Origin: Gammaproteobacteria bacterium
GTDB lineage: Bacteria; Pseudomonadota; Gammaproteobacteria; Pseudomonadales; Azotimanducaceae
Direction: 5' to 3'
Length of the DNA stretch: 64,000 bases
Assembly (NCBI GenBank): GCA_028821405.1
Contig: JAPPGK010000030.1
Span: 1-64,000 of the forward strand
In this document: in pieces, positions 1-64,000 of the stretch
Layout of the letters: each line of letters opens with the position of its first letter
Position numbering within the stretch: position 1 is the stretch's first letter
Notes under the pieces: generated by a model
Databases searched by the model: none
Told to the model about the DNA's origin: nothing
What the model saw: only the letters and a program-made list of their open reading frames with translations
Translations under genes and position numbers: made by a program

Positions 1-1905
1 TTCGCCGCCGGCAAGGTGCACACCCGCTTCGTCGACGAGCACATGGCGGAACTCGTCGCCGGCGGCGAACCGCCGCGCTTCGTCACGCCCACCGGTTTCG
101 AGGGACGGGCAGTCGTCGCGGATCAGGCCGAGCAGGCGGTCGGCCCGGAGGGTTCGGTGGGCTTAGTCGCGCCCATGCAGGGAACCATCGTCGGAATCGG
201 CGTGAACATCGGGGACGAGGTCCGCATCGGCCAGGCCGTCGCCGTGGTCGAGGCCATGAAGCTGCAGCACGACATCCACGCCGACCGCAACGGGGTCGTC
301 TGCGCCGTGTCCATGTCGGAGGGCGACGTGGTGCGCGAAGGCTACCCCATCGTGTTCATCCACGAGACCGACATCGAAGGCGGCGCCGTCGCCGGCGACG
401 CCGGGGTGGACCTCGACCACATCCGCGGCGACCTTAAGGAAGTCAACAACTGGATCGAGGCGACCCTCGACACGTCGCGCGCCGAGGCCGTGGAAGCGCT
501 GCACGCGCTAGGCCGACGCACGGCCCGGGAGAACCTCGACGACTTGCTGGACGACGGCTCGTTCCGGGAGTTCGGCCCCCCGGCGGCCGGGTCCGCTCTC
601 GGCGGCACGATCATGGGATTCGGCAGCGTCAACGCCGATCTCGTCGGCGAGGAGCGCTCCCGGGTTGCCGTCGTGCACAGCAAGTACGACGCGGCTGCCT
701 ACAGCCACGGCCACTACCGCCAGGAGCAGGTGCACGAACTGGTGCGCGACTGGCGCCTGCCCCTGGTCCTGTTCTCGGAAGGCGAGGGACTACCCTACGG
801 CAATGTCGGTGGGGTCGGCATGGACGCGAGCGTGTTCACCGACTTCGCCAAGCTCTCGGGACTGGTACCGCTGGTGGGCGTCAATACCGGCAACTGCTTC
901 GCCGGGAACGCGGCACTCCTCGCCTGCTGCGACGTCATCATCGCCACCGAGCACTCGACGATCGCCATGAACGGGCCCACCGTGACCGAAGCCAGTGGCA
1001 TGGGCGCCCACACCGCGGCGGACCTCGGTTCGATGGCGTTCCAGGTGGCCAACGGCAACGTCGACACTCTGGTCAAGGACGACGTCGCCGCTATACGTGC
1101 CGTCAAGCGGTACCTGTCCTACTTCCAGGGGTCGGTCGCCGACTGGGAGGCACCCGATCAGCGCCGGATGCGGCACATCATCCCGGAGAACCGGGTCCGT
1201 GCCTACGAGATGCGCGACATCATCGACACCCTCGCCGACGAGGGTTCCGTGCTCGAGATCCGCAAGGAATTCGGCATCGGCGTCATCACGGCCTTCATCC
1301 GCGTCGAGGGCCGGCCCCTGGGCGTCGTCGCCAACAATCCCGCCCACCTCGCCGGCGCCGTGGACAGCCCCGGTGCGGACAAGGGCGCCCGGTTCTTCCA
1401 ACTGTGCGATGCCTTCGACATCCCCGTCGTCGTGTTCATGGACTGCCCGGGGATCATGGTGGGACCGGACCACGAGCGTACGGCGCTGGTGAGACATTCG
1501 GTCCGGCTCTTCAACATCGGCGCCAACTGCACCGCGCCGATGTTCGGAATCATGGTGCGCAAGGCCTACGGTCTCGGCGTTCAGGCGATGATCGGCGGCG
1601 CCTCGTCCGTGCCCTTCCTCACCGTCGCGTGGCCCACCGCGGAGTTCGCGGGGATGAACATCGACGGCGCCGTGAAGCTCTCCGCCCGCCGGGAACTGGC
1701 GGCCATCGAGGATCCCGAAGCGCGCAAGGCGGCCTACGAAGGACGGGTCGCCCAGGGCTACGAGTCGGCGCGGGCCATCAATTCCGGCGCGAGATATGTC
1801 ATCGATCCGGCGGACACCCGGGCGTTCATCGCACGGGGTATGATGAGCCTGCCGCCCACATCACCTCGCTCGGCGAAGAAACGCCCGTACGTCGACACCT
1901 GGTAA
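1..1905 (+). CDS. Fused acyl-CoA carboxylase: biotinyl and carboxyltransferase part (5' truncated by window)
   Basis: The frame is open from base 1, and its first residues (GKVHTRFVDEH) look like the C-terminal end of a biotin carboxylase domain, so the gene starts outside the window. Next comes a biotinyl carrier domain with the biotin-lysine motif EAMKLQ near residue 85. A two-part carboxyltransferase domain fills the rest, with glycine-rich acyl-CoA-site stretches such as GGVGMDASVF and DCPGIMVGPDHE. The protein therefore probably carries biotin carboxylase, carrier and carboxyltransferase on one chain and makes malonyl-CoA or a related carboxyacyl-CoA in the cytoplasm. Acetyl-, propionyl- and longer acyl-CoA remain possible; the substrate cannot be read here. 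The stop lies 17 bases before the next start, but the neighbouring LRR gene has no evident functional link. Confidence 0.88.
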   Translation, partial: FAAGKVHTRFVDEHMAELVAGGEPPRFVTPTGFEGRAVVADQAEQAVGPEGSVGLVAPMQGTIVGIGVNIGDEVRIGQAVAVVEAMKLQHDIHADRNGVVCAVSMSEGDVVREGYPIVFIHETDIEGGAVAGDAGVDLDHIRGDLKEVNNWIEATLDTSRAEAVEALHALGRRTARENLDDLLDDGSFREFGPPAAGSALGGTIMGFGSVNADLVGEERSRVAVVHSKYDAAAYSHGHYRQEQVHELVRDWRLPLVLFSEGEGLPYGNVGGVGMDASVFTDFAKLSGLVPLVGVNTGNCFAGNAALLACCDVIIATEHSTIAMNGPTVTEASGMGAHTAADLGSMAFQVANGNVDTLVKDDVAAIRAVKRYLSYFQGSVADWEAPDQRRMRHIIPENRVRAYEMRDIIDTLADEGSVLEIRKEFGIGVITAFIRVEGRPLGVVANNPAHLAGAVDSPGADKGARFFQLCDAFDIPVVVFMDCPGIMVGPDHERTALVRHSVRLFNIGANCTAPMFGIMVRKAYGLGVQAMIGGASSVPFLTVAWPTAEFAGMNIDGAVKLSARRELAAIEDPEARKAAYEGRVAQGYESARAINSGARYVIDPADTRAFIARGMMSLPPTSPRSAKKRPYVDTW

Positions 1906-1922
1906 CCGACGGGGTTCGAGCC

Positions 1923-4900
1923 ATGCCGAACCGGCCAACCGAACGCAGGGGCCGTGGTTGGGAATCGGCCCCCCAACGCATGCGGACCATCACCCGGGTC
2001 CTCGCTTGGATCTGTCTGGCTGCAGCCGCCGCGCCCACCGCGGGTCGGGCCCAGGTGAACATTCCCGACGAGAATCTCCGCGCCGCAATCGAAACCGCGC
2101 TCGACAAGGCATCCGGCGCTGCGATCACCGAGTCGGAGATGGAGTCGTTGACGGTGTTGCGGGCCCAGTACGTCGGTATCAAGGATCTCACGGGTCTAGA
2201 ACACGCAACGGGACTGACGGAGCTTTACCTGTCGTACAACGACATCGAGGACCTCTCGCCTCTATCGGACCTGGAATCGCTGGAACGACTCTGGGTCGGC
2301 GACAACAGAATCTCGGACCTGGGACCGCTGGCGAGCGTGACCTCGTTGGTCGACCTTTCGTTCTTGAACAACGCCATCTCCAACCTCTCACCGTTGTCGG
2401 GCCTCCACGCGCTGGAGTACCTCGACCTGAGAGAGAATCGGGTCTCGGAGTTGGCACCTCTGACGGGCCTCGATGGGTTGGTTCGTATCTTGCTCAACGG
2501 CAACGGCATCTCGGACCTGACACCGCTCGAAGGATTGACCTCGTTGGATTGGCTCGAGCTCAACGACAACGCCATCTCGGACCTGACACCGCTCGCGGGC
2601 CTACCCGTATTGCGCATTCTCGAGCTTTCGAACAACGGCATCGCGGATCTGTCGCCACTCTCCCGCCTCGGTTCGTCTCTGCATAGTCTCGCCCTTGGAA
2701 GCAATGGGATCTCGAACCTGTCGCCGCTCGTGCCGCTGACCGAATTGGGACGTCTTGATCTCTCGGACAACCGGATCACGGACGTGTCGGCGCTAGGGGG
2801 CATGGCCAAATTGTGGTTACTCGATCTCACCGACAACCGGATCTCGAACCTAGCCCCCCTGGCGGGCATGTCGAGGATGTCGTTCCTCTATCTATCCGAA
2901 AACGAGATTGCCGACTTGTCGCCCCTGACCGGCATGAATGAATTGGAGTACCTCCATCTCTCCGACAACGAGGTCTCGGACCTGACGCCCTTGGCGGGCC
3001 TCGACACAGTGAGTGTTCTCGCGCTGTCAGGTAACGAAGTCTCCGACCTGGCCGCACTGTCGGACCTCAAGTTACTGGGGGTTCTCCATCTCGCGGATAA
3101 CCAGATTTCCGATCTCTCGGCCTTGTCTGACCTACCCGAGTTGACCTTCCTCTATCTTGCGGACAACGCTGTCTCCGACCTCTCGCCGCTGTCGGACCTG
3201 TCGGAGCTGGTCACCCTCGATCTTTCGCGCAACGAAATTTCGGATGTGTCGCCCCTATCGGACACCTCGGCACTCCAGATACACCTGTCGGACAACGAGA
3301 TTTCGGATGCAACGCCATTGAACGGTGGGCTTATCCTTACCCTCGATCTTTCACGTAACGGCATGTCGGACATTTCCTCGCTGGCAGGCATATTCGCGGG
3401 CTGGCTCCATCTCTCAGACAACGGGATAACGGATGTCTCGTCCCTTTCGGCCGTCCCTTCTACGATCTTCCTTGACCTGGCGGACAACCAGATCTCGGAC
3501 GTGTCGGCGTTGTCGGGTCTGCAATTGTGGACGCTCGATCTTTCGAACAACCGGATCGCGGATCTTTCGGCGCTCGAAGGCATGCAGTCCTTGGAATCCC
3601 TCGATGCTACTGCAAACGAGATCGTGGATATCGCCCCGGCAGCGCGCCTGCCCAACGCGCAGTTCCTTTACCTCGGCGCAAACGCGATTGCCGATGTCGC
3701 ACACCTCGCAGTCCGACCGGAGTCACTGCGTCGCGTCAGTCTTTGGCGCAACCCGCTGAACGCGGGCTCGGTCCTCACCCATATCCCCGCCATCGAGGAA
3801 CGCGGGGTCGGCATGACCGGCGGCGGTTGGCGGGTGCCGTTCTTCCCGTCTTTGGGCGGATTTCGGCAGGGCTTCGTCCGCGTCGTATCGTCGGTGGCCG
3901 GCGACTCGCTTCCGGAAGACGCGTCCGATAGCGCGTGGGTCTATCCGTCGGGGGAGGACGCCGGCCGGGCACGGCTGGGGTTGGGTGCGCGCAACGCCCG
4001 ACACTTCAACGCCGAAGATCTCGTCGCCGGCAACCCGGACAAGGGCATTCGTTCGACGATCGGTGCCAGCGACCGCCTGGACGTCTACGCCTCCGGCGAC
4101 GTCGACGTCCTGTCCTACATACGCACCGCGGACGGGTTCGTCACCAGCATGCACGACACGGCGCCGTGGCTGCCGGACGGCATGCGGCTCGACCGTCTGA
4201 GGGGGCGCGCCGTCTCGGCGTCCGGGCGGGCCTCGGGCGGGCACTTCGTACCCATCTTCAACCCGGCGAGCAATGCCAAGCAGCGCAGCATGCTGCGCCT
4301 GGTCAACGCCGGCGACGAGGACGCGGAGGTGACGGTGCACGCCGTCGACGACCACGGCGTGGCGGCGGCGCCCGTGCGGCTTGCGCTCGCCGCGCATTCG
4401 ACCCGGACGCTCTCCGCCGCCGACCTGGAGTCCGGCGAGCCGGCGGACCTCTCCGGTTCGCTCGGCGACGGCGAAGGCAAGTGGCGCCTGGTGGTGTCCG
4501 CCGACGCCGAGATCCACGTCATGAACCTGATGTCGAGTCCCACCGGCCACCTCACCAACCTGTCCACGTCGTCCGACGCCGACCTCGTCGTGCCCATGTT
4601 CCCGGCGGCGTCGCATCCGACCCGGCAGGGGTTCGTGCGGGTGGCGAACCTCGGTGCCACCGCGGGCACGGCCGAGGTCCGGGGCTACGACGACGAGGGC
4701 ACGTCCCACGGCCCCGTCACCCTAGAACTTCCCGCCGGACGCACCGTGCACTTCAACTCGGACGACTGGGAGTCCGGCAATGAGGACAAGGGACTCGAAG
4801 GCGCCGCCGGCGAGGGCGAAGGGGCGTGGCGGTTGGAGTTCGAGAGCGAACTGGACCTCGTGGTATCGGCCTACGTGCGCACGTCGGACGGCTTTCTGAC

Positions 4901-5381
4901 GAGCATGCACGACCTGGTCGACCGGAACGCCTGCGCCGCCGAGGCGGCGGAGAGCGGACCGGTCCCGGCCCGCAGCCCGCGCTCGTTCGCGTTTCGCCCG
5001 TGCCGGGACGAATCCCGCGTCCCGTTCTTCAATCCGGCGAGCAACACGCGGCAGGTCAGTTCGCTGCGGCTCGTCAACCTGGGCGACGCGGACGCCGCGG
5101 TCGCCATCCTCGGCGTCGACGACGACGGCGCACAACGCGGCCCGGCGAGGCTGTCGCTGCCGGGGGGCGCCGCATGGAACCTGACCTCGCAACAGCTCGA
5201 GTCCGGCGACGCCGACGGCCTGGTCGGCGCCCTGGGCGACGGGACGGGCAAGTGGGAGTTGCGCGTCCACGTCGCGGACGAAGCCGCAAGCGATGTCATG
5301 GTGATGAGCCTGCTGGAGAGCCCCACCGGCCACTTGACCAACCTGTCCACCTGGCCGGACGACGAGCTGCGTCTAAGATAG
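1923..5381 (+). CDS. Exported leucine-rich-repeat protein with A-B-A-B beta modules (LRR copy 1)
   Basis: This 1152-residue protein has a signal peptide (core VLAWICLAAAAAPTAG). A short conserved N-terminal segment contains IPDENLRAAIE. About 23 internalin-like LRRs of 22 residues follow, with the pattern LxLSDNxISDLSPLxGL. After an LRR cap, about 500 residues form two alternating beta-rich modules (A-B-A-B), ending in SPTGHLTNLST. LRR arrays of this type normally bind proteins; the ligand is unknown. The ATG at 1923 is preferred over the ORF-track start because the upstream 170 codons are a shadow of the carboxylase gene, and the N-region length matches the paralogue. The ATG at 1980 is an alternative. 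It is probably secreted or on the cell surface; no sortase or lipobox signal is seen. Confidence 0.85.
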   Translation: MPNRPTERRGRGWESAPQRMRTITRVLAWICLAAAAAPTAGRAQVNIPDENLRAAIETALDKASGAAITESEMESLTVLRAQYVGIKDLTGLEHATGLTELYLSYNDIEDLSPLSDLESLERLWVGDNRISDLGPLASVTSLVDLSFLNNAISNLSPLSGLHALEYLDLRENRVSELAPLTGLDGLVRILLNGNGISDLTPLEGLTSLDWLELNDNAISDLTPLAGLPVLRILELSNNGIADLSPLSRLGSSLHSLALGSNGISNLSPLVPLTELGRLDLSDNRITDVSALGGMAKLWLLDLTDNRISNLAPLAGMSRMSFLYLSENEIADLSPLTGMNELEYLHLSDNEVSDLTPLAGLDTVSVLALSGNEVSDLAALSDLKLLGVLHLADNQISDLSALSDLPELTFLYLADNAVSDLSPLSDLSELVTLDLSRNEISDVSPLSDTSALQIHLSDNEISDATPLNGGLILTLDLSRNGMSDISSLAGIFAGWLHLSDNGITDVSSLSAVPSTIFLDLADNQISDVSALSGLQLWTLDLSNNRIADLSALEGMQSLESLDATANEIVDIAPAARLPNAQFLYLGANAIADVAHLAVRPESLRRVSLWRNPLNAGSVLTHIPAIEERGVGMTGGGWRVPFFPSLGGFRQGFVRVVSSVAGDSLPEDASDSAWVYPSGEDAGRARLGLGARNARHFNAEDLVAGNPDKGIRSTIGASDRLDVYASGDVDVLSYIRTADGFVTSMHDTAPWLPDGMRLDRLRGRAVSASGRASGGHFVPIFNPASNAKQRSMLRLVNAGDEDAEVTVHAVDDHGVAAAPVRLALAAHSTRTLSAADLESGEPADLSGSLGDGEGKWRLVVSADAEIHVMNLMSSPTGHLTNLSTSSDADLVVPMFPAASHPTRQGFVRVANLGATAGTAEVRGYDDEGTSHGPVTLELPAGRTVHFNSDDWESGNEDKGLEGAAGEGEGAWRLEFESELDLVVSAYVRTSDGFLTSMHDLVDRNACAAEAAESGPVPARSPRSFAFRPCRDESRVPFFNPASNTRQVSSLRLVNLGDADAAVAILGVDDDGAQRGPARLSLPGGAAWNLTSQQLESGDADGLVGALGDGTGKWELRVHVADEAASDVMVMSLLESPTGHLTNLSTWPDDELRLR
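4017..5371 (+). repeat. Near-identical 1.35-kb direct repeat, copy 1 (3' part of LRR gene 1)
   Basis: From 4017 the sequence matches 7457 onward at a constant offset of 3440 bases. By eye there are only four substitutions until the last few codons (near 5222, 5264, 5289 and 5330). Just upstream of 4017 the two genes diverge clearly, including in the LRR region. The identity includes synonymous sites, so recent gene conversion or duplication is more likely than selection on the protein alone. Confidence 0.9.
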
Positions 5382-5446
5382 GCCGGGAGCCGACCACGGC
5401 AACGCGGGTGTAGAATCGGCACCATCCGGGCCCGGGAGCCGGGATC

Positions 5447-8400
5447 ATGAGCGTCGAAAGCCGTACGACCGCCGACCATTCTCCCGATCGGATCCGATTC
5501 GCCACCGTTCTGGCGTGGACCTGTTTCGCTGCCGCCACTGCGACAACAGCCGTCCATGGCCAGGAGGCCGACATCCCCGACGAAAATCTCCGGGCAGCGA
5601 TCGCGGCCACGCTCGGCAAGCTACCCGGGGCGGCGATCACCGTGGCCGAGCTGGAATCGTTGACGGTGCTGCGGGCCTCGCGCGACGACATCGAGGAGCT
5701 CACGGGCCTGGAACACGCCACGGGACTGGTGGAACTGCACCTGGGGTTCAACGACATCGCCGACGCCTCCCCGTTGGCGCACCTGACCGCGTTGACCACT
5801 CTCGATCTTTCCGACAACAAGATCTCGGACCTGGAACCGCTATCGGGCCTACGCTCGTTGGCGAGTCTCCGTCTTTCGAACAACCGCATCTCGACACCGT
5901 CGCCGCTGGCGGGCCTGCCCTTGTTGACCGACCTCCGTCTATCGGGCAATGGGGTTTCGGACCTGGCGCCGCTGGCCGGCATGACTTCGTTGGGTCGGCT
6001 CGATCTGTCGAACAACGGCATCTCGGACGTGTCGCCGCTGTCGGGCCTGACCGCGTTGAACAGTCTCGATCTCTCGCAGAACGGGATCGCCGACGTGTCG
6101 CCGCTCTCGGGGATGACCTCGTTGGCGATCCTCCATCTCTCTGCCAACGGGATATCCGGCTTGTCGCCGCTGGCCGGTCTGACCGCATTGGGCGTACTTG
6201 GTCTCTCGAACAACCGGGTCTCGGACGTATCGCCGCTGGCGGGCATGGCCTCGTTGTGGAGTCTCGGTCTCGCGGACAACCGGATTTCGGACGTGTCGCC
6301 GCTATCCGGGCTGACCTCTCTGGAGCTTCTCCTACTCTCCCGCAACGGCATCTCGGACTTGTCGCCGCTGGCGGGCATGGGGGAACTGGAATGGCTCGAC
6401 CTGTCCCACAACGCGATCTCGAACTTGATGCCGCTGGCGAAGCTGGGCGGATTGGAGTTCCTCGATCTGTCGCACAACGCGATCTCGGGCTTGTCGCCGC
6501 TCGGAGCCTTGGGCGAATTAGAGATCCTCGATCTGTCGGACAACGCGATCGCGGACTTGTCGCCGCTATCGGGTCTGCGCGAACTGGATGCGCTCGATCT
6601 CTCAAGGAACCGGGTCTCGAGCTTGTCGTCGCTGTCGCGCCTCCGCCTGTTAGTACTCGATCTTTCCGGCAACCGGATTTCAGACCTCTCGCCCCTAACG
6701 AGCCTTACCTTGATCAGTCTCGATCTGGCGGGCAACGAAATCAGGGACTCATCGCCGCTGTCAGGTCTGTTGTTCTTGCTCGATCTCGATCTCTCGGGCA
6801 ACCAAATCACCGATTTGGCACCGCTGCCTCCGCTATTGGTGTCCCTGGATCTCTCGCACAACCAAGTCAGAGACCTGTCGCGGGCACGGGGGCTACTGCT
6901 ACGCGCGCTCAATCTATCGGACAACGGCATCTCGGACTTGTCGTCGCTCGGGGACGCGCCCTTCTTGCGGCAACTCGACCTTTCCAACAACCGCGTGGCC
7001 GATCTGTCGGCGCTGAAGAAGACCGAGGGCGTGGAACTACTCGATATCGTCGCCAACGAAGTCGTCGACCTCACCCCGGCGGCGCAACTGTCAAGTCTTC
7101 GATCTCTTTACGTCGGAGGAAACGCCGTTGCCGATGTCATGCCGCTTGCCAGCGAACCGTTACTCCTGCGAGACGTGAGTCTATGGCGCAATCCGCTCGA
7201 CGACGTTTCCCTCGAAGTCCACATCCCCGCCATGAATCAACGAGGAGTCGGCATGACCGGCGGCGGATGGCGGGTGCCGTTGTTCCCCTCCCCGGACGGG
7301 TTCCGGCAGGGTTTCGTCCGCGTCGTATCCTCGGTGGCCGGCGAGTCGCTACCGGAAGACGCTTCCGACAACGCGTGGGTGTATGCCTCGGGGCGGAACA
7401 CCGGTCCCGTTCGCGTCCTGTTGGGCGCGCGAAGAGCCAGACACTACAACGCCAATGATCTCGTCGCCGGCAACCCGGACAAGGGCATTCGTTCGACGAT
7501 CGGTGCCAGCGACCGCCTGGACGTCTACGCCTCCGGCGACGTCGACGTCCTGTCCTACATACGCACCGCGGACGGGTTCGTCACCAGCATGCACGACACG
7601 GCGCCGTGGCTGCCGGACGGCATGCGGCTCGACCGTCTGAGGGGGCGCGCCGTCTCGGCGTCCGGGCGGGCCTCGGGCGGGCACTTCGTACCCATCTTCA
7701 ACCCGGCGAGCAATGCCAAGCAGCGCAGCATGCTGCGCCTGGTCAACGCCGGCGACGAGGACGCGGAGGTGACGGTGCACGCCGTCGACGACCACGGCGT
7801 GGCGGCGGCGCCCGTGCGGCTTGCGCTCGCCGCGCATTCGACCCGGACGCTCTCCGCCGCCGACCTGGAGTCCGGCGAGCCGGCGGACCTCTCCGGTTCG
7901 CTCGGCGACGGCGAAGGCAAGTGGCGCCTGGTGGTGTCCGCCGACGCCGAGATCCACGTCATGAACCTGATGTCGAGTCCCACCGGCCACCTCACCAACC
8001 TGTCCACGTCGTCCGACGCCGACCTCGTCGTGCCCATGTTCCCGGCGGCGTCGCATCCGACCCGGCAGGGGTTCGTGCGGGTGGCGAACCTCGGTGCCAC
8101 CGCGGGCACGGCCGAGGTCCGGGGCTACGACGACGAGGGCACGTCCCACGGCCCCGTCACCCTAGAACTTCCCGCCGGACGCACCGTGCACTTCAACTCG
8201 GACGACTGGGAGTCCGGCAATGAGGACAAGGGACTCGAAGGCGCCGCCGGCGAGGGCGAAGGGGCGTGGCGGTTGGAGTTCGAGAGCGAACTGGACCTCG
8301 TGGTATCGGCCTACGTGCGCACGTCGGACGGCTTTCTGACGAGCATGCACGACCTGGTCGACCGGAACGCCTGCGCCGCCGAGGCGGCGGAGAGCGGACC

Positions 8401-8821
8401 GGTCCCGGCCCGCAGCCCGCGCTCGTTCGCGTTTCGCCCGTGCCGGGACGAATCCCGCGTCCCGTTCTTCAATCCGGCGAGCAACACGCGGCAGGTCAGT
8501 TCGCTGCGGCTCGTCAACCTGGGCGACGCGGACGCCGCGGTCGCCATCCTCGGCGTCGACGACGACGGCGCACAACGCGGCCCGGCGAGGCTGTCGCTGC
8601 CGGGGGGCGCCGCATGGAACCTGACCTCGCAACAGCTCGAGTCCGGCGACGCCGACGGCCTGGCCGGCGCCCTGGGCGACGGGACGGGCAAGTGGGAGTT
8701 GCGTGTCCACGTCGCGGACGAAGCCGCAGGCGATGTCATGGTGATGAGCCTGCTGGAGAGCCCCACCGGACACTTGACCAACCTGTCCACCTGGCCGGAC
8801 GACGAGCTGCGAACGAGATAA
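5447..8821 (+). CDS. Exported leucine-rich-repeat protein with A-B-A-B beta modules (LRR copy 2)
   Basis: This 1124-residue paralogue of the preceding gene has the same order: signal peptide (VLAWTCFAAATATTA), the IPDENLRAAI segment, about 22 LRRs of 22 residues, then the alternating A-B-A-B beta modules ending in GHLTNLSTWPDD. The LRR part is clearly diverged from copy 1 (residues on the exposed strand differ between repeats), while the C-terminal 450 residues are almost identical. The ATG at 5447 lies 65 bases after the previous stop, so the two genes may be cotranscribed. The likely role is surface or secreted binding, with the LRR part setting specificity and the shared C-terminal part acting as stalk or anchor; this is inference. 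Confidence 0.87.
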   Translation: MSVESRTTADHSPDRIRFATVLAWTCFAAATATTAVHGQEADIPDENLRAAIAATLGKLPGAAITVAELESLTVLRASRDDIEELTGLEHATGLVELHLGFNDIADASPLAHLTALTTLDLSDNKISDLEPLSGLRSLASLRLSNNRISTPSPLAGLPLLTDLRLSGNGVSDLAPLAGMTSLGRLDLSNNGISDVSPLSGLTALNSLDLSQNGIADVSPLSGMTSLAILHLSANGISGLSPLAGLTALGVLGLSNNRVSDVSPLAGMASLWSLGLADNRISDVSPLSGLTSLELLLLSRNGISDLSPLAGMGELEWLDLSHNAISNLMPLAKLGGLEFLDLSHNAISGLSPLGALGELEILDLSDNAIADLSPLSGLRELDALDLSRNRVSSLSSLSRLRLLVLDLSGNRISDLSPLTSLTLISLDLAGNEIRDSSPLSGLLFLLDLDLSGNQITDLAPLPPLLVSLDLSHNQVRDLSRARGLLLRALNLSDNGISDLSSLGDAPFLRQLDLSNNRVADLSALKKTEGVELLDIVANEVVDLTPAAQLSSLRSLYVGGNAVADVMPLASEPLLLRDVSLWRNPLDDVSLEVHIPAMNQRGVGMTGGGWRVPLFPSPDGFRQGFVRVVSSVAGESLPEDASDNAWVYASGRNTGPVRVLLGARRARHYNANDLVAGNPDKGIRSTIGASDRLDVYASGDVDVLSYIRTADGFVTSMHDTAPWLPDGMRLDRLRGRAVSASGRASGGHFVPIFNPASNAKQRSMLRLVNAGDEDAEVTVHAVDDHGVAAAPVRLALAAHSTRTLSAADLESGEPADLSGSLGDGEGKWRLVVSADAEIHVMNLMSSPTGHLTNLSTSSDADLVVPMFPAASHPTRQGFVRVANLGATAGTAEVRGYDDEGTSHGPVTLELPAGRTVHFNSDDWESGNEDKGLEGAAGEGEGAWRLEFESELDLVVSAYVRTSDGFLTSMHDLVDRNACAAEAAESGPVPARSPRSFAFRPCRDESRVPFFNPASNTRQVSSLRLVNLGDADAAVAILGVDDDGAQRGPARLSLPGGAAWNLTSQQLESGDADGLAGALGDGTGKWELRVHVADEAAGDVMVMSLLESPTGHLTNLSTWPDDELRTR
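7457..8811 (+). repeat. Near-identical 1.35-kb direct repeat, copy 2 (3' part of LRR gene 2)
   Basis: This is the partner of the repeat at 4017. The match ends at the final codons, where the two genes have different last residues and stop codons (TAG in copy 1, TAA in copy 2). Flanking sequence after the stops is unrelated. Confidence 0.9.
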
Positions 8822-8968
8822 GCCCTGCCGTCCCGCAGCCGTCGAACACGCCCGAGATCTCCTACGCGAATCTCTTGCGATCGCTTACACGCATTGCAGA
8901 CATTGCCCACAGCGCCCGGCCGGCCGTCTCGGCGATCGTCCACCCGCTACAACCGCCGGATGGCAGAC

Positions 8969-9859
8969 ATGGCGGACCCGGTCAGCCACGACCAGAACTT
9001 CAAGAACATCATCGTCGAGTACCCGCGCGAGGCGCTCGAGTTCTTCGCGCCCGGCGAGGCGTCGGATCCCGACGACGAGGCGCGCTTCGTCCCGGTGCGC
9101 CAAGAGCTGCTGAAGGAGCGCCTGGGAGGCCGGTTCCGGGCTCTGGACACCCCGCTGCTGGTGGAGTGGGCCGATGGCCGCCGCGAGGCGGTCGTGTTCG
9201 CGCTGGAGGAAGAGTCCAACTCGCGCCGGTTCTCGCTTCACCGTCTGGCGCACTACTGCCTCGACCTCGCGGACATGCTCGGCACGAACCGCGTGGTGCC
9301 GGTGGTGGTCTTCCTGCGCGATGCCGCCCGGGTGCCGACGTCGCTCGCCCTCGGCACCGAGCGCGGCGCCTACCTGACCTTCGAGTACATCCCGTGCAAG
9401 CTCGCGGAGATGCCCGCCGAGCGCTGGCTGGACAGCGGCAACCTGGTGGCTCGGGTCAACCTGCCGAACATGCGCAGCGACCCGGCGCGCCGGGTCGAGA
9501 CCTACGCGGCGGCGGTGCGCGGCCTTTTCGAGTTGGAGCCCGACCCCCGCAGGCGGGAGAAGTACGTCGACTTCATCGACACCTATGCAGATCTCGACGA
9601 CAATGAGCGTCGGCGCTACGAGGAGCAGTACCCACAGGAGGGCAAAACCATGGCAGGAATCGTCCAACGGGCGCGCGACGAAGGCGAGCAGCAGGGGGAA
9701 CGGAAGTTGCTGCGGCGGCAGCTGCGGCGGCGGTTCGGCCTCCTGCCGCCCGAAGCCGACGAACGGATCGGCCGGGCGTCGAGGCGCGACCTCGAGTCCT
9801 GGGCCGAGAACGTGCTCGACGCCAGCACGCTCGACGAGGTGTTCGATTCGAACCGCTAG
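8969..9859 (+). CDS. Rpn-family recombination-promoting nuclease-like protein, intact copy
   Basis: This 296-residue protein opens with VSHDQNFKN. It has the PD-(D/E)XK-like core expected of the Rpn/YhgA-like (transposase_31-type) group: an acidic stretch VEWADG, then VVFALEEES, then the hydrophobic strand VVPVVVFLRD. The C-terminal third is charged and helical (RARDEGEQQGERK). Rpn proteins are known as DNA nucleases that promote RecA-independent recombination; activity here is inferred. The start at 8969 is chosen because a decayed copy near 55290 keeps the same ATG and the first residues MAD-VSHD-NFKN. The 100 bases upstream are also conserved in the decayed copies. It is the only intact member among at least six family traces in the window. 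Confidence 0.75.
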   Translation: MADPVSHDQNFKNIIVEYPREALEFFAPGEASDPDDEARFVPVRQELLKERLGGRFRALDTPLLVEWADGRREAVVFALEEESNSRRFSLHRLAHYCLDLADMLGTNRVVPVVVFLRDAARVPTSLALGTERGAYLTFEYIPCKLAEMPAERWLDSGNLVARVNLPNMRSDPARRVETYAAAVRGLFELEPDPRRREKYVDFIDTYADLDDNERRRYEEQYPQEGKTMAGIVQRARDEGEQQGERKLLRRQLRRRFGLLPPEADERIGRASRRDLESWAENVLDASTLDEVFDSNR

Positions 9860-9993
9860 CGTTCTTCACCAGCGCCCGTCCGCACACTTGGTTCGTTGTC
9901 CCGCCGACCCCGTACCCCGCACGTCCGCCATGGTCGCTGGTCAATGAACGAGCGCGCGTAGGGAACACCCTTGTCCCGTCCCGAACGTCGCCC

Positions 9994-11160
9994 CTACGTG
10001 AGCAATTCCAGCCAATGTACGACGGGCACGCCCACGGCGTCCGCTAAGTGCGTTTGGCAGCCGACATTGGCGGTGGCGATCACGTCCGGGCCATGCCGGG
10101 CGAGGGCCGCCGCCTTGCGTTCCTTCAGTTCGTTCGCCATGCCCGGCTGCAGCAGGCTGTAGGAACCCGCCGATCCGCAGCAGAGATGTTGATCGGCGAC
10201 CGGGACGAGCCGATAGCCCGTGGCGGTCAGGATCTCCTCCACCAACCCGGTGAGCCGCTGGCCATGCTGCAGGGTGCAGGGCGGATGCCAGGCCACGGTT
10301 TCCGCTTCCCGCCCGTTGACCGGGTTCTTGTCGAAGTCGAACCCGGCGAGCACTTCTGCAACGTCCCGCACCTTGTCCGCGAACCGCATCGCGGCGTCGT
10401 CCCCGAGCAGCCGGCCGTAGTCCTTGAGGGTGACCCCGCAGCCGCTGGCGGTGGAGATGACGATGTCAACCTCGTCAGCCGCCAGTTGTTCCACGTTGCG
10501 GCGCATCGACGCGTGCGCCGCGGCGGTTCTGCCCGCATGTAGCGCCAAGCCGCCACAGCATTCCTCGGCGTCGGCGGCGAACGGTGCCATGCCCCGCGCT
10601 TCCAGCAGAGCCGCCAGGTGAGCGTTCACTTCCGGTGTCACAACCCGTTGCACGCAGCCCTGCATGAGCAATACACGACCGTGCGCGGGTAGGGGCCGAT
10701 GGCTAGGTGGACGCCTCAGTAGGCGACGTAGGCGGCGCGGCAATAGCCGCCGCAACGGCCGAGCCAGCGCGACGAGCGGCACGAGCAGGCCCGGTTTCGG
10801 TACGATGGCGAGCAGGAGCAGGCGAAGCAGGTTCCGGCTGGGCCGCTGCTCCTCGAGCACTTCGCGCCCGATCTCCGCGAGTTCCCCGTAGCGGACCCCG
10901 GAGGGGCAGGTGGTCTCGCAGGCCCGGCAGGTCAGGCAGCGGTCGAGGTGGGTGCGCGCCACCGCGTTGGCTTCGCCGGACTCGAGCAAGCCCTTGATGA
11001 GATAGATGCGACCGCGCGGCCCGTCCAGTTCGTCGCCGCGTACTTGGTAGGTGGGACAGGTCGCGTTGCACATGCCGCAGTGCACGCAGGTTCTCAAGAT
11101 CGCGTTGGCCCGGCGTCCCCGTTGCGTGGCGAGGGTGGCCTCGGGAATCTCGGTGCGCAC
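9994..11160 (-). CDS. glcF: Glycolate oxidase iron-sulfur subunit GlcF
   Basis: This 388-residue protein has two 4Fe-4S ferredoxin-type clusters near the N-terminus (CVHCGMCNATCP and CLTCRACETTCP). A hydrophobic and arginine-rich linker follows, then two cysteine-rich CCG domains (ECCGGLALHAG and HLCCGSAG). This is the layout of GlcF, which passes electrons from the flavin subunits GlcD and GlcE of glycolate dehydrogenase to the respiratory chain. It starts with GTG directly after the glcE stop, with no gap, which indicates translational coupling. It is the last gene of glcD-glcE-glcF, and full length for the family. Confidence 0.94.
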   Translation of the reverse strand: MRTEIPEATLATQRGRRANAILRTCVHCGMCNATCPTYQVRGDELDGPRGRIYLIKGLLESGEANAVARTHLDRCLTCRACETTCPSGVRYGELAEIGREVLEEQRPSRNLLRLLLLAIVPKPGLLVPLVALARPLRRLLPRRLRRLLRRPPSHRPLPAHGRVLLMQGCVQRVVTPEVNAHLAALLEARGMAPFAADAEECCGGLALHAGRTAAAHASMRRNVEQLAADEVDIVISTASGCGVTLKDYGRLLGDDAAMRFADKVRDVAEVLAGFDFDKNPVNGREAETVAWHPPCTLQHGQRLTGLVEEILTATGYRLVPVADQHLCCGSAGSYSLLQPGMANELKERKAAALARHGPDVIATANVGCQTHLADAVGVPVVHWLELLT

Positions 11161-12198
11161 CTAGCCCTCCGTCGACCCCTGAAAGCCGCCGACGCCCGGA
11201 TTGAAGACGCCGTCGGGGTCGAAGGCATGCTTCAAGCGCGCCGTCACCTTCGCCGTCGCCGGATCGGCCGCCGGGCGCGTCGCGGGTTGCCGGCCCCGCG
11301 AAAACGTCGTCGCAAACCCGCCCTCCCCAAGCTCGACGGGCCCACCATGCGACCAGGCCTGGCATCCACCCCACTCGATGAGCGCGTCTCCCGACTCGAA
11401 TCGCGACCCTCGGGGCAGCGACCACCGGGTGAGCGCCCCGGCCGCGTCCGCAAAGAACGGGTGCGCATGGTCGCGCACCGCCGCCCACAACGCGGGGTCG
11501 GCCGGCTTCCCCAGGTCCAATGCCGAGCGGGCGCTCGATACGCCCGGCGCACTGCCCGAGAGGCGTAGGTGCAACGTGTTGCCAAGAAAGCATGTGCCCG
11601 TGATGGGAAGCGGTTGCCGCGCCCAGTCCCGAACCAGCCGTCCCGCCTCCCCGGCATCGCAGGGCACGGCAAGGGTCTCCTCGGCCGCCGGCACGGGCAG
11701 CACCCGCACGCTCGCCGAGAGAATCACGCCGAGGGCACCCCGGGCGCCGATCATGAGCCTGGACACGTCGTAGCCCGCCACGTTCTTCATCACGCTGCCG
11801 CCGAAACGCAGCCGTTCGCCCCGCCCGTTGACAATCTCGACCCCCAGAACGGCATCCCGGACACTGCCCCGCCACGGTCGCGCCGGGCCCGACAGGCCGC
11901 TCGCCAACGCACCGCCCAAGGTCCCCACCCCGTCGAACCGGGGCGGATCGAAGGGCAGCATCTGGCCTTTCTCCGCCAGGACGTCGGTCAACTCCCCGAG
12001 GGAGGTGCCCGCCCAAGCGGTCACGACCAATTCTTCCGGCCGGTAGTCGATGATCCCCGACAGGCTCTGGGTGGACAGCGTGTCCTCCCCGGCAAGGGGC
12101 CCAAGCAACGCCTTGCTGCCGTGGCCGACGATCGCGACGCTCGACGACATGCGGCGACACGCCGCCACGGCGGATTGCAGGCGATCGGCTTCGTGCAT
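11161..12198 (-). CDS. glcE: Glycolate oxidase FAD-binding subunit GlcE
   Basis: This 345-residue protein has an N-terminal PCMH-type FAD-binding fold, with signature stretches VAIVGHGSKALLG and GGALASGLSGPARPW. The C-terminal part ends with the family-typical HAFDPDGVFNPG. In the Glc complex it pairs with GlcD as a second flavin subunit for glycolate oxidation to glyoxylate. The ATG at 12198 is chosen; the extra 49 codons in the ORF track have no homology features and extend toward glcD. The 115 bases between glcD and glcE hold no gene. Confidence 0.9.
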   Translation of the reverse strand: MHEADRLQSAVAACRRMSSSVAIVGHGSKALLGPLAGEDTLSTQSLSGIIDYRPEELVVTAWAGTSLGELTDVLAEKGQMLPFDPPRFDGVGTLGGALASGLSGPARPWRGSVRDAVLGVEIVNGRGERLRFGGSVMKNVAGYDVSRLMIGARGALGVILSASVRVLPVPAAEETLAVPCDAGEAGRLVRDWARQPLPITGTCFLGNTLHLRLSGSAPGVSSARSALDLGKPADPALWAAVRDHAHPFFADAAGALTRWSLPRGSRFESGDALIEWGGCQAWSHGGPVELGEGGFATTFSRGRQPATRPAADPATAKVTARLKHAFDPDGVFNPGVGGFQGSTEG

Positions 12199-12313
12199 GC
12201 GACGTGGCAGCCGGGTTAGGCGCGCCGGGGACGGGGTTGTCCCGTTGCGCCGGACCCGGAGCGTGCGTCGCGGGCGACAGCAAGGGTCGCCCCGACGTTG
12301 GCGGGCCACGACA

Positions 12314-13765
12314 TTAGAACCGTTCCAGGTCGGGATGGGGAACACGGCCCTGGTGGACCCGCATGCCGCCGAGTTCGGAACAGCGTGCCAAGGTGGGGAT
12401 GGCCTTGCCCGGGTTCATGAGCCCATCGGGGTCGAAGGCGGCCTTCAGGGCATGGAACTGGCTCAGTTCCTCGTCGTTGAACTGCACGCACATGGTGTTC
12501 AGCTTCTCCACGCCGACGCCGTGTTCGCCGGTCACGGTGCCGCCGGCTTCCACGCAGAGCCGCAATATCCGGTCTCCGAGTTCCTCGGCCTGTTCCAACT
12601 GCCCCGGCAGATTGGCGTCGAACAGGATCAGCGGGTGCAGGTTGCCGTCGCCGGCATGGAACACGTTGGCGACGCGCAAGCCGAATTCCTCCGACAAGGT
12701 GCCGATGCCGTTCAGCACCTCGGCGAGCCTGGCACGGGGAATCGTCCCGTCCATGCAGTAGTAGTCCGGTGCCAGACGTCCCATCGCCGGAAACGCGGCC
12801 TTGCGCCCTTTCCAAAGGCGTTCCTGGGCCGCGGCATCCTCGGCCAGGCGAACCTCGGCCCCGTGGGCGACGAGCACCGATTGGACGCGCCGTGCGTCGG
12901 CGGCCACTTCCTCAACGGTCCCGTCGAGTTCGCAAAGCAGGATCGCCGCGGCTTCCCGGGGGTAGCCCGCGTCGGCGAAGTCCTCCGCGGCACGGATGGA
13001 CGGGTTGTCCATCATCTCGAGCCCCGCCGGGATGATGCCCTCGGCGATGATGGCGCCCACGGCCCGGCCGGCGTCTTCGAGAACGCCGAAAGATCCGAGC
13101 AGTACGGTCTTGGCCACCGGCAACGGCAGCAGTTTCACGGTGACTTCGGTGACCACCCCGAGCATGCCCTCGGAGCCCATCATGATCGCCAGGAGATCGA
13201 GACCCGGCGACTCCAGGGTCTTGCCGCCGAGAACGAGTTCGTCGCCTTCGAAGGTCTCGACCCTGAGTCCGATCACGTTGTGCACGGTGAGGCCGTACTT
13301 CAGGCAATGCACGCCCCCGGAGTTCTCCGCGACGTTGCCGCCGATGCTGCAGGCAAGCTGCGACGACGGATCCGGCGCGTAGTAGAGACCGTGCTCGCGC
13401 ACCGCTTCGCTGATGGCGAGATTGGTGACACCCGGTTCCAACGTCGCCGTGCAGGCATCGAGGTCGACCTCCTTGATGCGGTTCATCTTGGTCAAGGTCA
13501 ACAGCACGCCGTCCGTGAGCGGCCTCGCCCCGCCCGACAAACCCGTGCCGGCGCCGCGCGTGACCACCGGCACGCGGTGCTCGCGGCAGATGGCGAGCAC
13601 GGCCCGGACCTGTTCCACCGTCTCCGGCAGCACGACCGCCCAAGGGGTCTCCCGGATCGCCGTCAGGCCATCGGTCTCGAACGGTCGCACGGCGTGCTCG
13701 CCGGTCAGCACGGAGGAGCCCGGCAGACTGGCACGAAGCCTTGCGAGTACCTTGGGGTTCGACAT
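12314..13765 (-). CDS. glcD: Glycolate oxidase subunit GlcD, FAD-linked catalytic subunit
   Basis: This 483-residue FAD-linked oxidase has the PCMH flavin motif VVTRGAGTGLSGGA and the later segment SIGGNVAENSGGVHCLKYG. The C-terminal FAD-oxidase domain contains HAGDGNLHP, GEHGVGVEK and the closing DPDGLMNPGKAIP. These are the GlcD/D-lactate dehydrogenase hallmarks; the adjacent glcE and glcF make glycolate the most likely substrate. The ATG at 13765 (MSNPKVLARL) is preferred over the longer ORF. It is the first gene of the glc operon and is divergent from the ChaC-like gene, with 83 bases for both promoters. No glcC regulator is adjacent. Confidence 0.93.
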   Translation of the reverse strand: MSNPKVLARLRASLPGSSVLTGEHAVRPFETDGLTAIRETPWAVVLPETVEQVRAVLAICREHRVPVVTRGAGTGLSGGARPLTDGVLLTLTKMNRIKEVDLDACTATLEPGVTNLAISEAVREHGLYYAPDPSSQLACSIGGNVAENSGGVHCLKYGLTVHNVIGLRVETFEGDELVLGGKTLESPGLDLLAIMMGSEGMLGVVTEVTVKLLPLPVAKTVLLGSFGVLEDAGRAVGAIIAEGIIPAGLEMMDNPSIRAAEDFADAGYPREAAAILLCELDGTVEEVAADARRVQSVLVAHGAEVRLAEDAAAQERLWKGRKAAFPAMGRLAPDYYCMDGTIPRARLAEVLNGIGTLSEEFGLRVANVFHAGDGNLHPLILFDANLPGQLEQAEELGDRILRLCVEAGGTVTGEHGVGVEKLNTMCVQFNDEELSQFHALKAAFDPDGLMNPGKAIPTLARCSELGGMRVHQGRVPHPDLERF

Positions 13766-13848
13766 GAGCCTCGATGGTGACTTGAGCGGCGTGGAGCGGT
13801 CTACCCGCGTCGTCGTACCATGACGGGGTTCCGCAAGCAAATCGAACT

Positions 13849-14394
13849 GTGCAGCACTGGGTATTCGGCTACGGCTCGCTCATCTGGCGGGTGGACTTTC
13901 CCCACCACGAACGGCGTCGAGCCGACGTTCGCGGTTGGGCGCGTCGTTTCTGGCAGGGCTCCCACGATCACCGCGGTACGCCGGATGCCCCCGGTCGCGT
14001 GGTGACCCTCGTCGAACAGGCAGATGCCGTGTGCGTCGGCGCCGCCTACCGCGTCGACGAAGCCGTGTTCGAGCACCTCGACCACCGAGAGAAGAACGGC
14101 TACGAGCGCGTAGGGGTGACGATGCGGCTGTCCGCGACCCACGGAGCGCCTCCCGCAGGCGACACCGTGAACGGCGTGACCTACATCGCGTCACCCGGAA
14201 ACGTCGCCTTTCTCGGGCCTGCGGACATCGACGACATGGTTGCGCAGATCGCACGTTCGCGCGGTCCGAGCGGCAGCAACCGCGACTACCTCTTCCAACT
14301 TGCAGCGGCCTTGAACGACCTCGGCTGCCAGGACGACCACGTCGGGGCGCTGATCGGGCGCTTGCACAGGCGCGGCGCGCAGCGTCCTCAGTAG
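13849..14394 (+). CDS. ChaC-like gamma-glutamylcyclotransferase
   Basis: This 181-residue protein opens with HWVFGYGSLIW, the substrate-loop signature of ChaC-type gamma-glutamylcyclotransferases, and carries the catalytic-glutamate region LDHREKNGYER. Characterised ChaC proteins cleave glutathione to 5-oxoproline and cysteinylglycine in the cytoplasm. Length and motif spacing match the family. It begins with GTG. Its end overlaps by 7 bases the convergent NUDIX gene. Confidence 0.88.
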   Translation: MQHWVFGYGSLIWRVDFPHHERRRADVRGWARRFWQGSHDHRGTPDAPGRVVTLVEQADAVCVGAAYRVDEAVFEHLDHREKNGYERVGVTMRLSATHGAPPAGDTVNGVTYIASPGNVAFLGPADIDDMVAQIARSRGPSGSNRDYLFQLAAALNDLGCQDDHVGALIGRLHRRGAQRPQ

Positions 14395-15140
14395 TCGACG
14401 ACGTCGTTCTCGAACGCGAAGCCGTGTTCCGGCATCACCAACCGGTGCCGGGGCCCCTTCCGGTCGGCGTCCCAGTCCTCGTAGCCGGCATCGCCCGCCC
14501 ATAGTGCGACGCGGACGCCGTCCGCCCGCTTGACCGCCCGGGTCTCGTAGAAGCGGGGGTCGCGGGAACCCAACTCCTTGAGCAGAGCACCCACCGGCCG
14601 GTAGAGGGACAGGTGATGGAGCGTCACCCAAGTCGGCGGTACCAAGTCGATTTCGCCTTCGGCATGCTTCGCGAGTGCATCCGCCGGCCGGATCCAACGG
14701 TGGTCCTCGATCTCGCCCCCGTCGATGTCGATGGCCTCGTCGCCTGCACGGGCCGCGAAGAACCAGGTGGCGAAGCGAACCGGGGTGCTCGGCGGCGGCG
14801 TCCAATGGGCAAACCAGATGAATGCGGCGGGATCGAGTGTGACCCCGGCCTCCTCCGCGGCCTCCCGCGCCGCAGCATTGCGCGCCGCCACGTCCTTGTC
14901 GCCATCCGCAGGGTAGTCCTCCGGATCGATGCGGCCACCCGGAAAGACCCACATGCCCCCGAAGGCGATCTTCGAGTTCTTGCGCAGCATGAGCACTTCC
15001 GGACCGTCGTGGGCATCGCGCAGCAGGACCACGGTGGCCGCCGGGGTCGCGGGGCGCGCCTCCTTGGCGGGATTGTCGAGGTCGCCGTAGATGTCGTTGG
15101 CGTGTTTGGTCGGTTCGTCTTGGCGTTTGCTCACGATCAA
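14388..15140 (-). CDS. NUDIX hydrolase
   Basis: This roughly 250-residue protein has a Nudix box in expanded form: GGMWVFPGGRIDPED followed after a short insertion by AAAREAAEEAGV, which supplies the metal-binding glutamates. The region around it (VVLLRDAHDGPEVLMLRKN) fits the Nudix fold. The insertion within the box and the long C-terminal part resemble the NUDT19-like, CoA-diphosphatase-related branch, but the substrate cannot be read. The track start is TTG, overlapping the previous stop as TTGA; a GTG two codons later (15134) is equally possible. It is coupled to the coiled-coil gene upstream. Confidence 0.85.
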   Translation of the reverse strand: MIVSKRQDEPTKHANDIYGDLDNPAKEARPATPAATVVLLRDAHDGPEVLMLRKNSKIAFGGMWVFPGGRIDPEDYPADGDKDVAARNAAAREAAEEAGVTLDPAAFIWFAHWTPPPSTPVRFATWFFAARAGDEAIDIDGGEIEDHRWIRPADALAKHAEGEIDLVPPTWVTLHHLSLYRPVGALLKELGSRDPRFYETRAVKRADGVRVALWAGDAGYEDWDADRKGPRHRLVMPEHGFAFENDVVDY

Positions 15141-15811
15141 GACCCGGGAGTGGTCGCCGCGCTCGTTGGGTCCGCCGTCGTCTGCGCCGTCGGCACCGCT
15201 AGGCTAGAACGGTCGGCCTGTACGTTCTTACCAAGGAAATGGGGCGCGGTGGCGTTGTAGAGGCCAAGTCCGGCGATGAGTGCCAGCACGAGGAACACGT
15301 ACTTGTTCTGACTGCGGAGCGCATCGAACTTGGCGTCGAACTTGGCATCCATGGCCTCGAACCTGGCATCCACGGCGTCGAACTTGGCATCCACGCCGTC
15401 GAACTTGCCATCCACGCCGTCGAACTTGGCGTCGAACTTGGTCTCCAGCACGTCGATCCTGTTGCCGAGACCGTCGATGTCGCCCCTCAGTTCCGTGACG
15501 GCGTCGTTGAGGTCGCCCTTCAATCCCGTGACGGCGTCGTTGAGGTCGCCCTTCAATCCCGTGACGGCGTCGTTGAGGTCGCCCTTCAATCCCGTGACGG
15601 CGTCGTTGAGGTCGCCCTTCAATCCCGTGACGGCGTCGTTGAGGTCGCCCTTCAATCCCGTGACGGCGTCGTTGAGGTCTCTACGGGTCACCAGCCCTTC
15701 GGTGAGTTCGTCGTTCAGGGCGCGAGACATCCCCTCGGCCTGTCCCGGTTCCACACCGGCCTGTTTGAGCCGATCTGCATACCTTAGCGTGTCGATCACA
15801 GTGGCGGTCAT
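15137..15811 (-). CDS. DUF1640-like coiled-coil protein with C-terminal membrane anchor
   Basis: This 224-residue protein has an N-terminal segment TLRYADRLKQAGVEPGQAEG typical of DUF1640/CCDC90-type proteins. Five exact 11-residue repeats (GLKGDLNDAVT) follow, then a heptad-like series of KFDGVDAKFDAVDA type, and one C-terminal membrane span (YVFLVLALIAGLGLY). It should form a long coiled coil anchored in the membrane. No enzymatic domain is present and function is unknown. The ATG at 15811 is chosen over the TTG at 15820. The stop overlaps or abuts the NUDIX start. A palindrome, GTAGT-AAA-ACTAC, lies about 20 bases upstream. Confidence 0.75.
   Translation of the reverse strand: MTATVIDTLRYADRLKQAGVEPGQAEGMSRALNDELTEGLVTRRDLNDAVTGLKGDLNDAVTGLKGDLNDAVTGLKGDLNDAVTGLKGDLNDAVTGLKGDLNDAVTELRGDIDGLGNRIDVLETKFDAKFDGVDGKFDGVDAKFDAVDARFEAMDAKFDAKFDALRSQNKYVFLVLALIAGLGLYNATAPHFLGKNVQADRSSLAVPTAQTTADPTSAATTPGS
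15500..15679 (-). repeat. 33-bp coding tandem repeat, five copies plus a partial
   Basis: The unit reads GGCGTCGTTGAGGTCGCCCT on the plus strand, followed by TCAATCCCGTGAC. It recurs without change at 15500, 15533, 15566, 15599 and 15632, with a partial copy from 15665. It encodes 11 residues in frame, so copy number can change without a frameshift. Confidence 0.95.
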
Positions 15812-15824
15812 GTCGTCCAACTAC

Positions 15825-15837
15825 GAGTAGTAAAACT
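15825..15837. promoter_or_regulatory. Small palindrome upstream of the coiled-coil gene
   Basis: The perfect inverted repeat GTAGT-AAA-ACTAC lies between the coiled-coil gene (minus) and the flavoprotein gene (plus). It could be an operator; no other evidence supports this. Confidence 0.25.
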
Positions 15838-16041
15838 ACACGATGCACGACCGTTTGGGGCATGTCTGTAGGAAATCTGCCATGTCTTCAAAGAAATAAT
15901 GCCTCGTCCTGGGCAACATCGGCGACGGTCGCCGCCTCTTCGACGGATCGCCGCACGCGGAGGAACGAAATCGGCGCACCACACGGTAGAATGTCGCGTT
16001 TGTACGGACCCGCCTTCGGGGGCGCGTCCGGGGAGAAGGCC

Positions 16042-17181
16042 ATGAATTCCAGGCTCTGCGACGAACTCGGCATCGAGTTCCCGCTGTTCGCGTTCAGCCA
16101 CTGCCGCGACGTGATCGCGGCGGTCACCAACGCCGGCGGCTTCGGCGTGCTCGGCGCTGCGGGCCACTCGCCGGCCACCCTCGACATCGAACTCAACTGG
16201 ATCGATCAGCAGGTCGGCGGCAAATCCTACGGGGTCGACCTCCTGGTGCCGACCAGCATGGACAGCAAGGAACGCTCGCTCACCGCCCAGGAACTCGAAG
16301 ACCGCATCCCCGAGGAGCACAAACGCTACATCGCCGAACTCCTCGCCCAGCACGATATCGACACCGGCGATCTCTGGGACGACACCGCCCAGGACGGGGT
16401 CGGCGACAACATGCGCGAGGTCGGCGCCGGGAAGATTCTCGATGCCGCGTTCGCGCACCCCGTCAAACTCGTGGTCAATGCCCTTGGCGTGCCGCCGCCG
16501 TTCATGTTCGACCGGGCCCGGGCCAAGGGCATCAAGGTGGGCGCCCTGGCCGGTGCCAAGGAACACGCCATCAAACACGCCGAAGCGGGCGTGGACGTCA
16601 TCATCGTCGCCGGCACCGAGGCCGGCGGCCACTGCGGCGAAGTGTCCACCATGGTGCTGCTGCCCGAGGTGCTCGATGCGCTTGCACCGTACGGCAACCG
16701 CAGCCACGTGGTCGCCGCCGGCGGCATCGTCACCGGCCGGCAGATGGCGGCCTGCATGGCCATGGGGGCAGCGGGCGTCTGGACCGGTTCCGTGTGGCTC
16801 ACCACGGCGGAAGCCGAAACGCTGCCCGTCGTGAAGGAGAAGATGCTCGCCGCCAACTCGCGTCAGACCGTGCGTTCCCGAAGCCGAACCGGCAAGTACA
16901 CGCGTCAGCTCAAATCCGCGTGGACGGACGCCTGGACCACCGAGGAAGCACCGAATCCGTTGCCGATGCCGCTGCAGGGCGTGCTCGCCGGCGCCGCGTT
17001 CCGGAAGATCAACAAGCTTGCGCAGTCGGACCACCCGGGCGCGCGCCAACTCGTCAACTACTACGTCGGCCAAGGCGTTGGGCTGATGAACGAGACGGGT
17101 TCCGCGCGCACCGTGGTCTACAACTTCATGGCCGATTTCGCCGACGCCGCCGAACGGCTCGCGGATGCCGTCGGCGAGTAG
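16042..17181 (+). CDS. NAD(P)H-dependent flavin oxidoreductase, nitronate-monooxygenase family
   Basis: This 379-residue TIM-barrel flavoprotein belongs to the 2-nitropropane-dioxygenase-like family. It shows the N-terminal NAGGFGVLGAA loop, the FMN phosphate-binding pattern GTEAGGHCGEVST and VVAAGGIVTGRQMAACMAMGAAGV. Characterised relatives oxidise nitronates or act as NADH:quinone reductases; which applies cannot be read. The start ATG at 16042 follows a good ribosome site (GGGGAGAAGG), and the upstream 60 codons of the ORF track are unlikely to be translated. It is followed after 13 bases by the phosphoesterase gene. Confidence 0.87.
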   Translation: MNSRLCDELGIEFPLFAFSHCRDVIAAVTNAGGFGVLGAAGHSPATLDIELNWIDQQVGGKSYGVDLLVPTSMDSKERSLTAQELEDRIPEEHKRYIAELLAQHDIDTGDLWDDTAQDGVGDNMREVGAGKILDAAFAHPVKLVVNALGVPPPFMFDRARAKGIKVGALAGAKEHAIKHAEAGVDVIIVAGTEAGGHCGEVSTMVLLPEVLDALAPYGNRSHVVAAGGIVTGRQMAACMAMGAAGVWTGSVWLTTAEAETLPVVKEKMLAANSRQTVRSRSRTGKYTRQLKSAWTDAWTTEEAPNPLPMPLQGVLAGAAFRKINKLAQSDHPGARQLVNYYVGQGVGLMNETGSARTVVYNFMADFADAAERLADAVGE

Positions 17182-17194
17182 CTGCCACCACCCG

Positions 17195-17974
17195 ATGCAA
17201 AAACCCCTCACCGTCGTGCACACGTCAGACGTGCACCTAGACAGCCGCGATACCGACAAGGCCACCGACGGGTTCCGCAGCCGCGCCGAACGCGCGTTCG
17301 CGGGTGTTGTCGACGCGACCCACGAGGTGGATGCCGACCTCCTGCTGATCGCCGGCGACCTGTTCGACAACAACCGCGTCGACGGGACCAACATCGACTT
17401 CGTCTATCGGCAGTTCGACCGCCTGCGCTGCCCGGTGGTGATGCTGCCGGGCAACCACGACGTACACGACGACAGCTCCGTCTGGAACCGCTTCGACTTC
17501 GACGAGGCAGGCGAGCACGTGCACGCCCTGATGTCCCACGACGGCAACTGCGTGACCCTCGACGAGATCGGTGCCCGGGTGTGGGGCAAGGCCATGGCCG
17601 AACACGCCCCCGAGAACTACCCGCTGGTGGGCGTGCCCGAGCGCCACGACCAGCATTGGAACATCGGCATGGCGCACGGCCAAGTTTGCGAACGTCGCGT
17701 CGGTCAAGGCTCGTCGCCGATCACCCGCGAGGAAATCCGCACGTCCGGCTTCGACTACCTGGCCCTCGGCCACATCCATGTCTGGGGAGATCACAGCGAG
17801 GGCGACACGGTGGCGGTCTATTCCGGCTCGCCGGTCGCCCACTTCGCCGGCGCCAACGGGGGATACGTGGCGGTGGTCAGTCTCTGCCCCCGCGACGGAG
17901 TTCGCGTCGAGAGCCGTAAGGTAACAAGCTGGGATCGGGTGATGGAGCGATCCAGCGGCGGTTTCCCGTTTTGA
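17195..17974 (+). CDS. Metallophosphoesterase, Mre11/SbcD-like
   Basis: This 259-residue calcineurin-like phosphoesterase has the full motif set in order: SDVHL, GDLFD, GNHD, MAHG and LGHIHVW. These residues bind two metals. The motif order resembles DNA-repair exonuclease SbcD/Mre11 and also YfcE-like enzymes. No SbcC-like ATPase is adjacent, so a nuclease role is unproven. The ATG at 17195 (MQKPLTVVHTSD) places the first metal motif right after the start, as usual. It lies between the flavoprotein and the acyl-CoA dehydrogenase, likely in one transcript. Confidence 0.83.
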   Translation: MQKPLTVVHTSDVHLDSRDTDKATDGFRSRAERAFAGVVDATHEVDADLLLIAGDLFDNNRVDGTNIDFVYRQFDRLRCPVVMLPGNHDVHDDSSVWNRFDFDEAGEHVHALMSHDGNCVTLDEIGARVWGKAMAEHAPENYPLVGVPERHDQHWNIGMAHGQVCERRVGQGSSPITREEIRTSGFDYLALGHIHVWGDHSEGDTVAVYSGSPVAHFAGANGGYVAVVSLCPRDGVRVESRKVTSWDRVMERSSGGFPF

Positions 17975-18004
17975 ACGCCCGAGGGCCTTAAGGGAGAACG
18001 ATCT

Positions 18005-19171
18005 ATGGAATTCCGTCTTGAAGCGAGGCAGTGGCTTGAAGCCAATTGCCCGGACAGCATGCGCCGGGGCATGGGCGGCTACACCGCCGGCGGCCGCAAG
18101 GCGGTGTACGGCAATCCCGACACCAAGCTGTGGCTCGACCGCATGGCCGAACGGGGCTGGACGGCGCCCACCTGGCCCAAGGAATACGGCGGCGGCGGGC
18201 TCACCAACGCCGAACTCATGATCCTCGACGACGAGATGCGGCGCATCAACGCGCCCGCCCCGTTGACCGGCCACGGACTCACCATGATCGGGCCCGCGAT
18301 CATCGAGTTCGGCACCGATGCCCAATGCCGGGAACACCTGCCGCCCATCACCCGCGGCGAGATCCGCTGGTGCCAGGGCTACAGCGAACCCGGCGCCGGT
18401 TCCGATCTCGCGGGCCTCATGATGCGCGCCGAGGAGGATGGCGACGACTTCGTGGTCAACGGCTCGAAGATCTGGACCTCCGGCGCCCAAGGCGCGGACT
18501 GGATCTTCTGCCTGGTGCGCACCGACTTCGAGGCGTCCAAGCACGAGGGCATCTCCTTCCTAGTGCTCGACATGGAGACACCCGGCGTCACCGTTACCCC
18601 CATCGAACTCATCAGCGGCGCCTCCGAGTTCTGCCAGACCTTCTTCGACGACGTGCGGGTTCCGAAGCGCAACCTGATCGGTCAGCCGGGCAACGGCTGG
18701 ACCGTGGGCAAACGGCTGCTGCAATACGAGCGCAGTTCCATCGGCGGGCGCGGCGGCACGCGCCAGAAGGCCAAGACCATCGACGCGTGGGCGAAGGAGT
18801 ACGTGGGCGAAGTGGAGGGACGGATCGCCGACCCGGCCGTCCGCGACGCCGTCACCGAACAGCGCATCGGCGACGACGCGTATCAACTGACCATCCGCCG
18901 TTCGTTCGAGGAGGCCACGAGTTCGCAGGCGCCCAGTTTCCTGTCGTCCATGTTCAAGCTCTACGGCACCGAGCAGAACATGCGCCGCAACGATTTGCTC
19001 ATGTCCATTCTCGGCACCCAAGGCCTCGGCTGGGCCGGCGACGGCTTCACCGGTGCCGAACGCGGCTCGACCCGCGGCTGGCTGCGCTCCAAGGCGAACT
19101 CCATCGAGGGGGGCACTTCCGAGATCCAGCGCAACATCATCGCCAAGCGGGTGCTGGGCCTGCCGGACTGA
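18005..19171 (+). CDS. Acyl-CoA dehydrogenase
   Basis: This 388-residue flavoprotein has the family features in order: the FAD/substrate signature YSEPGAGSDLAGL, the middle beta-domain (FVVNGSKIWTSGAQ), and the C-terminal helical domain closing with IEGGTSEIQRNIIAKRVLGLPD. It removes two hydrogens from an acyl-CoA and gives them to electron-transfer flavoprotein. Length is normal. The start is supported by AGGGAGAA seven bases upstream of the ATG. Substrate chain length is not readable. No ETF or enoyl-CoA hydratase lies next to it. Confidence 0.92.
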   Translation: MEFRLEARQWLEANCPDSMRRGMGGYTAGGRKAVYGNPDTKLWLDRMAERGWTAPTWPKEYGGGGLTNAELMILDDEMRRINAPAPLTGHGLTMIGPAIIEFGTDAQCREHLPPITRGEIRWCQGYSEPGAGSDLAGLMMRAEEDGDDFVVNGSKIWTSGAQGADWIFCLVRTDFEASKHEGISFLVLDMETPGVTVTPIELISGASEFCQTFFDDVRVPKRNLIGQPGNGWTVGKRLLQYERSSIGGRGGTRQKAKTIDAWAKEYVGEVEGRIADPAVRDAVTEQRIGDDAYQLTIRRSFEEATSSQAPSFLSSMFKLYGTEQNMRRNDLLMSILGTQGLGWAGDGFTGAERGSTRGWLRSKANSIEGGTSEIQRNIIAKRVLGLPD

Positions 19172-19451
19172 CACTGCGTGGGTGGCGGATGACAGCGGCC
19201 GGGCCGCGATCGCGGAGTTCCCGTAGCGCCCCACAGCCGGGCGGGCCGCGTCCGAAGGACGCGCCTTCGCCATTCGCTGTGCGCTCTAACGCGCCGCTTG
19301 CGGCGCGCCGCCTCCGCCTCCGGCCCAGCCACATCGACCCCGAGGCCTGTCCGCCCCCGGGTCCGTGCACGGCACGCCGATTCAGCACAGGCGACGGCAC
19401 ACCCGGCCGCGTGCGATATTCTCGCCCCGACGTCATCCCGTAGACACGCCC

Positions 19452-20627
19452 ATGTCGGATGCCAGCGATCCCGAGTCGCGAAAACCCAAGCGTCGCTGGG
19501 CAGGGACCACGCAGGTCGTCGTGGTGATCGCGTTGGTCCTGCTCGCCCTGCTGTACGCCCGGGCGCCGGACAACAACACCGCCGAGTTGCAAATCGGGGC
19601 CGCCGAGAGTCCCAAGCCGCTGGTCAACGTCTTCCATCCCCTCGCCGGCGCCAACCTGCTGACTGTCGCCGCGACCGGTTCCGTCGACGTCCGCAATCGC
19701 GTCGCGCTAACACCCCAGGTGACCGGCCGGGTCGTGTCCATCTCGGCGTCGCTGCGCGTCGGCGGCACGTTTGCCGCCGGTGAACAACTGCTGGTCATCG
19801 ATCGGCGCGACTTCCAACTCGCCGCCGAGGCGGCCGAGGCCGACGTCGCCACCGCGGAATCGGACCTCAGACTCGAACAGGCGAAGAGCGACGCCGCCCG
19901 GGCCAACTACGACCTGTTGCATCCGGACGAGGAAGTGCCCGCGCTGGTCGCCCGGGTGCCGCAGATCGCCCAGGCCGAAGCGCGGCTCGCCGCCGCCCGC
20001 GCCCGTCAGCGCGTGGCCGCACTCGATCTGGAAAGGACCGTGTTTTCGCTGCCCTTCGACGGCACCGTGACCCGGACGGGCGCGGAAGTCGGCCAACTGC
20101 TGACCCGCGGGCAATCCTTCGGGGAAGTCTTCGCCGACGACGCCATCGAAGTCGTCGCGCCCGTTTCCGCCGACGACCTGAAGCGCCTGGACCCGGCCGT
20201 CGGCCGCCGGGCCCGGATAAGCGATCCGTACCGCACTTTCGATGCAGTCGTTGCAAAGGTATCCGCCGAACTCGACACCCGTTCGCGGTTCGCGACCCTC
20301 TATCTCAAGGTGACCGGCGAACCGCCGCTGCCCGGTACCTTCGTCGACGTCGAGATCGAGGGCCCCGTGTTCGCCGATACCTTCCTGCTCCCGGATGCGG
20401 CGGAGCAGGCCAATGATCGCGTCTGGATCGTCGCGGGCGGCGAACTGCGTGCCGTCACGACCCCCACCATGGGCCGCACCACCAACGGCTGGATCACGCC
20501 CGCCTTCGATCCGGCGGACGGCGTGGTACTCGGTGCGGTACCCGGTGCCCAAGAGGGGCAGGCTGTGCAGGTCGCCAACGCCGAACGCCAGGGGGCGAAC
20601 GCCGGGCCACGTGCCGAAAGGCCATGA
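19452..20627 (+). CDS. RND efflux periplasmic adaptor (membrane fusion protein)
   Basis: This 391-residue protein has one N-terminal membrane span (QVVVVIALVLLALLYA). Its lipoyl-like half (TPQVTGRVVSISASLRVGG) is followed by an alpha-hairpin rich in Ala, Glu and Arg, a second lipoyl half (FDGTVTRTGAEVGQLL), and beta-barrel and membrane-proximal parts. This is the HlyD/AcrA layout of adaptors that bridge an RND pump to an outer-membrane channel. The stop overlaps the pump start as ATGA, so the two are coupled. No TolC-like gene is next to them. The ATG at 19452 is chosen over the track start, because the upstream 29 codons are not protein-like. Confidence 0.9.
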   Translation: MSDASDPESRKPKRRWAGTTQVVVVIALVLLALLYARAPDNNTAELQIGAAESPKPLVNVFHPLAGANLLTVAATGSVDVRNRVALTPQVTGRVVSISASLRVGGTFAAGEQLLVIDRRDFQLAAEAAEADVATAESDLRLEQAKSDAARANYDLLHPDEEVPALVARVPQIAQAEARLAAARARQRVAALDLERTVFSLPFDGTVTRTGAEVGQLLTRGQSFGEVFADDAIEVVAPVSADDLKRLDPAVGRRARISDPYRTFDAVVAKVSAELDTRSRFATLYLKVTGEPPLPGTFVDVEIEGPVFADTFLLPDAAEQANDRVWIVAGGELRAVTTPTMGRTTNGWITPAFDPADGVVLGAVPGAQEGQAVQVANAERQGANAGPRAERP

Positions 20628-23600
20628 GCGACGCAGCGGCGCCGCCAGCGGTTCCCCCCACCCTCCCCGACCGGGGGTTCGTGCAGTACTTCGCCAACAA
20701 TCCGGTCGCCGCCAACCTCATCATGACGCTCATGCTGGTGGGCGGCCTGCTTGCGGGAATGCGCTTGACCGCGCAGATCTTCCCCACCGTCGCGCCGGGA
20801 ATCGTCCTCGTCACCGTTGCCTATCCGGGCGCAACCCCCACCGAAGTGGAGGAAGGCATCACGCGCCGCGTGGAAGAGGCGGTGTCCGGCATCGACGGCG
20901 TCGACCGGGTCACCTCCAAGGCCGCCGAAAACGTCGGCACCGTCACCATCGAGCTGAAGGACTTCGTCGATCCCAAGAAGGTCCGGGACGACGTGGAGGC
21001 GGCGGTGGACCGACTGGCCGACTTTCCACCGGAAGAAGCCGAGCAGGCCGAGGTGGTCGCCGCCGAGACCGTCAGCGACGTGATGACCCTGGTGGTCTCC
21101 TCCGAGCTATCCGAGGCGGAACTGCGCCTTGGCGCCGAGGACCTCGAGGAAGCGCTCCTCTCGCTGCCCGCGGTTTCGCTGGTGTCCCTGTCCGGCGCCC
21201 GGGACTACGAGATCGCCATCGAGGTCCGGGAGCAGGATCTCCGGCGCTTTGGGCTGACCATCGATCGGGTGGCCGCCGCCATTCGCCGCTCGTCGCTCAA
21301 CCTGTCCTCCGGCGAGCTGCGCACCGATGCGGGCGACGTGCTCTTGCGCACCAACCTAAAACGCGAGCGCGGCGAGGAATTCGAGGACATCGTCCTGCGC
21401 GCGAGTCCAGACGGGACCATCCTGCGCCTGGGCGACGTCGCCACGGTACGCGACGGCTTCGCCGACGTGGATCTCCTAAACGAGTACAACGGCCGGCAGA
21501 GCGTCTTCGTACGGGTCCAGAAGTCCGAAGCCGAGGACGTCCTGGTGATCGCGGACGCGATCAAGGATCTGCTCTCGACCTACCAACCGCCGCCGGGCAT
21601 CGACGTCGCGATCTGGGAGGATCAGACGGACATCCTCGCGGCACGCCTGAGTCTCCTGGTGCGCAACGGCGTGCTGGGGTTCGCCCTGGTGTTCCTGTTC
21701 CTCGTGGTCATGCTCGACCTGCGACTCGCCATGTGGGTCGCCATGGGCGTTCCCATTTCCTTCCTCGGCGCATTCCTCCTGTTCGACTTCCTCGCCGTCA
21801 ACATCAACATGGTGTCCCTGTTCGCGCTCATCATGGTGCTCGGCATCGTGGTGGACGACGCCGTGGTGGTGGGCGAGAACATCGTCGCCGAACAGGAAGC
21901 CGGCCGCCTCGTGGGCCCGGCAGCGGCGGTCGCGGGTGCACACGGCGTCCAGGGGCCCGTGCTGATCGGCGTGCTGACCACCATGGCCGCGTTCGCGCCG
22001 CTGATGTTCGTCACCGGCGTGTTCGGGCAGATCCTCGGGGAGGTCGCCGTCGTCGTGATCACCGTGCTGACGATGTCGCTCATCGAGGTCTTCTACATCC
22101 TCCCCGCGCACCTGTCACACGGCGGTCCCTGGAGTCGCTGGCCGCTCGACGCCTTCCAGGCTTGGGTCGCCCGGGGGGTGCGGCGGTTCCGGGACGACAC
22201 CCTCGTCCCCGCAGTGGCCGCCGCGGTGCGACACCGCTACCTGACGCTGCTCGGCGGCGTGGCGCTGATGGCCGTCGCCGCGGCGATGGTCGGCACCGGG
22301 ATCGTGCGGTTCAACTTCATGCCGAACCTGGAACCGGACCTGATCACCGCCGATGTGCAGTTCCCGGTCGGCACGCCCTTCGAGGTCACCCGCACCGCCG
22401 CCGAGCACATCGCGCGGGCGGCCCATGCCACCAACGCCGAGATCGACGAGTCGCCCTTCCGCGCCGTCAGTGTCACCGTGGGCGGACGGGCCCGCGACTC
22501 CACCGGCCCCATGGCCGTCGGCGGCATGGACATCGCGAGCAACTTCGCCATGGTGCAGGTCCAACTCAAGATCTCCCGCACCCAATCGGCCCAGCAACTC
22601 GAACGGCTCTGGCGGGCCAAGGTGGGCGAGGTCGCCGGTGCCGAGCGGCTGTCGTTCTCGTCGGCGTTCTTCTCCGACGAGGTATCCATCGAGTACGAAC
22701 TCGCGCACCCGGACGACGATGTCCTCATCGAAGCCGTGGAGGAAATGAAGCGCGGCTATCGCGGCATTCCCGGCATGGTCGAAGTCGACGACACGGCCAA
22801 CGAAGGCAAACGCCAGTACGACATCGAACTCACCGCCGCCGGCGAGGCCGCCGGTCTGTCGCCGGCCGATATCGCGCGCCAACTCCGGGGCGCGTTCTGG
22901 GGCAACGAGGTGCAGCGCATCCAGCGAGGCCGCCAGGAGATCAAGGTCATGGTCAAGAACCCGGAGGATCAGCGCCGCAGCACGCGCGACCTCTACAACG
23001 TCCGCATCCGCCTGGCCGACGGGACCGAGGCACCGCTGTCGGCCGTGGCGGAGTTGGCGGAGTCCCGGGACTTCTCCTCCATCGACCGGGTCGACGGACT
23101 GCGGGTGGTCAAGGTGCGCGGCCGGGTTGATACGAACGTCATCACCACCAGCCAAGCCGACGCGATCGTCCGGGACGAGTTGATGCCGTCACTGCGCGAA
23201 GCCTATCCGGGTCTCGCGGTCATCCAGTCGGGGTTCGGACGAGAGCAGGCCCAGGACATGGCGGCGCTGGGCGACCTCGCCATCGTCGCGCTGCTGGTGA
23301 TCTTCGTCCTGCTCGCCTCCAAGCTCCGGAGCTACTCCGAGCCGCTCATCATCCTCGCCGGGGTGCCGCTCGGCGCTTCGGGTGCCGTCATCGGCCACTT
23401 CATTCTGGGCTACGACCTGTCGTTCATCTCGATGTTCGGCATGGTCGCGTTGAGCGGCGTGGTGGTGAACGACTCGCTGGTCATGATCGACCGCTACAAC
23501 AAGATCCGCCTGGCGTCGGGATTGGCGCCCGCCGAGGCCATCGTGGAAGCCGTCCGGCACCGTTTCCGGGCGATCTTCCTGACCACCGCGACCACCGCGC

Positions 23601-23791
23601 TGGGCCTCACACCGATGCTCTTCGAGACCGACACCCAGGCACAGTTCCTGATCCCCATGGCCGTCAGCCTCGCCACCGGAATCCTTTTCGCGAGCGTGAT
23701 GATCCTGTTCGTGGTGCCGGCGCTGACGATGATCGTGGCGGGACGGGAAGGGAAGCGCCCGGTAGTGATCTCAGCCAAGGCGACATCATAG
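20624..23791 (+). CDS. RND-family efflux permease (AcrB/Czc-type superfamily)
   Basis: This 1055-residue inner-membrane proton antiporter has the expected repeat of six-span halves with two large periplasmic loops. The first span starts near FANNPVAANLIMTLMLVGG. Conserved TM4 residues appear in LIMVLGIVVDDAVVVGEN, with the proton-relay aspartate pair, and the second half repeats them in MFGMVALSGVVVNDSLVMID. The pattern fits the MMPL/AcrB-like pumps often paired with short adaptors. The substrate (drug, lipid or metal) cannot be read. It overlaps the adaptor by four bases. Confidence 0.93.
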   Translation: MSDAAAPPAVPPTLPDRGFVQYFANNPVAANLIMTLMLVGGLLAGMRLTAQIFPTVAPGIVLVTVAYPGATPTEVEEGITRRVEEAVSGIDGVDRVTSKAAENVGTVTIELKDFVDPKKVRDDVEAAVDRLADFPPEEAEQAEVVAAETVSDVMTLVVSSELSEAELRLGAEDLEEALLSLPAVSLVSLSGARDYEIAIEVREQDLRRFGLTIDRVAAAIRRSSLNLSSGELRTDAGDVLLRTNLKRERGEEFEDIVLRASPDGTILRLGDVATVRDGFADVDLLNEYNGRQSVFVRVQKSEAEDVLVIADAIKDLLSTYQPPPGIDVAIWEDQTDILAARLSLLVRNGVLGFALVFLFLVVMLDLRLAMWVAMGVPISFLGAFLLFDFLAVNINMVSLFALIMVLGIVVDDAVVVGENIVAEQEAGRLVGPAAAVAGAHGVQGPVLIGVLTTMAAFAPLMFVTGVFGQILGEVAVVVITVLTMSLIEVFYILPAHLSHGGPWSRWPLDAFQAWVARGVRRFRDDTLVPAVAAAVRHRYLTLLGGVALMAVAAAMVGTGIVRFNFMPNLEPDLITADVQFPVGTPFEVTRTAAEHIARAAHATNAEIDESPFRAVSVTVGGRARDSTGPMAVGGMDIASNFAMVQVQLKISRTQSAQQLERLWRAKVGEVAGAERLSFSSAFFSDEVSIEYELAHPDDDVLIEAVEEMKRGYRGIPGMVEVDDTANEGKRQYDIELTAAGEAAGLSPADIARQLRGAFWGNEVQRIQRGRQEIKVMVKNPEDQRRSTRDLYNVRIRLADGTEAPLSAVAELAESRDFSSIDRVDGLRVVKVRGRVDTNVITTSQADAIVRDELMPSLREAYPGLAVIQSGFGREQAQDMAALGDLAIVALLVIFVLLASKLRSYSEPLIILAGVPLGASGAVIGHFILGYDLSFISMFGMVALSGVVVNDSLVMIDRYNKIRLASGLAPAEAIVEAVRHRFRAIFLTTATTALGLTPMLFETDTQAQFLIPMAVSLATGILFASVMILFVVPALTMIVAGREGKRPVVISAKATS

Positions 23792-23864
23792 GTTGCGACT
23801 CGGCCACGTAGGCACCCCGGCCGACGACACGCTCGGACTCCAGCTCCATTGCGTCGAACAACGC

Positions 23865-23914
23865 CAATGGCATATTATTTCCAATAATCAACGAAAAACC
23901 GTTGAGATTGCAAA
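23865..23914 (+). promoter_or_regulatory. AT-rich leader with inverted repeat before the ATPase-RloB pair
   Basis: The sequence turns AT-rich just upstream of the ATPase gene, in an otherwise GC-rich region. It contains TATTAT (23873-23878), a possible -10 element, inside the inverted repeat ATTATT-TCC-AATAAT. This is a plausible promoter or operator; a matching -35 element is not clear. Confidence 0.35.
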
Positions 23915-25138
23915 ATGATCCACGAATTCACGGTATCCAACTTCCTCTCCGTTGGAGAAGAGGCGGTCATCGATCTACGCATTCGGGGGACGGCACCCGA
24001 CCTCAACTCCTTCCGGCACAGCGGCGCGAAACCTTCGTTACGCCTTCCCACCGCGATCGTGCTCATGGGACCGAACGGATCGGGCAAGACGACGATGTTG
24101 ACGGCATTGGTCAGGGCTCTTCAAATTGCGTCCGCGCGCTTGGGCGACAGCACGGCTATCGAGTCGGTAATCCCTTTCATGTCGGCGAAAACCCGGCGGA
24201 TTCCAACCCGGTTCTGTCTCGTGACGGAGGAAGACTGGCTTGCCCCCGGCGATGCTCCGCAAGTGTTTCGGTACATCGTGGAGATCGATCACGGGGTCAG
24301 ATCAGTCGATGGGTTCGAAAGTCTTGCCGACCGATCCGTTTCGGTACGATCCGAGAAACTGTTTCACTTTCCAAGGGGTCGTCCCCGGAGGCTCCTCGAC
24401 CGGGGTTCGGCTTCAACGTCGATCTATACCGCACCCGAATTCGGGTTGCGAGCCCAGGATGATCGGCTCAAGGCCGTGCGCCCCGATTCCTCGGCCATCT
24501 CTACCCTCAACGAACTCAACGTTGAGCTTGCGGGCAGAATAGCCGAGAGGTTTCGAAGCTACCTCCATTCAACCAACCTTGACCCAAGGGGAAGCCTCAA
24601 TGAGGCCGTGTTGGGTAGCATGTCCGAAGTTGCTCCCGAGTTGATCCGTCGTGTCGGCAGAGATATCCATTGCGCCGACCTTGGGATTCGGGGTATGGAG
24701 CTACGGGACGGCAACACCGGACGGACCTTCTGGTTCGAACACGAGGGTGTCGATGCCCCCATACCACTAGGTCTTGAGTCGCACGGTACCCAAAGGCTCT
24801 TACAACTGCTTCCTCAGATCGGGTTGGCCCTAGACACCGCCGGACTCGCCGTTTTCGACGAAGTCGACGCCGACCTCCACGTTGACCTCGCCAACGAGTT
24901 GATCGGTTGGTTCCGATCTCGCGTACGCAATCCGAAGGGTGCCCAATTGTTCCTGACGACCCATAACGTTGGCCTACTCGATGACTGCGAGAAGGAGGAA
25001 CTGTTCATCGTCGAAAAGGACTCTTCCGGCAGCACGCAGATACATGGTGCCCAGGACGTCGAGGGACTGCGGCGGGACGCCCGTCTGTACCCCAAGTATC
25101 GTGCAGGTGCGATTGGCGGCATCCCCAGCTTGGGCTGA
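23915..25138 (+). CDS. AAA/ABC-type ATPase of a defence-like pair (RloA/OLD-like)
   Basis: This 407-residue protein starts with MIHEFTVSNFLSVGEEA, the N-terminal strand typical of SMC/OLD-like AAA_15/AAA_21 ATPases. Walker A is GPNGSGKT (residues 52-59), Walker B is GLAVFDEVDADLH near residue 311, and LTTHNVGLL supplies the switch histidine near 349. The DNA-repair-like ABC fold without a fused nuclease and the next gene suggest a two-part sensor-effector unit, as in RloAB and PARIS. The next gene begins three bases after the stop. Base composition is lower in GC than the flanking operons, which fits transfer. Function in phage defence is inferred. Confidence 0.82.
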   Translation: MIHEFTVSNFLSVGEEAVIDLRIRGTAPDLNSFRHSGAKPSLRLPTAIVLMGPNGSGKTTMLTALVRALQIASARLGDSTAIESVIPFMSAKTRRIPTRFCLVTEEDWLAPGDAPQVFRYIVEIDHGVRSVDGFESLADRSVSVRSEKLFHFPRGRPRRLLDRGSASTSIYTAPEFGLRAQDDRLKAVRPDSSAISTLNELNVELAGRIAERFRSYLHSTNLDPRGSLNEAVLGSMSEVAPELIRRVGRDIHCADLGIRGMELRDGNTGRTFWFEHEGVDAPIPLGLESHGTQRLLQLLPQIGLALDTAGLAVFDEVDADLHVDLANELIGWFRSRVRNPKGAQLFLTTHNVGLLDDCEKEELFIVEKDSSGSTQIHGAQDVEGLRRDARLYPKYRAGAIGGIPSLG

Positions 25139-25141
25139 ACC

Positions 25142-25720
25142 ATGCCTCGCGGTCTGAGGACACGTCGCGGTCGGATTTTCCCGCGTAGACGCGTAGTTTT
25201 CGTTGGCGGAGAGGGTCCGAGCGAGAGGGCATTCGCGCGCTTCCTCCAGCAATGCTGCACCGAAGTGGCGCTCAACGTTCATTTGAGATCCTGGGAGGGA
25301 AGCGGCGGCGACTCCCTTTCCGTCGTACGCGACATGAGTCGATATCTGAAACGCCAGCAGTTCGCCGCCGAAGTCGAAACGAAGGTGGTCCTACTCGATG
25401 AAGACCGTATCGACGAGGATTATCGAAATGGTCGTGACGCACGAGCATACGCACGCCAGTCTGGGATTGGGATCGTGCTCCAAACTCCAAATCTGGAGGG
25501 CGTTCTACTCAGACTACATCCGAACAACGAGCAGCGGGTGGTCTCTGCCCACGAAGCCGAACGCGAGCTCAAGCGAATCTGGCCAAGTTACAGGAAGCCA
25601 CCCAGTTCAACTCAGTTGAGCAGTCGGTTTTCGCTCGCCGATCTACGGCGGGCCGCCAAGCACGATCCCGAGTTGCGACAACTGCTCACCACAATCGGAT
25701 TGATCCGAGTTGACCGCTAG
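25142..25720 (+). CDS. RloB-like protein, TOPRIM-type putative effector
   Basis: This 192-residue protein has the RloB pattern: strand VVFVGGEGPSERAF with the acidic GEGPSE (residues 23-28), then GSGGDSLSVVRDM, then the acidic strand VVLLDEDRID (DED at 86-88), then IGIVLQTPNLEGVLLRLH. The E...DxD spacing resembles a TOPRIM metal site, known in OLD-type nucleases and the PARIS effector. In RloA-RloB pairs the ATPase is thought to control the partner. It starts three bases after the ATPase stop and ends overlapping the convergent SDR gene by four bases. It may act as a nuclease; no activity can be shown from sequence. Confidence 0.68.
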   Translation: MPRGLRTRRGRIFPRRRVVFVGGEGPSERAFARFLQQCCTEVALNVHLRSWEGSGGDSLSVVRDMSRYLKRQQFAAEVETKVVLLDEDRIDEDYRNGRDARAYARQSGIGIVLQTPNLEGVLLRLHPNNEQRVVSAHEAERELKRIWPSYRKPPSSTQLSSRFSLADLRRAAKHDPELRQLLTTIGLIRVDR

Positions 25721-26475
25721 AAATGCGAGACGCCGCCGTCGATGGCGATGGTGTCGCCGGTGTGGTAGCTGCTCTCGTCGCTGGCGAAGTACACGGCGAT
25801 ACCCTTGAAGTCCTCCGGCTGGCCCCAGCGGCGCTGGGGAATGCGCTTGATGACCCGGGTCTGGAACGCCTCCGTCTGGAATGCCCGCTCGGTCATCGCC
25901 GTTTCGATCCAACCCGGGATGATGGCGTTGGCGCGGATGCCGTAGCGTGCCTGTCCCACGGCCAGCGACTGGATCAATGCGATCACGCCCGCCTTGGTGG
26001 CGGAGTAGTGCTCGCTGCCGGCCGCGCCGAAGCGCGCGGTGCCGCTGCTGGTTACCACCAACGACCCGCCCCGGCCGGACTTGCGCATGTGCTTGACGGT
26101 TTCGCGGAAGGTGAACATGACGCCGTCCATGTTGACCTTGAAGACCCGGTGCCAGTCCTCGATGGTCATGGCGTCGAACTGACCCCCGCCGCCGCCGACC
26201 CCCGCATTGGCGAAGCACGAATCCACGTTGCCGAAGATGGCCAGGGTCTCCGCGAAGGCATCCACCACCTGGGCCTCGTCGCTGACATCGCAGCGCAGTG
26301 CCGCCACGCGGCCCCCGTGTTGCGCGAGCGTCTCCTTCGCCGCCGCGTTCTTGTCTTCGTTGGTGCCCCAGATGCACACGCCGGCACCGTGCTCCGCCAG
26401 GCCTTCAGCGAAACCCAGGCCGATACCGCCGTTGCCGCCCGTCACGAGCGCTACTTTTCCCGTCAAGTCGAACAT
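25717..26475 (-). CDS. Short-chain dehydrogenase/reductase
   Basis: This 252-residue SDR has the classical motifs: NAD(P)-binding TGGNGGIG near residue 13, NAG near 90, catalytic SSG...HYSATKAG around residues 143-160, and the C-terminal DGGVSHF typical of FabG-like members. It oxidises or reduces a hydroxyl or keto group with NAD(P); the substrate is unknown. It stands alone and converges on the RloB-like gene. Confidence 0.9.
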   Translation of the reverse strand: MFDLTGKVALVTGGNGGIGLGFAEGLAEHGAGVCIWGTNEDKNAAAKETLAQHGGRVAALRCDVSDEAQVVDAFAETLAIFGNVDSCFANAGVGGGGGQFDAMTIEDWHRVFKVNMDGVMFTFRETVKHMRKSGRGGSLVVTSSGTARFGAAGSEHYSATKAGVIALIQSLAVGQARYGIRANAIIPGWIETAMTERAFQTEAFQTRVIKRIPQRRWGQPEDFKGIAVYFASDESSYHTGDTIAIDGGVSHF

Positions 26476-26570
26476 TACTGCCTCCGATCATCGAGCGCGA
26501 AGAATAACCCACGCGGGCGGTGGCGCGTTGGGCCGGCGCCCGTGGGGACGTCCGCTCCCCACGCAGCGTG

Positions 26571-26647
26571 CTGGACGAACCGCAGGGACACCCAACTGGA
26601 CGAACCGCAGGGACAGTGACGGGCGCGTGGACGAACCGCCGGGGCGG
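26571..26647 (+). repeat. Short direct repeats between the SDR gene and the six-gene operon
   Basis: CTGGACGAACCGCAGGGACA occurs exactly at 26571 and 26596, and a diverged third copy (TGGACGAACCGCCGGGGCGG) starts near 26628. No gene is seen in this 250-base gap. Confidence 0.7.
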
Positions 26648-26729
26648 ACCTTGCAGTCGCCCGGACTCGCAACGCAGCGTAGGACCGGGACCGGACAAGC
26701 CCGTCCACTACGTGTCGAAGGACATGGCG

Positions 26730-28304
26730 TTATCGCGGTCGATCGAAGGCGACGCGGAAGCCCAGCGTCGGGGAGCGGTGGTTCGGTGCGACGTGGTTCC
26801 TGAAATCCATGCGCGCGGTCTCGCCGATCGGCAACAGGTAGTTGCCGCCCTTGACGACCACCGAATAGCGACCGGATGCCCCGGACACGCTGCGCGTCCA
26901 CTCCGAGACGTTGCCGCCCATGGCGAGCAAGCCCTCGGGGGTGGCGTCGTGGTCGTCCCCCCTCACCACCCGCGGCTCTCGTGCAACATGATCGGCGGGC
27001 ACCGAGTTGACCCACGCCCGCCATTCGTTGCCCCAGGGATAGATGCGCCGGCCCTGTCCCGAGGCGGCGCCTTCCCACTCCTGGGCCGTCGGCAACCGCC
27101 CCCCTGCCCAGGATGCGAAGGCGTAGGCCGACCACCAGTCCACGTTGACCACCGGCAGGTCCGGTTCGTGCATCTGCGCCTCCCAATCCTGAGGCCGGTG
27201 CCGGTGGCCGCGCGGCTGGTTCGCCTCCGCGTGCAACCCCAAGGCGACGAACGGATCGCGCAGGAACGCGTCGTACTCGCGGCGGGTGATCTCGGTGGTC
27301 GTGAGATGGACCTCCACCGCCCCTCGGCCATCCTCCGCGAACAGGCGCCCGATCAGCGACAGGCGGTCGCGCGGGATGTGCGCCAACAGTCCCGGCACCC
27401 GGGCATCTTCGGGGATGCCGATGCCGTATTCGCCGACCGCCAGCACCGCCGTGTCGGTCTCGGTACGCCAAGGCGTGGCGGCGGGTGCCGACTCGTACAC
27501 GCAACGGAACCCCAGGTAGGGCGAGCGATAGTTCGCCGGCGCCCGGCGGTTGAGGACACCCAAGCTGTAGAGATCCCGCGGCGCGTTGTAGCCGTTGCCG
27601 CCCATGACCAGCGCGGTGGGCGGCACGCCTGCGCCCGCGGCCCACTCCGAGACGTTGTGGCCCAACTCGGCCACGCCCTGCGGCGTATCCGTCTCGGGAT
27701 GGCCGGCACAGGGCCTGGTCGCATTCAGCAGCGGATCGAGATAGGGCCACGGCGCCGGGTTGAAATCCTCCCCCCAAGGGTAGCGCCGTCCTTCGCGGCC
27801 CACCGCCGCAGCCGTCCATTCGTCGCCGCTGGGCAACCGGCCGCCGGCAGCGGCGCAATACGCCCAGGCGTCGTAGAACGTCAGCCCGTTGGCCGGCGCG
27901 TCCAGACGGCCGCTCACCACGTGATCGCGGGTGTCCGTACTGTATTGCCACCCGGGCGGCTCACCCGGTGCCCCGATGTCGAGCCCGGACTGGAACGGCA
28001 GCCATTGCAGGAACCGGTAGAAGTCGCCCTGGCGTACCTCGCAGCGGTCGAACCAGAGTGGGCGGCGGATCGCCACGCGCCGCGAACCGGCCGCGAAGAC
28101 ATGGTCGAAGGATCGGATGTAGGCGAAATGGTCGAGATGGCCGAGCAGAACCTCGTCGAGGCGCGTGCCGGGCGAGTCCGCACGGGCGGACGCCTCGAAC
28201 CGGACACCCACCGTGTCGAAGTCCCTGACCAGCGGTCGCAGCTTGACCACCGCGGCGGCCACGCACACCGCAGCCAGCACCAGGACGACCCGACGACCCG
28301 TCAC
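26730..28304 (-). CDS. Membrane-anchored protein with two FGE-sulfatase (SUMF1-like) folds, last gene of six-gene operon
   Basis: This 524-residue protein has an N-terminal membrane span (VVLVLAAVCVAAAVV). Two formylglycine-generating-enzyme-type domains follow, roughly residues 50-290 and 320-520. Both carry the fold's landmarks: a GGRLPS-ADEW-like element (GGRLPSGDEW and GGRLPTAQEW), YPWG, NVSEW, and a closing SPYLGFRC or SPTLGFRV. The active-site cysteine pair of true FGE is not found in either domain, so a binding or structural role is more likely than sulfatase activation. No sulfatase gene lies nearby. It starts with GTG, overlapping the previous stop by four bases (GTGA). The fold faces the periplasm if the anchor is N-in. 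Confidence 0.78.
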   Translation of the reverse strand: MTGRRVVLVLAAVCVAAAVVKLRPLVRDFDTVGVRFEASARADSPGTRLDEVLLGHLDHFAYIRSFDHVFAAGSRRVAIRRPLWFDRCEVRQGDFYRFLQWLPFQSGLDIGAPGEPPGWQYSTDTRDHVVSGRLDAPANGLTFYDAWAYCAAAGGRLPSGDEWTAAAVGREGRRYPWGEDFNPAPWPYLDPLLNATRPCAGHPETDTPQGVAELGHNVSEWAAGAGVPPTALVMGGNGYNAPRDLYSLGVLNRRAPANYRSPYLGFRCVYESAPAATPWRTETDTAVLAVGEYGIGIPEDARVPGLLAHIPRDRLSLIGRLFAEDGRGAVEVHLTTTEITRREYDAFLRDPFVALGLHAEANQPRGHRHRPQDWEAQMHEPDLPVVNVDWWSAYAFASWAGGRLPTAQEWEGAASGQGRRIYPWGNEWRAWVNSVPADHVAREPRVVRGDDHDATPEGLLAMGGNVSEWTRSVSGASGRYSVVVKGGNYLLPIGETARMDFRNHVAPNHRSPTLGFRVAFDRPR

Positions 28305-29938
28305 GCCCTTCTCCGTATTCCCACTACGATGCCCACGGCGAACAACAGCGCCACGAGGCCGTAGAGCAGGGCGCTCAGGAACTCGCCGCGGAACTTGACG
28401 ACGGGATAGCGCGACTCGACGCTCAGGCCACCGATCTCCACCGCGTTCTCGTCCACGGGAAGCAGCAGCCGTCCGGTGGCGTCCACGCCCGCGTAGACGA
28501 AACCGGTGACGAAATCGTCCACCCGCGCATTGACCAGGGTGACGACCCGCCAACGCGGCTCGGGATCGGGAACGGTCGCGGGGGGCGGCATGAGGATGAC
28601 GCCGTCCTGTCCCAAGGGAATCCGCAAACCCTCGAAGATGGCGGGGTGCATGCCCAGCCGCAGCGTCACGGTGGTCTCCTCCTCTCCCGTGCGCGGCGGC
28701 TGTTCGGGACCACGCAGCCAGACCGCGAGGTACAGCGGCCGGTTGGCCGATACCGCCAACGCCTGGCCGCGCAGTTCCGGATCGGTTCGCGACACCACGG
28801 TCATCGTGCCGAGAGGCTCGTCGACCGGGACCGACAGTTCGTTGGCGAGATCCCCGAGCAAACGCTCCTCGGCCGGGGTGAGCGGTTCGTCCGCCCGGCC
28901 CAGGATGTCCCGCTCGAAGTCGAAGTCGGGAAGCGGCGACGGCCGGCCGGCGTCCGCATCGGCCTGCGCCGACTTCATGAACGCGTAAAGGCCCCGCAAC
29001 GCCGTCAACAGGTCGAACGTCAACCCGGAAGCCGACTCTCGGCCCACGACGCGCGCGACCCGAAACCGCGTCGTTGCACTGCCATCGGCCGATTGCGCCG
29101 TCGGATCGCCCGCCGACCGTGCGCCGGTGCCGATGTCGAACGGCGAAGTCGGCACACCGGGAGCATCGGTCGACGGCAGTTCGAGGTATTCGCTTGGCGG
29201 CGAGCCGGAGAAACGGCCCGCCAGTCCGAGGTCGTCCAGGGGATAGCGCGTCAGGGAATCGATCGACCCGGCCAGCGCGACATCCTCCGGCAGGGTCGAA
29301 GCGGACGACGGGTTCGTCCCGGTCCCGGTTTCTCCGTCCAGGAGTCCCGGTTCCGCCCGGTCGCGACGCAACCGGCCGGCGAGAAACGTCCCCGCCCCGC
29401 CGCGCGCATCGCCCGGGGCACCGGACAGGAAGTGCCAGTGCCGGGGAAACGTACCGTGCGCCTTCAGGATGGACATCGTGATGTAGAACTCGCGGATGCT
29501 GTAGACGTCGATGCGGATGGCGGCAAGCTGCTCCGCACGCAGCCCGTCGAGATAGGCGTCCAGGGCGTTGTCGTAGCGTAGAAGCTCCTCGCGGGGGTAG
29601 ACGGAGCCGGTGTAGAAGTCGCGGACGAAGCCGTGGTGCAGTTCGAGGATGGGCATCAAGGCGTGCTGCGGATTGCGATCCGGACCCCAGGTGACATAGT
29701 CGTGCAGGCGCGCCGGCGGACTCGTCGGCAAGGCGTTCATGACGAAGGATGTCGCCAGCTCCCGGCTCAGGAGCACGGCAACGTCCTCGGCCTGCTCCAG
29801 CTTCTCCTCCTCCTGCTCGTGGCTCGCCATCAGCGTCACCACGATCATGATGATGACGATGGCCGCGCTGTTCGCGAGGATGTCCGCCAGCGCCACGCCT
29901 GCGAACGGCGGAAACAGCGAGCGCGTCGGGCGGGACAC
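28301..29938 (-). CDS. ExbD/MotB-like protein with a large periplasmic domain and two membrane spans
   Basis: This 545-residue protein starts (GTG at 29938) with a short cytoplasmic tail and one span, FAGVALADILANSAAIVIIMIVV. Asp19 sits where ExbD and MotB carry their ion-coupling aspartate. About 470 mostly soluble residues follow, with no recognised domain, then a C-terminal span (LSALLYGLVALLFAVGIVVG). It is much larger than ExbD and lacks an OmpA-like peptidoglycan domain. A MITE lies directly upstream; the track start at 29980 would use an ATG inside that element, in frame. The GTG at 29938 is preferred because it restores the pre-insertion stop/start overlap and puts Asp at 19, matching the partner gene. 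Confidence 0.72.
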   Translation of the reverse strand: MSRPTRSLFPPFAGVALADILANSAAIVIIMIVVTLMASHEQEEEKLEQAEDVAVLLSRELATSFVMNALPTSPPARLHDYVTWGPDRNPQHALMPILELHHGFVRDFYTGSVYPREELLRYDNALDAYLDGLRAEQLAAIRIDVYSIREFYITMSILKAHGTFPRHWHFLSGAPGDARGGAGTFLAGRLRRDRAEPGLLDGETGTGTNPSSASTLPEDVALAGSIDSLTRYPLDDLGLAGRFSGSPPSEYLELPSTDAPGVPTSPFDIGTGARSAGDPTAQSADGSATTRFRVARVVGRESASGLTFDLLTALRGLYAFMKSAQADADAGRPSPLPDFDFERDILGRADEPLTPAEERLLGDLANELSVPVDEPLGTMTVVSRTDPELRGQALAVSANRPLYLAVWLRGPEQPPRTGEEETTVTLRLGMHPAIFEGLRIPLGQDGVILMPPPATVPDPEPRWRVVTLVNARVDDFVTGFVYAGVDATGRLLLPVDENAVEIGGLSVESRYPVVKFRGEFLSALLYGLVALLFAVGIVVGIRRRA

Positions 29939-29941
29939 TAG

Positions 29942-30202
29942 TGTCACGTCAAGCCTCAAACGTCGCGTCAGCGTGTCCACAAGCGTCGCCCCGCGAGGCG
30001 GCGTATCGAAGGCATAGCGCGGCTACGTCGAGATGCGCCAACGACGCGGGAGGCGCTTGCGGCCGCGCCCTTCGGGTGGTCGCCGGAGCGCCCCTCGCGG
30101 CGTTGCGGCCGGCTCGACGTACCCCCGGTACGACTTCGCGACCGCGCCTTGCGAGGAACGCTCCGGCGGCCACTGACACGACGTTGGAGGCTTGACGGGA
30201 CA
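29942..30202. mobile_element. 261-bp MITE with 30-bp inverted repeats and CTAG target duplication
   Basis: The ends read TGTCACGTCAAGCCTC and, reversed from the right, TGTCCCGTCAAGCCTC. The terminal repeats match at 27 of 30 positions. Direct CTAG copies flank the element at 29938-29941 and 30203-30206. It has no transposase gene. It sits between two coupled operon genes: the left CTAG lies at the start codon of the 545-aa gene and the right CTAG contains the stop of the 170-aa gene. The ORF at 29949-30287 across it is a by-product. Confidence 0.85.
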
Positions 30203-30715
30203 CTAGTCTTCCACCGCCGCCTTCACATAGGCGGGAATCTCGTTCAGGGCCACGGACTTCAGAAGCTCGTCGTTGGCGACGATCCAACCGATGGTCAACT
30301 CCTGCCCGGGCAGGATCGCGCGGATGCAGTTGCGGGCCTCGGCCATGGTCGCCACGCCTCCTTCGAGGATCGCGAACACGATCTGCTGGCGTTCGCCACG
30401 GTAGATTCGGCGGACGTAGTCGACGAACTCGCTGCCCGGTTGACAGATCCTACCCGCGCCCACGGCCTCGCCGGTCTCGACGATGCGCACTTCGCCCGGG
30501 AACGCGAGCACCACGAAACCCTCGCCGCCGGAGTCCCAGCCAACCCGGTAGAGCCCCTCGTCGGCTGCCGCCTCGATGCGCTCCACGAGGGCCGCCTGGG
30601 AGAGCAGGTTCATGATGAGGAAGAGCACCAGCAGGAGGGCGAAAAGGCCCCCGAAGATCTCCACCATCGGCGCGCTGTTGGACTCCTGGTCGCGCGCCGA
30701 TGCCGACTCGATCAT
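30203..30715 (-). CDS. Small ExbD/MotB-like single-span protein
   Basis: This 170-residue protein has one N-terminal span, APMVEIFGGLFALLLVLFLIM. The APMVEI start of the span matches the TPLVDV pattern of ExbD and TolR, with Glu19 in place of the usual aspartate. The remaining 130 residues are periplasmic and of unknown fold. It starts at 30715, overlapping the stop of the channel gene as ATGA, which fits a stator A/B pair. Its stop codon TAG lies in the CTAG duplicated by the MITE. A second ExbD-like gene follows, so the channel may have two different B subunits. Confidence 0.75.
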   Translation of the reverse strand: MIESASARDQESNSAPMVEIFGGLFALLLVLFLIMNLLSQAALVERIEAAADEGLYRVGWDSGGEGFVVLAFPGEVRIVETGEAVGAGRICQPGSEFVDYVRRIYRGERQQIVFAILEGGVATMAEARNCIRAILPGQELTIGWIVANDELLKSVALNEIPAYVKAAVED

Positions 30716-31812
30716 GGCCCCGGCGGTCCCTTGGCGTCGTCGGACCGGGCTGATCGCCGGCTCGAGGACGCGCCGTTGCGTACCCAGCTCTCGAAGTCTC
30801 CGAGGACGTTGTCCTCGCGCCGTTGCAGCCCGATCTGCAGGAAGGTCAGGACCACCGAGAGCGACAGCGCGATGAGCGTGGTGTCGAACGCGATACCGAG
30901 CGGCGCGATGGCTTCGCCGAGATCGCCGGAGAGGTCCGACAGGCCGCGCCCGGAGCCGATGATGTTCTGGATGCCGTCCGCGGCCAGCGAGATGCCGAGC
31001 ACGGTGCCGATGAAGCCCAGGATCGGAATCGCCCAGTTGAGGTAGCGCGGCACGACGTAGAAATCCGCCGACTTGCGCCACATCATCTCGACGAACCCGT
31101 CGATTTCCATGGACTCTCCCAACGCGCCCTTGTGCGCCCGTACCAGCATCGAGCCGTCCTGCACACCGCCCAGCATGCGCCGCTCGCGGGACACGCCCCA
31201 CGCCTTGTTGCCGAGCAGCAGGAGCCCCCAGAAGAACAGCACCAGGGTGAGCGGCGGGATGATCCCGCGTTGGGTGAACTTGGCGGCCAGGAACTCCGAC
31301 GCCGGCACCTTGAGGCTGACGAAATCGATCGCCAGCACCACACCGGTCGCCACGGCGACGGCCATGACCAGCGAGAGCACGAGCGGCGGACCGGACAACG
31401 CCACGCCGAGTCGTTCGGAGATCGTCGACGCGCGCGCCGTCGACCCCCGGCGATTGAGCACGATATAGGTTCCGTAGAGGACCGGCGCCATCAGCAGCAT
31501 CGACAGGTTCGACTCGATGCGCATCGGGACATCGACCAAGGCCAGCACGGGGAACAGCCCGGTGACCGCCATGGTCGCCGCGATGACGACGAGCAGGATC
31601 AGCGCGGTGAATTCGGCCCATCGCTCGAGATCGAAGCCCTTGAACATCGGCATCGACGCCGGCGCGAACCGCGCGGCCCACGCCGGGATGGTCAGTCCGA
31701 GACCGACGGCGACCCCCAGCCACAACGAGGCGTTCAGGGCGTGGGTCACGCTGCCGCCTGCCACCGCGCAGACCAGGGCGAGAGCAGCGAGCCAAGGGAG
31801 CGGGTTCGACAT
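30712..31812 (-). CDS. MotA/TolQ/ExbB-like proton-channel protein
   Basis: This 366-residue inner-membrane protein has about five N-terminal spans followed by the conserved MotA_ExbB region: YLNWAIPILGFIGTVLGIS, then IAPLGIAFDTTLIALSLSVVLTFLQIGLQ. These two helices form the ion path in MotA, TolQ and ExbB. The ATG at 31812 is chosen over 31818 because GGAGG lies six bases before it. It is 17 bases downstream of the glycosyltransferase-sulfotransferase gene and overlaps the ExbD-like gene by four bases. It probably converts proton or sodium flow into force on its periplasmic partners. It lacks the long cytoplasmic tail expected of ZorA. Confidence 0.85.
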   Translation of the reverse strand: MSNPLPWLAALALVCAVAGGSVTHALNASLWLGVAVGLGLTIPAWAARFAPASMPMFKGFDLERWAEFTALILLVVIAATMAVTGLFPVLALVDVPMRIESNLSMLLMAPVLYGTYIVLNRRGSTARASTISERLGVALSGPPLVLSLVMAVAVATGVVLAIDFVSLKVPASEFLAAKFTQRGIIPPLTLVLFFWGLLLLGNKAWGVSRERRMLGGVQDGSMLVRAHKGALGESMEIDGFVEMMWRKSADFYVVPRYLNWAIPILGFIGTVLGISLAADGIQNIIGSGRGLSDLSGDLGEAIAPLGIAFDTTLIALSLSVVLTFLQIGLQRREDNVLGDFESWVRNGASSSRRSARSDDAKGPPGP

Positions 31813-31829
31813 TTGCATCCTCCAGGGCG

Positions 31830-33614
31830 TCAGCCGGGACCTTCGCCGGGCGCGGTCAGAATCGCGCGCAGCCGACGGGACTCCTTCGCAAAGGACAAGC
31901 GCAACAGCCAACGCATCAAGGCGTGCTTGCCGCCGAGGTCGACGCCGGCGAACACGATCTCCGGCGGAACGCGCACGCTAACCGATACGCCCAGAAACAC
32001 AAAGACCTTTTCGAGCACTTCGTCGTGACTCTGCAACAGGTCTTCGGTCTGCACAACGAGCACCTGATCCCGGGGGAACGCCGCGAAAAGGTTTTGAAGT
32101 TGGACACTGTACAAGCCGCGTGAGCGGTAGCTGTGTCGTCTTGCCGCCGACTCCGGTGCACGCGGGTCCCGACAACGCCACCGTCTCCACGGCTCCGCCA
32201 GCAGGGCGAGCCAAAGCGGTCGAGTCTCATTCCCCCGGCTTCGTTCCATGGCATAGTGCGACAGGGCGCGTTCGACGGGATCGCGCAGCATCACGATGAG
32301 CTTGAGAGTCCGGCTGTAGCGACGAAGTTCCCTCGGGATGTCGGCGAGATACATGTAGAACGGTGTCGATTCGCCGCGCAGCGCGGCGCCGGGCTTGTCG
32401 TCGATGCGACGCGCGTAGCGCCGGTCGATCTCCGCCGCCGACCAGTCGGTCGAGTAGTCGGGCGCGTCGAAGATGTGTCCCTCCCTCGCCGCCATGGCGA
32501 TGGCGGGGTGGGCGGAGAGAAAACGGGCCAGTGCCGAGGTGCCGCATTTCTGGGCGCCAACGATCATGAAATCGACGTGGCGTGTACCCTGCCTGGACCC
32601 GGCCGGTGCGACGCTTGAACGTGCCGGCGGCGCCGTTTCCTTCCACAGCCGGTCGATGTCGAGCAAGACCTCGTGGAATCGCTTGCGCTCGGTCTCCAGC
32701 GAATGTGCCTGCACGGTGTCCGCGGCGTTGGCGTGTAGGCGCCGGCGATCCGGGGGGGTCAGCCCGGCGGCATGTCCCACGGCGCGTGCCAGCGATTCGG
32801 GGTCCGGCTCGGCAACGAGGCAATTGTGCCCGTTCCGGCAAAAGCTGCGATTGCCCACGCAGTCCAGGGTGATCACCGTGCAGCCCGCCGCCATGGCCTC
32901 GAGGGCGGGCAGGTAGAAGCCTTCCTCCGGCCGGGGAAGACAGACGGCGATCCGGGTGCGTTCGAGCAGGCTCAGGAACGCGTCCCGACCGATGAAGTCG
33001 CCCAGCGCGAGGTGGGGAATTCGCTGTTCGTCCAGCCGGCGGGATAGCGCGGCAGCCAGATCGCCACGCTTGTAGCCCACGATGGTGACGGTCTCGGCCC
33101 GCTCGCCGAACCCGACCGATCCATTGACGTCGACTTGGGCGGGGCTGCGGTCGGTGCCGTTGGGGATGACCAATACCGGACCGTTGGCGCGGCCCGTGGC
33201 ACGAATCGCGTCCGCCACCTCGTCGCTGACGCAGATGCGCACGGCGCGCTTGTCGAGGTAGCCGTGGAGTTCGGTGCCGGGATGCCCATGCCGCACGTGT
33301 TGGATCAGGTTGACGTGGGGAATCCCGATATCGTCCAAGCCGGCTTGGGCGTGGTAGCGCCAGTCCGTGCCGGCCAGGAAGAGGATGTCCCGCTCGCCGG
33401 GTTGCCAGCGGGTGGCACGTTCGCCGCAGGCGGCCGGCCAAAGCGCTGCCCGCTCTCGACCCAAGCGCTCGTCCACGGCGGCACCGTCGAACACGATCCG
33501 ACGCGAATAACCGGCAAGCCGCGACACGTGTTCGAAATAGTGGGCGTGCTTGACGTGGCCACCGGTGAGTCGCGCGTACTCGCGGTGGAACCAGACCACT
33601 CGCGGCGCGGTCAC
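31830..33614 (-). CDS. Glycosyltransferase (GT4-like) fused to a sulfotransferase
   Basis: This 594-residue protein joins two enzymes. Residues 1-330 are a GT-B glycosyltransferase; the GT4 nucleotide-sugar motif is RPEEGFYLPALEAMAAG, followed by HNCLVAEPD. Residues 345-590 are a sulfotransferase with the PAPS 5'-phosphosulfate loop GAQKCGTSALARFL and the 3'-phosphate motif VMLRDPVERALSHY. It may add a sugar and sulfate that sugar or a neighbouring group on a surface glycan. GTG at 33614 overlaps the upstream stop as GTGA; GTG at 33620 is an alternative. It is operon-linked to the channel genes, with 17 bases between. Confidence 0.85.
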   Translation of the reverse strand: MTAPRVVWFHREYARLTGGHVKHAHYFEHVSRLAGYSRRIVFDGAAVDERLGRERAALWPAACGERATRWQPGERDILFLAGTDWRYHAQAGLDDIGIPHVNLIQHVRHGHPGTELHGYLDKRAVRICVSDEVADAIRATGRANGPVLVIPNGTDRSPAQVDVNGSVGFGERAETVTIVGYKRGDLAAALSRRLDEQRIPHLALGDFIGRDAFLSLLERTRIAVCLPRPEEGFYLPALEAMAAGCTVITLDCVGNRSFCRNGHNCLVAEPDPESLARAVGHAAGLTPPDRRRLHANAADTVQAHSLETERKRFHEVLLDIDRLWKETAPPARSSVAPAGSRQGTRHVDFMIVGAQKCGTSALARFLSAHPAIAMAAREGHIFDAPDYSTDWSAAEIDRRYARRIDDKPGAALRGESTPFYMYLADIPRELRRYSRTLKLIVMLRDPVERALSHYAMERSRGNETRPLWLALLAEPWRRWRCRDPRAPESAARRHSYRSRGLYSVQLQNLFAAFPRDQVLVVQTEDLLQSHDEVLEKVFVFLGVSVSVRVPPEIVFAGVDLGGKHALMRWLLRLSFAKESRRLRAILTAPGEGPG

Positions 33615-34501
33615 GGGCACGGGTCCGGGGCAGGTCGGGCCGCCACTCGGTCAGGGCGCAAGAGTCGCTCGGCCGCCGTTTCGCAATCCGCCCGGCTGTA
33701 GAAGCGCATCCACGCGCCGCCCGCCTTCGTCAACGCATGGAGCAGTGCCTCGACGCCCGCTTCGCCGTAGATCGGATGGGCGTTGCGGCTTGCCAATGGC
33801 TGCGGTGTGGCATCGACATGCCCGAGTAGCCGGAACAGCACGCCGCCGCCGCTCGCGACCAGGTCTTCGTAGCGGAGGATCCGCTCGTCCGGCAGGCTGT
33901 CCCCGTATTGCGCGAAGAACCAGTTGAGGACCAGCAGTTGCCGTGCGAGTCCGTCCCCGGTGCGATCGAGCACGTTGCGCAGCTCGGCGTCGAATTGTTC
34001 CCCCGCCGGGATGCGACCCCGGTTCACCGGCAGATCCACGGTTTGCCAGGACGCCAGCGCCGCCAGGGGATTGCGCACCAGGGCGACGCAGGCAAAGGAT
34101 GCCGACAGTTGCCCGAGCAGCGCCGCGAACAGCGCGTTGTGCTTGATCAGGAGCGTGAACCGGCCGGACAGTGTCTTGGCGATGTGAATCTCGCCCTGCT
34201 CGGTCTGGCGACGACGCAGACCACCCTCGGCGTCGTTCGCCACAACGTTGTCGTCGAGGCGGCCGGCCACGTGAAGCGAGGGGGCGCGCCGTTCTCGCTC
34301 GATGAGACCGCGGGTTCGAGCGACGAACTGCTCGATTCGGTCGCAGGCCGTCGCGGCCGTGATGGTGACGCTCTCGGTGCGTGCCATGGGTTCGGACAAG
34401 GCGACGAGGTCTGGCAACTCGCCCGCGAGCCGACAAGCAAGGGAACTGCCCGAACGCGGAATGCCCGTTAGCAGCCACGTGTCCGGCTGCCGCTTCACCA
34501 C
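33611..34501 (-). CDS. Sulfotransferase-like protein, first gene of the operon
   Basis: This roughly 296-residue protein has the sulfotransferase nucleotide loop WLLTGIPRSGSSLACRLAGE right after the start and a second motif VALVRNPLAALASW. The C-terminal half is family-like, with RILRYEDLV. It probably uses PAPS to sulfate a carbohydrate, lipid or protein. The start is uncertain: GTG at 34501 is chosen, while an ATG at 34603 lies inside the repeat array upstream and would add 34 low-complexity residues. The end overlaps the next gene by four bases. Confidence 0.72.
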   Translation of the reverse strand: MVKRQPDTWLLTGIPRSGSSLACRLAGELPDLVALSEPMARTESVTITAATACDRIEQFVARTRGLIERERRAPSLHVAGRLDDNVVANDAEGGLRRRQTEQGEIHIAKTLSGRFTLLIKHNALFAALLGQLSASFACVALVRNPLAALASWQTVDLPVNRGRIPAGEQFDAELRNVLDRTGDGLARQLLVLNWFFAQYGDSLPDERILRYEDLVASGGGVLFRLLGHVDATPQPLASRNAHPIYGEAGVEALLHALTKAGGAWMRFYSRADCETAAERLLRPDRVAARPAPDPCP

Positions 34502-34599
34502 CGCGCGTGTCGCCTGGAGTCCATGAGTGGATTCTAGCGTGGCGGCGCCGGCGGCCAAGCCGACGACGACTGCGGCACCAGAACCGGTACTCGGCCGCA

Positions 34600-34790
34600 C
34601 CATCACGGCGATGGCACCGTTGAGACCAAATTGCGTGTGTCCGAGTTTCGGAGAGTGGTTTGCCATCACGGCGATGGCACCGTTGAGACCCAAATCTGTG
34701 TGTCCGAGTCTTCCGCGGCCGCACCATCACGGCGATGGCACCGTTGAGACCAAATTGCGTGTGTCCGAGTTTCGGTGGAGTTTCGGTGGA
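34600..34790. repeat. Three tandem 62-bp repeats each with a CCATC-GATGG palindrome
   Basis: Near-identical units begin at 34600, 34663 and 34724. Each starts with the hairpin CCATCACGGCGATGG, followed by CACCGTTGAGACC and GTGTGTCCGAG. They lie between divergent promoters, the sulfotransferase operon (minus) and the MATE gene (plus). This could be an operator cluster or a small repetitive element. The rest of the gap to 34896 holds no gene. Confidence 0.8.
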
Positions 34791-34895
34791 ATCTCGGTGA
34801 TATTGGCGTTGGGCGGTGGATCACGTCGGTCGCGTGGGGCGGCAGTTGGCGGACGACGTGTACAATTCGCCGCCCTTGCCGGGTCGATTGAATCC

Positions 34896-36305
34896 ATGGC
34901 TCCCCAATCCGTGCTGACGGAGTTCCGTCGGCTCGGCGTGCTCGCGACGCCGATCATCGTTGCCCAACTCTCGCAGATGGGCATGGGCGTCGCGGACGCC
35001 GTGATGGCGGGGCGGGTGAGCGCCACGGACCTTGCCGGGGTGACGTTGGGCGGCAACTTCTTCTGGCCCACGATGCTCTTGATGTCCGGGATCGTGATGG
35101 CGGTGACGCCTTCGGTCTCGCAACTGAACGGCGCCGGTCGGGTCGGGGATGCCGGGGCGGTGGTCCGACAGGCGTTGTGGATCGCCCTCGGCGGCGGACT
35201 GGCGCTGACGCTGCTGCTGCGGAACGCCGAGCCCGCCTACCGACTGTTCGGCGTCGACGAACAGGCGATTCCGGTCGCCGTGGGCTACTTGTCGGCAGCA
35301 AGCCTGGGCTTGGTGCCGCTGCTCGCCTACACGTCGTTCCGCTGTCTGGCCGAGGGCATGTCGTGGACGACGCCGGCGATGTGCATCAGCCTGAGCGCTC
35401 TGCCGCTCAAGATCCTGCTCAACTGGCTGTTCATGCACGGCTCGCCGGCGCTCGGCATTCCGGCCATGGGCGGCGTGGGCTGCGGCTGGTCCACCGCCGT
35501 CGTCATGAGCTACACGTTCCTGGTGATGGTCGTCGTGGTGTCGCGGTCCCGAATGCGCGGCTCGAATCTCTTCCGGGCATTCGACTGGCCGAAATTCAGC
35601 GTCATCCGCGACCTGTTGGTCGTTGGCGTACCCATCGGCCTTGCCCTGCTGGTCGAAGTCGGGTTCTTCTCGGTTGCCGGCCTGCTGATCGGTCGGCTCG
35701 GTGTGGAAGCGGTCGCCTCCCACCAGATTGCCTTCAACGTTGCGGGTATCGCGTTCATGGTGCCGCTGGCGCTCGGCATGGCGGCGACCATTCGGGTCGG
35801 CTTCAACATCGGCGCCGGTGACCGGGCCGCTGCACGGCTGTCCGCCTGGGTCGCAATGACGACAACGCTTGTCTGGGGAACCGGTGTCGCGGTGATCATG
35901 CTCACCGCGCGCTATCCGATCGTGGGCCTCTACACGGACAACGCGGAGGTCATCCGTGTGGCTGCGGCGCTCTTGGCCATCGGCGCCCTCTTCCAGGTCT
36001 TCGACGCCGCGCAAGCGACAACGATGGGGGCGCTCAGAGGCTACAAGTCGACCGTCGCGCCGATGGGGATCGCCGTCGTTGCCTACTGGCTGGTGGGGCT
36101 GCCCGTCGGGGCGGCCCTGTGCTTCGGCGTCGGGAGCATTCCTTCCCTGGACGGGATGTTGGCAAACGCCTTCGGCACGCCGATCGGTGTGTACGGCCTC
36201 TGGTGGGGGCTCGTGGTCGGACTCGCTGCGGCGGCCATTGCGCTGTTCGGCTGGCTGGTCAGGATTTCCCGGACCCATGCGGATGTGGGCCATCGCCGAC
36301 GTTAA
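34896..36305 (+). CDS. MATE-family multidrug efflux transporter
   Basis: This 469-residue protein has about 12 spans in two six-span halves. The MATE opening is LATPIIVAQLSQMGMGVADAVMAG, and the second half begins near VGVPIGLALLVEVGFFSVAGLLIGRLG. MATE pumps export cationic drugs using sodium or protons. The ATG at 34896 is chosen; the track ORF extends through the upstream repeats, which are not coding. A perfect palindrome, GAAATC-AGC-GATTTC, lies 26 bases after the stop. It is divergent from the sulfotransferase operon. Confidence 0.92.
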   Translation: MAPQSVLTEFRRLGVLATPIIVAQLSQMGMGVADAVMAGRVSATDLAGVTLGGNFFWPTMLLMSGIVMAVTPSVSQLNGAGRVGDAGAVVRQALWIALGGGLALTLLLRNAEPAYRLFGVDEQAIPVAVGYLSAASLGLVPLLAYTSFRCLAEGMSWTTPAMCISLSALPLKILLNWLFMHGSPALGIPAMGGVGCGWSTAVVMSYTFLVMVVVVSRSRMRGSNLFRAFDWPKFSVIRDLLVVGVPIGLALLVEVGFFSVAGLLIGRLGVEAVASHQIAFNVAGIAFMVPLALGMAATIRVGFNIGAGDRAAARLSAWVAMTTTLVWGTGVAVIMLTARYPIVGLYTDNAEVIRVAAALLAIGALFQVFDAAQATTMGALRGYKSTVAPMGIAVVAYWLVGLPVGAALCFGVGSIPSLDGMLANAFGTPIGVYGLWWGLVVGLAAAAIALFGWLVRISRTHADVGHRRR

Positions 36306-36330
36306 AGGGGTTGCGGCACTGTCCGCCCTC

Positions 36331-36345
36331 GAAATCAGCGATTTC
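36331..36345. other. Perfect palindrome after the MATE gene
   Basis: GAAATC-AGC-GATTTC forms a six-pair stem with a three-base loop. There is no T-run after it, so it is not a standard intrinsic terminator. It could be an operator for the Uma2 gene 100 bases downstream. Confidence 0.3.
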
Positions 36346-36443
36346 GCACACGCCGACGGGGCGATCTCGCTATCGCCGACCACCCGAAATGGCCGATCCT
36401 TGCGCCGTCCTGCCGAGAGTCGGTTTTGTGGTACGTTCCCGCC

Positions 36444-37361
36444 ATGCCTTCGACAACGCCCTCCCCGAGCGGCCGTGGCGACGCGACGCCGGCGGCCCCT
36501 TCGCATGTCCGAGCAACGCGGTCGCCGCCGCTGTCCGCGATCCATGCGCGGGCGCTGTACCGGCCGGTGGCCCCGGTCGAAGTTGACGACGACGGCTTCC
36601 CCTACAGCGACGGGTCTCTGGTGGAGTCGCAGGATCACGAAAAGGCGCGCGCGCACCTCGTCGCCGTGGTCCGGGCGCGGTTCGCCGACCGGCCCGACGT
36701 GTACGCGGCGTCCGAACTGGGGTTCTACTTCGAACAGGGCAACCGGAAGGCGCTCGTGGTGCCCGACGCCTTCGTCGCCTTCGGCGTCGACAGCCATCCC
36801 CGACTCTCCTACAAGCTGTGGGAGCAGTCCAAGGTGCCCGACTTCGTGCTGGAGGTCGTGTCGCGACGCACCTGGCGCAAGGACGTCTACGACAAGCCCG
36901 ACCTGTATGCGGCTCTCGGCATCGCCGAGTACTGGCTGTTCGACCCGTACCGGGTCCGCAGGGACGGCGGCACGGTCCTGGAGGGGCGGCGCCTCGGCGC
37001 CCACGGCCGCTGGGAACCCGTGCCGGCCGCCGCCGGGGGCGGGCTCGTCAGCGACGTGCTGGATCTCGACATTCTCGTCGACGCCGGCGACCTCCGGCTG
37101 CGCGACCGCGCGACCGGCGAGATCATGCCGGATCTCACCGAGAGCATGGCGCTAGCCAAGCGCGCGAGGGCACGGGCGGACCGGGAAGCGGGGCGTGCCG
37201 ACCCGGAAGCGGAGCGCGCCGACCGGGAAGCGGGGCGCGCCGACCGGGAAGCCAAGCGGGCCGAGGCGGCGGAGAAGCGGCTGGCCGAACTGGCGACCAG
37301 CCTACCGGGCTCGGAACACGACCACGAGCATCCCGATGCGGACAACAACCCCAGGTCGTAG
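36444..37361 (+). CDS. Uma2-family putative endonuclease with charged coiled tail
   Basis: This 305-residue protein has the Uma2 (DUF820) core with PD-(D/E)XK-type elements: the strand VVPDAFVAFG, then VPDFVLEVVSRRTWRKD and AALGIAEYWLFDPY. After residue 240 comes a tail of repeated AxRADREAGR-type units, predicted to be a charged helix. Uma2 proteins are numerous in some genomes, and most are of unknown role. The ATG at 36444 is chosen over 36426. It stands alone between the MATE gene and the convergent coiled-coil gene. Confidence 0.82.
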   Translation: MPSTTPSPSGRGDATPAAPSHVRATRSPPLSAIHARALYRPVAPVEVDDDGFPYSDGSLVESQDHEKARAHLVAVVRARFADRPDVYAASELGFYFEQGNRKALVVPDAFVAFGVDSHPRLSYKLWEQSKVPDFVLEVVSRRTWRKDVYDKPDLYAALGIAEYWLFDPYRVRRDGGTVLEGRRLGAHGRWEPVPAAAGGGLVSDVLDLDILVDAGDLRLRDRATGEIMPDLTESMALAKRARARADREAGRADPEAERADREAGRADREAKRAEAAEKRLAELATSLPGSEHDHEHPDADNNPRS

Positions 37362-37405
37362 TTGAGAACGAAGTCGGTGCCTGCCGACGGTTACGCGTCG
37401 TGGCG

Positions 37406-37810
37406 TCAGGCTTCGCCGGTGTCACGAGCGATGGGCATGGACAACCGACCGTGCATCTCGCCACGGAATTCGGACAGTTCCCGAGAGAGCCGATGGTGGT
37501 CCTCGGCCAACCCGTCCACCTTGTCCTCCAAGGAACCGAACCTGCTATCGACGCCATCGAACCTGCTATCGACGCCATCGAACCTCGCTTCCAGCGAACC
37601 GAAGCTCACCTCGATTCGTCCCAGCCGCCCTTCGATCTTGTCGAATCTCTCGTCGGCCCTGTCGAACCTCGCGTCGACCCTCTCGAATCGCTCGTCGACC
37701 CTCTCTTCGATGCTGCCAAACATCCTGACGAACACCCGCCAGAGAAAAAGCCCCACAACCAGCACGGAACCCACGTACGGTGCACTCGGGATGAATGCTT
37801 CAAAACCCAT
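37406..37810 (-). CDS. Small N-terminally anchored coiled-coil protein
   Basis: This 134-residue protein has an N-terminal span (YVGSVLVVGLFLWRVFV) followed by heptad-like RFDRADERFDKIEGRLGRIE-type repeats to the C-terminus RDTGEA. It has no catalytic domain. It has the same style as the coiled-coil protein at 15.1-15.8 kb, but with the membrane anchor at the other end. The ATG at 37810 is chosen. The 180 bases upstream recur near 40.8 kb, and a copy of its 3' end recurs near 38.5 kb, so the gene has been copied and broken nearby. Confidence 0.65.
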   Translation of the reverse strand: MGFEAFIPSAPYVGSVLVVGLFLWRVFVRMFGSIEERVDERFERVDARFDRADERFDKIEGRLGRIEVSFGSLEARFDGVDSRFDGVDSRFGSLEDKVDGLAEDHHRLSRELSEFRGEMHGRLSMPIARDTGEA

Positions 37811-37990
37811 CACTACTACTCCTGCGTCTACTCGGTTGGTCCGGATCACCGGACATGCCTGCGGCGACCAACCGCGACGCTCGAATGCGGTTCGAACGCC
37901 CCTACCCTACACCCATCAGGGGCGTGGGACGATGGGCGAGCGCCGGTTCGGTTCGCGCCGGGGCTAGTCTCCACCGCGCTGCAGGCGGCT
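37808..37990. repeat. Dispersed repeat, copy 1 (upstream region of coiled-coil gene)
   Basis: The stretch from the coiled-coil start codon onward (CATCACTACTACTCCTGCG ... GCAGGCGGCTGAC) is similar to 40785-40982. Both contain CTCGAA-GCGGTTCGAA and CCCTACCCTACAC. It probably is a copied promoter region. The rest of the gap to 38237 holds no gene. Confidence 0.6.
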
Positions 37991-38236
37991 GACAGCGGAC
38001 CATTGCCACGGACCGTGTAGGACTTCGCCGCAAACGGACGTGCGAGGTTCGACATCGACATCGAATGGGACCGGTTCGGGGTCGCGTCGCAAGGATCCTG
38101 AGTCTTCGACGCCGCCCGGGAACGCCGACGAATCCCTTAAGGCGCCACAGGGCGACCGTCGTGCCGGGCTGGCAGTTCGGCGGGATTGTTCCCCTTCGCC
38201 CCGTGGAAGCGGCGGCACGCGTGGTAGAGTCGGCGC

Positions 38237-38476
38237 ATGAGTTCCTTGTCGGACGCGATAGGTCTGCTCGAGGCGGGCGATTTGCAGGCCGCCCACCGCA
38301 TGGTGCAGAACGACGACTCCCGGTACGGAGCCTGGGTGCACGGAATCGTGCACTCGCTGGAGGGCGATACCGTCACCGCGGCCTACTGGTGGGGTCGAGC
38401 CGGACGCAGACTGCCATCGGCCAACCAGATTCCCGGCGAGGTGGCCGAATTGAAGGTTCTACTGGGACTGCTCTGA
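38237..38476 (+). CDS. Small conserved hypothetical protein (79 aa)
   Basis: This 79-residue protein looks real: SLSDAIGLLEAGDLQAAHRM, then WVHGIVHSLEGD, then YWWGRAGR. The pattern, a short helix-rich unit of about two TPR-like hairpins around His and Trp residues, resembles a widespread hypothetical family with unknown function. It has no signal peptide. The start ATG lies just after GTAGAGTCGGCGC. Its neighbours do not suggest a pathway. Confidence 0.6.
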   Translation: MSSLSDAIGLLEAGDLQAAHRMVQNDDSRYGAWVHGIVHSLEGDTVTAAYWWGRAGRRLPSANQIPGEVAELKVLLGLL

Positions 38477-38526
38477 CCTCTTGCCCCGTGGCACCTCATC
38501 GCGCGTGTCCGGGCGGCAGATTTAGG

Positions 38527-38645
38527 TGGCGTCAGGCTTCGCCGCTGCCATGGGCACCGACCACGGACAAGCGACCGCGTGTCTCGCCACGCAAAAAACA
38601 TCGCCAAGCGACCGCATATCTCGCCACGCAAAAACAATGCTGACA
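38527..38645 (-). pseudogene. Broken 3' end of a coiled-coil membrane protein gene, duplicated
   Basis: Read on the minus strand, this region encodes LRGETRGRLSVVGAHGSGEA, which matches the C-terminus of the coiled-coil protein at 37.4 kb (FRGEMHGRLSMPIARDTGEA). A second shorter copy (LRGEICGRLAM) lies upstream in another frame. No start or full gene remains. The rest of 38476-38880 has no gene. Confidence 0.55.
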
Positions 38646-38879
38646 CCGACGCCGCCCGGGCCGGGAGGTACTGCGTGCCGGTGTCTGCATTACATGCCTA
38701 TGCATCGCCTGACGGCCGCCGCTTGACGGGCTGCTCGCCCTTTCAGTCCTCGTATTGCTTAAGAACCTGACGACGCACAACTGCGACGCATACAGGCTTC
38801 CCGGCCACGGGTCGAAATGCAACTACATGCTGCTTGTACTCATCATTGGATTTTTTCGGTGTCGTCCAATGCTATTCGC

Positions 38880-39773
38880 CTACGTTTCTCGCTCTAGACT
38901 CCGGATGAAGTCACGAACCGGGCGGGCAACGGATTGACGGGCGAACACGCCGCAGGCATGCCCGTTCGGATGGCCGTCGATCGCGAACCCCCGCAGCCGG
39001 TCCGTCTCGTTGATGCAGCAACTTGGAATCACCGAGATGCCCTTCCCGGCCCGCACGAAGGACTTCATCACGCCCCAGCCACTGGACTCGACCCCCACGC
39101 GTGCGGCAACCGAGAGTCGACTACACACAGCGTCCTCGAAGCGCGCACCGTAGGTCCCTGCGGCGGGCATGATCGCGGGGAACGCCCGGGCATCCCGCAC
39201 ACCAAGGCGTCGTCGCCCAGCCAGCGGATGTTCGTCAGATGTCGCGAACAGGAGTTCGTAGCGAAAGAGCGGCCGATAGGCGAAGTCCGTACCGCCGACA
39301 CCGGGACCGATCACGAGATCCACCCGCCCATCGGCAAGATGACGCAGCCCGTCGGATATCGGGCAATGGGTGACTCGGATGTGCACGCGGGGATGCTCGT
39401 CCCGATGACGACTGACCATTCCGGGGAGCGCTTCCGAGGCCACCGGCGCGACCGCCACGTCGATGTGTGCCGACACGAGCTCGCGTCGTTTCTCGGCGAA
39501 GTCCTCGGCAAGGGAGTCGAGATCCGCCACCAGCGGTTGGGCGAGCTGGTAGAGGCGCCTGCCCGCCTGGGTTAGCGCAAGTCGCGGTCCTCGGCGTTCG
39601 AACAACGCCGTCTCGAGCTCGTCCTCCAGGCTTCGTACCTGGAGCGCCACCGCACGCTGCGTGACGGACAGGCGATCAGCGGCCCGGGTGATGTTCTCGA
39701 AGCCCGCCGCGGCGCAGAATGCCCGCAACTGCTTCAGGCGGTCGCGTTTGGAGCGGACCATGCCGGACGCCAT
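38880..39773 (-). CDS. LysR-family transcriptional regulator
   Basis: This 297-residue protein has an N-terminal winged helix-turn-helix (LKQLRAFCAAAGFENITRAADRLSVTQ, residues 10-35) and a C-terminal substrate-binding domain to residue 297. The pattern FxRRGPRLALTQAG is typical of the CysB/Cbl-type branch. It starts two bases after the stop of another LysR gene. It likely responds to a small-molecule coinducer; target genes cannot be read. It has no divergently transcribed neighbour of the usual type. Confidence 0.9.
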   Translation of the reverse strand: MASGMVRSKRDRLKQLRAFCAAAGFENITRAADRLSVTQRAVALQVRSLEDELETALFERRGPRLALTQAGRRLYQLAQPLVADLDSLAEDFAEKRRELVSAHIDVAVAPVASEALPGMVSRHRDEHPRVHIRVTHCPISDGLRHLADGRVDLVIGPGVGGTDFAYRPLFRYELLFATSDEHPLAGRRRLGVRDARAFPAIMPAAGTYGARFEDAVCSRLSVAARVGVESSGWGVMKSFVRAGKGISVIPSCCINETDRLRGFAIDGHPNGHACGVFARQSVARPVRDFIRSLERET

Positions 39774-39775
39774 GC

Positions 39776-40675
39776 TCAGCCCTCACGCGCGCATTCGTTG
39801 ACGATCCCCACGAACGACTCCGCGGCCAGGGAGAGGTGGGAACTGCGCCGTGTCAGCATGCCGTAGACGAGCGGCGTGGCGTATTCCGCAACCGGAATCC
39901 TACGCACGCGGTCCGTTGCCGAGACGCAGATCTCCGGAACGAACGCGATGCCGACGCCTTCCGCCACGTAGCGCTTGATCTCGCCCCACCCGTCGACTTC
40001 GGCCACCCGATTCGGCAGTTGGCCATACTGCTCGCCGCGGTGACTGACCGAGTCGACAAGACGCGGCGTGACCGCGGGATACATCGCAGCCTCGGCAATC
40101 GATACCGAACGTTCGCCGGCCAGCGGATGGGTTTGCGGCGCGATCAACACCATTTTCGAGGAGAACACCGGCTGGAAATCGAGATCGAGTTGCGGCACGT
40201 CGACCGCCGAGAAGGCGATGTCGACTTCGAAATCCCGCAGCCGCCGGACCCTTTCTCGATCACTGACCACCGCCACGTTGACGACGCCGCGCGGATGCTG
40301 CTCGTGAAAACGGTACAGGTACTCGGGCAGTACGCTTTCCGCCGTCGTGGGACCCACGGCAATGTCCAATTCGCCGGTCGCCTCTCCCCGATGCTGGTCC
40401 GCGAACGTGCCCGGCAGACGATCCACGCGCGCCAGCAGCGGCATCACCATCTCGTAGAGTTCCTGGCCTGCGGAGGACAGCATCAGACGCGGGCCCTTGC
40501 GGTTCAGGAGCGTCGCACCAAGCTCCCGCTCGAGGTTCCTTACCTGCTGCGAAACCGCAGGCTGGCTCGACGAAAGGTGTTTCGCTGCCCGGGTCACCGA
40601 GCCGAGGCGGACAACTTGGCAAAACGCCCGGAGCTGTTTCAGCCGGTTTCCCCTGTGCTCGTGCAACGGGCCCAT
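39776..40675 (-). CDS. LysR-family transcriptional regulator
   Basis: This 299-residue protein has an N-terminal helix-turn-helix (LKQLRAFCQVVRLGSVTRAAKHLSSSQPAVSQQVR) and an effector-binding domain. It is a paralogue of the next gene (shared RLKQLRAFC, RKGPRLMLSSAG). The ATG at 40675 (MGPLHEH) is chosen over the 15-residue longer track start. The two regulators are on one transcript, which is unusual for LysR genes and suggests a duplication. Confidence 0.9.
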   Translation of the reverse strand: MGPLHEHRGNRLKQLRAFCQVVRLGSVTRAAKHLSSSQPAVSQQVRNLERELGATLLNRKGPRLMLSSAGQELYEMVMPLLARVDRLPGTFADQHRGEATGELDIAVGPTTAESVLPEYLYRFHEQHPRGVVNVAVVSDRERVRRLRDFEVDIAFSAVDVPQLDLDFQPVFSSKMVLIAPQTHPLAGERSVSIAEAAMYPAVTPRLVDSVSHRGEQYGQLPNRVAEVDGWGEIKRYVAEGVGIAFVPEICVSATDRVRRIPVAEYATPLVYGMLTRRSSHLSLAAESFVGIVNECAREG

Positions 40676-40784
40676 CTCCACTGCAAGCCTTGCTCCGAAC
40701 GCCGAGCCGACACATGCCACGCGGCTGTAACGTGACCTCGAGCGTCGCCGCGCCAGGAGCTACGGACGAATAGTGCCAACCATC

Positions 40785-40985
40785 ACTACCACTCCGCGTC
40801 TATGCGGTTGGTCATCCGGATTGCCGGACACGCCTGCGACCGACCTCGACGCTCGAACGCGGTTCGAATCTGCCACTACCCTACACTCATCAACGACCCG
40901 GGGCGATGGGCGATCATCGACCACGAACGGCCGCACGGTGTGCCGCCACCGCGAATCTCCATCGCATTGCCAGCGGCTGACGGGT
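40785..40985. repeat. Dispersed repeat, copy 2
   Basis: This is similar to 37808-37990, which is the region upstream of the coiled-coil gene. Here no coiled-coil gene follows, so this is an orphan copy of a promoter region, perhaps left after a gene was lost. Confidence 0.6.
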
Positions 40986-40987
40986 GG

Positions 40988-41012
40988 CTCGCGCGGGACA
41001 AGTCCCGCCCCT
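40988..41012. repeat. Short inverted repeat of REP type
   Basis: GCGGGACAAGTCCCGC is a near-perfect palindrome just after the propeller gene's stop. Related GGGACG-type sequences with the pattern TAGG-GACGGGC-CCGTCCC occur near 9955, 52998 and 62697. It could stop transcription or be a REP-like element. Confidence 0.45.
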
Positions 41013-44000
41013 ACGGCTCGGGCTTGGCGTAGCCGTAGACCTTGTCGTCGATGTGGTCGGGGACGTAGAACCTGCCGTCGAAGAACGCGATGCCTTCAGG
41101 CGAGGCGTTGTCGAAGTCCAGGACGAACTCGAGCGCGGTGTCTCGATCTCCGGATGTCTCGTAGACGTAGACGCGGTCATCGGTGTTGTCGACCACGTAC
41201 AGGCGGTCCTCGGCGAACTCCAGGGCCCACGGGGTGTCGTTGGCTCGCCAAAGGTTGAACTCCCGGGTTCTGGTCCGTAGGCCGGACATCGTGTAGGCGT
41301 AGACCCTGTCGTCGTTGAGATCGACGACGTAGAGCCGGTTCTCACCGTAGGCGATCCCGTTCGGGCTGGTGTTGTTGGCGTGCAAGTCGAAATCGGCATC
41401 GGCATGGCGTTCGCCGGTCTTGCCGTATACGTAGACCTTGTCGTCCGCCCGGTCGACGACATAGAACCGGTCATCCGCGTACGCGATGGCTGTCGGGGTG
41501 CCGTTTTCGACGTCGAGCGCGAAGTCGAGGTCGGGGTTGCGAGCCGAACTGGTTCGGTACGCATAGACCCTGTGGTCCGCCGAGTCGAGGACATGGAAGT
41601 GACCGTCGGTATAGGCGACCCCCGTCGGGTTGCGGTTGTCCGCATCCAGGATGAAACCGCCGGTGGGGCCGCCGACGTCGACCGGTACCGCAACCTCCAG
41701 GGGAGAGGAACAGTTGCGCACGTCGTATTCCTCGGCCAGTGGCCCGACACACGCGCCGTAGAGGTAGTAGCCCGATTTCGCCGGCGCCTCCACGTCCATC
41801 GTGGCCACACGGGCGGCGCCTACCGCAAGGCCGTCGAAGTCGGCTGCGCCGAGTTCCTCGTCGTCCCGGTCGCCGATAAAGGTGTCCGGCGAGCGTCGAA
41901 AGCTCACCGTCGTCAGCCTCGACCTGCGGTGGCCGACGTTGCGTACGGTGACGCGTAGGGTGAAGGGCGCCCCCGCTTCGAATCCGCCAGCGCCCGCCGA
42001 GAACCACTCGACGACGAGGTCAGGCCGGTCTGCCGGGTAGGCGAACACCCGATGCCGGTCCGCCACGTAGAACCGGTCGCCGACAACCTCGACGCCCTGG
42101 GCACGACCGTTGCCGCCGGCGAGTTCGAAATCCGCCCCGGCATCTCGCTCGCCGTTGCCCCGGTAGGCATAGACCTGGTCCTCGAAGATGTCCGTGACGT
42201 AGAACCGGTCGTTGCCGTGGGCGATCCCGCGCGGCGACAGGTTGTCGCCCACCAAGTCGAAGTCGGCGGCGGGAACGCGCTCGCCGGCCGTGGTGTAGAC
42301 AAAGACCCTTCGACTTCCCCAGGCGTTGACCACGAAGAGCCTGCCGCCGGCGTGCGCAATGCCGAGCGGCTCCTGAACGACCGCGTGAAGATCGAAGCCC
42401 GCCTCGTCAAGGTGCTGCCCCGACAAATCGTAGGCGAACACCCGGCGCAAGCCGCCCGCCAGGATATCCAGGGCGTCGACGACGAAGAGCCTGTCCCCAG
42501 CGACGGTGATGCCCTCCGCCGTGTGGGTCTCGGGGGCGAGAGCGAAGTCCCGTTCGGGGATGTGCCGCCCCGAGTCGTCGTAGACGTAGACCTTGTCGTC
42601 GCGCGCATCGGGCACGTAGAAGCTGCCGCCGTGGTGGGCAAGCCCGGAGGGTGCATCGTTGTCCTCCACCAGGTCGAAGTCGTGGATTCCCGCCGACGGG
42701 GTCTCCACGATCCGCCCGGACCGGACCCTCCCGTCGACGATGACGCAGCCCCTCACGTCCCGGCACGTGTACCGGTACTCGCCCGCCTCGACATAGCCGC
42801 CTCGTTCGAAGTCGATGCGCACGATGCCGCTCACCACCGATACGACCGCGCCGCGAACCACGTCCGGCGCCGACCCGTCCGTCGGCATCGTCGCCACGAT
42901 CGCCGTCAGGTCGTAGGTGAGCCCGTCGGGGCCGCGCCGAGACGGTACCAGGAGCCGCCAAGCGAAATCGGCCGTGCCGTCGCAAGAGACCAGGCGACCC
43001 GAAATGCGCGACTCGAAGGTCAGTTCGGTCGTGCAGGCGCCGCCATCCTCGCCCTCAAGCTCGATGGACGCCGTTGCGCGGCCGGTCCTCGTGTACGAAT
43101 AGCTCCCTTGGGTCGCCTGCCCGTCCTTCGTCTCCCGATAGCGGCCGATGGCGGAAACGTCGATGTAGGGGTTCCCGTCGCCCTGGACGATCCGCTTGCC
43201 GACAAAGCGATCACCGAACGCCGAGGCGTTGGCCGGGGCGAAGTTCGTGGGCACGCTGGACAGGTTGGTCAGATGGCCCGTTGGGCTCTCCAGCAGATTC
43301 ATGACCACGAGCGGTGCGTCCGAGTCGACCCTCAACCGCCATTTGCCCGTACCGTCGCCCAAACTGCCCTCGAGGGCCTCGCTGCCGGCTTCGAGATCCT
43401 CCGCATCCAACATCACGGTCTGCCCGGCCGCAATCGACAGCCTGACACCGGATCCCGGTGACGCGCCGAGGTCGTCCATGCCCGTGACCAACACCTCGGC
43501 CGTGACCACGCCAAGGTTCTGGAGCCGCAGGCGGCTGGCCTGGTCATCGTCGCCGAAGGGCTCAAAGGTCGCGATTCGATAGCCGCCACCGATCCCGGCA
43601 ACGGTTTCTTGCATCGGCGTCAGGAATTCGTCGTGGTCGGTGCGAACGAAGGACAGCACCTCGATGTCGAGGTCGCTTAAGAGACTCAACCGCCAGTCGC
43701 CGCTTCCCGCCCCGATGCCGGTCAGGCCCAGTTCGGCATTGCCGGTCTCGAGGTCGGCGGTATTGAACAGCACCGCCTGGTTCGCACCGACCGTCAGCGT
43801 GAAAGGCTCGTGGTCCGCACCCGATGCGTCGGCTGCGTCGATGGTCACTGTCCCGGACGTGTCCGATCGGTTGACAACGCGGACCACGCCTTGGCGTCGG
43901 GACCCGTCGGACGTGCCCGGAAAGAGCGGCGCCGAGTGCGGTTCGGGCTCGGCGACGGACGATGGCACGGAGACGAGATTCGCGTATTCGCCCGTTAGGT

Positions 44001-44757
44001 TCTCCACCAGGTTCATCACCCTGATCGGACCGTCGGCGTCTACGAACAGCCGCCACTTGCCCGACCCGTCGCCCAAAACGCCTTCGAACGTGCTGCCGCG
44101 TTCCAGGCGGCTGGCGCTTATTTTTCGAGAAGCCCGGCCCGCAACCGGCACGACGACCTCGCCCGAGGCATTCCCCTGGTCGTCGACTCCGGTGATCGTG
44201 ACGGCCACCGGGTCCGAACCGGCATTGACGAGACGCAGGCGGCTCGCCGCCTCGAATTCATCGCCGGGGTTGAAGAAGCCCACGCGATATCGGTCGTCGC
44301 CGTCGATGCCCACGACCTCGTGCACCGAGGCGACGAACCCATCGCCGGTGCGGGTGTAGGCGAGCACCTCGATGTCCAGGTCGCTCGCGAGTTCCAGACG
44401 CCAGTCGCCTCGACCGGATCCGGTGCCGGGTGTCAGCCCCTTCGCCGCGTTGCCGGTCTCCAAGTCCTCGGAGTTGAAATGGAGAACCTCGTGGGCACCT
44501 ATGGAGAGCTCGCGCGGGCCGATCCTGTCGCCAGAGTCGTCGATCGCGTAGAGCCGTATCGAACCCGACCGGGAGGAGTGGTTGATGATGCGGACGAGGC
44601 CCTGGCGCTCGCGATCCGATGCCGCAGGGAACAACGGCACGTCGTGGTTGGCGCCGAGAGGCAACGCAATGCCGGCAACCAATCCCGTGGTCAACCCGCC
44701 GCGAAGCCGGCGGAGCATGCTGCCGTATCGACGAGGGCAAATCACGCCGATGGACAT
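41011..44757 (-). CDS. Large exported protein: A-B-A-B modules, two beta-propeller blocks and a CARDB domain
   Basis: This 1248-residue protein has a signal peptide (LRRLRGGLTTGLVAGIALPLGA). Residues 30-490 hold the same A-B-A-B beta modules as the two LRR proteins, including WRLELASDLDIEVLAYTRTGDGF and SPTGHLTNLS. Next is a beta domain with GSYSYTRTG. Five propeller-type repeats (FYVTDIFEDQVYAYRGNGE style) follow, then a CARDB domain (VVEWFSAGAGGFEAGAPFTL), then five more propeller repeats to the end. It is likely extracellular or outer-membrane-associated and binds a ligand or matrix. Start: ATG at 44757 (MSIGV); ATG at 44718 would start directly at the signal peptide. It has no known catalytic residues. 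Confidence 0.82.
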   Translation of the reverse strand: MSIGVICPRRYGSMLRRLRGGLTTGLVAGIALPLGANHDVPLFPAASDRERQGLVRIINHSSRSGSIRLYAIDDSGDRIGPRELSIGAHEVLHFNSEDLETGNAAKGLTPGTGSGRGDWRLELASDLDIEVLAYTRTGDGFVASVHEVVGIDGDDRYRVGFFNPGDEFEAASRLRLVNAGSDPVAVTITGVDDQGNASGEVVVPVAGRASRKISASRLERGSTFEGVLGDGSGKWRLFVDADGPIRVMNLVENLTGEYANLVSVPSSVAEPEPHSAPLFPGTSDGSRRQGVVRVVNRSDTSGTVTIDAADASGADHEPFTLTVGANQAVLFNTADLETGNAELGLTGIGAGSGDWRLSLLSDLDIEVLSFVRTDHDEFLTPMQETVAGIGGGYRIATFEPFGDDDQASRLRLQNLGVVTAEVLVTGMDDLGASPGSGVRLSIAAGQTVMLDAEDLEAGSEALEGSLGDGTGKWRLRVDSDAPLVVMNLLESPTGHLTNLSSVPTNFAPANASAFGDRFVGKRIVQGDGNPYIDVSAIGRYRETKDGQATQGSYSYTRTGRATASIELEGEDGGACTTELTFESRISGRLVSCDGTADFAWRLLVPSRRGPDGLTYDLTAIVATMPTDGSAPDVVRGAVVSVVSGIVRIDFERGGYVEAGEYRYTCRDVRGCVIVDGRVRSGRIVETPSAGIHDFDLVEDNDAPSGLAHHGGSFYVPDARDDKVYVYDDSGRHIPERDFALAPETHTAEGITVAGDRLFVVDALDILAGGLRRVFAYDLSGQHLDEAGFDLHAVVQEPLGIAHAGGRLFVVNAWGSRRVFVYTTAGERVPAADFDLVGDNLSPRGIAHGNDRFYVTDIFEDQVYAYRGNGERDAGADFELAGGNGRAQGVEVVGDRFYVADRHRVFAYPADRPDLVVEWFSAGAGGFEAGAPFTLRVTVRNVGHRRSRLTTVSFRRSPDTFIGDRDDEELGAADFDGLAVGAARVATMDVEAPAKSGYYLYGACVGPLAEEYDVRNCSSPLEVAVPVDVGGPTGGFILDADNRNPTGVAYTDGHFHVLDSADHRVYAYRTSSARNPDLDFALDVENGTPTAIAYADDRFYVVDRADDKVYVYGKTGERHADADFDLHANNTSPNGIAYGENRLYVVDLNDDRVYAYTMSGLRTRTREFNLWRANDTPWALEFAEDRLYVVDNTDDRVYVYETSGDRDTALEFVLDFDNASPEGIAFFDGRFYVPDHIDDKVYGYAKPEP

Positions 44758-44768
44758 TAGCACGTCCC

Positions 44769-45215
44769 GCGTGGGATTCACGGGAGCATCAGGGTTAGGA
44801 GAGTGCCGCTGCTTGGTGTGGGATGGATTCGTGTGTGTCCGGATTTGGGTGCGTCCGGATATGAGGGCGCGTGGGATTCACGGGAGCATCAGAGGTGGGA
44901 GAGTGCCGCCGCTTCGTGTGGGATGGATTCGTGTGTGTCCGGATCTGGGGTGCGGATTTGGGGTGCGTGTCCGGATTTGGGGTGCGTCCGGATATGGGGG
45001 CGGGGATTCACGGGAGCATCAGGGTGGGAAAGCGCCGCCGCTTCGTGTGGGATGGATTCGTGTGTGTCCGGATTTGGGTGGGATTTGGGTGCGTCCGGAT
45101 ATGGGGCGCGTGGGATTCACGGGAGCATCAGGGGTGGGAGAGTGCCGCCGCTTCGTGTGGGATGGATTCGTGTGTGTCCGGATTTGGGGTGCCTTCCGGA
45201 TTTGGGGTGCTTCTA
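44769..45215. repeat. Tandem array of four ~110-bp units, open in all plus frames
   Basis: Units start with GATTCACGGGAGCATCAG and end in GTGTGTCCGGATTTGGG-type G-rich stretches, beginning near 44776, 44876, 45004 and 45115. They vary in length through repeated GGATTTGGGGTGC blocks. The units contain no stop in three plus frames, which creates long shadow ORFs. The array separates the propeller gene from the receptor gene. A diverged trace lies at 51505-51660. Confidence 0.8.
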
Positions 45216-47285
45216 TCGGAGGCGGACTCCCAGCCGGAGGCGCACCGTTCGCGGCTCCAAGGGATGGAAATGCGTGTCGAGCACCCCGTCTGCGGGTTCT
45301 CCCGGGAGCCGGGAGTGATAGGAGTAGGCGATGTCGTCGTCGCTGGAGTCGAACAGGTTGAACACGTCGACGCCGAATTCGGCGCGACGGCCGTGCCAGC
45401 CGATTCCCGCATGCGAGAGCCAGGACGGGTCGGAACGGATGCTGCCGTCATCGCTCAGCGGCGCTTCGCCCAGAAAACGCGCATTCACGCTCACGTGGAA
45501 GCCCCTTCCCAACAGCGCGTTCACGCCGACGTTACCGGTCGCACCCACGGCACCGGCCACTTCATCCCCCGTCTCCAGTTCCGCGTTGCTGCGGGCGAAA
45601 GCCGCGTTGACGGTCAGCCAATCCCGCGCCTGCCAGAAGCCGGCCATCTCCAGCCCCCGGCGCACAGATCCGTCGCTGGGTTCGGTGCTCCCCGCGTCAC
45701 CGACGTAGACCAACTCGGAGTCCAGTCTCAGGTGGAAGCCGACCAGCGTCGCGTTGAACGACGCCGTCGGTTCGAACCGTAGCCCGATTTCCGCGCCCTC
45801 GCTGGACGAGAGCAAGTCCACGCCGCCGATGCCAGCCGCGGCACCATCCGTGTCAGGGCCCACGCGAGCATCGTTGGAGTGAAACCCTCGGCCCCAGTTC
45901 GCATACGCTTCGAGCCCGTCCAGGATGCGGTACGCCACACCGAACTTGGGACTCGTGAGGCTGTCGTCGCCGGCGACACGATACGCCTCGCCGAGACCAG
46001 TCGCCTCCCAGTCGTAGTAATCCGCACGAAGCCCCAGCGTGGCCCGGACCCGGTCCGTGGCATACACGCTCAGTTCGCCGTAAGCGCCAACGGAGTCTTC
46101 CTCAAGGCGGTCCTGCCTCAGGACGCGGTGTCGCACCCTCGCCTGGGTGCCGTAGAGCCCCACCTCGTGGATGTCGTCCCGGCGCGCCTCGACACCCCAA
46201 CGCAATAGGACGGGTTGCCCGGCGAGCCGAATGTTCCGCTCCGCCCCAACCCAGGCGCCGCTCATCGTGCGACGGTCGCGCTGCTCGAATTCATCGCCGA
46301 GCACGGGGTCGTCGAGTTGGTAGGTGAAATTCGAGAACAAGGTCAAATCGTAGTCGAGCCGATACGCCCCGGCGCGCCAACCCTCGCCCTCGAGCCGCGC
46401 GACGACACCGAGGCGGCCCGTGTCGCCGCCGAGGTCGGGATCAATGTATCCCGTGCGGGGCACCAAGCCCGCACGCACGACACGCCGAGGAATCTGGTCG
46501 GTCGCATTCCACCGTCCGGTGTACCCGTGCAGCGCTACATGCGCCCGAGTCGATCCGAACCATAGCCCGTAGCCCAGGAAGAACTTGGACTGCGCGAGAT
46601 CTTCGTCGAGCCGCCAAGGTCCTCGGTATAGGGTCTTGTCGACGGCGCCGGTCAGCACGCCGTCGCCGATGTCGGTACTCCCCCCCGCGACACCCCGGAC
46701 GTAGCCGTGTTGGCCCAGCGCAAGCTCGGCAAAGGGCTCGGGAAGGCGTTCGTAGTAGGAGAAGTCGACGCTGCCAGCCGACGAAAAGTCGCCTTTCTCG
46801 GCATGGTGGACGCCCTTGCGGTACACCGCCGTCTGCACGAGTTCGGGGATGATGAAGTTGAGATCGAGATAGCCCTGTCCATGGCCATGGGAGCGCATGT
46901 TGATGGGTACGCCGTCCAGGTGGACAGCGAAGTCGGTGCCGTGGTCGAGGTTGAATCCACGCAGAAAGTACTGGTTTGCCTTGCCCGTTCCGGAGTGCTG
47001 GGTGGCGACCATGCCCGGCACGGCCTCGACCAGCTCGCCGACGCGCAGCAACGGCGGCAGGTGATAGTCCGCGTAGCCGACGACGCCTTCCGAGGCCGAT
47101 GTCGCAGCGCCGATGTGGTGCTGGGCGCGGCCGTAGACGATGATCTCTTCGTGGATTTGGGGTTGGGCACGATCGTCGTCGTGCCCGGCGTCCGACTCGC
47201 CGAACCCGGGGATGGCAAGCAGCCCCAAGGAAACCGGCAATAGCCACTCCCAATGGCAGCGGGGGCTCTTAACCCCTATGGACAT
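45213..47285 (-). CDS. TonB-dependent outer-membrane receptor
   Basis: This 690-residue protein has a signal peptide (WLLPVSLGLLAIPGFG) and a His/Asp-rich N-terminus. A TonB box (HEEIIVYG) and a plug follow (LRVGELVEAVPGMVATQHSG, YFLRGFNLDHGTDFAVHLDGVPIN). The rest is a beta-barrel of about 500 residues, ending in TVRLRLGVRLR rather than the usual final aromatic residue. It imports a ligand using TonB energy; the ligand is unknown. The His-rich leader may hint at metals. ATG at 47285 is chosen. The N-terminal MSIGVKSPR is close to that of the propeller gene (MSIGVICPR). It may work with the propeller protein. Confidence 0.88.
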   Translation of the reverse strand: MSIGVKSPRCHWEWLLPVSLGLLAIPGFGESDAGHDDDRAQPQIHEEIIVYGRAQHHIGAATSASEGVVGYADYHLPPLLRVGELVEAVPGMVATQHSGTGKANQYFLRGFNLDHGTDFAVHLDGVPINMRSHGHGQGYLDLNFIIPELVQTAVYRKGVHHAEKGDFSSAGSVDFSYYERLPEPFAELALGQHGYVRGVAGGSTDIGDGVLTGAVDKTLYRGPWRLDEDLAQSKFFLGYGLWFGSTRAHVALHGYTGRWNATDQIPRRVVRAGLVPRTGYIDPDLGGDTGRLGVVARLEGEGWRAGAYRLDYDLTLFSNFTYQLDDPVLGDEFEQRDRRTMSGAWVGAERNIRLAGQPVLLRWGVEARRDDIHEVGLYGTQARVRHRVLRQDRLEEDSVGAYGELSVYATDRVRATLGLRADYYDWEATGLGEAYRVAGDDSLTSPKFGVAYRILDGLEAYANWGRGFHSNDARVGPDTDGAAAGIGGVDLLSSSEGAEIGLRFEPTASFNATLVGFHLRLDSELVYVGDAGSTEPSDGSVRRGLEMAGFWQARDWLTVNAAFARSNAELETGDEVAGAVGATGNVGVNALLGRGFHVSVNARFLGEAPLSDDGSIRSDPSWLSHAGIGWHGRRAEFGVDVFNLFDSSDDDIAYSYHSRLPGEPADGVLDTHFHPLEPRTVRLRLGVRLR

Positions 47286-47607
47286 CAGCGTTCTGTCCCC
47301 GGTCGAGCAGGTGTCCCTGAGCATCAACGCCAGCATGGCTTCCTCGGTCCACGACCGCGCCCAAGGCGACGCCGTGGTTCTCGCCGAACGTCGTGAGCGT
47401 GAGGGCCTCCTCCGAATGTGTTGCCCGCCATTGCACTAGCTTAACAGCGCTGGCAACGACCTAGGGCTCTTGGGGCTCTTGGGGTGGGTGGATGGAACCG
47501 CCAAAGCTCGGCTCGTGGGCCGCCATGTCGGCAGTCTATTCTCCGGTTGGCTACAAGCCCTAGTACGAGCAAGCGTGAGACCTATGATCGTGATCACAAA
47601 CGTCGCG
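47286..47607. other. Intergenic stretch, no gene seen
   Basis: This holds the receptor promoter region and then about 250 bases with no supportable ORF. GGGGCTCTTGG and short direct repeats near 47463 are the only visible structure. Confidence 0.6.
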
Positions 47608-47802
47608 ATGCACCACGCGGTTCGTGCCGAGCATGTCCGCGAGGTCGAGGCAGTAGTGCGCCAGACGGTGCAGCGAGAACCGGCGCGAGTCGGTCTGCTC
47701 CTCCAGCGCGAACGCGACCGCCTCGCGGCGACCGTCGGCCCACTCGACGAGCAGCGGGGGTGTCCAGCGCCCGGAAGCGGCCTCCCAGGCGCTCCTACAG
47801 CA
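47608..47802 (-). pseudogene. Rpn-family gene fragment (middle part)
   Basis: On the minus strand this matches the middle of the intact Rpn gene (9115-9300). It encodes the equivalents of EWADGRREAVVFALEE and FSLHRLAHYCLDLADMLGTNR. The start and the C-terminal half are absent. It cannot make a full protein. Confidence 0.75.
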
Positions 47803-47876
47803 TTCTCCAGGATCTGCCGCGTGACCCTACGGGTTGCACGGTGAGACGGCAAGGCGAGCTGGGGGGCAATCCGGCT

Positions 47877-48671
47877 CTAGAACTTCGAGATCACGTCGAC
47901 ACGGGTATCGGGATTGGCGTCGTCACCCGGATCGTGAAAGAACCCTGCCGTTACGTTTACTGAAACCGCCGGACTTGCTTCGCCCACGCATGCGATGACG
48001 TGATTGTCCCGGTCAACATCACCGAGGATGAGTGGGTGCACGCGGCCACCGTTCTCAAGCACGACCGAGATGGCTGTGCGTTGGGCCTCGGCAAGATCGG
48101 CACCCCGAGGGCCCGTGACCCCGCCCTCCCAAGTCAACAGGACGGCCTGTGCGGTTGCTTCGGGACACTCCTCGTCAAGCCCTGGCGCACCGGGTGCAAA
48201 CCGCTCGGCAAACACGAGACTGGGACCGGCCGAGAGGGCGGTGACCGCATCGGTTCTCAAACCCGCCAGCGCGTTTCCGTGGACATCCCTGAGTCGACCC
48301 ACGACCTCGACGCCGAGCGGCGGCGAATCGGCGGAACCGAACGGCCCGATGAGAAGGACGGTACGGCGTTCGAGCGGCTCCCTGGCGGGCCGAAGCGTCG
48401 CGCACAGAGGCGTCAGGGTGTCTCCGGAGCTGGTTTCCACGGCGAACGCATCTGGCGAGACCGTGTCGATGTCTAGCTGTGCCGAAAAGACAACCGGCAT
48501 TCCATCGTGACCGCCGACAGGCCGTCCACAGATGAGCGCCAGGGCGCCGGCGCGTTCCGGTAGCTGATCGAGTCCGTGGTAGGCGGACAGAATGCGCGCC
48601 TCGACCTTGCTGTCCTGTGCATTGGCAGCAACGGAACAGAAGAGCAAGGCGATGGTTGCCAGTGGTTTCAT
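47877..48671 (-). CDS. Exported protein of unknown function (264 aa)
   Basis: This 264-residue protein has a clear signal peptide (MKPLATIALLFCSVAANAQ). The mature part has segments such as ARILSAYHGLDQLPERAG, VLLTWEGGVTG and HVIACVGEASPAVSVNVTAGFF. I do not recognise the family. The size, the beta-like composition and the acidic C-terminus suggest a periplasmic or secreted protein. It lies alone, upstream of an Rpn fragment and downstream of the 617-aa exported protein, on the same strand. Confidence 0.65.
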   Translation of the reverse strand: MKPLATIALLFCSVAANAQDSKVEARILSAYHGLDQLPERAGALALICGRPVGGHDGMPVVFSAQLDIDTVSPDAFAVETSSGDTLTPLCATLRPAREPLERRTVLLIGPFGSADSPPLGVEVVGRLRDVHGNALAGLRTDAVTALSAGPSLVFAERFAPGAPGLDEECPEATAQAVLLTWEGGVTGPRGADLAEAQRTAISVVLENGGRVHPLILGDVDRDNHVIACVGEASPAVSVNVTAGFFHDPGDDANPDTRVDVISKF

Positions 48672-48924
48672 TTGGAGGCCAGATCCCTTGCGGTGTGGGC
48701 GGACTGAGCTTAGCGTGGTCGGCTAGGGCGCGCACACGGCACGAGGCCCGTTGAGCGTTGACACGCCCGAGATGGCGGTCACTCTGCACCGAGTCGTTAC
48801 GGCGGAGAAACCCATGGACCGCACAAAGCTCTACCACAACCCCGGGTGAGGGACCCTATTGGTCGCTCCATGGGAGTTAGCGCTTACGAGTGTCGCTCCT
48901 ACGGTTGTTGCCGGTACCGGGGTG

Positions 48925-50778
48925 CTAGTAAGTCGTGGTGTCGAGCTGACCCGTGCCCAGGTTCTCCTGGATCGTCATGACGTCGACAGCGGTACGTGGG
49001 GCCGTAAGACTCAAGATGCCCGAAGCGCGGGGCGCCCTCGCCTCGTCACTTGAATCCAACATGTCCTGTACCCGGACGACCATCCTGGACCTGGGCTTTA
49101 CGGTGCCACTGATCGAGCCCGTGATGGCGACGCCTTCCTCGGTCTGGAAGTCGTCCATCCAGAAACCGGCATCCCGAGTGCCATGGTTCACGATCACCAG
49201 CCGCTGGTTGTAGGCCAGGTTGGTGCTCAGGTACGAAATGTTGACCGTCGTGCCGTTGCGGGCGATGGCACCGGCGGGGCCGCTCGCCTCCGGACCGTTG
49301 ACCCGAGCGGTCGCCGGACCACTCATCGGCGTCACGGTCATCAGATAGCCGTCCAACATCCTGTCGTCGCCAACGGCGGGAATCGCCACTTCGTTTGTGC
49401 CGACATTCACACAAAACTGAAACGGCCCCCCGCCAACGACCGTTGCGATGCCTTGGGTCGCGGCCGCGGAAAACGTCGGATCGGTGTCGGCCGTCGGGTT
49501 GATCGCCACTAAGTCGCCATCCGCGTCGGGGGCTCTCAATGTCAGCGCGGCACCGGTGCAGGAAGGGGGCTGGCCTTCTGCGGGGACTGGACCCACCCTG
49601 AAGGCTTGCGGCGAACCGCCTGCGTTCAGCACAGCGTCGGTCTCGATCGTGGGGGTGGCGGGGTTGTCGCCAGTGCGCCTGCGTTCGCCATTGGGGCCAT
49701 CGCCGGCGCCGTTGCCGAACCCGAATGCCCCGGCGGTATCTGACGTAACCACGACCCGGGCGGCTGTGTTGACTGTCCCCTCGAACTCCTCGCCGTCGGA
49801 CGCATCCAGGAACACACTCTCATCAACCATCGTGGCGGGATCATCCGCCTTTACGTTGAGGGTTACCCTCGCCAGCACGCCTACGTCGGTCGAGGGTCGC
49901 GTGAAGACGCGAAACGGTCCGCCGGTGGACACGTTTCTCTCCGGATACCCGACGTCCGCTGTCGCAAGCATCGGCGTGATCGTCGGTGCGGCGATCTTGG
50001 GCGCCACCTCGAACAACGTCCCGTACCCGTGAACCAGGTACGTGTCGGGGACATCGACGGGATCGGTCGCCCGCGCGGCGGCACGCGCGTGACCGAGTGA
50101 CCGGTAGATGAACAGATCGCCCCGGTACGTCGCCGCACCGACGTCGTCGATGGCCAAGCGCCCTTCGCCGAGCGCCAACCGGACACGGGTGTCGATGGGG
50201 ATGTCGTGCTCGCCAGCGAGTTCGATCTTGTAGACGCCCGCAGAATCGGTTGCTTCGCCTCTGAACGCGCGTACGAGGTTTATGTCCGCGAGGCAGGGAT
50301 TGGTGTTGTTGACATCGGCCGGGGTGCCGGCGCACGAGAGGTACTCACCGTTGACTGCGGTCACTGGAGGGGTGGCGGTCGGGTTGCCTTGCACGTTCGC
50401 GATCTTGCTGTAGAACCGGAAGCCCGTCACCTCGCCGAGCATGGGTTCCCTCGGCGCTACAACAGGTGTGACACCCACATCGCTGCCCGATGTACCCGCC
50501 ACGTCTGGTCGATGCGCAATCGGAGCCTCGTTGGGTTCGATGTCCTGCGTAAGCTGCGCGGACCAGAAGTTGACGACCAGGTAGTAGTCGTCGTTACTCT
50601 CGAGCGAGGTGTCCAGTTTGAAGTCCAGCACGATGTCACCGACCGGGGTTGCGGTGATCGAGTAGGGAGCGTCTCCGGAGAGACTCTCGGCCGCGAACGG
50701 ATGATCCGGTGCGGCAGCCGCCCCGAATGCCCCGACGATGCCAACGATCCCGAGCACACGGGCCACGGCAGCGCCCAT
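48925..50778 (-). CDS. Exported protein of unknown function with paralogue at window end (617 aa)
   Basis: This 617-residue protein has a signal-like N-terminus (VARVLGIVGIVGAFGAAAAP). The mature protein is beta-rich with low-complexity Gly/Asp loops (GFGNGAGDGPNGERRRTGDNP) and one conserved C-terminal region of about 250 residues (VNISYLSTNLAYNQRLVIVN; FQTEEGVAITGSISGTV; MLDSSDEARAPRASG). The last 220 residues are almost identical to the protein ending at 63184. It is likely secreted or on the surface. ATG at 50778 is chosen over 50826. The family is unknown to me. Confidence 0.7.
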   Translation of the reverse strand: MGAAVARVLGIVGIVGAFGAAAAPDHPFAAESLSGDAPYSITATPVGDIVLDFKLDTSLESNDDYYLVVNFWSAQLTQDIEPNEAPIAHRPDVAGTSGSDVGVTPVVAPREPMLGEVTGFRFYSKIANVQGNPTATPPVTAVNGEYLSCAGTPADVNNTNPCLADINLVRAFRGEATDSAGVYKIELAGEHDIPIDTRVRLALGEGRLAIDDVGAATYRGDLFIYRSLGHARAAARATDPVDVPDTYLVHGYGTLFEVAPKIAAPTITPMLATADVGYPERNVSTGGPFRVFTRPSTDVGVLARVTLNVKADDPATMVDESVFLDASDGEEFEGTVNTAARVVVTSDTAGAFGFGNGAGDGPNGERRRTGDNPATPTIETDAVLNAGGSPQAFRVGPVPAEGQPPSCTGAALTLRAPDADGDLVAINPTADTDPTFSAAATQGIATVVGGGPFQFCVNVGTNEVAIPAVGDDRMLDGYLMTVTPMSGPATARVNGPEASGPAGAIARNGTTVNISYLSTNLAYNQRLVIVNHGTRDAGFWMDDFQTEEGVAITGSISGTVKPRSRMVVRVQDMLDSSDEARAPRASGILSLTAPRTAVDVMTIQENLGTGQLDTTTY

Positions 50779-50875
50779 GGTGGGTCTCAAGACCACTGTC
50801 TGCGCCGGGCTCTTCCCAACATTCACGGCATGGAACCTATGACCCGAGCGGAGAATCCCATCCCCGTGGCGCCTC

Positions 50876-51290
50876 CTAGTGGGTCGAGTCGAACGCCTGG
50901 TCTAGCGCACCGGCGTCTAGCGCTCGTTCCGCCCAAGACTCGAGTTTGGTCGGCAGGAATCGAGCAGCCGCCTCGGAAGCCGCCCTCGCGGCCGCCTCCG
51001 CCGCCTCAGCAGTCACGTCAGCCGCCGCCGCTGCCACCTCGACAGCGACCGCCAACGCTTGAGGCGACCCCGCTCGCCTTGCGGCATACACTTCCACAAA
51101 CCCGGCGACATAGTCTGCCGCATACCCTGCCGCGAACGCTGTCAAGAACCCTTCCGCATACCCTTCCTCGCGAGCCCTCTGGACCGTTCCTATCATGGTT
51201 CTGCTCTCCTTGGGGATACTGCCGCCGGTAGCGCCACGCTCATTGTCGTTGAGGGCGGCGTAGATGTCGATGAAGGCGAAGTTCGCCCGG
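50876..51290 (-). pseudogene. Rpn-family gene fragment (C-terminal part)
   Basis: On the minus strand, the encoded part runs from FAFIDIYAALNDNERG through TMIGTVQRAREEGYAEG to FLPTKLESWAERALDAGALDQAFDS. It corresponds to the last third of the intact Rpn gene at 8969. The middle is an Ala-rich insertion (ALAVAVEVAAAAADVTAEAA) shared with the fragment at 54.8 kb. An ORF start at 51196 exists, but no N-terminal nuclease core. Confidence 0.7.
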
Positions 51291-51813
51291 CGGCGGCGGG
51301 CCCCTGCCGTGGGGCCCAGGCTCGAGGTCGCACGCCGTCGCCTAGGCGTTCGACGGCTTCGGGCGACAGGGGGCCGAACCGACGATGCAGTTGCCGCCGA
51401 AGCAGTCTGTTCAGCGACCATCACAAGGCGTCTCCAAAGAACTGCCGCCTCCCGGCACCGCCACTCGACGTGCCGTCGAGCATGGACTCTACGCCTCATC
51501 ACCTTTTGAGCGCGTGGGATTTGCGCAGCATCGCGGTTCAGAGAGCCCCGCCACTCGGTGCGGGACGCGATGGTGTGTGTCCAGATTGGAGCGTGGGGCG
51601 TGTGAACCGGCGTCGTGTGTCAGGATTTGAACGTCATCCGGTTTTGGACGTGACGTCAATTTGCCCGACATGAAGGTGGTACTGTTGCCGTTTTCCTATG
51701 CCTTGGGTTTGGACGCCGGGGGGTTCGGCCTTGGTCTCGGCTTTGGCGGTGTCGTTGCAGGCCGGGACGGTTTTCCGGCGGCGGTAACGGACTTGCGCGT
51801 CCCCGTGGTCGGC
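51291..51813. other. Non-coding stretch with remnants of the tandem repeat
   Basis: The region 51505-51660 (GCGCGTGGGATTTGCGCAGCA ... GTGTGTCCAGATTGG) is a diverged trace of the array at 44.8-45.2 kb. I see no gene; the 60-residue ORF at 51661 has no support. Confidence 0.5.
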
Positions 51814-52320
51814 TTAGGTGGCTACGGCATAGCTACTTTCTAATACCCGACGAGCTTCCTCAGCCGTCTTCTCATTCAGCTTCACATCTGTGGCGATTCC
51901 CGCAACCTGAGCACGCCCAGTAACCAAATCGATGCGATTCTGCAACCTCTCCATTTCTGAACGAACGTAGGCGTTTTCTACGTCCTCCGAGTCGATGACT
52001 TCCATCAACCCTCTCCACTCGCCTTCCAACTCGGCGCATTCGATACTGATGGCATGCGCTATGGCTGCCTTCCGAGCGTAGTTGCCCACCATCGCCCAGA
52101 TCGCAAGGGCCGCAAGCGCAAGGCCTAGATAGGGCTGAACATCTGGTGGGAGTAATTCGAGGAGATAGGTGGCGGAGCCGGTTCCGCATACGAGAATCAG
52201 CACCATCAGCGCCTTGTGCCATCGCTGCAAACGATCACCGACTGTATCGTAGTATCGAGTCAGTCGAGCTGCATCCCACCAGTCCAACCAGACATCATTT
52301 CGCAGTTGTTCGGAAACCAT
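51814..52320 (-). CDS. Two-span membrane protein, SLATT-like
   Basis: This 168-residue protein has an N-terminal helix (WLDWWDAARLTRYYDTVGDRLQRWHK). Two adjacent spans follow (ALMVLILVCGTGSATYLLELL and LGLALAALAIWAMVGNYA), then a charged helix (ECAELEGEWRGLMEVIDSED). The pattern of a helix, two close spans and an acidic-helix tail resembles SLATT-type proteins, which are often effectors in nucleotide-sensing defence units. No nucleotide cyclase or SLOG gene is adjacent, so the link is weak. ATG at 52320 is chosen. It lies among Rpn debris and near another candidate defence pair. Confidence 0.5.
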   Translation of the reverse strand: MVSEQLRNDVWLDWWDAARLTRYYDTVGDRLQRWHKALMVLILVCGTGSATYLLELLPPDVQPYLGLALAALAIWAMVGNYARKAAIAHAISIECAELEGEWRGLMEVIDSEDVENAYVRSEMERLQNRIDLVTGRAQVAGIATDVKLNEKTAEEARRVLESSYAVAT

Positions 52321-52469
52321 GGTGTTTCTCTTTCGGGACGCGACAAGCACGATCCGCACAGTTCCATAGCCCCCAAATAGTGTCAACCATACGCTTGGGG
52401 AAGCCAGCGCTGGGCGTCAATACAAGGCGGCAAGCAGGTGTGTGTCCGGATTTCCGCCCCTTCCACGCG

Positions 52470-52890
52470 GCCCAGGCACATGCCCTGCTCGAGGCCCTGC
52501 TGCATGCTTTCTCCGCGGACGGTCTGGAGAATTCCCGCCATGGTTCTGTCTTCCTCCAAATAGTGCCGCCAGTATTTTGGCGTTCATTGTCGGTGAGGCC
52601 GGCGTAGATGGCGATGAAGTCGACGTACTTCTCCCGCCGGTGGTGGCCGGGCTCCAACTCCACCAGACCGCGCACCGCTCCGGCGTAGACCTCGACTCGA
52701 CGTTCCGGGCGCTGCGCATGTTCGGCAGGTTGACGCGGGTGACCACGTTGTCACTGTCGAGCGAGACCTCCGCGGGCATCTCGGCGAAGTCGCACGCGAT
52801 GTAGTCGAAGGTCAGGTAGGAGTGGCGCTAGGTGCCGAGGGCGAGGGACGCGGGCGCCCGGCCGGCGCCGCGCAGGAAGATCACGACCGG
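52470..52890 (-). pseudogene. Rpn-family gene fragment (frameshifted)
   Basis: On the minus strand this matches the intact gene's segment from VFLRDA to DDNERR. The recognisable parts are VVTRVNLPNMRS in one frame and LVELEPGHHRREKYVDFIAIYAGLTDNER in another, so at least one frameshift divides them. The N-terminal part is deleted, but the leader repeat lies just upstream (52898-53045). Confidence 0.75.
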
Positions 52891-52897
52891 CAGGGCC

Positions 52898-53045
52898 AAT
52901 CATCGTGGGCGATTGCTGATTTGGGCGTGCGAGATGGCTGGAACGCGCGTAGGAGATCGCAGAGAGGGGGTCACCGGTACGGTATTCGGCCGGGCCTGGG
53001 TCCTAGGGAACGGGCGTGTCCCGTCCCGGTGGGGCCTACAGGAGA
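52898..53045 (-). repeat. Rpn leader repeat, attached to a fragment
   Basis: GGGCGATTGCTGATTTGGGC and GAGATGGCTGGAACGCGCG (plus strand) recur at 55370-55430 and in diverged form at 62600-62660. Similar sequence lies upstream of the intact gene at 8860-8968 in the opposite orientation. It is the conserved 5' region of the Rpn copies. Its left end touches the stop of the following minus-strand gene. Confidence 0.7.
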
Positions 53046-54337
53046 TCCAGTGCATCCAGTGCCCCTTCCCGACCAACGCGATGATTGTTTACCAGCAACG
53101 ACCGGATCGCATACGACGAAACCTGGAAGTGCCGAGCTGCATCGTTCTGCCGATCCTCGGAATAGTCTTCGGACAGAAACTCGTCCACGGCTTCAATAGG
53201 CGCCAGAAACTCGGCTGCGAAAGCCCGCTGCGCCTTCTGACGATATGTATAGGCCCTAGTAACCGCGCGCAGTGGTTCAGCGTCGTCCGGACTCAACAGT
53301 CGTGCCGCCAACAGTCGCGCCAAGTCGAACCGGCGACCGGTAATCCACTTTGATCGAAGTACCATCTGGCACCGCTCACCCATGTCCCACTCAAACGACA
53401 CGCTATCCGAAGTGCTGGTGGTGTCTGACAGGATCCGCTCGGTCGTGCCCATCATCTCAGCCAACCTTCGATTGGTGACAGGATCCCCGTTGCACAACTC
53501 TTGCTTTCGCAAATGTCGAGCGACCGCCACTCCGATCCGCCATGCATCCGTCGTTCCCCATGTGGCTACCGGATCATGCGAGTCCATCTCGACCGTATCG
53601 CCTGGCTGGCAGTCGAAGCCGGCGCGACCCAAGCAATCGCGCAGCTCCTGGACACCGACTAGAGCAGCGCCAGCCGCCAATTCAAGAATGGCTTGCTCGC
53701 CCAATGAGTTTGCCTCAGAGAGACGAACACGGATCATGGATTCGTCCCCTTCTCCAGGGTCATTTCCCAACATTGCCTCCAGACGCCTGAACGAAAAACG
53801 CCTTGCGTCGGACCTGTCCCGTGTGAGCTCGTCCGCGAGTAGGCTGAGGTTGAACGACGGTCTCGAGTCTTCTTCGAGTTGTCCGATCACCGTCTGCACG
53901 AATGCATCGACTGCACACTCGAATGCGTGGGCCGCTACAGCTTCCGTTCTTGGAGCGCCCACGTACCGGAAAGTACCTGAGTCCGGTTCCGCCGACGGTT
54001 CGGACGTAAGGCACACACGCACGCCGTCAGACGCGAGTTCTAGATTGGGCCAACGGTATCCCCCACCGATGGATGACAATCGGTGCGCGAAGACCCAAGT
54101 CCTGCCGACGCGCGGAGGAGTTGGCTCCCACCGGAGGCGCCACCAATTCCACACCAGCCATTCCGCCAGCGGATAGGCTGACACCAGTGGCCCTCCCCTT
54201 AGCTCGTGGTCCTCAGATGAGACCCCTTCCGTGAGGCATGTGCCATTGGCCTCGATCAACAGGAAGCCGGCAGTCGCCGTCTCCTCTACAGATGCCGCCG
54301 GATCATGCAGGGCGTGGGGAGTGAGTTCGAGTCTCAT
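53036..54337 (-). CDS. Large protein with a degenerate ImmA/IrrE-like C-terminal domain
   Basis: This 433-residue protein has an N-terminal half of unknown fold (about residues 1-270) and a C-terminal part with an ImmA/IrrE-like ending: QKAQRAFAAEFLAPIEAVDEFL, then AARHFQVSSYAIRSLLVNN. The family's zinc motif HExxH is replaced by FAAEF, so it is unlikely to be a protease. Some ImmA-like proteins sense and relay signals in toxin-antitoxin or defence pairs. It starts at 54337, overlapping the stop of the preceding gene as ATGA. Function is unknown. Confidence 0.62.
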   Translation of the reverse strand: MRLELTPHALHDPAASVEETATAGFLLIEANGTCLTEGVSSEDHELRGGPLVSAYPLAEWLVWNWWRLRWEPTPPRVGRTWVFAHRLSSIGGGYRWPNLELASDGVRVCLTSEPSAEPDSGTFRYVGAPRTEAVAAHAFECAVDAFVQTVIGQLEEDSRPSFNLSLLADELTRDRSDARRFSFRRLEAMLGNDPGEGDESMIRVRLSEANSLGEQAILELAAGAALVGVQELRDCLGRAGFDCQPGDTVEMDSHDPVATWGTTDAWRIGVAVARHLRKQELCNGDPVTNRRLAEMMGTTERILSDTTSTSDSVSFEWDMGERCQMVLRSKWITGRRFDLARLLAARLLSPDDAEPLRAVTRAYTYRQKAQRAFAAEFLAPIEAVDEFLSEDYSEDRQNDAARHFQVSSYAIRSLLVNNHRVGREGALDALDLL

Positions 54338-54756
54338 CCTACCCGTTCCCTCCACTCGTCGATCACCCAATCGCGCATGACCCTATCGTCCCTGCCAAGT
54401 CGATAGCCATGGTATCCATTTCGCCCCAGCTTCGCTTCGTACGCCTCGCCGTCCGCGTCGACCGCCCAAGCGTACTTCGGGAGAGCTTCTGGATCGCAGG
54501 CACTGACCATGCCGTGTGCAAATGCGGCGTCTAGCAACGCTTGCGCTTCTCCCAGCTTGATGACGCGGAGGTCATCGCATACGGACTTCGAAGCCCGAGG
54601 ACTGGTGGGTGGCACGAAGGCGTAGTTCGCAGCCTTTATCTTGTGTAGAGCGCTGCCCTCATACCGTGCTCGGGTCGCGAAACTGGCCAATTCAGCCGCC
54701 GTAAAGTGGCCGGGCAGCACGATGCGCCGTTTCGGATTGTTGCCCCGAGACTTCAT
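54334..54756 (-). CDS. Conserved hypothetical protein paired with the ImmA/IrrE-like gene
   Basis: This 140-residue protein has the segments FTAAELASFATRARYEGSALHK, FVPPTSPRASKSVCDDL and YEAKLGRNGYHGYRLGRDD. The pattern RYEGS-HK ... PR-SKS-CD ... Y-A-GYHGY resembles a small family seen beside ImmA-like genes, as far as I recall; the activity is unknown. It overlaps the next gene by four bases, so they form a coupled unit. ATG at 54756 is chosen. It may be the effector or partner of the large protein. Confidence 0.6.
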   Translation of the reverse strand: MKSRGNNPKRRIVLPGHFTAAELASFATRARYEGSALHKIKAANYAFVPPTSPRASKSVCDDLRVIKLGEAQALLDAAFAHGMVSACDPEALPKYAWAVDADGEAYEAKLGRNGYHGYRLGRDDRVMRDWVIDEWRERVG

Positions 54757-54825
54757 GACGTTGCGAATCTTGAACACACGTGGCTGTCCATGCAAGGCGT
54801 CAGCTTGGTCCGGCTAGCAGCGACG

Positions 54826-55440
54826 TGGGAGCCCGTGCGCGTTTCCGGGCGGCCCTAGGCGCCCCAGCGCACCGGGGTCGAGCGTTCGTTCCGCCCAAGA
54901 CTCGAGTCGGGTCGGCAGGAATCGAGCAGCCGCCTCGGAAGCCGCCCTAGCGGCCGCATCCGCCGCCTCAGCAGTCACGTCAGCCGCCGCCGCTGCCACC
55001 TCGACAGCGACCGCCAACGCTTGAGGCGACCCCGCTCGCCTTGCGGCATACGCTCCCACAACCCTACGACATAATCTGCCGCATGCCTCCGCCGGGGCGA
55101 CCGCGTCGCGGGGTACTCGACGATGAGCGCCCCAGAGCCGGGCCGGCGCTTCGCTATCGCTATACGCCGACGCCGTCTCCGGCCCAGTCACACCGGGCTG
55201 CCACGGAACGAACGCCGCGGTCGCAAGCTCCCTTTGGCGTTTGTTCCATGGGAGGTTCTTGAAGTTGTGGTCGTGGCTGACGGCATCCGCCATGTCCGCG
55301 CCCCGGCGTTGGTACGCAGCCAATCATCGGCCAGACCCGCGGCCGGGGATGCAGGCGATGTCTGCAATCCGCGTGGGCGATTGCTGATTTGGGCGTGCGA
55401 GATGGCTGGAACGCGCGTAGGAGATCGCCAGCGGGGACGA
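54826..55440 (-). pseudogene. Rpn-family gene copy with internal deletion, plus leader
   Basis: The leader repeat lies at the right end (about 55310-55440). It is followed on the minus strand by MADAVSHDHNFKNLPW, the family start. The central nuclease core is gone. The C-terminal part returns (AEAADAAARAASEAAARFLP, then LESWAERTLDPGALG). It resembles the fragment at 50.9 kb more than the intact gene. Confidence 0.75.
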
Positions 55441-55569
55441 CCCAAGGGTCGACCCCGACGGGCGTTGGCGCGGTGTGGGACGCGAGTGGTGTATGTCCAA
55501 AGTCGCCAACGGCTTGAGTTTCCACCTTGCTTCCTCGATCCTTGAGCGCTTTGGGTCCTCCCTGATCGG

Positions 55570-56745
55570 GTGGGCCTTGCGAGGAATCCGTGTTCATGGG
55601 CACCGCAGTTGACGGCCACTAGCCATGGTCGGGCCGACCTTAAGGCCGCCTCCATCGTGGTGCCCACCTATCGCGAGGCGTCGAACCTACGCGCGTTGGC
55701 CAAGCGCGTGGCGGCGGCGATGGCGGGGAGCGGGTGGACGTGGGAGCTGATCCTGGTCGATGACGACTCGGCGGACGGCAGCATCGAGATCACGAACGAA
55801 TTGGCGGGGCGGCTGCCGGTTCGGATGGAAGTCCGGCGAGGGGTACCGCGCGACCTCTCGGCCGCGGTGCTGGAGGGGATCGGCCTCGCACGGTTCGATC
55901 GGATCGTGGTGATGGATGCGGATCTCTCGCATCCGCCGGAGCGTATCCCCGATCTGCTATGCGCCCTCGACGGAGGTGCGGACATGGTGGTGGGAAGCCG
56001 GTATGCACCCGGTGGCGAGATCGATCAGGGATGGAGCGCGTGGCGCCACCTGAACTCGCGCCTCGCAACATTGCTTGCCCGTCCGCTGGTGGCCTGCAAA
56101 GACCCGTTGGCCGGTTTCTTCGCCTTGGATCGGAACACGCTGCCGGACCTAGGGCGGCTGTACCCCATCGGCTACAAGATCGGGCTGGAGTTGATGGTGC
56201 GGGGACGGCTGCGAGTTGCCGAAGTGCCCATCGCGTTCAGCGACCGCGTGCTGGGCACGAGCAAGCTCAATTGGCGACAGCAGTTCAACTACCTGCGCCA
56301 TGTGCATCGCCTGTACCTGTTCCGCTATGGCCGCGTGGCTCGTGTGGCGAGCTTCCTGGGCGTCGGTGCCAGCGGTTTCGTTATCGACGTCGCGTTCTAC
56401 CTCGGTCTGCAGGGGTTGGGGATTGAGCATCGCCTGGCCCGGTTCCTCTCCTTCTGGCCCGCCGTCACGTGGAACTGGCGCCTCAACCGCGCCCTGACCT
56501 TCGCCGAACGTCCTTGGCGGCCCCGGGCCCGGCAGTGGGCGCAGTTTGTCGGCAGCAGTCTGCTCGGCCTGGGGTTGAACGTCGGCACCTATACGGCGTT
56601 GACCAGTTTCGTGGCGTTCTTCGGGCGCAACCGTCTGCTGGCGCTGATCTGCGGAGTGGCCGTCGGAAGTATCGCGAACTACCTCGTGGCCAACGGCTGG
56701 GTCTACGGTCGTCGTCGCACCGCGTCCGCGGGCCGTCTTCGGTAG
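55570..56745 (+). CDS. GT2 glycosyltransferase with C-terminal GtrA-like domain
   Basis: This 391-residue protein has a polyprenol-phosphate-mannose-synthase-type GT2 domain: SIVVPTYREASNLRALAKRV, WELILVDDDSADGS, MDADLSHPPERIPDLL (DAD metal motif), and LAGFFALDRNTL. Residues 255-390 form a GtrA-like domain of four spans (FLGVGASGFVIDVAFYLG). It likely makes a lipid-linked sugar at the cytoplasmic face of the membrane and supplies the next gene. The start GTG at 55570 is uncertain; no ATG lies in frame near the domain start. It is followed by the TMTC-like gene after nine bases. Confidence 0.85.
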   Translation: MGLARNPCSWAPQLTATSHGRADLKAASIVVPTYREASNLRALAKRVAAAMAGSGWTWELILVDDDSADGSIEITNELAGRLPVRMEVRRGVPRDLSAAVLEGIGLARFDRIVVMDADLSHPPERIPDLLCALDGGADMVVGSRYAPGGEIDQGWSAWRHLNSRLATLLARPLVACKDPLAGFFALDRNTLPDLGRLYPIGYKIGLELMVRGRLRVAEVPIAFSDRVLGTSKLNWRQQFNYLRHVHRLYLFRYGRVARVASFLGVGASGFVIDVAFYLGLQGLGIEHRLARFLSFWPAVTWNWRLNRALTFAERPWRPRARQWAQFVGSSLLGLGLNVGTYTALTSFVAFFGRNRLLALICGVAVGSIANYLVANGWVYGRRRTASAGRLR

Positions 56746-56754
56746 AGGGCTTCG

Positions 56755-59292
56755 GTGGCGGACAGGCGGAAGCGACGAGCGCGGCGTCGATCCACGAACC
56801 GGCCGAGAGGCGGCACCGTCGGCGACGGGCCGGTGGCAGCCGGAAGACAACCAGGTTTGCCGGGTACGTCTTTGATCGCCGACTTCACGCGGCGCGATGC
56901 GCTCGCCTTTCTGGGGCTGACGATCCTCGTCTGCGTCAGCTACTACCCGTCGCTGGCGGGAGGATTCGTCTGGGACGACTTCGTCTTCGTCGACGCGCCC
57001 GTAATCCATGCGGCGTCCGGCATTTGGCACATCTGGTTCTCGCCGGGCGACATCCGTGGCGAAGCCCACTACTGGCCGATCGTCTACGCGACGTTCTGGC
57101 TCGAGCACAAGCTGTGGGGACTCGATCCCTTGGGCTACCACATCGTCAACCTGGTGCTGCATCTCGTCAACTCGCTGCTTGTGTGGCGGCTAATTGGCCG
57201 GTTGGCCGTTCCCGGGGCGTGGTTGATCGCGGCCGTCTTCGCCGTGCATCCGGTACACGTCGAGTCGGTGGCTTGGATCATCGAACGCAAGGACCTGCTC
57301 TCCGGGCTGTTCTATCTCACCGCCTTCCTGACCTGGATGCGGTTCGCCGAGACACCGACGGTCAAGGGGTATCTCCTGGCCCTGGCACTCTTTGTGGCAG
57401 GCATGCTGTCGAAGTCCATCGTCGTGACGCTACCGGCCGCACTTCTCGTCTGGCATTGGTGGCGACAGGGCAACATCAAGCGCCTCGATGTGGTTCGGCT
57501 CGCGCCGTTCTTCCTAGTGGGCTTCGCGATCGGCCTCGCGGACTCCGCGTTCTATGCGTCGCGAGAGTCCATCGACTTGGGTTATTCGTTCGTCGAACGG
57601 GTGCTGATCGCGGCCCGCGCGCTCTGGTTCTATGCCGCGAAGCTGGTTTGGCCCCTCGACCTCGCGGTGATCTACCCGTTGTGGGAGATCCATGCCGAGG
57701 ATCTCCGCGCTTGGCTGTATGTCGCCGCCTCCGTGTTGTTGGCTGGCGCACTTTGGTTCTGCCGCCACCGGATCGGGCGCGGGCCGTTGGCCGGCGGGCT
57801 GTTCTTCGCGGTGACGCTCGCCCCGGTGCTCGGGTTCGTCGACTTCGGCTATATGCAGTTCTCCCTGGTCGCCGACAGGTTCCAGTACCTCGCGAGCATC
57901 GGGCTGATCGCGGTCGTTATCGGATGCCTGACCCATGGTGCCGTGAAGTTGGCCCCGATGGTGCAGGCCAGCACGGGCGCGTTGGCCGCCATCGCCGTCG
58001 CGGCCCTCGGTGGTCTGACATGGCAGCAGGCCGGCGTGTACCGGGACGGGATCACCTTGTTTGGCCACATCGTCACACACAATCCCACGGCACTTGATGG
58101 CCATCACAACCTGAGCATCGCCCTGTTCGACGCAGGGCGCATCGAAGAGGGTCTTGCGGCGAACCGGATCGCCCGGGAGCAACGTCCGGATGCCCCGAAA
58201 CCCTACTCGGTTCTTGGTAAGTTGCTGGTGGAACAAGGTCGGTTCGAAGAGGCGGATGACGTCCTGCGACGAGCTATCGAGCTAGATCCAGCTCATCGCG
58301 ACGCTCTGCAGAACTGGGCCGAGCTCGCGCGGAAAGTAGGGCGTCCCGCGGAAGCCGAAGCCCGCTACCGAAAGGTATTGACGATTGACCCGGAATACGG
58401 CCGCGCGCACGCTGGGCTTGGCGCCCTCCTATTCCGGCAGAAGCGGCACGCGGAAGCGCTCGACCATCTGCGGATGGCCGTCGAACTGCCGGGCACCGAC
58501 GAGACTAGAGGCGCACTTTATCCGTTCATGGGCCAATCCGCCTGGGAACTTGGGCACTTGGAGGAAGCCGAGACGCACTTGGAGCGCGCCATCGCCGCAA
58601 TGCCCGACAACGTCGTGACGCTGTTGGCCATGGCTGACCTGCGGATCCGGCAGGAACGCGCGGAGGAAGCGGAAGCGTTCCGGCGCCGGGCGCGGGAAAT
58701 GCACCCCGACGATCCGACGTTGCGCCACATGATTGCGGAATCGCTGCGCAAGGAAGGTCAGATCGACAAGGCGATCGCCATCTACGAGGAAGCGCTCGAG
58801 ATCGATCCCGGGAACGCCCCGGTGCTTGCCGGCCTGGGAATTACGTTGTACCAGCGCGGGCGCTTCCGGGCCGCCGTCGATTCGATGATCCGGGCATTGG
58901 ACCTACAGCCCGGCCTGCCCTACGCCCTTTCGTTGCGGCTATACAGCGGCCATTCGATGCGCGAGTTGGGAGAGATTTCGGCGGCGAGCAGACAGTACGA
59001 ACTCGCCGCCGAAATCGAGCCGGGGAACCGGGAAGCCCTGAACCACCTGGCCACGTCCCTGTTCGAGCTGAAACGCTACGAGGAAGCGCACGAGCGCTAC
59101 CAGGAACTCATCGAACTTGATCCGGGCAACGCCGTGGCGCACTCAAGCCACGGCGTAGTCCTGCATCACCTAGGCCGCAGCCAGGAGGCGCTCGCAAGGG
59201 TCGAAAGGGCACTCGAACTCGACCCGGCGCTCGAACAGGCGCACAAGGCCCGGGAGGAGATACGCAAGGCCCTGGGATTGACCGATCCCTGA
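56755..59292 (+). CDS. TMTC-like membrane protein with C-terminal TPRs (copy 1)
   Basis: This 845-residue protein has about 10-11 spans (residues 45-430) with the GT-C style luminal motif GGFVWDDFVF and the segment HPVHVESVAWIIERKDLLSG. About 11 TPRs cover residues 440-845 (AIAIYEEALEIDPGNAPVLAG type). This layout matches TMTC/PMT-like enzymes, which in animals O-mannosylate proteins using a polyprenol-phosphate sugar. The gene upstream is a likely donor-synthesising GT2 enzyme, which supports that role by inference. It begins with GTG. A second copy lies downstream, with high DNA identity. Confidence 0.82.
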   Translation: MADRRKRRARRRSTNRPRGGTVGDGPVAAGRQPGLPGTSLIADFTRRDALAFLGLTILVCVSYYPSLAGGFVWDDFVFVDAPVIHAASGIWHIWFSPGDIRGEAHYWPIVYATFWLEHKLWGLDPLGYHIVNLVLHLVNSLLVWRLIGRLAVPGAWLIAAVFAVHPVHVESVAWIIERKDLLSGLFYLTAFLTWMRFAETPTVKGYLLALALFVAGMLSKSIVVTLPAALLVWHWWRQGNIKRLDVVRLAPFFLVGFAIGLADSAFYASRESIDLGYSFVERVLIAARALWFYAAKLVWPLDLAVIYPLWEIHAEDLRAWLYVAASVLLAGALWFCRHRIGRGPLAGGLFFAVTLAPVLGFVDFGYMQFSLVADRFQYLASIGLIAVVIGCLTHGAVKLAPMVQASTGALAAIAVAALGGLTWQQAGVYRDGITLFGHIVTHNPTALDGHHNLSIALFDAGRIEEGLAANRIAREQRPDAPKPYSVLGKLLVEQGRFEEADDVLRRAIELDPAHRDALQNWAELARKVGRPAEAEARYRKVLTIDPEYGRAHAGLGALLFRQKRHAEALDHLRMAVELPGTDETRGALYPFMGQSAWELGHLEEAETHLERAIAAMPDNVVTLLAMADLRIRQERAEEAEAFRRRAREMHPDDPTLRHMIAESLRKEGQIDKAIAIYEEALEIDPGNAPVLAGLGITLYQRGRFRAAVDSMIRALDLQPGLPYALSLRLYSGHSMRELGEISAASRQYELAAEIEPGNREALNHLATSLFELKRYEEAHERYQELIELDPGNAVAHSSHGVVLHHLGRSQEALARVERALELDPALEQAHKAREEIRKALGLTDP

Positions 59293-59450
59293 GATGCGTC
59301 GACGCCCGCCAGCGGTGACGCGACTCCCACCTTGGACCAAAACCCGCGTGTCGTCGAACGGCGAGTTGCAGACCCGGTGCCGGCGCGGCCGTGCCTACCC
59401 TCAACGTACGTCCCGATTCAAGAAGCATTAGTCGTCGAACCAGATCCCCA

Positions 59451-59640
59451 TTGAGTTTCCACCGTGCTTCCTCGATGCTTGAGTTCCTTGGTTCATCGCC
59501 GATCGGGCGCACCCTGCGGGAGGAATCCGCGCTCATGGTCACCGCAGTTGACGATCCCTAGCCAAGGCCGGGCCTGGTACCAACCTATCGCGGGGCCACG
59601 AACCGCCGCGCGTTGGCCAAGCGCGTGGCGCACGGTCGGT
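59451..59640 (+). pseudogene. Remnant of the 5' end of the GT2 gene
   Basis: This matches 55508-55710, the leader and first codons of the GT2 gene. The matching marks include GAGTTTCCACC-TGCTTCCTC, GGAATCCG and CGCGTTGGCCAAGCGCGTGG. The rest of the GT2 gene is missing, and after it comes the second TMTC-like gene. The remaining part of 59293-59450 has no gene. Confidence 0.8.
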
Positions 59641-59688
59641 AAACGACCGGTGACGACCGCGCGACAAGGCTTAGCGGGCGCGTTTTCG

Positions 59689-62442
59689 ATGGCCGAATTC
59701 GCGCAACGGGATTTGTTCGCCTTGCTGGGGCTGGCGGTGCTCGCGTGCGTCAGCTACTACCCGTCGCTGGCGGGCGGGTTCGTTTGGGACGACTTCGTCT
59801 TCACCGAGGCACCGGTGGTCCAGGCGGCGTCCGGCATCTGGAACATCTGGTTCTCCCCGGCCGACATCCGCGACGAAGGCCACTACTGGCCGATCGTCTA
59901 CACGACGTTCTGGCTCGAGCACAAGCTGTGGGGACTCGATCCCTTGGGCTATCGCATCGTCAACCTGGTGCTGCATCTCGTGAACTCGCTGCTCGTGTGG
60001 CGGCTGATGGGGCGGTTGTCCGTTCCCGGGGCGTGGCTGATCGCGGCCGTCTTCGCCGTGCATCCAGTACACGTCGAGTCGGTGGCTTGGATCATCGAAC
60101 GCAAGGACGTGCTATCCGGGCTGTTCTACCTCACGGCCTTCCTGGCCTGGATCCGGTTCGCCGAGACACCGACTGTAAAGGGGTATCTCTTGGCCCTGGC
60201 ACTGTTTGTGGCTGGCATGCTGTCGAAGTCCGTCGTCGTGACGCTACCGGCAGCACTTCTCGTCTGGCATTGGTGGCGACAGGGCAACATCAAGCCTGTC
60301 GATGGGGCGCGGCTCGCACCGTTCTTCCTGGTGGGCTTCGCGATCAGCCTCGCGGACCTCGCGTTCTACACTTCGCGATTCTCCTTTGACGTGGCGTATT
60401 CGCTCCCCGAACGGCCGCTGATCGCTGCCCGTGCCCTCTGGTTCTATGCCGAAAAGCTAGTCTGGCCCGCGGACCTCGCGGTGATCTACCCGTTGTGGGA
60501 GATCGATGTCGGCGACGTCCGAGCGTGGTTCCATGTCGCCGCCGCCGCGCTGTTGGCCGGCGCGCTATGGTTCTGCCGCCACCGGATCGGGCGTGGGCCG
60601 TTGGCCGGCGCGCTGTTCTTCGCGGTGACGCTCGCGCCGGTGCTCGGGTTCGTCGACTTCGGCTTCATGCAGTTCTCCCTGGTCGCCGACAGGTTCCAGT
60701 ACCTCGCGAGCATCGGGCTGATCGCGGTTGTTCTCGGATGCCTGACGCATGGTGCGAGGAGGCTGACCCCGATGGCGCAGCGCGGCGCAGTGGCATTGGC
60801 CGCCATCGCGGTCGCGGCTCTCGGTGGTCTGACGTGGCAGCAGGCCGGCGTGTACCGGGACGAGATAACGTTTTTCGGCCACATCGTGTCGCACAATCCA
60901 ACGGCGCGGGACGCCCAATTCAGCCTCGGCTCCGCCCTGCTCGAGGCAGGACGGCTCGAAGAAGCGGAGCAAGCGCTGCAACGGGCTGTCGAGGCGGATC
61001 CCCAGCATCGGGGCGCTTTGCAGAGCCTGGCCGAGTTGGCACGGCGACGGGGAAATTTCACCGAAGCCGAGATCGGTTACCGGCAGGTATTGGCGATTGA
61101 CAGGGAATACGGCCTCGCACACGCCGGGCTCGGCACCGTGCTATTCGAGCAGAGACGCTATGGGGAGGCGCTCGACCATCTGCGCATTGCAGTGGAATCG
61201 CCGACCACGGTCGACACTAGGGGCACGCTTTACCTGTTGATGAGCCGGTCGGCCAGAGACCTTGGGTATCTCGATGAATCCAAGGCGCACCTGGAACGCG
61301 CTCTCGCGGCGATCAGTGTAGCCGGGGAGCAACGACCGGATACGCCCGGGTTCTATACGATCCTCGGCCAGGCGTTCATGGAACAAGGGCGGTTCGATGA
61401 GGCGGCGGCCGCCCTGCAACAAGCCATCGAGGCGGATCCGGAGCATGTCGACGCCATGCAGATGTGGGCCGAGTTGGCGCGGAAACGTGGGCGCCTCGCC
61501 GAAGCCGAGACCCGATACCGGGAGGCGTTGGCGATGGACGAGGGTCATGGCCTCGCGCATGCCGGGCTTGGCACCGTGCTGTTCCGGCAGGGGCGCTACG
61601 CGGAAGCGCTCGACCACCTGAGTTTGGCGGTGGAGTCGCCGGCCACCGCGGAGACGCTGGGTGCGCTCTACCTCTACTTGGGCCAGTCCGCCGCGGCACT
61701 TGGACACCTCGCGGAAGCCGAGGCCCACTTGGAGCGCGCCGTGGCTGAAATACCCGACAACATGCTGACGTTGTTGGCGATGGGTGACCTGCGGGTCCGG
61801 CAGGGACGTGCCGAGGAAGCGGAAGCGTTCCGGCATCGGGTGCGGGAGTTGCACCCCGACGATCCGACGTTGCGCCACATGATCGCGGAATCGCTGCGCA
61901 AGGAAGGTCAGGTTGACGAGGCGATCGCCATCTACGAGGAAGCGCTCGAGATCGACCCCCGGAACGCCCCGGCGCATGCGGGCCTGGGCATTGCGTTGTA
62001 CCAGCGCGCGCGCTTCCGGCCCGCCGTCGATTCGATGATCCGGGCATTGGACATACAGCCCGGCCTGCCCTATGCCCTTTCGTTGCGGCTATTCAGTGGC
62101 CACTCGCTACGCGAGTTGGGAGACATCCCGGCGGCGAGCAGACAGTACGAACTCGCCATTGAGATCGAGCCGGAGAACCGGGAAGCCCTGAACCACCTGG
62201 CTGCGTCCCTGTTCGAGCTGAAACGCTACGAGGAAGCGCACGAGCGCTACCTGCAACTCATCGAACTTGATCCGGACAACCCCGTGGCGCACTCAAGCCA
62301 CGGCGTTGTCCTGCACCACCTAGGCCGCAACGAGGAGGCGCTCGCAAGTGTCGAAAGGGCACTCGAACTCGACCCGGCGCTCGAACAGGCGCACAAGGCC
62401 CGGGAGGTGGTACGCAAGGCTCTGGGGTTTACCGATCCCTGA
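59689..62442 (+). CDS. TMTC-like membrane protein with C-terminal TPRs (copy 2)
   Basis: This 917-residue paralogue of the gene at 56.8 kb has the same multi-span part with GGFVWDDFVFTEAPVV and a longer TPR region (about 13 repeats), which accounts for the extra 72 residues. DNA identity with copy 1 is high across the membrane part and the last 500 bases, lower in the middle TPRs. The ATG at 59689 (MAEFAQRDL) is preferred; the track ORF upstream reads through the GT2 remnant. It lacks its own intact GT2 gene and may use the product of the first one. Confidence 0.82.
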   Translation: MAEFAQRDLFALLGLAVLACVSYYPSLAGGFVWDDFVFTEAPVVQAASGIWNIWFSPADIRDEGHYWPIVYTTFWLEHKLWGLDPLGYRIVNLVLHLVNSLLVWRLMGRLSVPGAWLIAAVFAVHPVHVESVAWIIERKDVLSGLFYLTAFLAWIRFAETPTVKGYLLALALFVAGMLSKSVVVTLPAALLVWHWWRQGNIKPVDGARLAPFFLVGFAISLADLAFYTSRFSFDVAYSLPERPLIAARALWFYAEKLVWPADLAVIYPLWEIDVGDVRAWFHVAAAALLAGALWFCRHRIGRGPLAGALFFAVTLAPVLGFVDFGFMQFSLVADRFQYLASIGLIAVVLGCLTHGARRLTPMAQRGAVALAAIAVAALGGLTWQQAGVYRDEITFFGHIVSHNPTARDAQFSLGSALLEAGRLEEAEQALQRAVEADPQHRGALQSLAELARRRGNFTEAEIGYRQVLAIDREYGLAHAGLGTVLFEQRRYGEALDHLRIAVESPTTVDTRGTLYLLMSRSARDLGYLDESKAHLERALAAISVAGEQRPDTPGFYTILGQAFMEQGRFDEAAAALQQAIEADPEHVDAMQMWAELARKRGRLAEAETRYREALAMDEGHGLAHAGLGTVLFRQGRYAEALDHLSLAVESPATAETLGALYLYLGQSAAALGHLAEAEAHLERAVAEIPDNMLTLLAMGDLRVRQGRAEEAEAFRHRVRELHPDDPTLRHMIAESLRKEGQVDEAIAIYEEALEIDPRNAPAHAGLGIALYQRARFRPAVDSMIRALDIQPGLPYALSLRLFSGHSLRELGDIPAASRQYELAIEIEPENREALNHLAASLFELKRYEEAHERYLQLIELDPDNPVAHSSHGVVLHHLGRNEEALASVERALELDPALEQAHKAREVVRKALGFTDP

Positions 62443-62499
62443 TGGGTCGACGCGCGCTCGGCGGCCCACCAGCGGTGACACGACTCTCCATGGTCCGAC

Positions 62500-62695
62500 T
62501 GACGGCGTCCGCCATGTCCGCGACCCGCCGGTGGTACGCGGCGAATCATCGGCCAGACTCCCCGCCGGCGATGTAGGCGAAGGCTGCAGTCCGCGTTGGC
62601 GATCGCTGATTTGTGTGTGGGAGATGGCTGGAATACGCGCAGGAAATCGCAGAGCCGGACGACCCAGTGACCCGTACGGCATGCCGCGCCTAGGT
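62500..62695 (-). pseudogene. Rpn leader remnant without gene
   Basis: The sequence GACGGCGTCCGCCATGTCCG ... ATCATCGGCCAGACTC ... GAGATGGCTGGAATACGCGC matches the leader and start of the copy at 55.3 kb. No nuclease core follows. It ends in a GACGGGC-CCGTCCC type short inverted repeat near 62697-62735. Confidence 0.65.
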
Positions 62696-62735
62696 GTTAG
62701 GAGACGGGCTTATTCCGTCCCGTGGGCGCGGTGCG

Positions 62736-63042
62736 CAATTCCGGGCGACCGCACGGGTTCGCCCCCACGGCACGCCGCCTGGATCCGTTGCGGAGCCTCG
62801 CTGGTGGTTCCTGCCGAACCGGTAGGAAGCTCACGTCGTCGGGTTCGAGGCGGGAGCGCCCAGCGGTGGGTGAAGCCGGCAATTGCGCCATACTCGTTGC
62901 CGATGAGGCTCAAAGGGCGGTTCGAGCGAATCCCAAAAGCACGGTACCAGGATCGCGAGGAATCGACCTCGTGTGAGCGCGGCGTCGCGTGTTGTCTGGG
63001 CTTGGAAGGGCAGGCTCGACGCCTGCGGCTTTTCGGTGGGCC
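62736..63042. other. Intergenic stretch, no gene seen
   Basis: About 300 bases without a supportable gene. The ORFs in the track here have no recognisable protein features. Confidence 0.5.
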
Positions 63043-63071
63043 AAAAAAAAGGAGGGCGTAGAACGCCCTCC
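63043..63071 (-). terminator. Intrinsic terminator of the minus-strand gene ending at 63184
   Basis: Read on the minus strand: GGAGGGCG, loop TTCTA, CGCCCTCC, then eight T. The stem is a perfect eight pairs. It sits 113 bases after the stop of the exported protein gene. Confidence 0.88.
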
Positions 63072-63114
63072 TAATGTTGGAGTGTGGCCTTTAGAACCCC
63101 GATCCTTGGGGTTC

Positions 63115-63139
63115 CCGCTCCGCCGTGGGACGGCGGAGC
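63115..63139. other. Perfect hairpin without T-run
   Basis: CGCTCCGCCGT-GGG-ACGGCGGAGCG forms an 11-pair stem between the gene end and the terminator. Its role is unknown; it may protect the 3' end of the mRNA. Confidence 0.55.
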
Positions 63140-63183
63140 GAAGCCCAATGCTCGGTTCTAGGTACCTGACACCAAATCGGTGT

Positions 63184-64000
63184 CTAGTACATCGTGGTGT
63201 CGAGCTGACCCGTACCCAGGTTCTCTTGGATCGTCATGACGGAGACAGCGGCCTCACGCGCCGTGAGGTTCAGGGTGCCCGAAGCGCGGGGTGCCCCGAT
63301 CTCGTCGCTTGAGTCCAACATGTCCTGCACCCGGACGACCATCCTGGTTCCCGCCTTGACGGTGCCACTGATCTCGCCCGTGATGGAGATGCCTTCCTCG
63401 GTCTGGAAGTCATCCATCCAGAAATCGGCATCCCGACTGCCACGGTTGACGATCACCAGCCGCTGGTTGTAGGACAGGTTGGTGCTCAGGTACGCAATGT
63501 TGACCGTCGTACCGTTGCGATCGATGGAACCGGCGGCGCCACTCTTAGCCGGACCGGCCGACCTACCGGTCGCCGGACCACTCATCGGCGTCACCGTCAT
63601 CATGTAGCCGTCCAACATCCTGTCGTCGCCAACGGCGGGAATCGCCACTTCGTTGGTGCTGACGTTCACACACAACTGGAACGGTCCGCCGCCACTTACG
63701 GTTGCGGCACCCTGGTTCGCCATTGCCGAGAACGTCGGATTAGTATCGGCCAACGGGTTGATCGACACCTGATCGCCGTCCGCGTTGGGGGCGCTCAGCG
63801 TCAGCGCGGTGCCTCCGCATGTGGCACCGACTGCGCCAACCCTGAAGGCCATCGGTGCGCCGCCTGCATTGAGGACGTAGTCGGTCTCGACCGCCGGGGT
63901 GTCCGGATTGTCGCCGGTGACCCTGCGCTCCTTGTCGCCGGCACCGTTGCCGAACCCGAAGGCACCGTCCACAGTAGAGGTGACCACGACCCTGGCGGCC
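63184..64000 (-). CDS. Exported protein of unknown function, second copy (5' end beyond window)
   Basis: This is the C-terminal 272 residues of a paralogue of the protein at 48.9-50.8 kb. The final 220 residues match closely (VNIAYLSTNLSYNQRLVIVN, FQTEEGISITGEISGTV, GTGQLDTTMY). The frame stays open to base 64000, so the start lies outside. The Gly/Asp loop (FGFGNGAGDKERRVTGDNP) is shorter than in the first copy. The terminator at 63043-63071 follows it. Confidence 0.7.
   Translation of the reverse strand, partial: AARVVVTSTVDGAFGFGNGAGDKERRVTGDNPDTPAVETDYVLNAGGAPMAFRVGAVGATCGGTALTLSAPNADGDQVSINPLADTNPTFSAMANQGAATVSGGGPFQLCVNVSTNEVAIPAVGDDRMLDGYMMTVTPMSGPATGRSAGPAKSGAAGSIDRNGTTVNIAYLSTNLSYNQRLVIVNRGSRDADFWMDDFQTEEGISITGEISGTVKAGTRMVVRVQDMLDSSDEIGAPRASGTLNLTAREAAVSVMTIQENLGTGQLDTTMY

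Follow-up and report, generated by a model that had tools for sequence, protein, structure and literature searches.

A bacterial gene cassette joining a DPMS-like synthase to two TMTC-like GT-C proteins, probably a mannosylation unit shared by apparent sponge and coral symbionts

The animal TMTC1-4 proteins are cadherin O-mannosyltransferases. The human members have 11 TM helices, the motifs that define the family include M7 (ERxxY), which binds the donor phosphate, and full-length prokaryotic homologues with TPRs are already published (PMC7801869). TMTC/TMEM260-type protein O-mannosylation has been studied in animals; bacterial TMTC homologues have been noted, and their placement in a pathway was not found in the literature searched. 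The TMEM260-like O-mannosyltransferases (PF11028) share the presumed donor with TMTC-like proteins and belong to a different GT-C family. Polyprenyl-phosphate-sugar synthases are also combined with GT-C transferases in the ArnC/ArnT pair and in the gtr serotype-conversion operons, where GtrB-like and GtrA proteins accompany an acceptor-specific GT-C.

The window (the whole stretch of DNA analysed, 64,000 nucleotides) contains three genes that a sequence-only reading had described as a GT2-GtrA gene followed by two multi-span plus TPR proteins with GGFVWDDF. All three ORFs were recovered on the forward strand (Table 1), and the motif is present in both P0002 and P0003. P0001 carries the Pfam domains Glycos_transf_2 (1.8e-24) and GtrA_DPMS_TM (1e-18), and 9 nt separate its stop (56745) from the GTG start of P0002 (56755); P0002 and P0003 (TMTC-like proteins A and B) match PMT_2 above the Pfam cut-off and contain many TPRs. 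The N-domains of A and B are 84% identical, and most of the difference between the proteins is in the TPR array: that of B contains an internal duplication of about four TPR units, its copies spaced by 438 nt. The start codon of P0001 is uncertain, homology to 5mlz beginning near 55648. GTG 59464 is probably too early a start for B, the true one being ATG 59689 or a codon just ahead of it: homology to P0002 sets in only a little before that ATG, and the ORF upstream of it runs over repeated intergenic DNA. Intergenic repeats up to 97% identical surround the cassette (50904-51102 / 54866-55064; 52897-52960 / 55277-55444 / 62499-62666), and they read into false N-termini of ORFs. Family-by-family searches of the window's genome (4.77 Mb, 122 contigs, 97.6% complete) showed no close TMTC-like copy besides A and B, and P0001 as its one GtrA-domain gene. 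The three genes are probably a mannosylation cassette dependent on polyprenyl-phosphate mannose, with an exported protein as the likeliest acceptor.

Table 1 Coordinates of the cassette genes and of their domains and motifs in the window.
Feature	Position	Strand	Remarks
DPMS-like polyprenyl-phosphate sugar (probably mannose) synthase, P0001	55570..56745	+	GT2 + C-terminal GtrA/DPMS TM domain
TMTC-like protein A, P0002, 845 aa	56755..59292	+	11-TM GT-C domain + C-terminal TPR superhelix
GT-C domain of TMTC-like A, 11 TM	56884-58113	+	
DD catalytic motif, TMTC-like A, residues 74-75, first external loop	56974..56979	+	Alignment D31/D32
DRxxY motif, TMTC-like A, residues 374-378	57874..57888	+	Counterpart of TMTC M7 (ERxxY)
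TPR array, TMTC-like A	58120..59292	+	
TMTC-like protein B, P0003, 992-aa ORF	59464..62442	+	Tandem duplicate, longer TPR array
DD motif, TMTC-like B, ORF residues 109-110	59788..59793	+	Sequence + alignment
Internal duplication, TPR array of B	60849..61586	+	Copies 60849-61148 and 61287-61586

The sequence-only reading had proposed the GT-C fold and the conservation of the DD motif as checks, and both were borne out. The AlphaFold2 model of the GT-C domain, built from 96 aligned GT-C domains (pLDDT 94.5, pTM 0.93), matched OST/STT3, ArnT, Pmt4, AglB, PglB, AftB, Emb and Pmt1-Pmt2 in a Foldseek search of the PDB, with probabilities near 1 and E-values that were modest (best 5e-4) because GT-Cs diverge. 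A profile search of the same domain against PDB sequences gave no useful match. In the full-length model (pLDDT 91.9) a TPR superhelix is added after the GT-C domain, and its fold search returned TPR proteins only, among the matches listed. Eleven TM helices were counted in the model, with DD in the first external loop; this odd number ahead of the C-terminal TPR array, together with an Arg-rich cytoplasmic N-terminus, would place the DD loop and the TPR array on one side of the membrane. PF13231 scored over its cut-off and Pmt4 is among the fold matches, in agreement with the GT-C fold of the PMT/POMT (GT39) clan. PMT/POMT carry a luminal MIR domain, which gave no match among the families listed; the TMTC-like proteins instead have the TPR array after the membrane domain.

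The residues invariant in the 89 close relatives (89/89) are the DD pair, His62, RKD 135-137, Lys177 and Arg332; over the wider alignment the first D is kept in 95 of 96 rows and the second in all 96. The TMTC motif M3 (RxD) therefore appears as RKD, and M7 (ERxxY) is represented by R332, preceded by Asp in place of Glu in 87/89; M3/M7-type motifs are present in other bacterial relatives too. M4 (KE) retains its Lys in the close relatives, the Glu being replaced by Ser/Thr, and M5 (DW) lacks the Trp. DUF1736 (PF08409) was found in none of the 96 family members at E 0.01, nor in the 399 genomes of the window's own phylum, a survey uninformative on its own because the control genomes also gave no match. 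The absence of DUF1736, K-S/T for KE and the missing Trp at DW argue against strict membership: A and B would work like a TMTC, but the plain name TMTC is too strong for them and they are better called TMTC-like. They share with animal TMTC1-4 an N-terminal GT-C domain of 11 TM helices, DD in the first external loop, RxD, the Lys, (E/D)RxxY and a C-terminal TPR superhelix on the same side, and differ from them, besides the three features just named, in being bacterial and encoded beside a donor synthase. The conservation of catalytic and donor-binding residues throughout the 89 relatives, and the linkage to a donor synthase, make it very improbable that these are inactive membrane-anchored TPR scaffolds from the eukaryote-like repeat repertoire of sponge symbionts, despite the enrichment of TPR proteins seen in MAGs of sponge symbionts (PMC8163846). 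A special closeness of the sponge clade to animal TMTCs (RKD and ADRxxY, versus QKN-type and ADHxxY in seven other rows) was considered and rejected, since the bacterial relatives L077 and L081 also have ERKD/ERKE and ADR..Y; the seven rows are thus probably a derived branch.

The closest solved GT2 to P0001 is the P. furiosus DPMS (5mlz), matched over its full length by residues 17-363 (E 4e-55), with ArnC (6e-17) and Sll0501 (5e-9) as weaker matches. The two proteins share the full-length GT2 plus GtrA-like membrane domain and the DxD-type motif DADLxHPPE, which reads DADLSHPPE in P0001, Ser replacing Gln; P0001 differs further in being bacterial and probably co-transcribed with a GT-C. DADLSH is kept in every covering row of the alignment of the relatives' cassette DPMS. 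The window's genome also encodes a ManC-type protein on contig C122 (TIGR01479, 431 bits against a cut-off of 373), with a truncated isomerase domain; a PF01050 search missed it because of this C-terminal truncation. The earlier proposal of a DPMS-like GT2 and of mannose is backed by the sequence of P0001 and, in relatives, by ManC, Alg9-like GT22 and TMEM260-like neighbours, and from this context mannose is very likely the donor sugar. The same pathway running on another sugar, such as glucose or GlcNAc, is improbable: GT2 donor specificity cannot be safely read from sequence, and the family includes the ArnC- and glucose-type enzymes that match P0001 weakly, but the best solved match is a DPMS, ManC lies adjacent in relatives of different phyla and occurs in the window's genome, and the neighbouring GT22 and TMEM260-like proteins both belong to mannosyltransferase families.

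The pairing of P0001 with a TMTC-like gene is not a chance arrangement, because it recurs: in 21 other loci, spanning Pseudomonadota, Acidobacteriota, Nitrospirota and Spirochaetota, DPMS lies directly upstream of the TMTC-like gene on the same strand, within about 200 nt (genes in relatives were called by a script from sequence composition, which leaves their starts approximate). Of 50 carrier genomes, 31 contain somewhere a DPMS of 57% identity or more and 47 contain some DPMS-like GT2; about 19 of the 50 have a distant match only (30-38% identity) or none. The tree of DPMS correlates with that of the TMTC-like proteins (Mantel r 0.56, 0/5000 permutations). Variants of the arrangement were also observed: the DPMS match covers the GT2 domain only, without the GtrA part, in the cassettes of L006, L009, L010 and L039; a stand-alone GtrA-like ORF lies upstream of the TMTC-like gene in L020, L028, L029 and L036 (Latescibacterota, Gemmatimonadota); L019, L024, L036 and L051 are among the loci with an additional PMT_2-like GT-C; and a Nitrospirales chromosome (L096:9541-11639) has a shortened remnant of a TMTC-like gene after an intact DPMS.

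The neighbourhoods of the relatives include genes for mannose supply, further glycosyltransferases and giant secreted proteins. ManC adjoins DPMS or belongs to the cluster in L037, L095 and L097, facing DPMS in the last (Binatia); an Alg9-like GT22 mannosyltransferase is found in 12 loci plus L098 (Terriglobia; order DPMS, GT22, TMTC); and a TMEM260-like gene (PF11028), absent from the window's genome, neighbours the TMTC-like gene in six related loci. The chromosome-level locus L095 reads TMTC, TMTC, TMEM260-like, Alg9-like GT22 (assigned from its scanned cluster mates), ManC, DPMS-like (opposite strand) and a secreted protein, 1616 aa or longer, in which Calx-beta, He_PIG and LapA domains were recognised. 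Related clusters continue in L100 and L101; besides a DPMS-like gene they encode secreted Calx-beta/LapA proteins whose lengths are at least 4022 and 4128 aa. These giants are 28% Ser+Thr, and they share 79% identity with the L095 protein along about 1600 residues, in a comparison between records titled Alpha- and Gammaproteobacteria. In the group L012, L014, L015 and L038 (Pfam scan made on the L015 member) a Calx-beta/PKD protein lies directly upstream of DPMS. The main rival explanation makes an envelope glycan or glycolipid the target of the cassette, a sugar carried on undecaprenyl phosphate being passed to O-antigen, lipid A or a polysaccharide. The gene order resembles the gtrA-gtrB-gtrX operons, ArnT is among the fold matches, and the Alg9-like GT22 could build a polymannose glycan. 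We consider this rather unlikely: ArnC/ArnT and gtrA-gtrB-gtrX act on lipid A or O-antigen, have no TPR domain and contain a more distant GT2 (P0001 is far closer to DPMS than to ArnC or Sll0501), whereas the protein-modifying TMTCs are built with such a large TPR arm, and the genes clustered with the family include those for a TMEM260-like enzyme and for giant Ser/Thr-rich adhesins.

In the preferred reading, mannosylation of an exported protein, GDP-mannose would be made by the genome's ManC, P0001 would load the mannose onto polyprenyl phosphate (its predicted activity), the product would flip across the membrane, and the GT-C domain would transfer the mannose in the periplasm to an acceptor that is exported and kept in place by the TPR arm. 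That acceptor is likely a protein, and the best candidates would be large Ser/Thr-rich beta-sandwich surface proteins (Calx-beta/LapA/Ig type); Calx-beta-type proteins could quite possibly be the substrates. The window's genome has Calx-beta ORFs on other contigs and no Calx-beta protein beside the cassette. The earlier suggestion that exported proteins are mannosylated, perhaps the surface proteins of the window, is partly supported, in its choice of mannose; the window's own surface proteins are not specially indicated, the neighbour in relatives being the giant Calx-beta/LapA protein. The tandem proteins A and B would serve different acceptors; the difference in their TPR arrays fits such a diversification without proving it.

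The TMTC-like family was represented by 72 loci in 84,980 species genomes, in a scan by short exact peptide patterns that favours close relatives. The record titles of the 66 loci at about 44-79% identity name about nine phyla; the six free-living-looking loci (40-44% identity) are separated from these by a long branch (length 1.04, support 100). The window's own phylum (399 genomes) gave no other close copy, three genomes holding relatives at 32-35%. Phyla interleave inside the clade, the whole tree showing 31 label changes where 9 would be the minimum, a count to be read with paralogy and submitter taxonomy in mind; examples on complete or megabase contigs are Binatia L031 in a proteobacterial group and Gammaproteobacterium L022 with Spirochaetia L056. 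Almost all of the close relatives appear to be MAGs of sponge or coral symbionts, hosts being assigned for the jk18x, p16x, IRC/RHO/STY/COS/APA, LS_SOB, OX/OY/CAT and Plut names. We take the OX/OY/CAT records to be from sponge and Plut to be from Porites coral; LS_SOB is sponge-associated. MAGs from Ircinia sponges make up the jk18x bins (PMC9531527), and the p16x bins are placed in that study only by their names. The codes IRC, RHO, STY, COS and APA correspond to host sponges in PMC8163846, the first three being spelled out in PMC12203066. Horizontal spread of the family among bacteria that by appearance are mostly sponge or coral symbionts is probable as part of the whole explanation, and enrichment of TPR and cadherin genes and lateral transfer are general in sponge symbionts (PMC8163846).

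The open-access literature search found no paper on the DPMS linkage, on the TMEM260/GT22/ManC/Calx-beta cluster or on the cross-phylum sponge distribution. A role in host association is possible, and tentative. A wider picture, somewhat doubtful as a whole, is that a complete bacterial counterpart of animal O-mannosylation has passed horizontally among symbionts of sponges and corals in many phyla, and that in it ManC, DPMS, TMTC-like and TMEM260-like initiators and an Alg9-like GT22 extender would mannosylate giant Calx-beta/Ig-type adhesins and shape host recognition. The apparent host-associated distribution across phyla would also point to surface mannosylation as a shared trait of sponge symbiosis. 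A bacterial operon with donor synthase and transferase would permit reconstitution in a laboratory host, and its substrate, its sugar and what the TPR arm does would become open to experiment.

On either side of the cassette lies one of two paralogs of 66% identity, both predicted to be secreted (48925-50826 and 63184-64000, both on the reverse strand; the latter complete as L099:888-2711); neither has a Pfam match, and they are possible acceptors, or unrelated. Two tandem large LRR proteins with eukaryote-like repeats (1325 and 1124 aa ORFs) are encoded at 1404-8821 on the forward strand.
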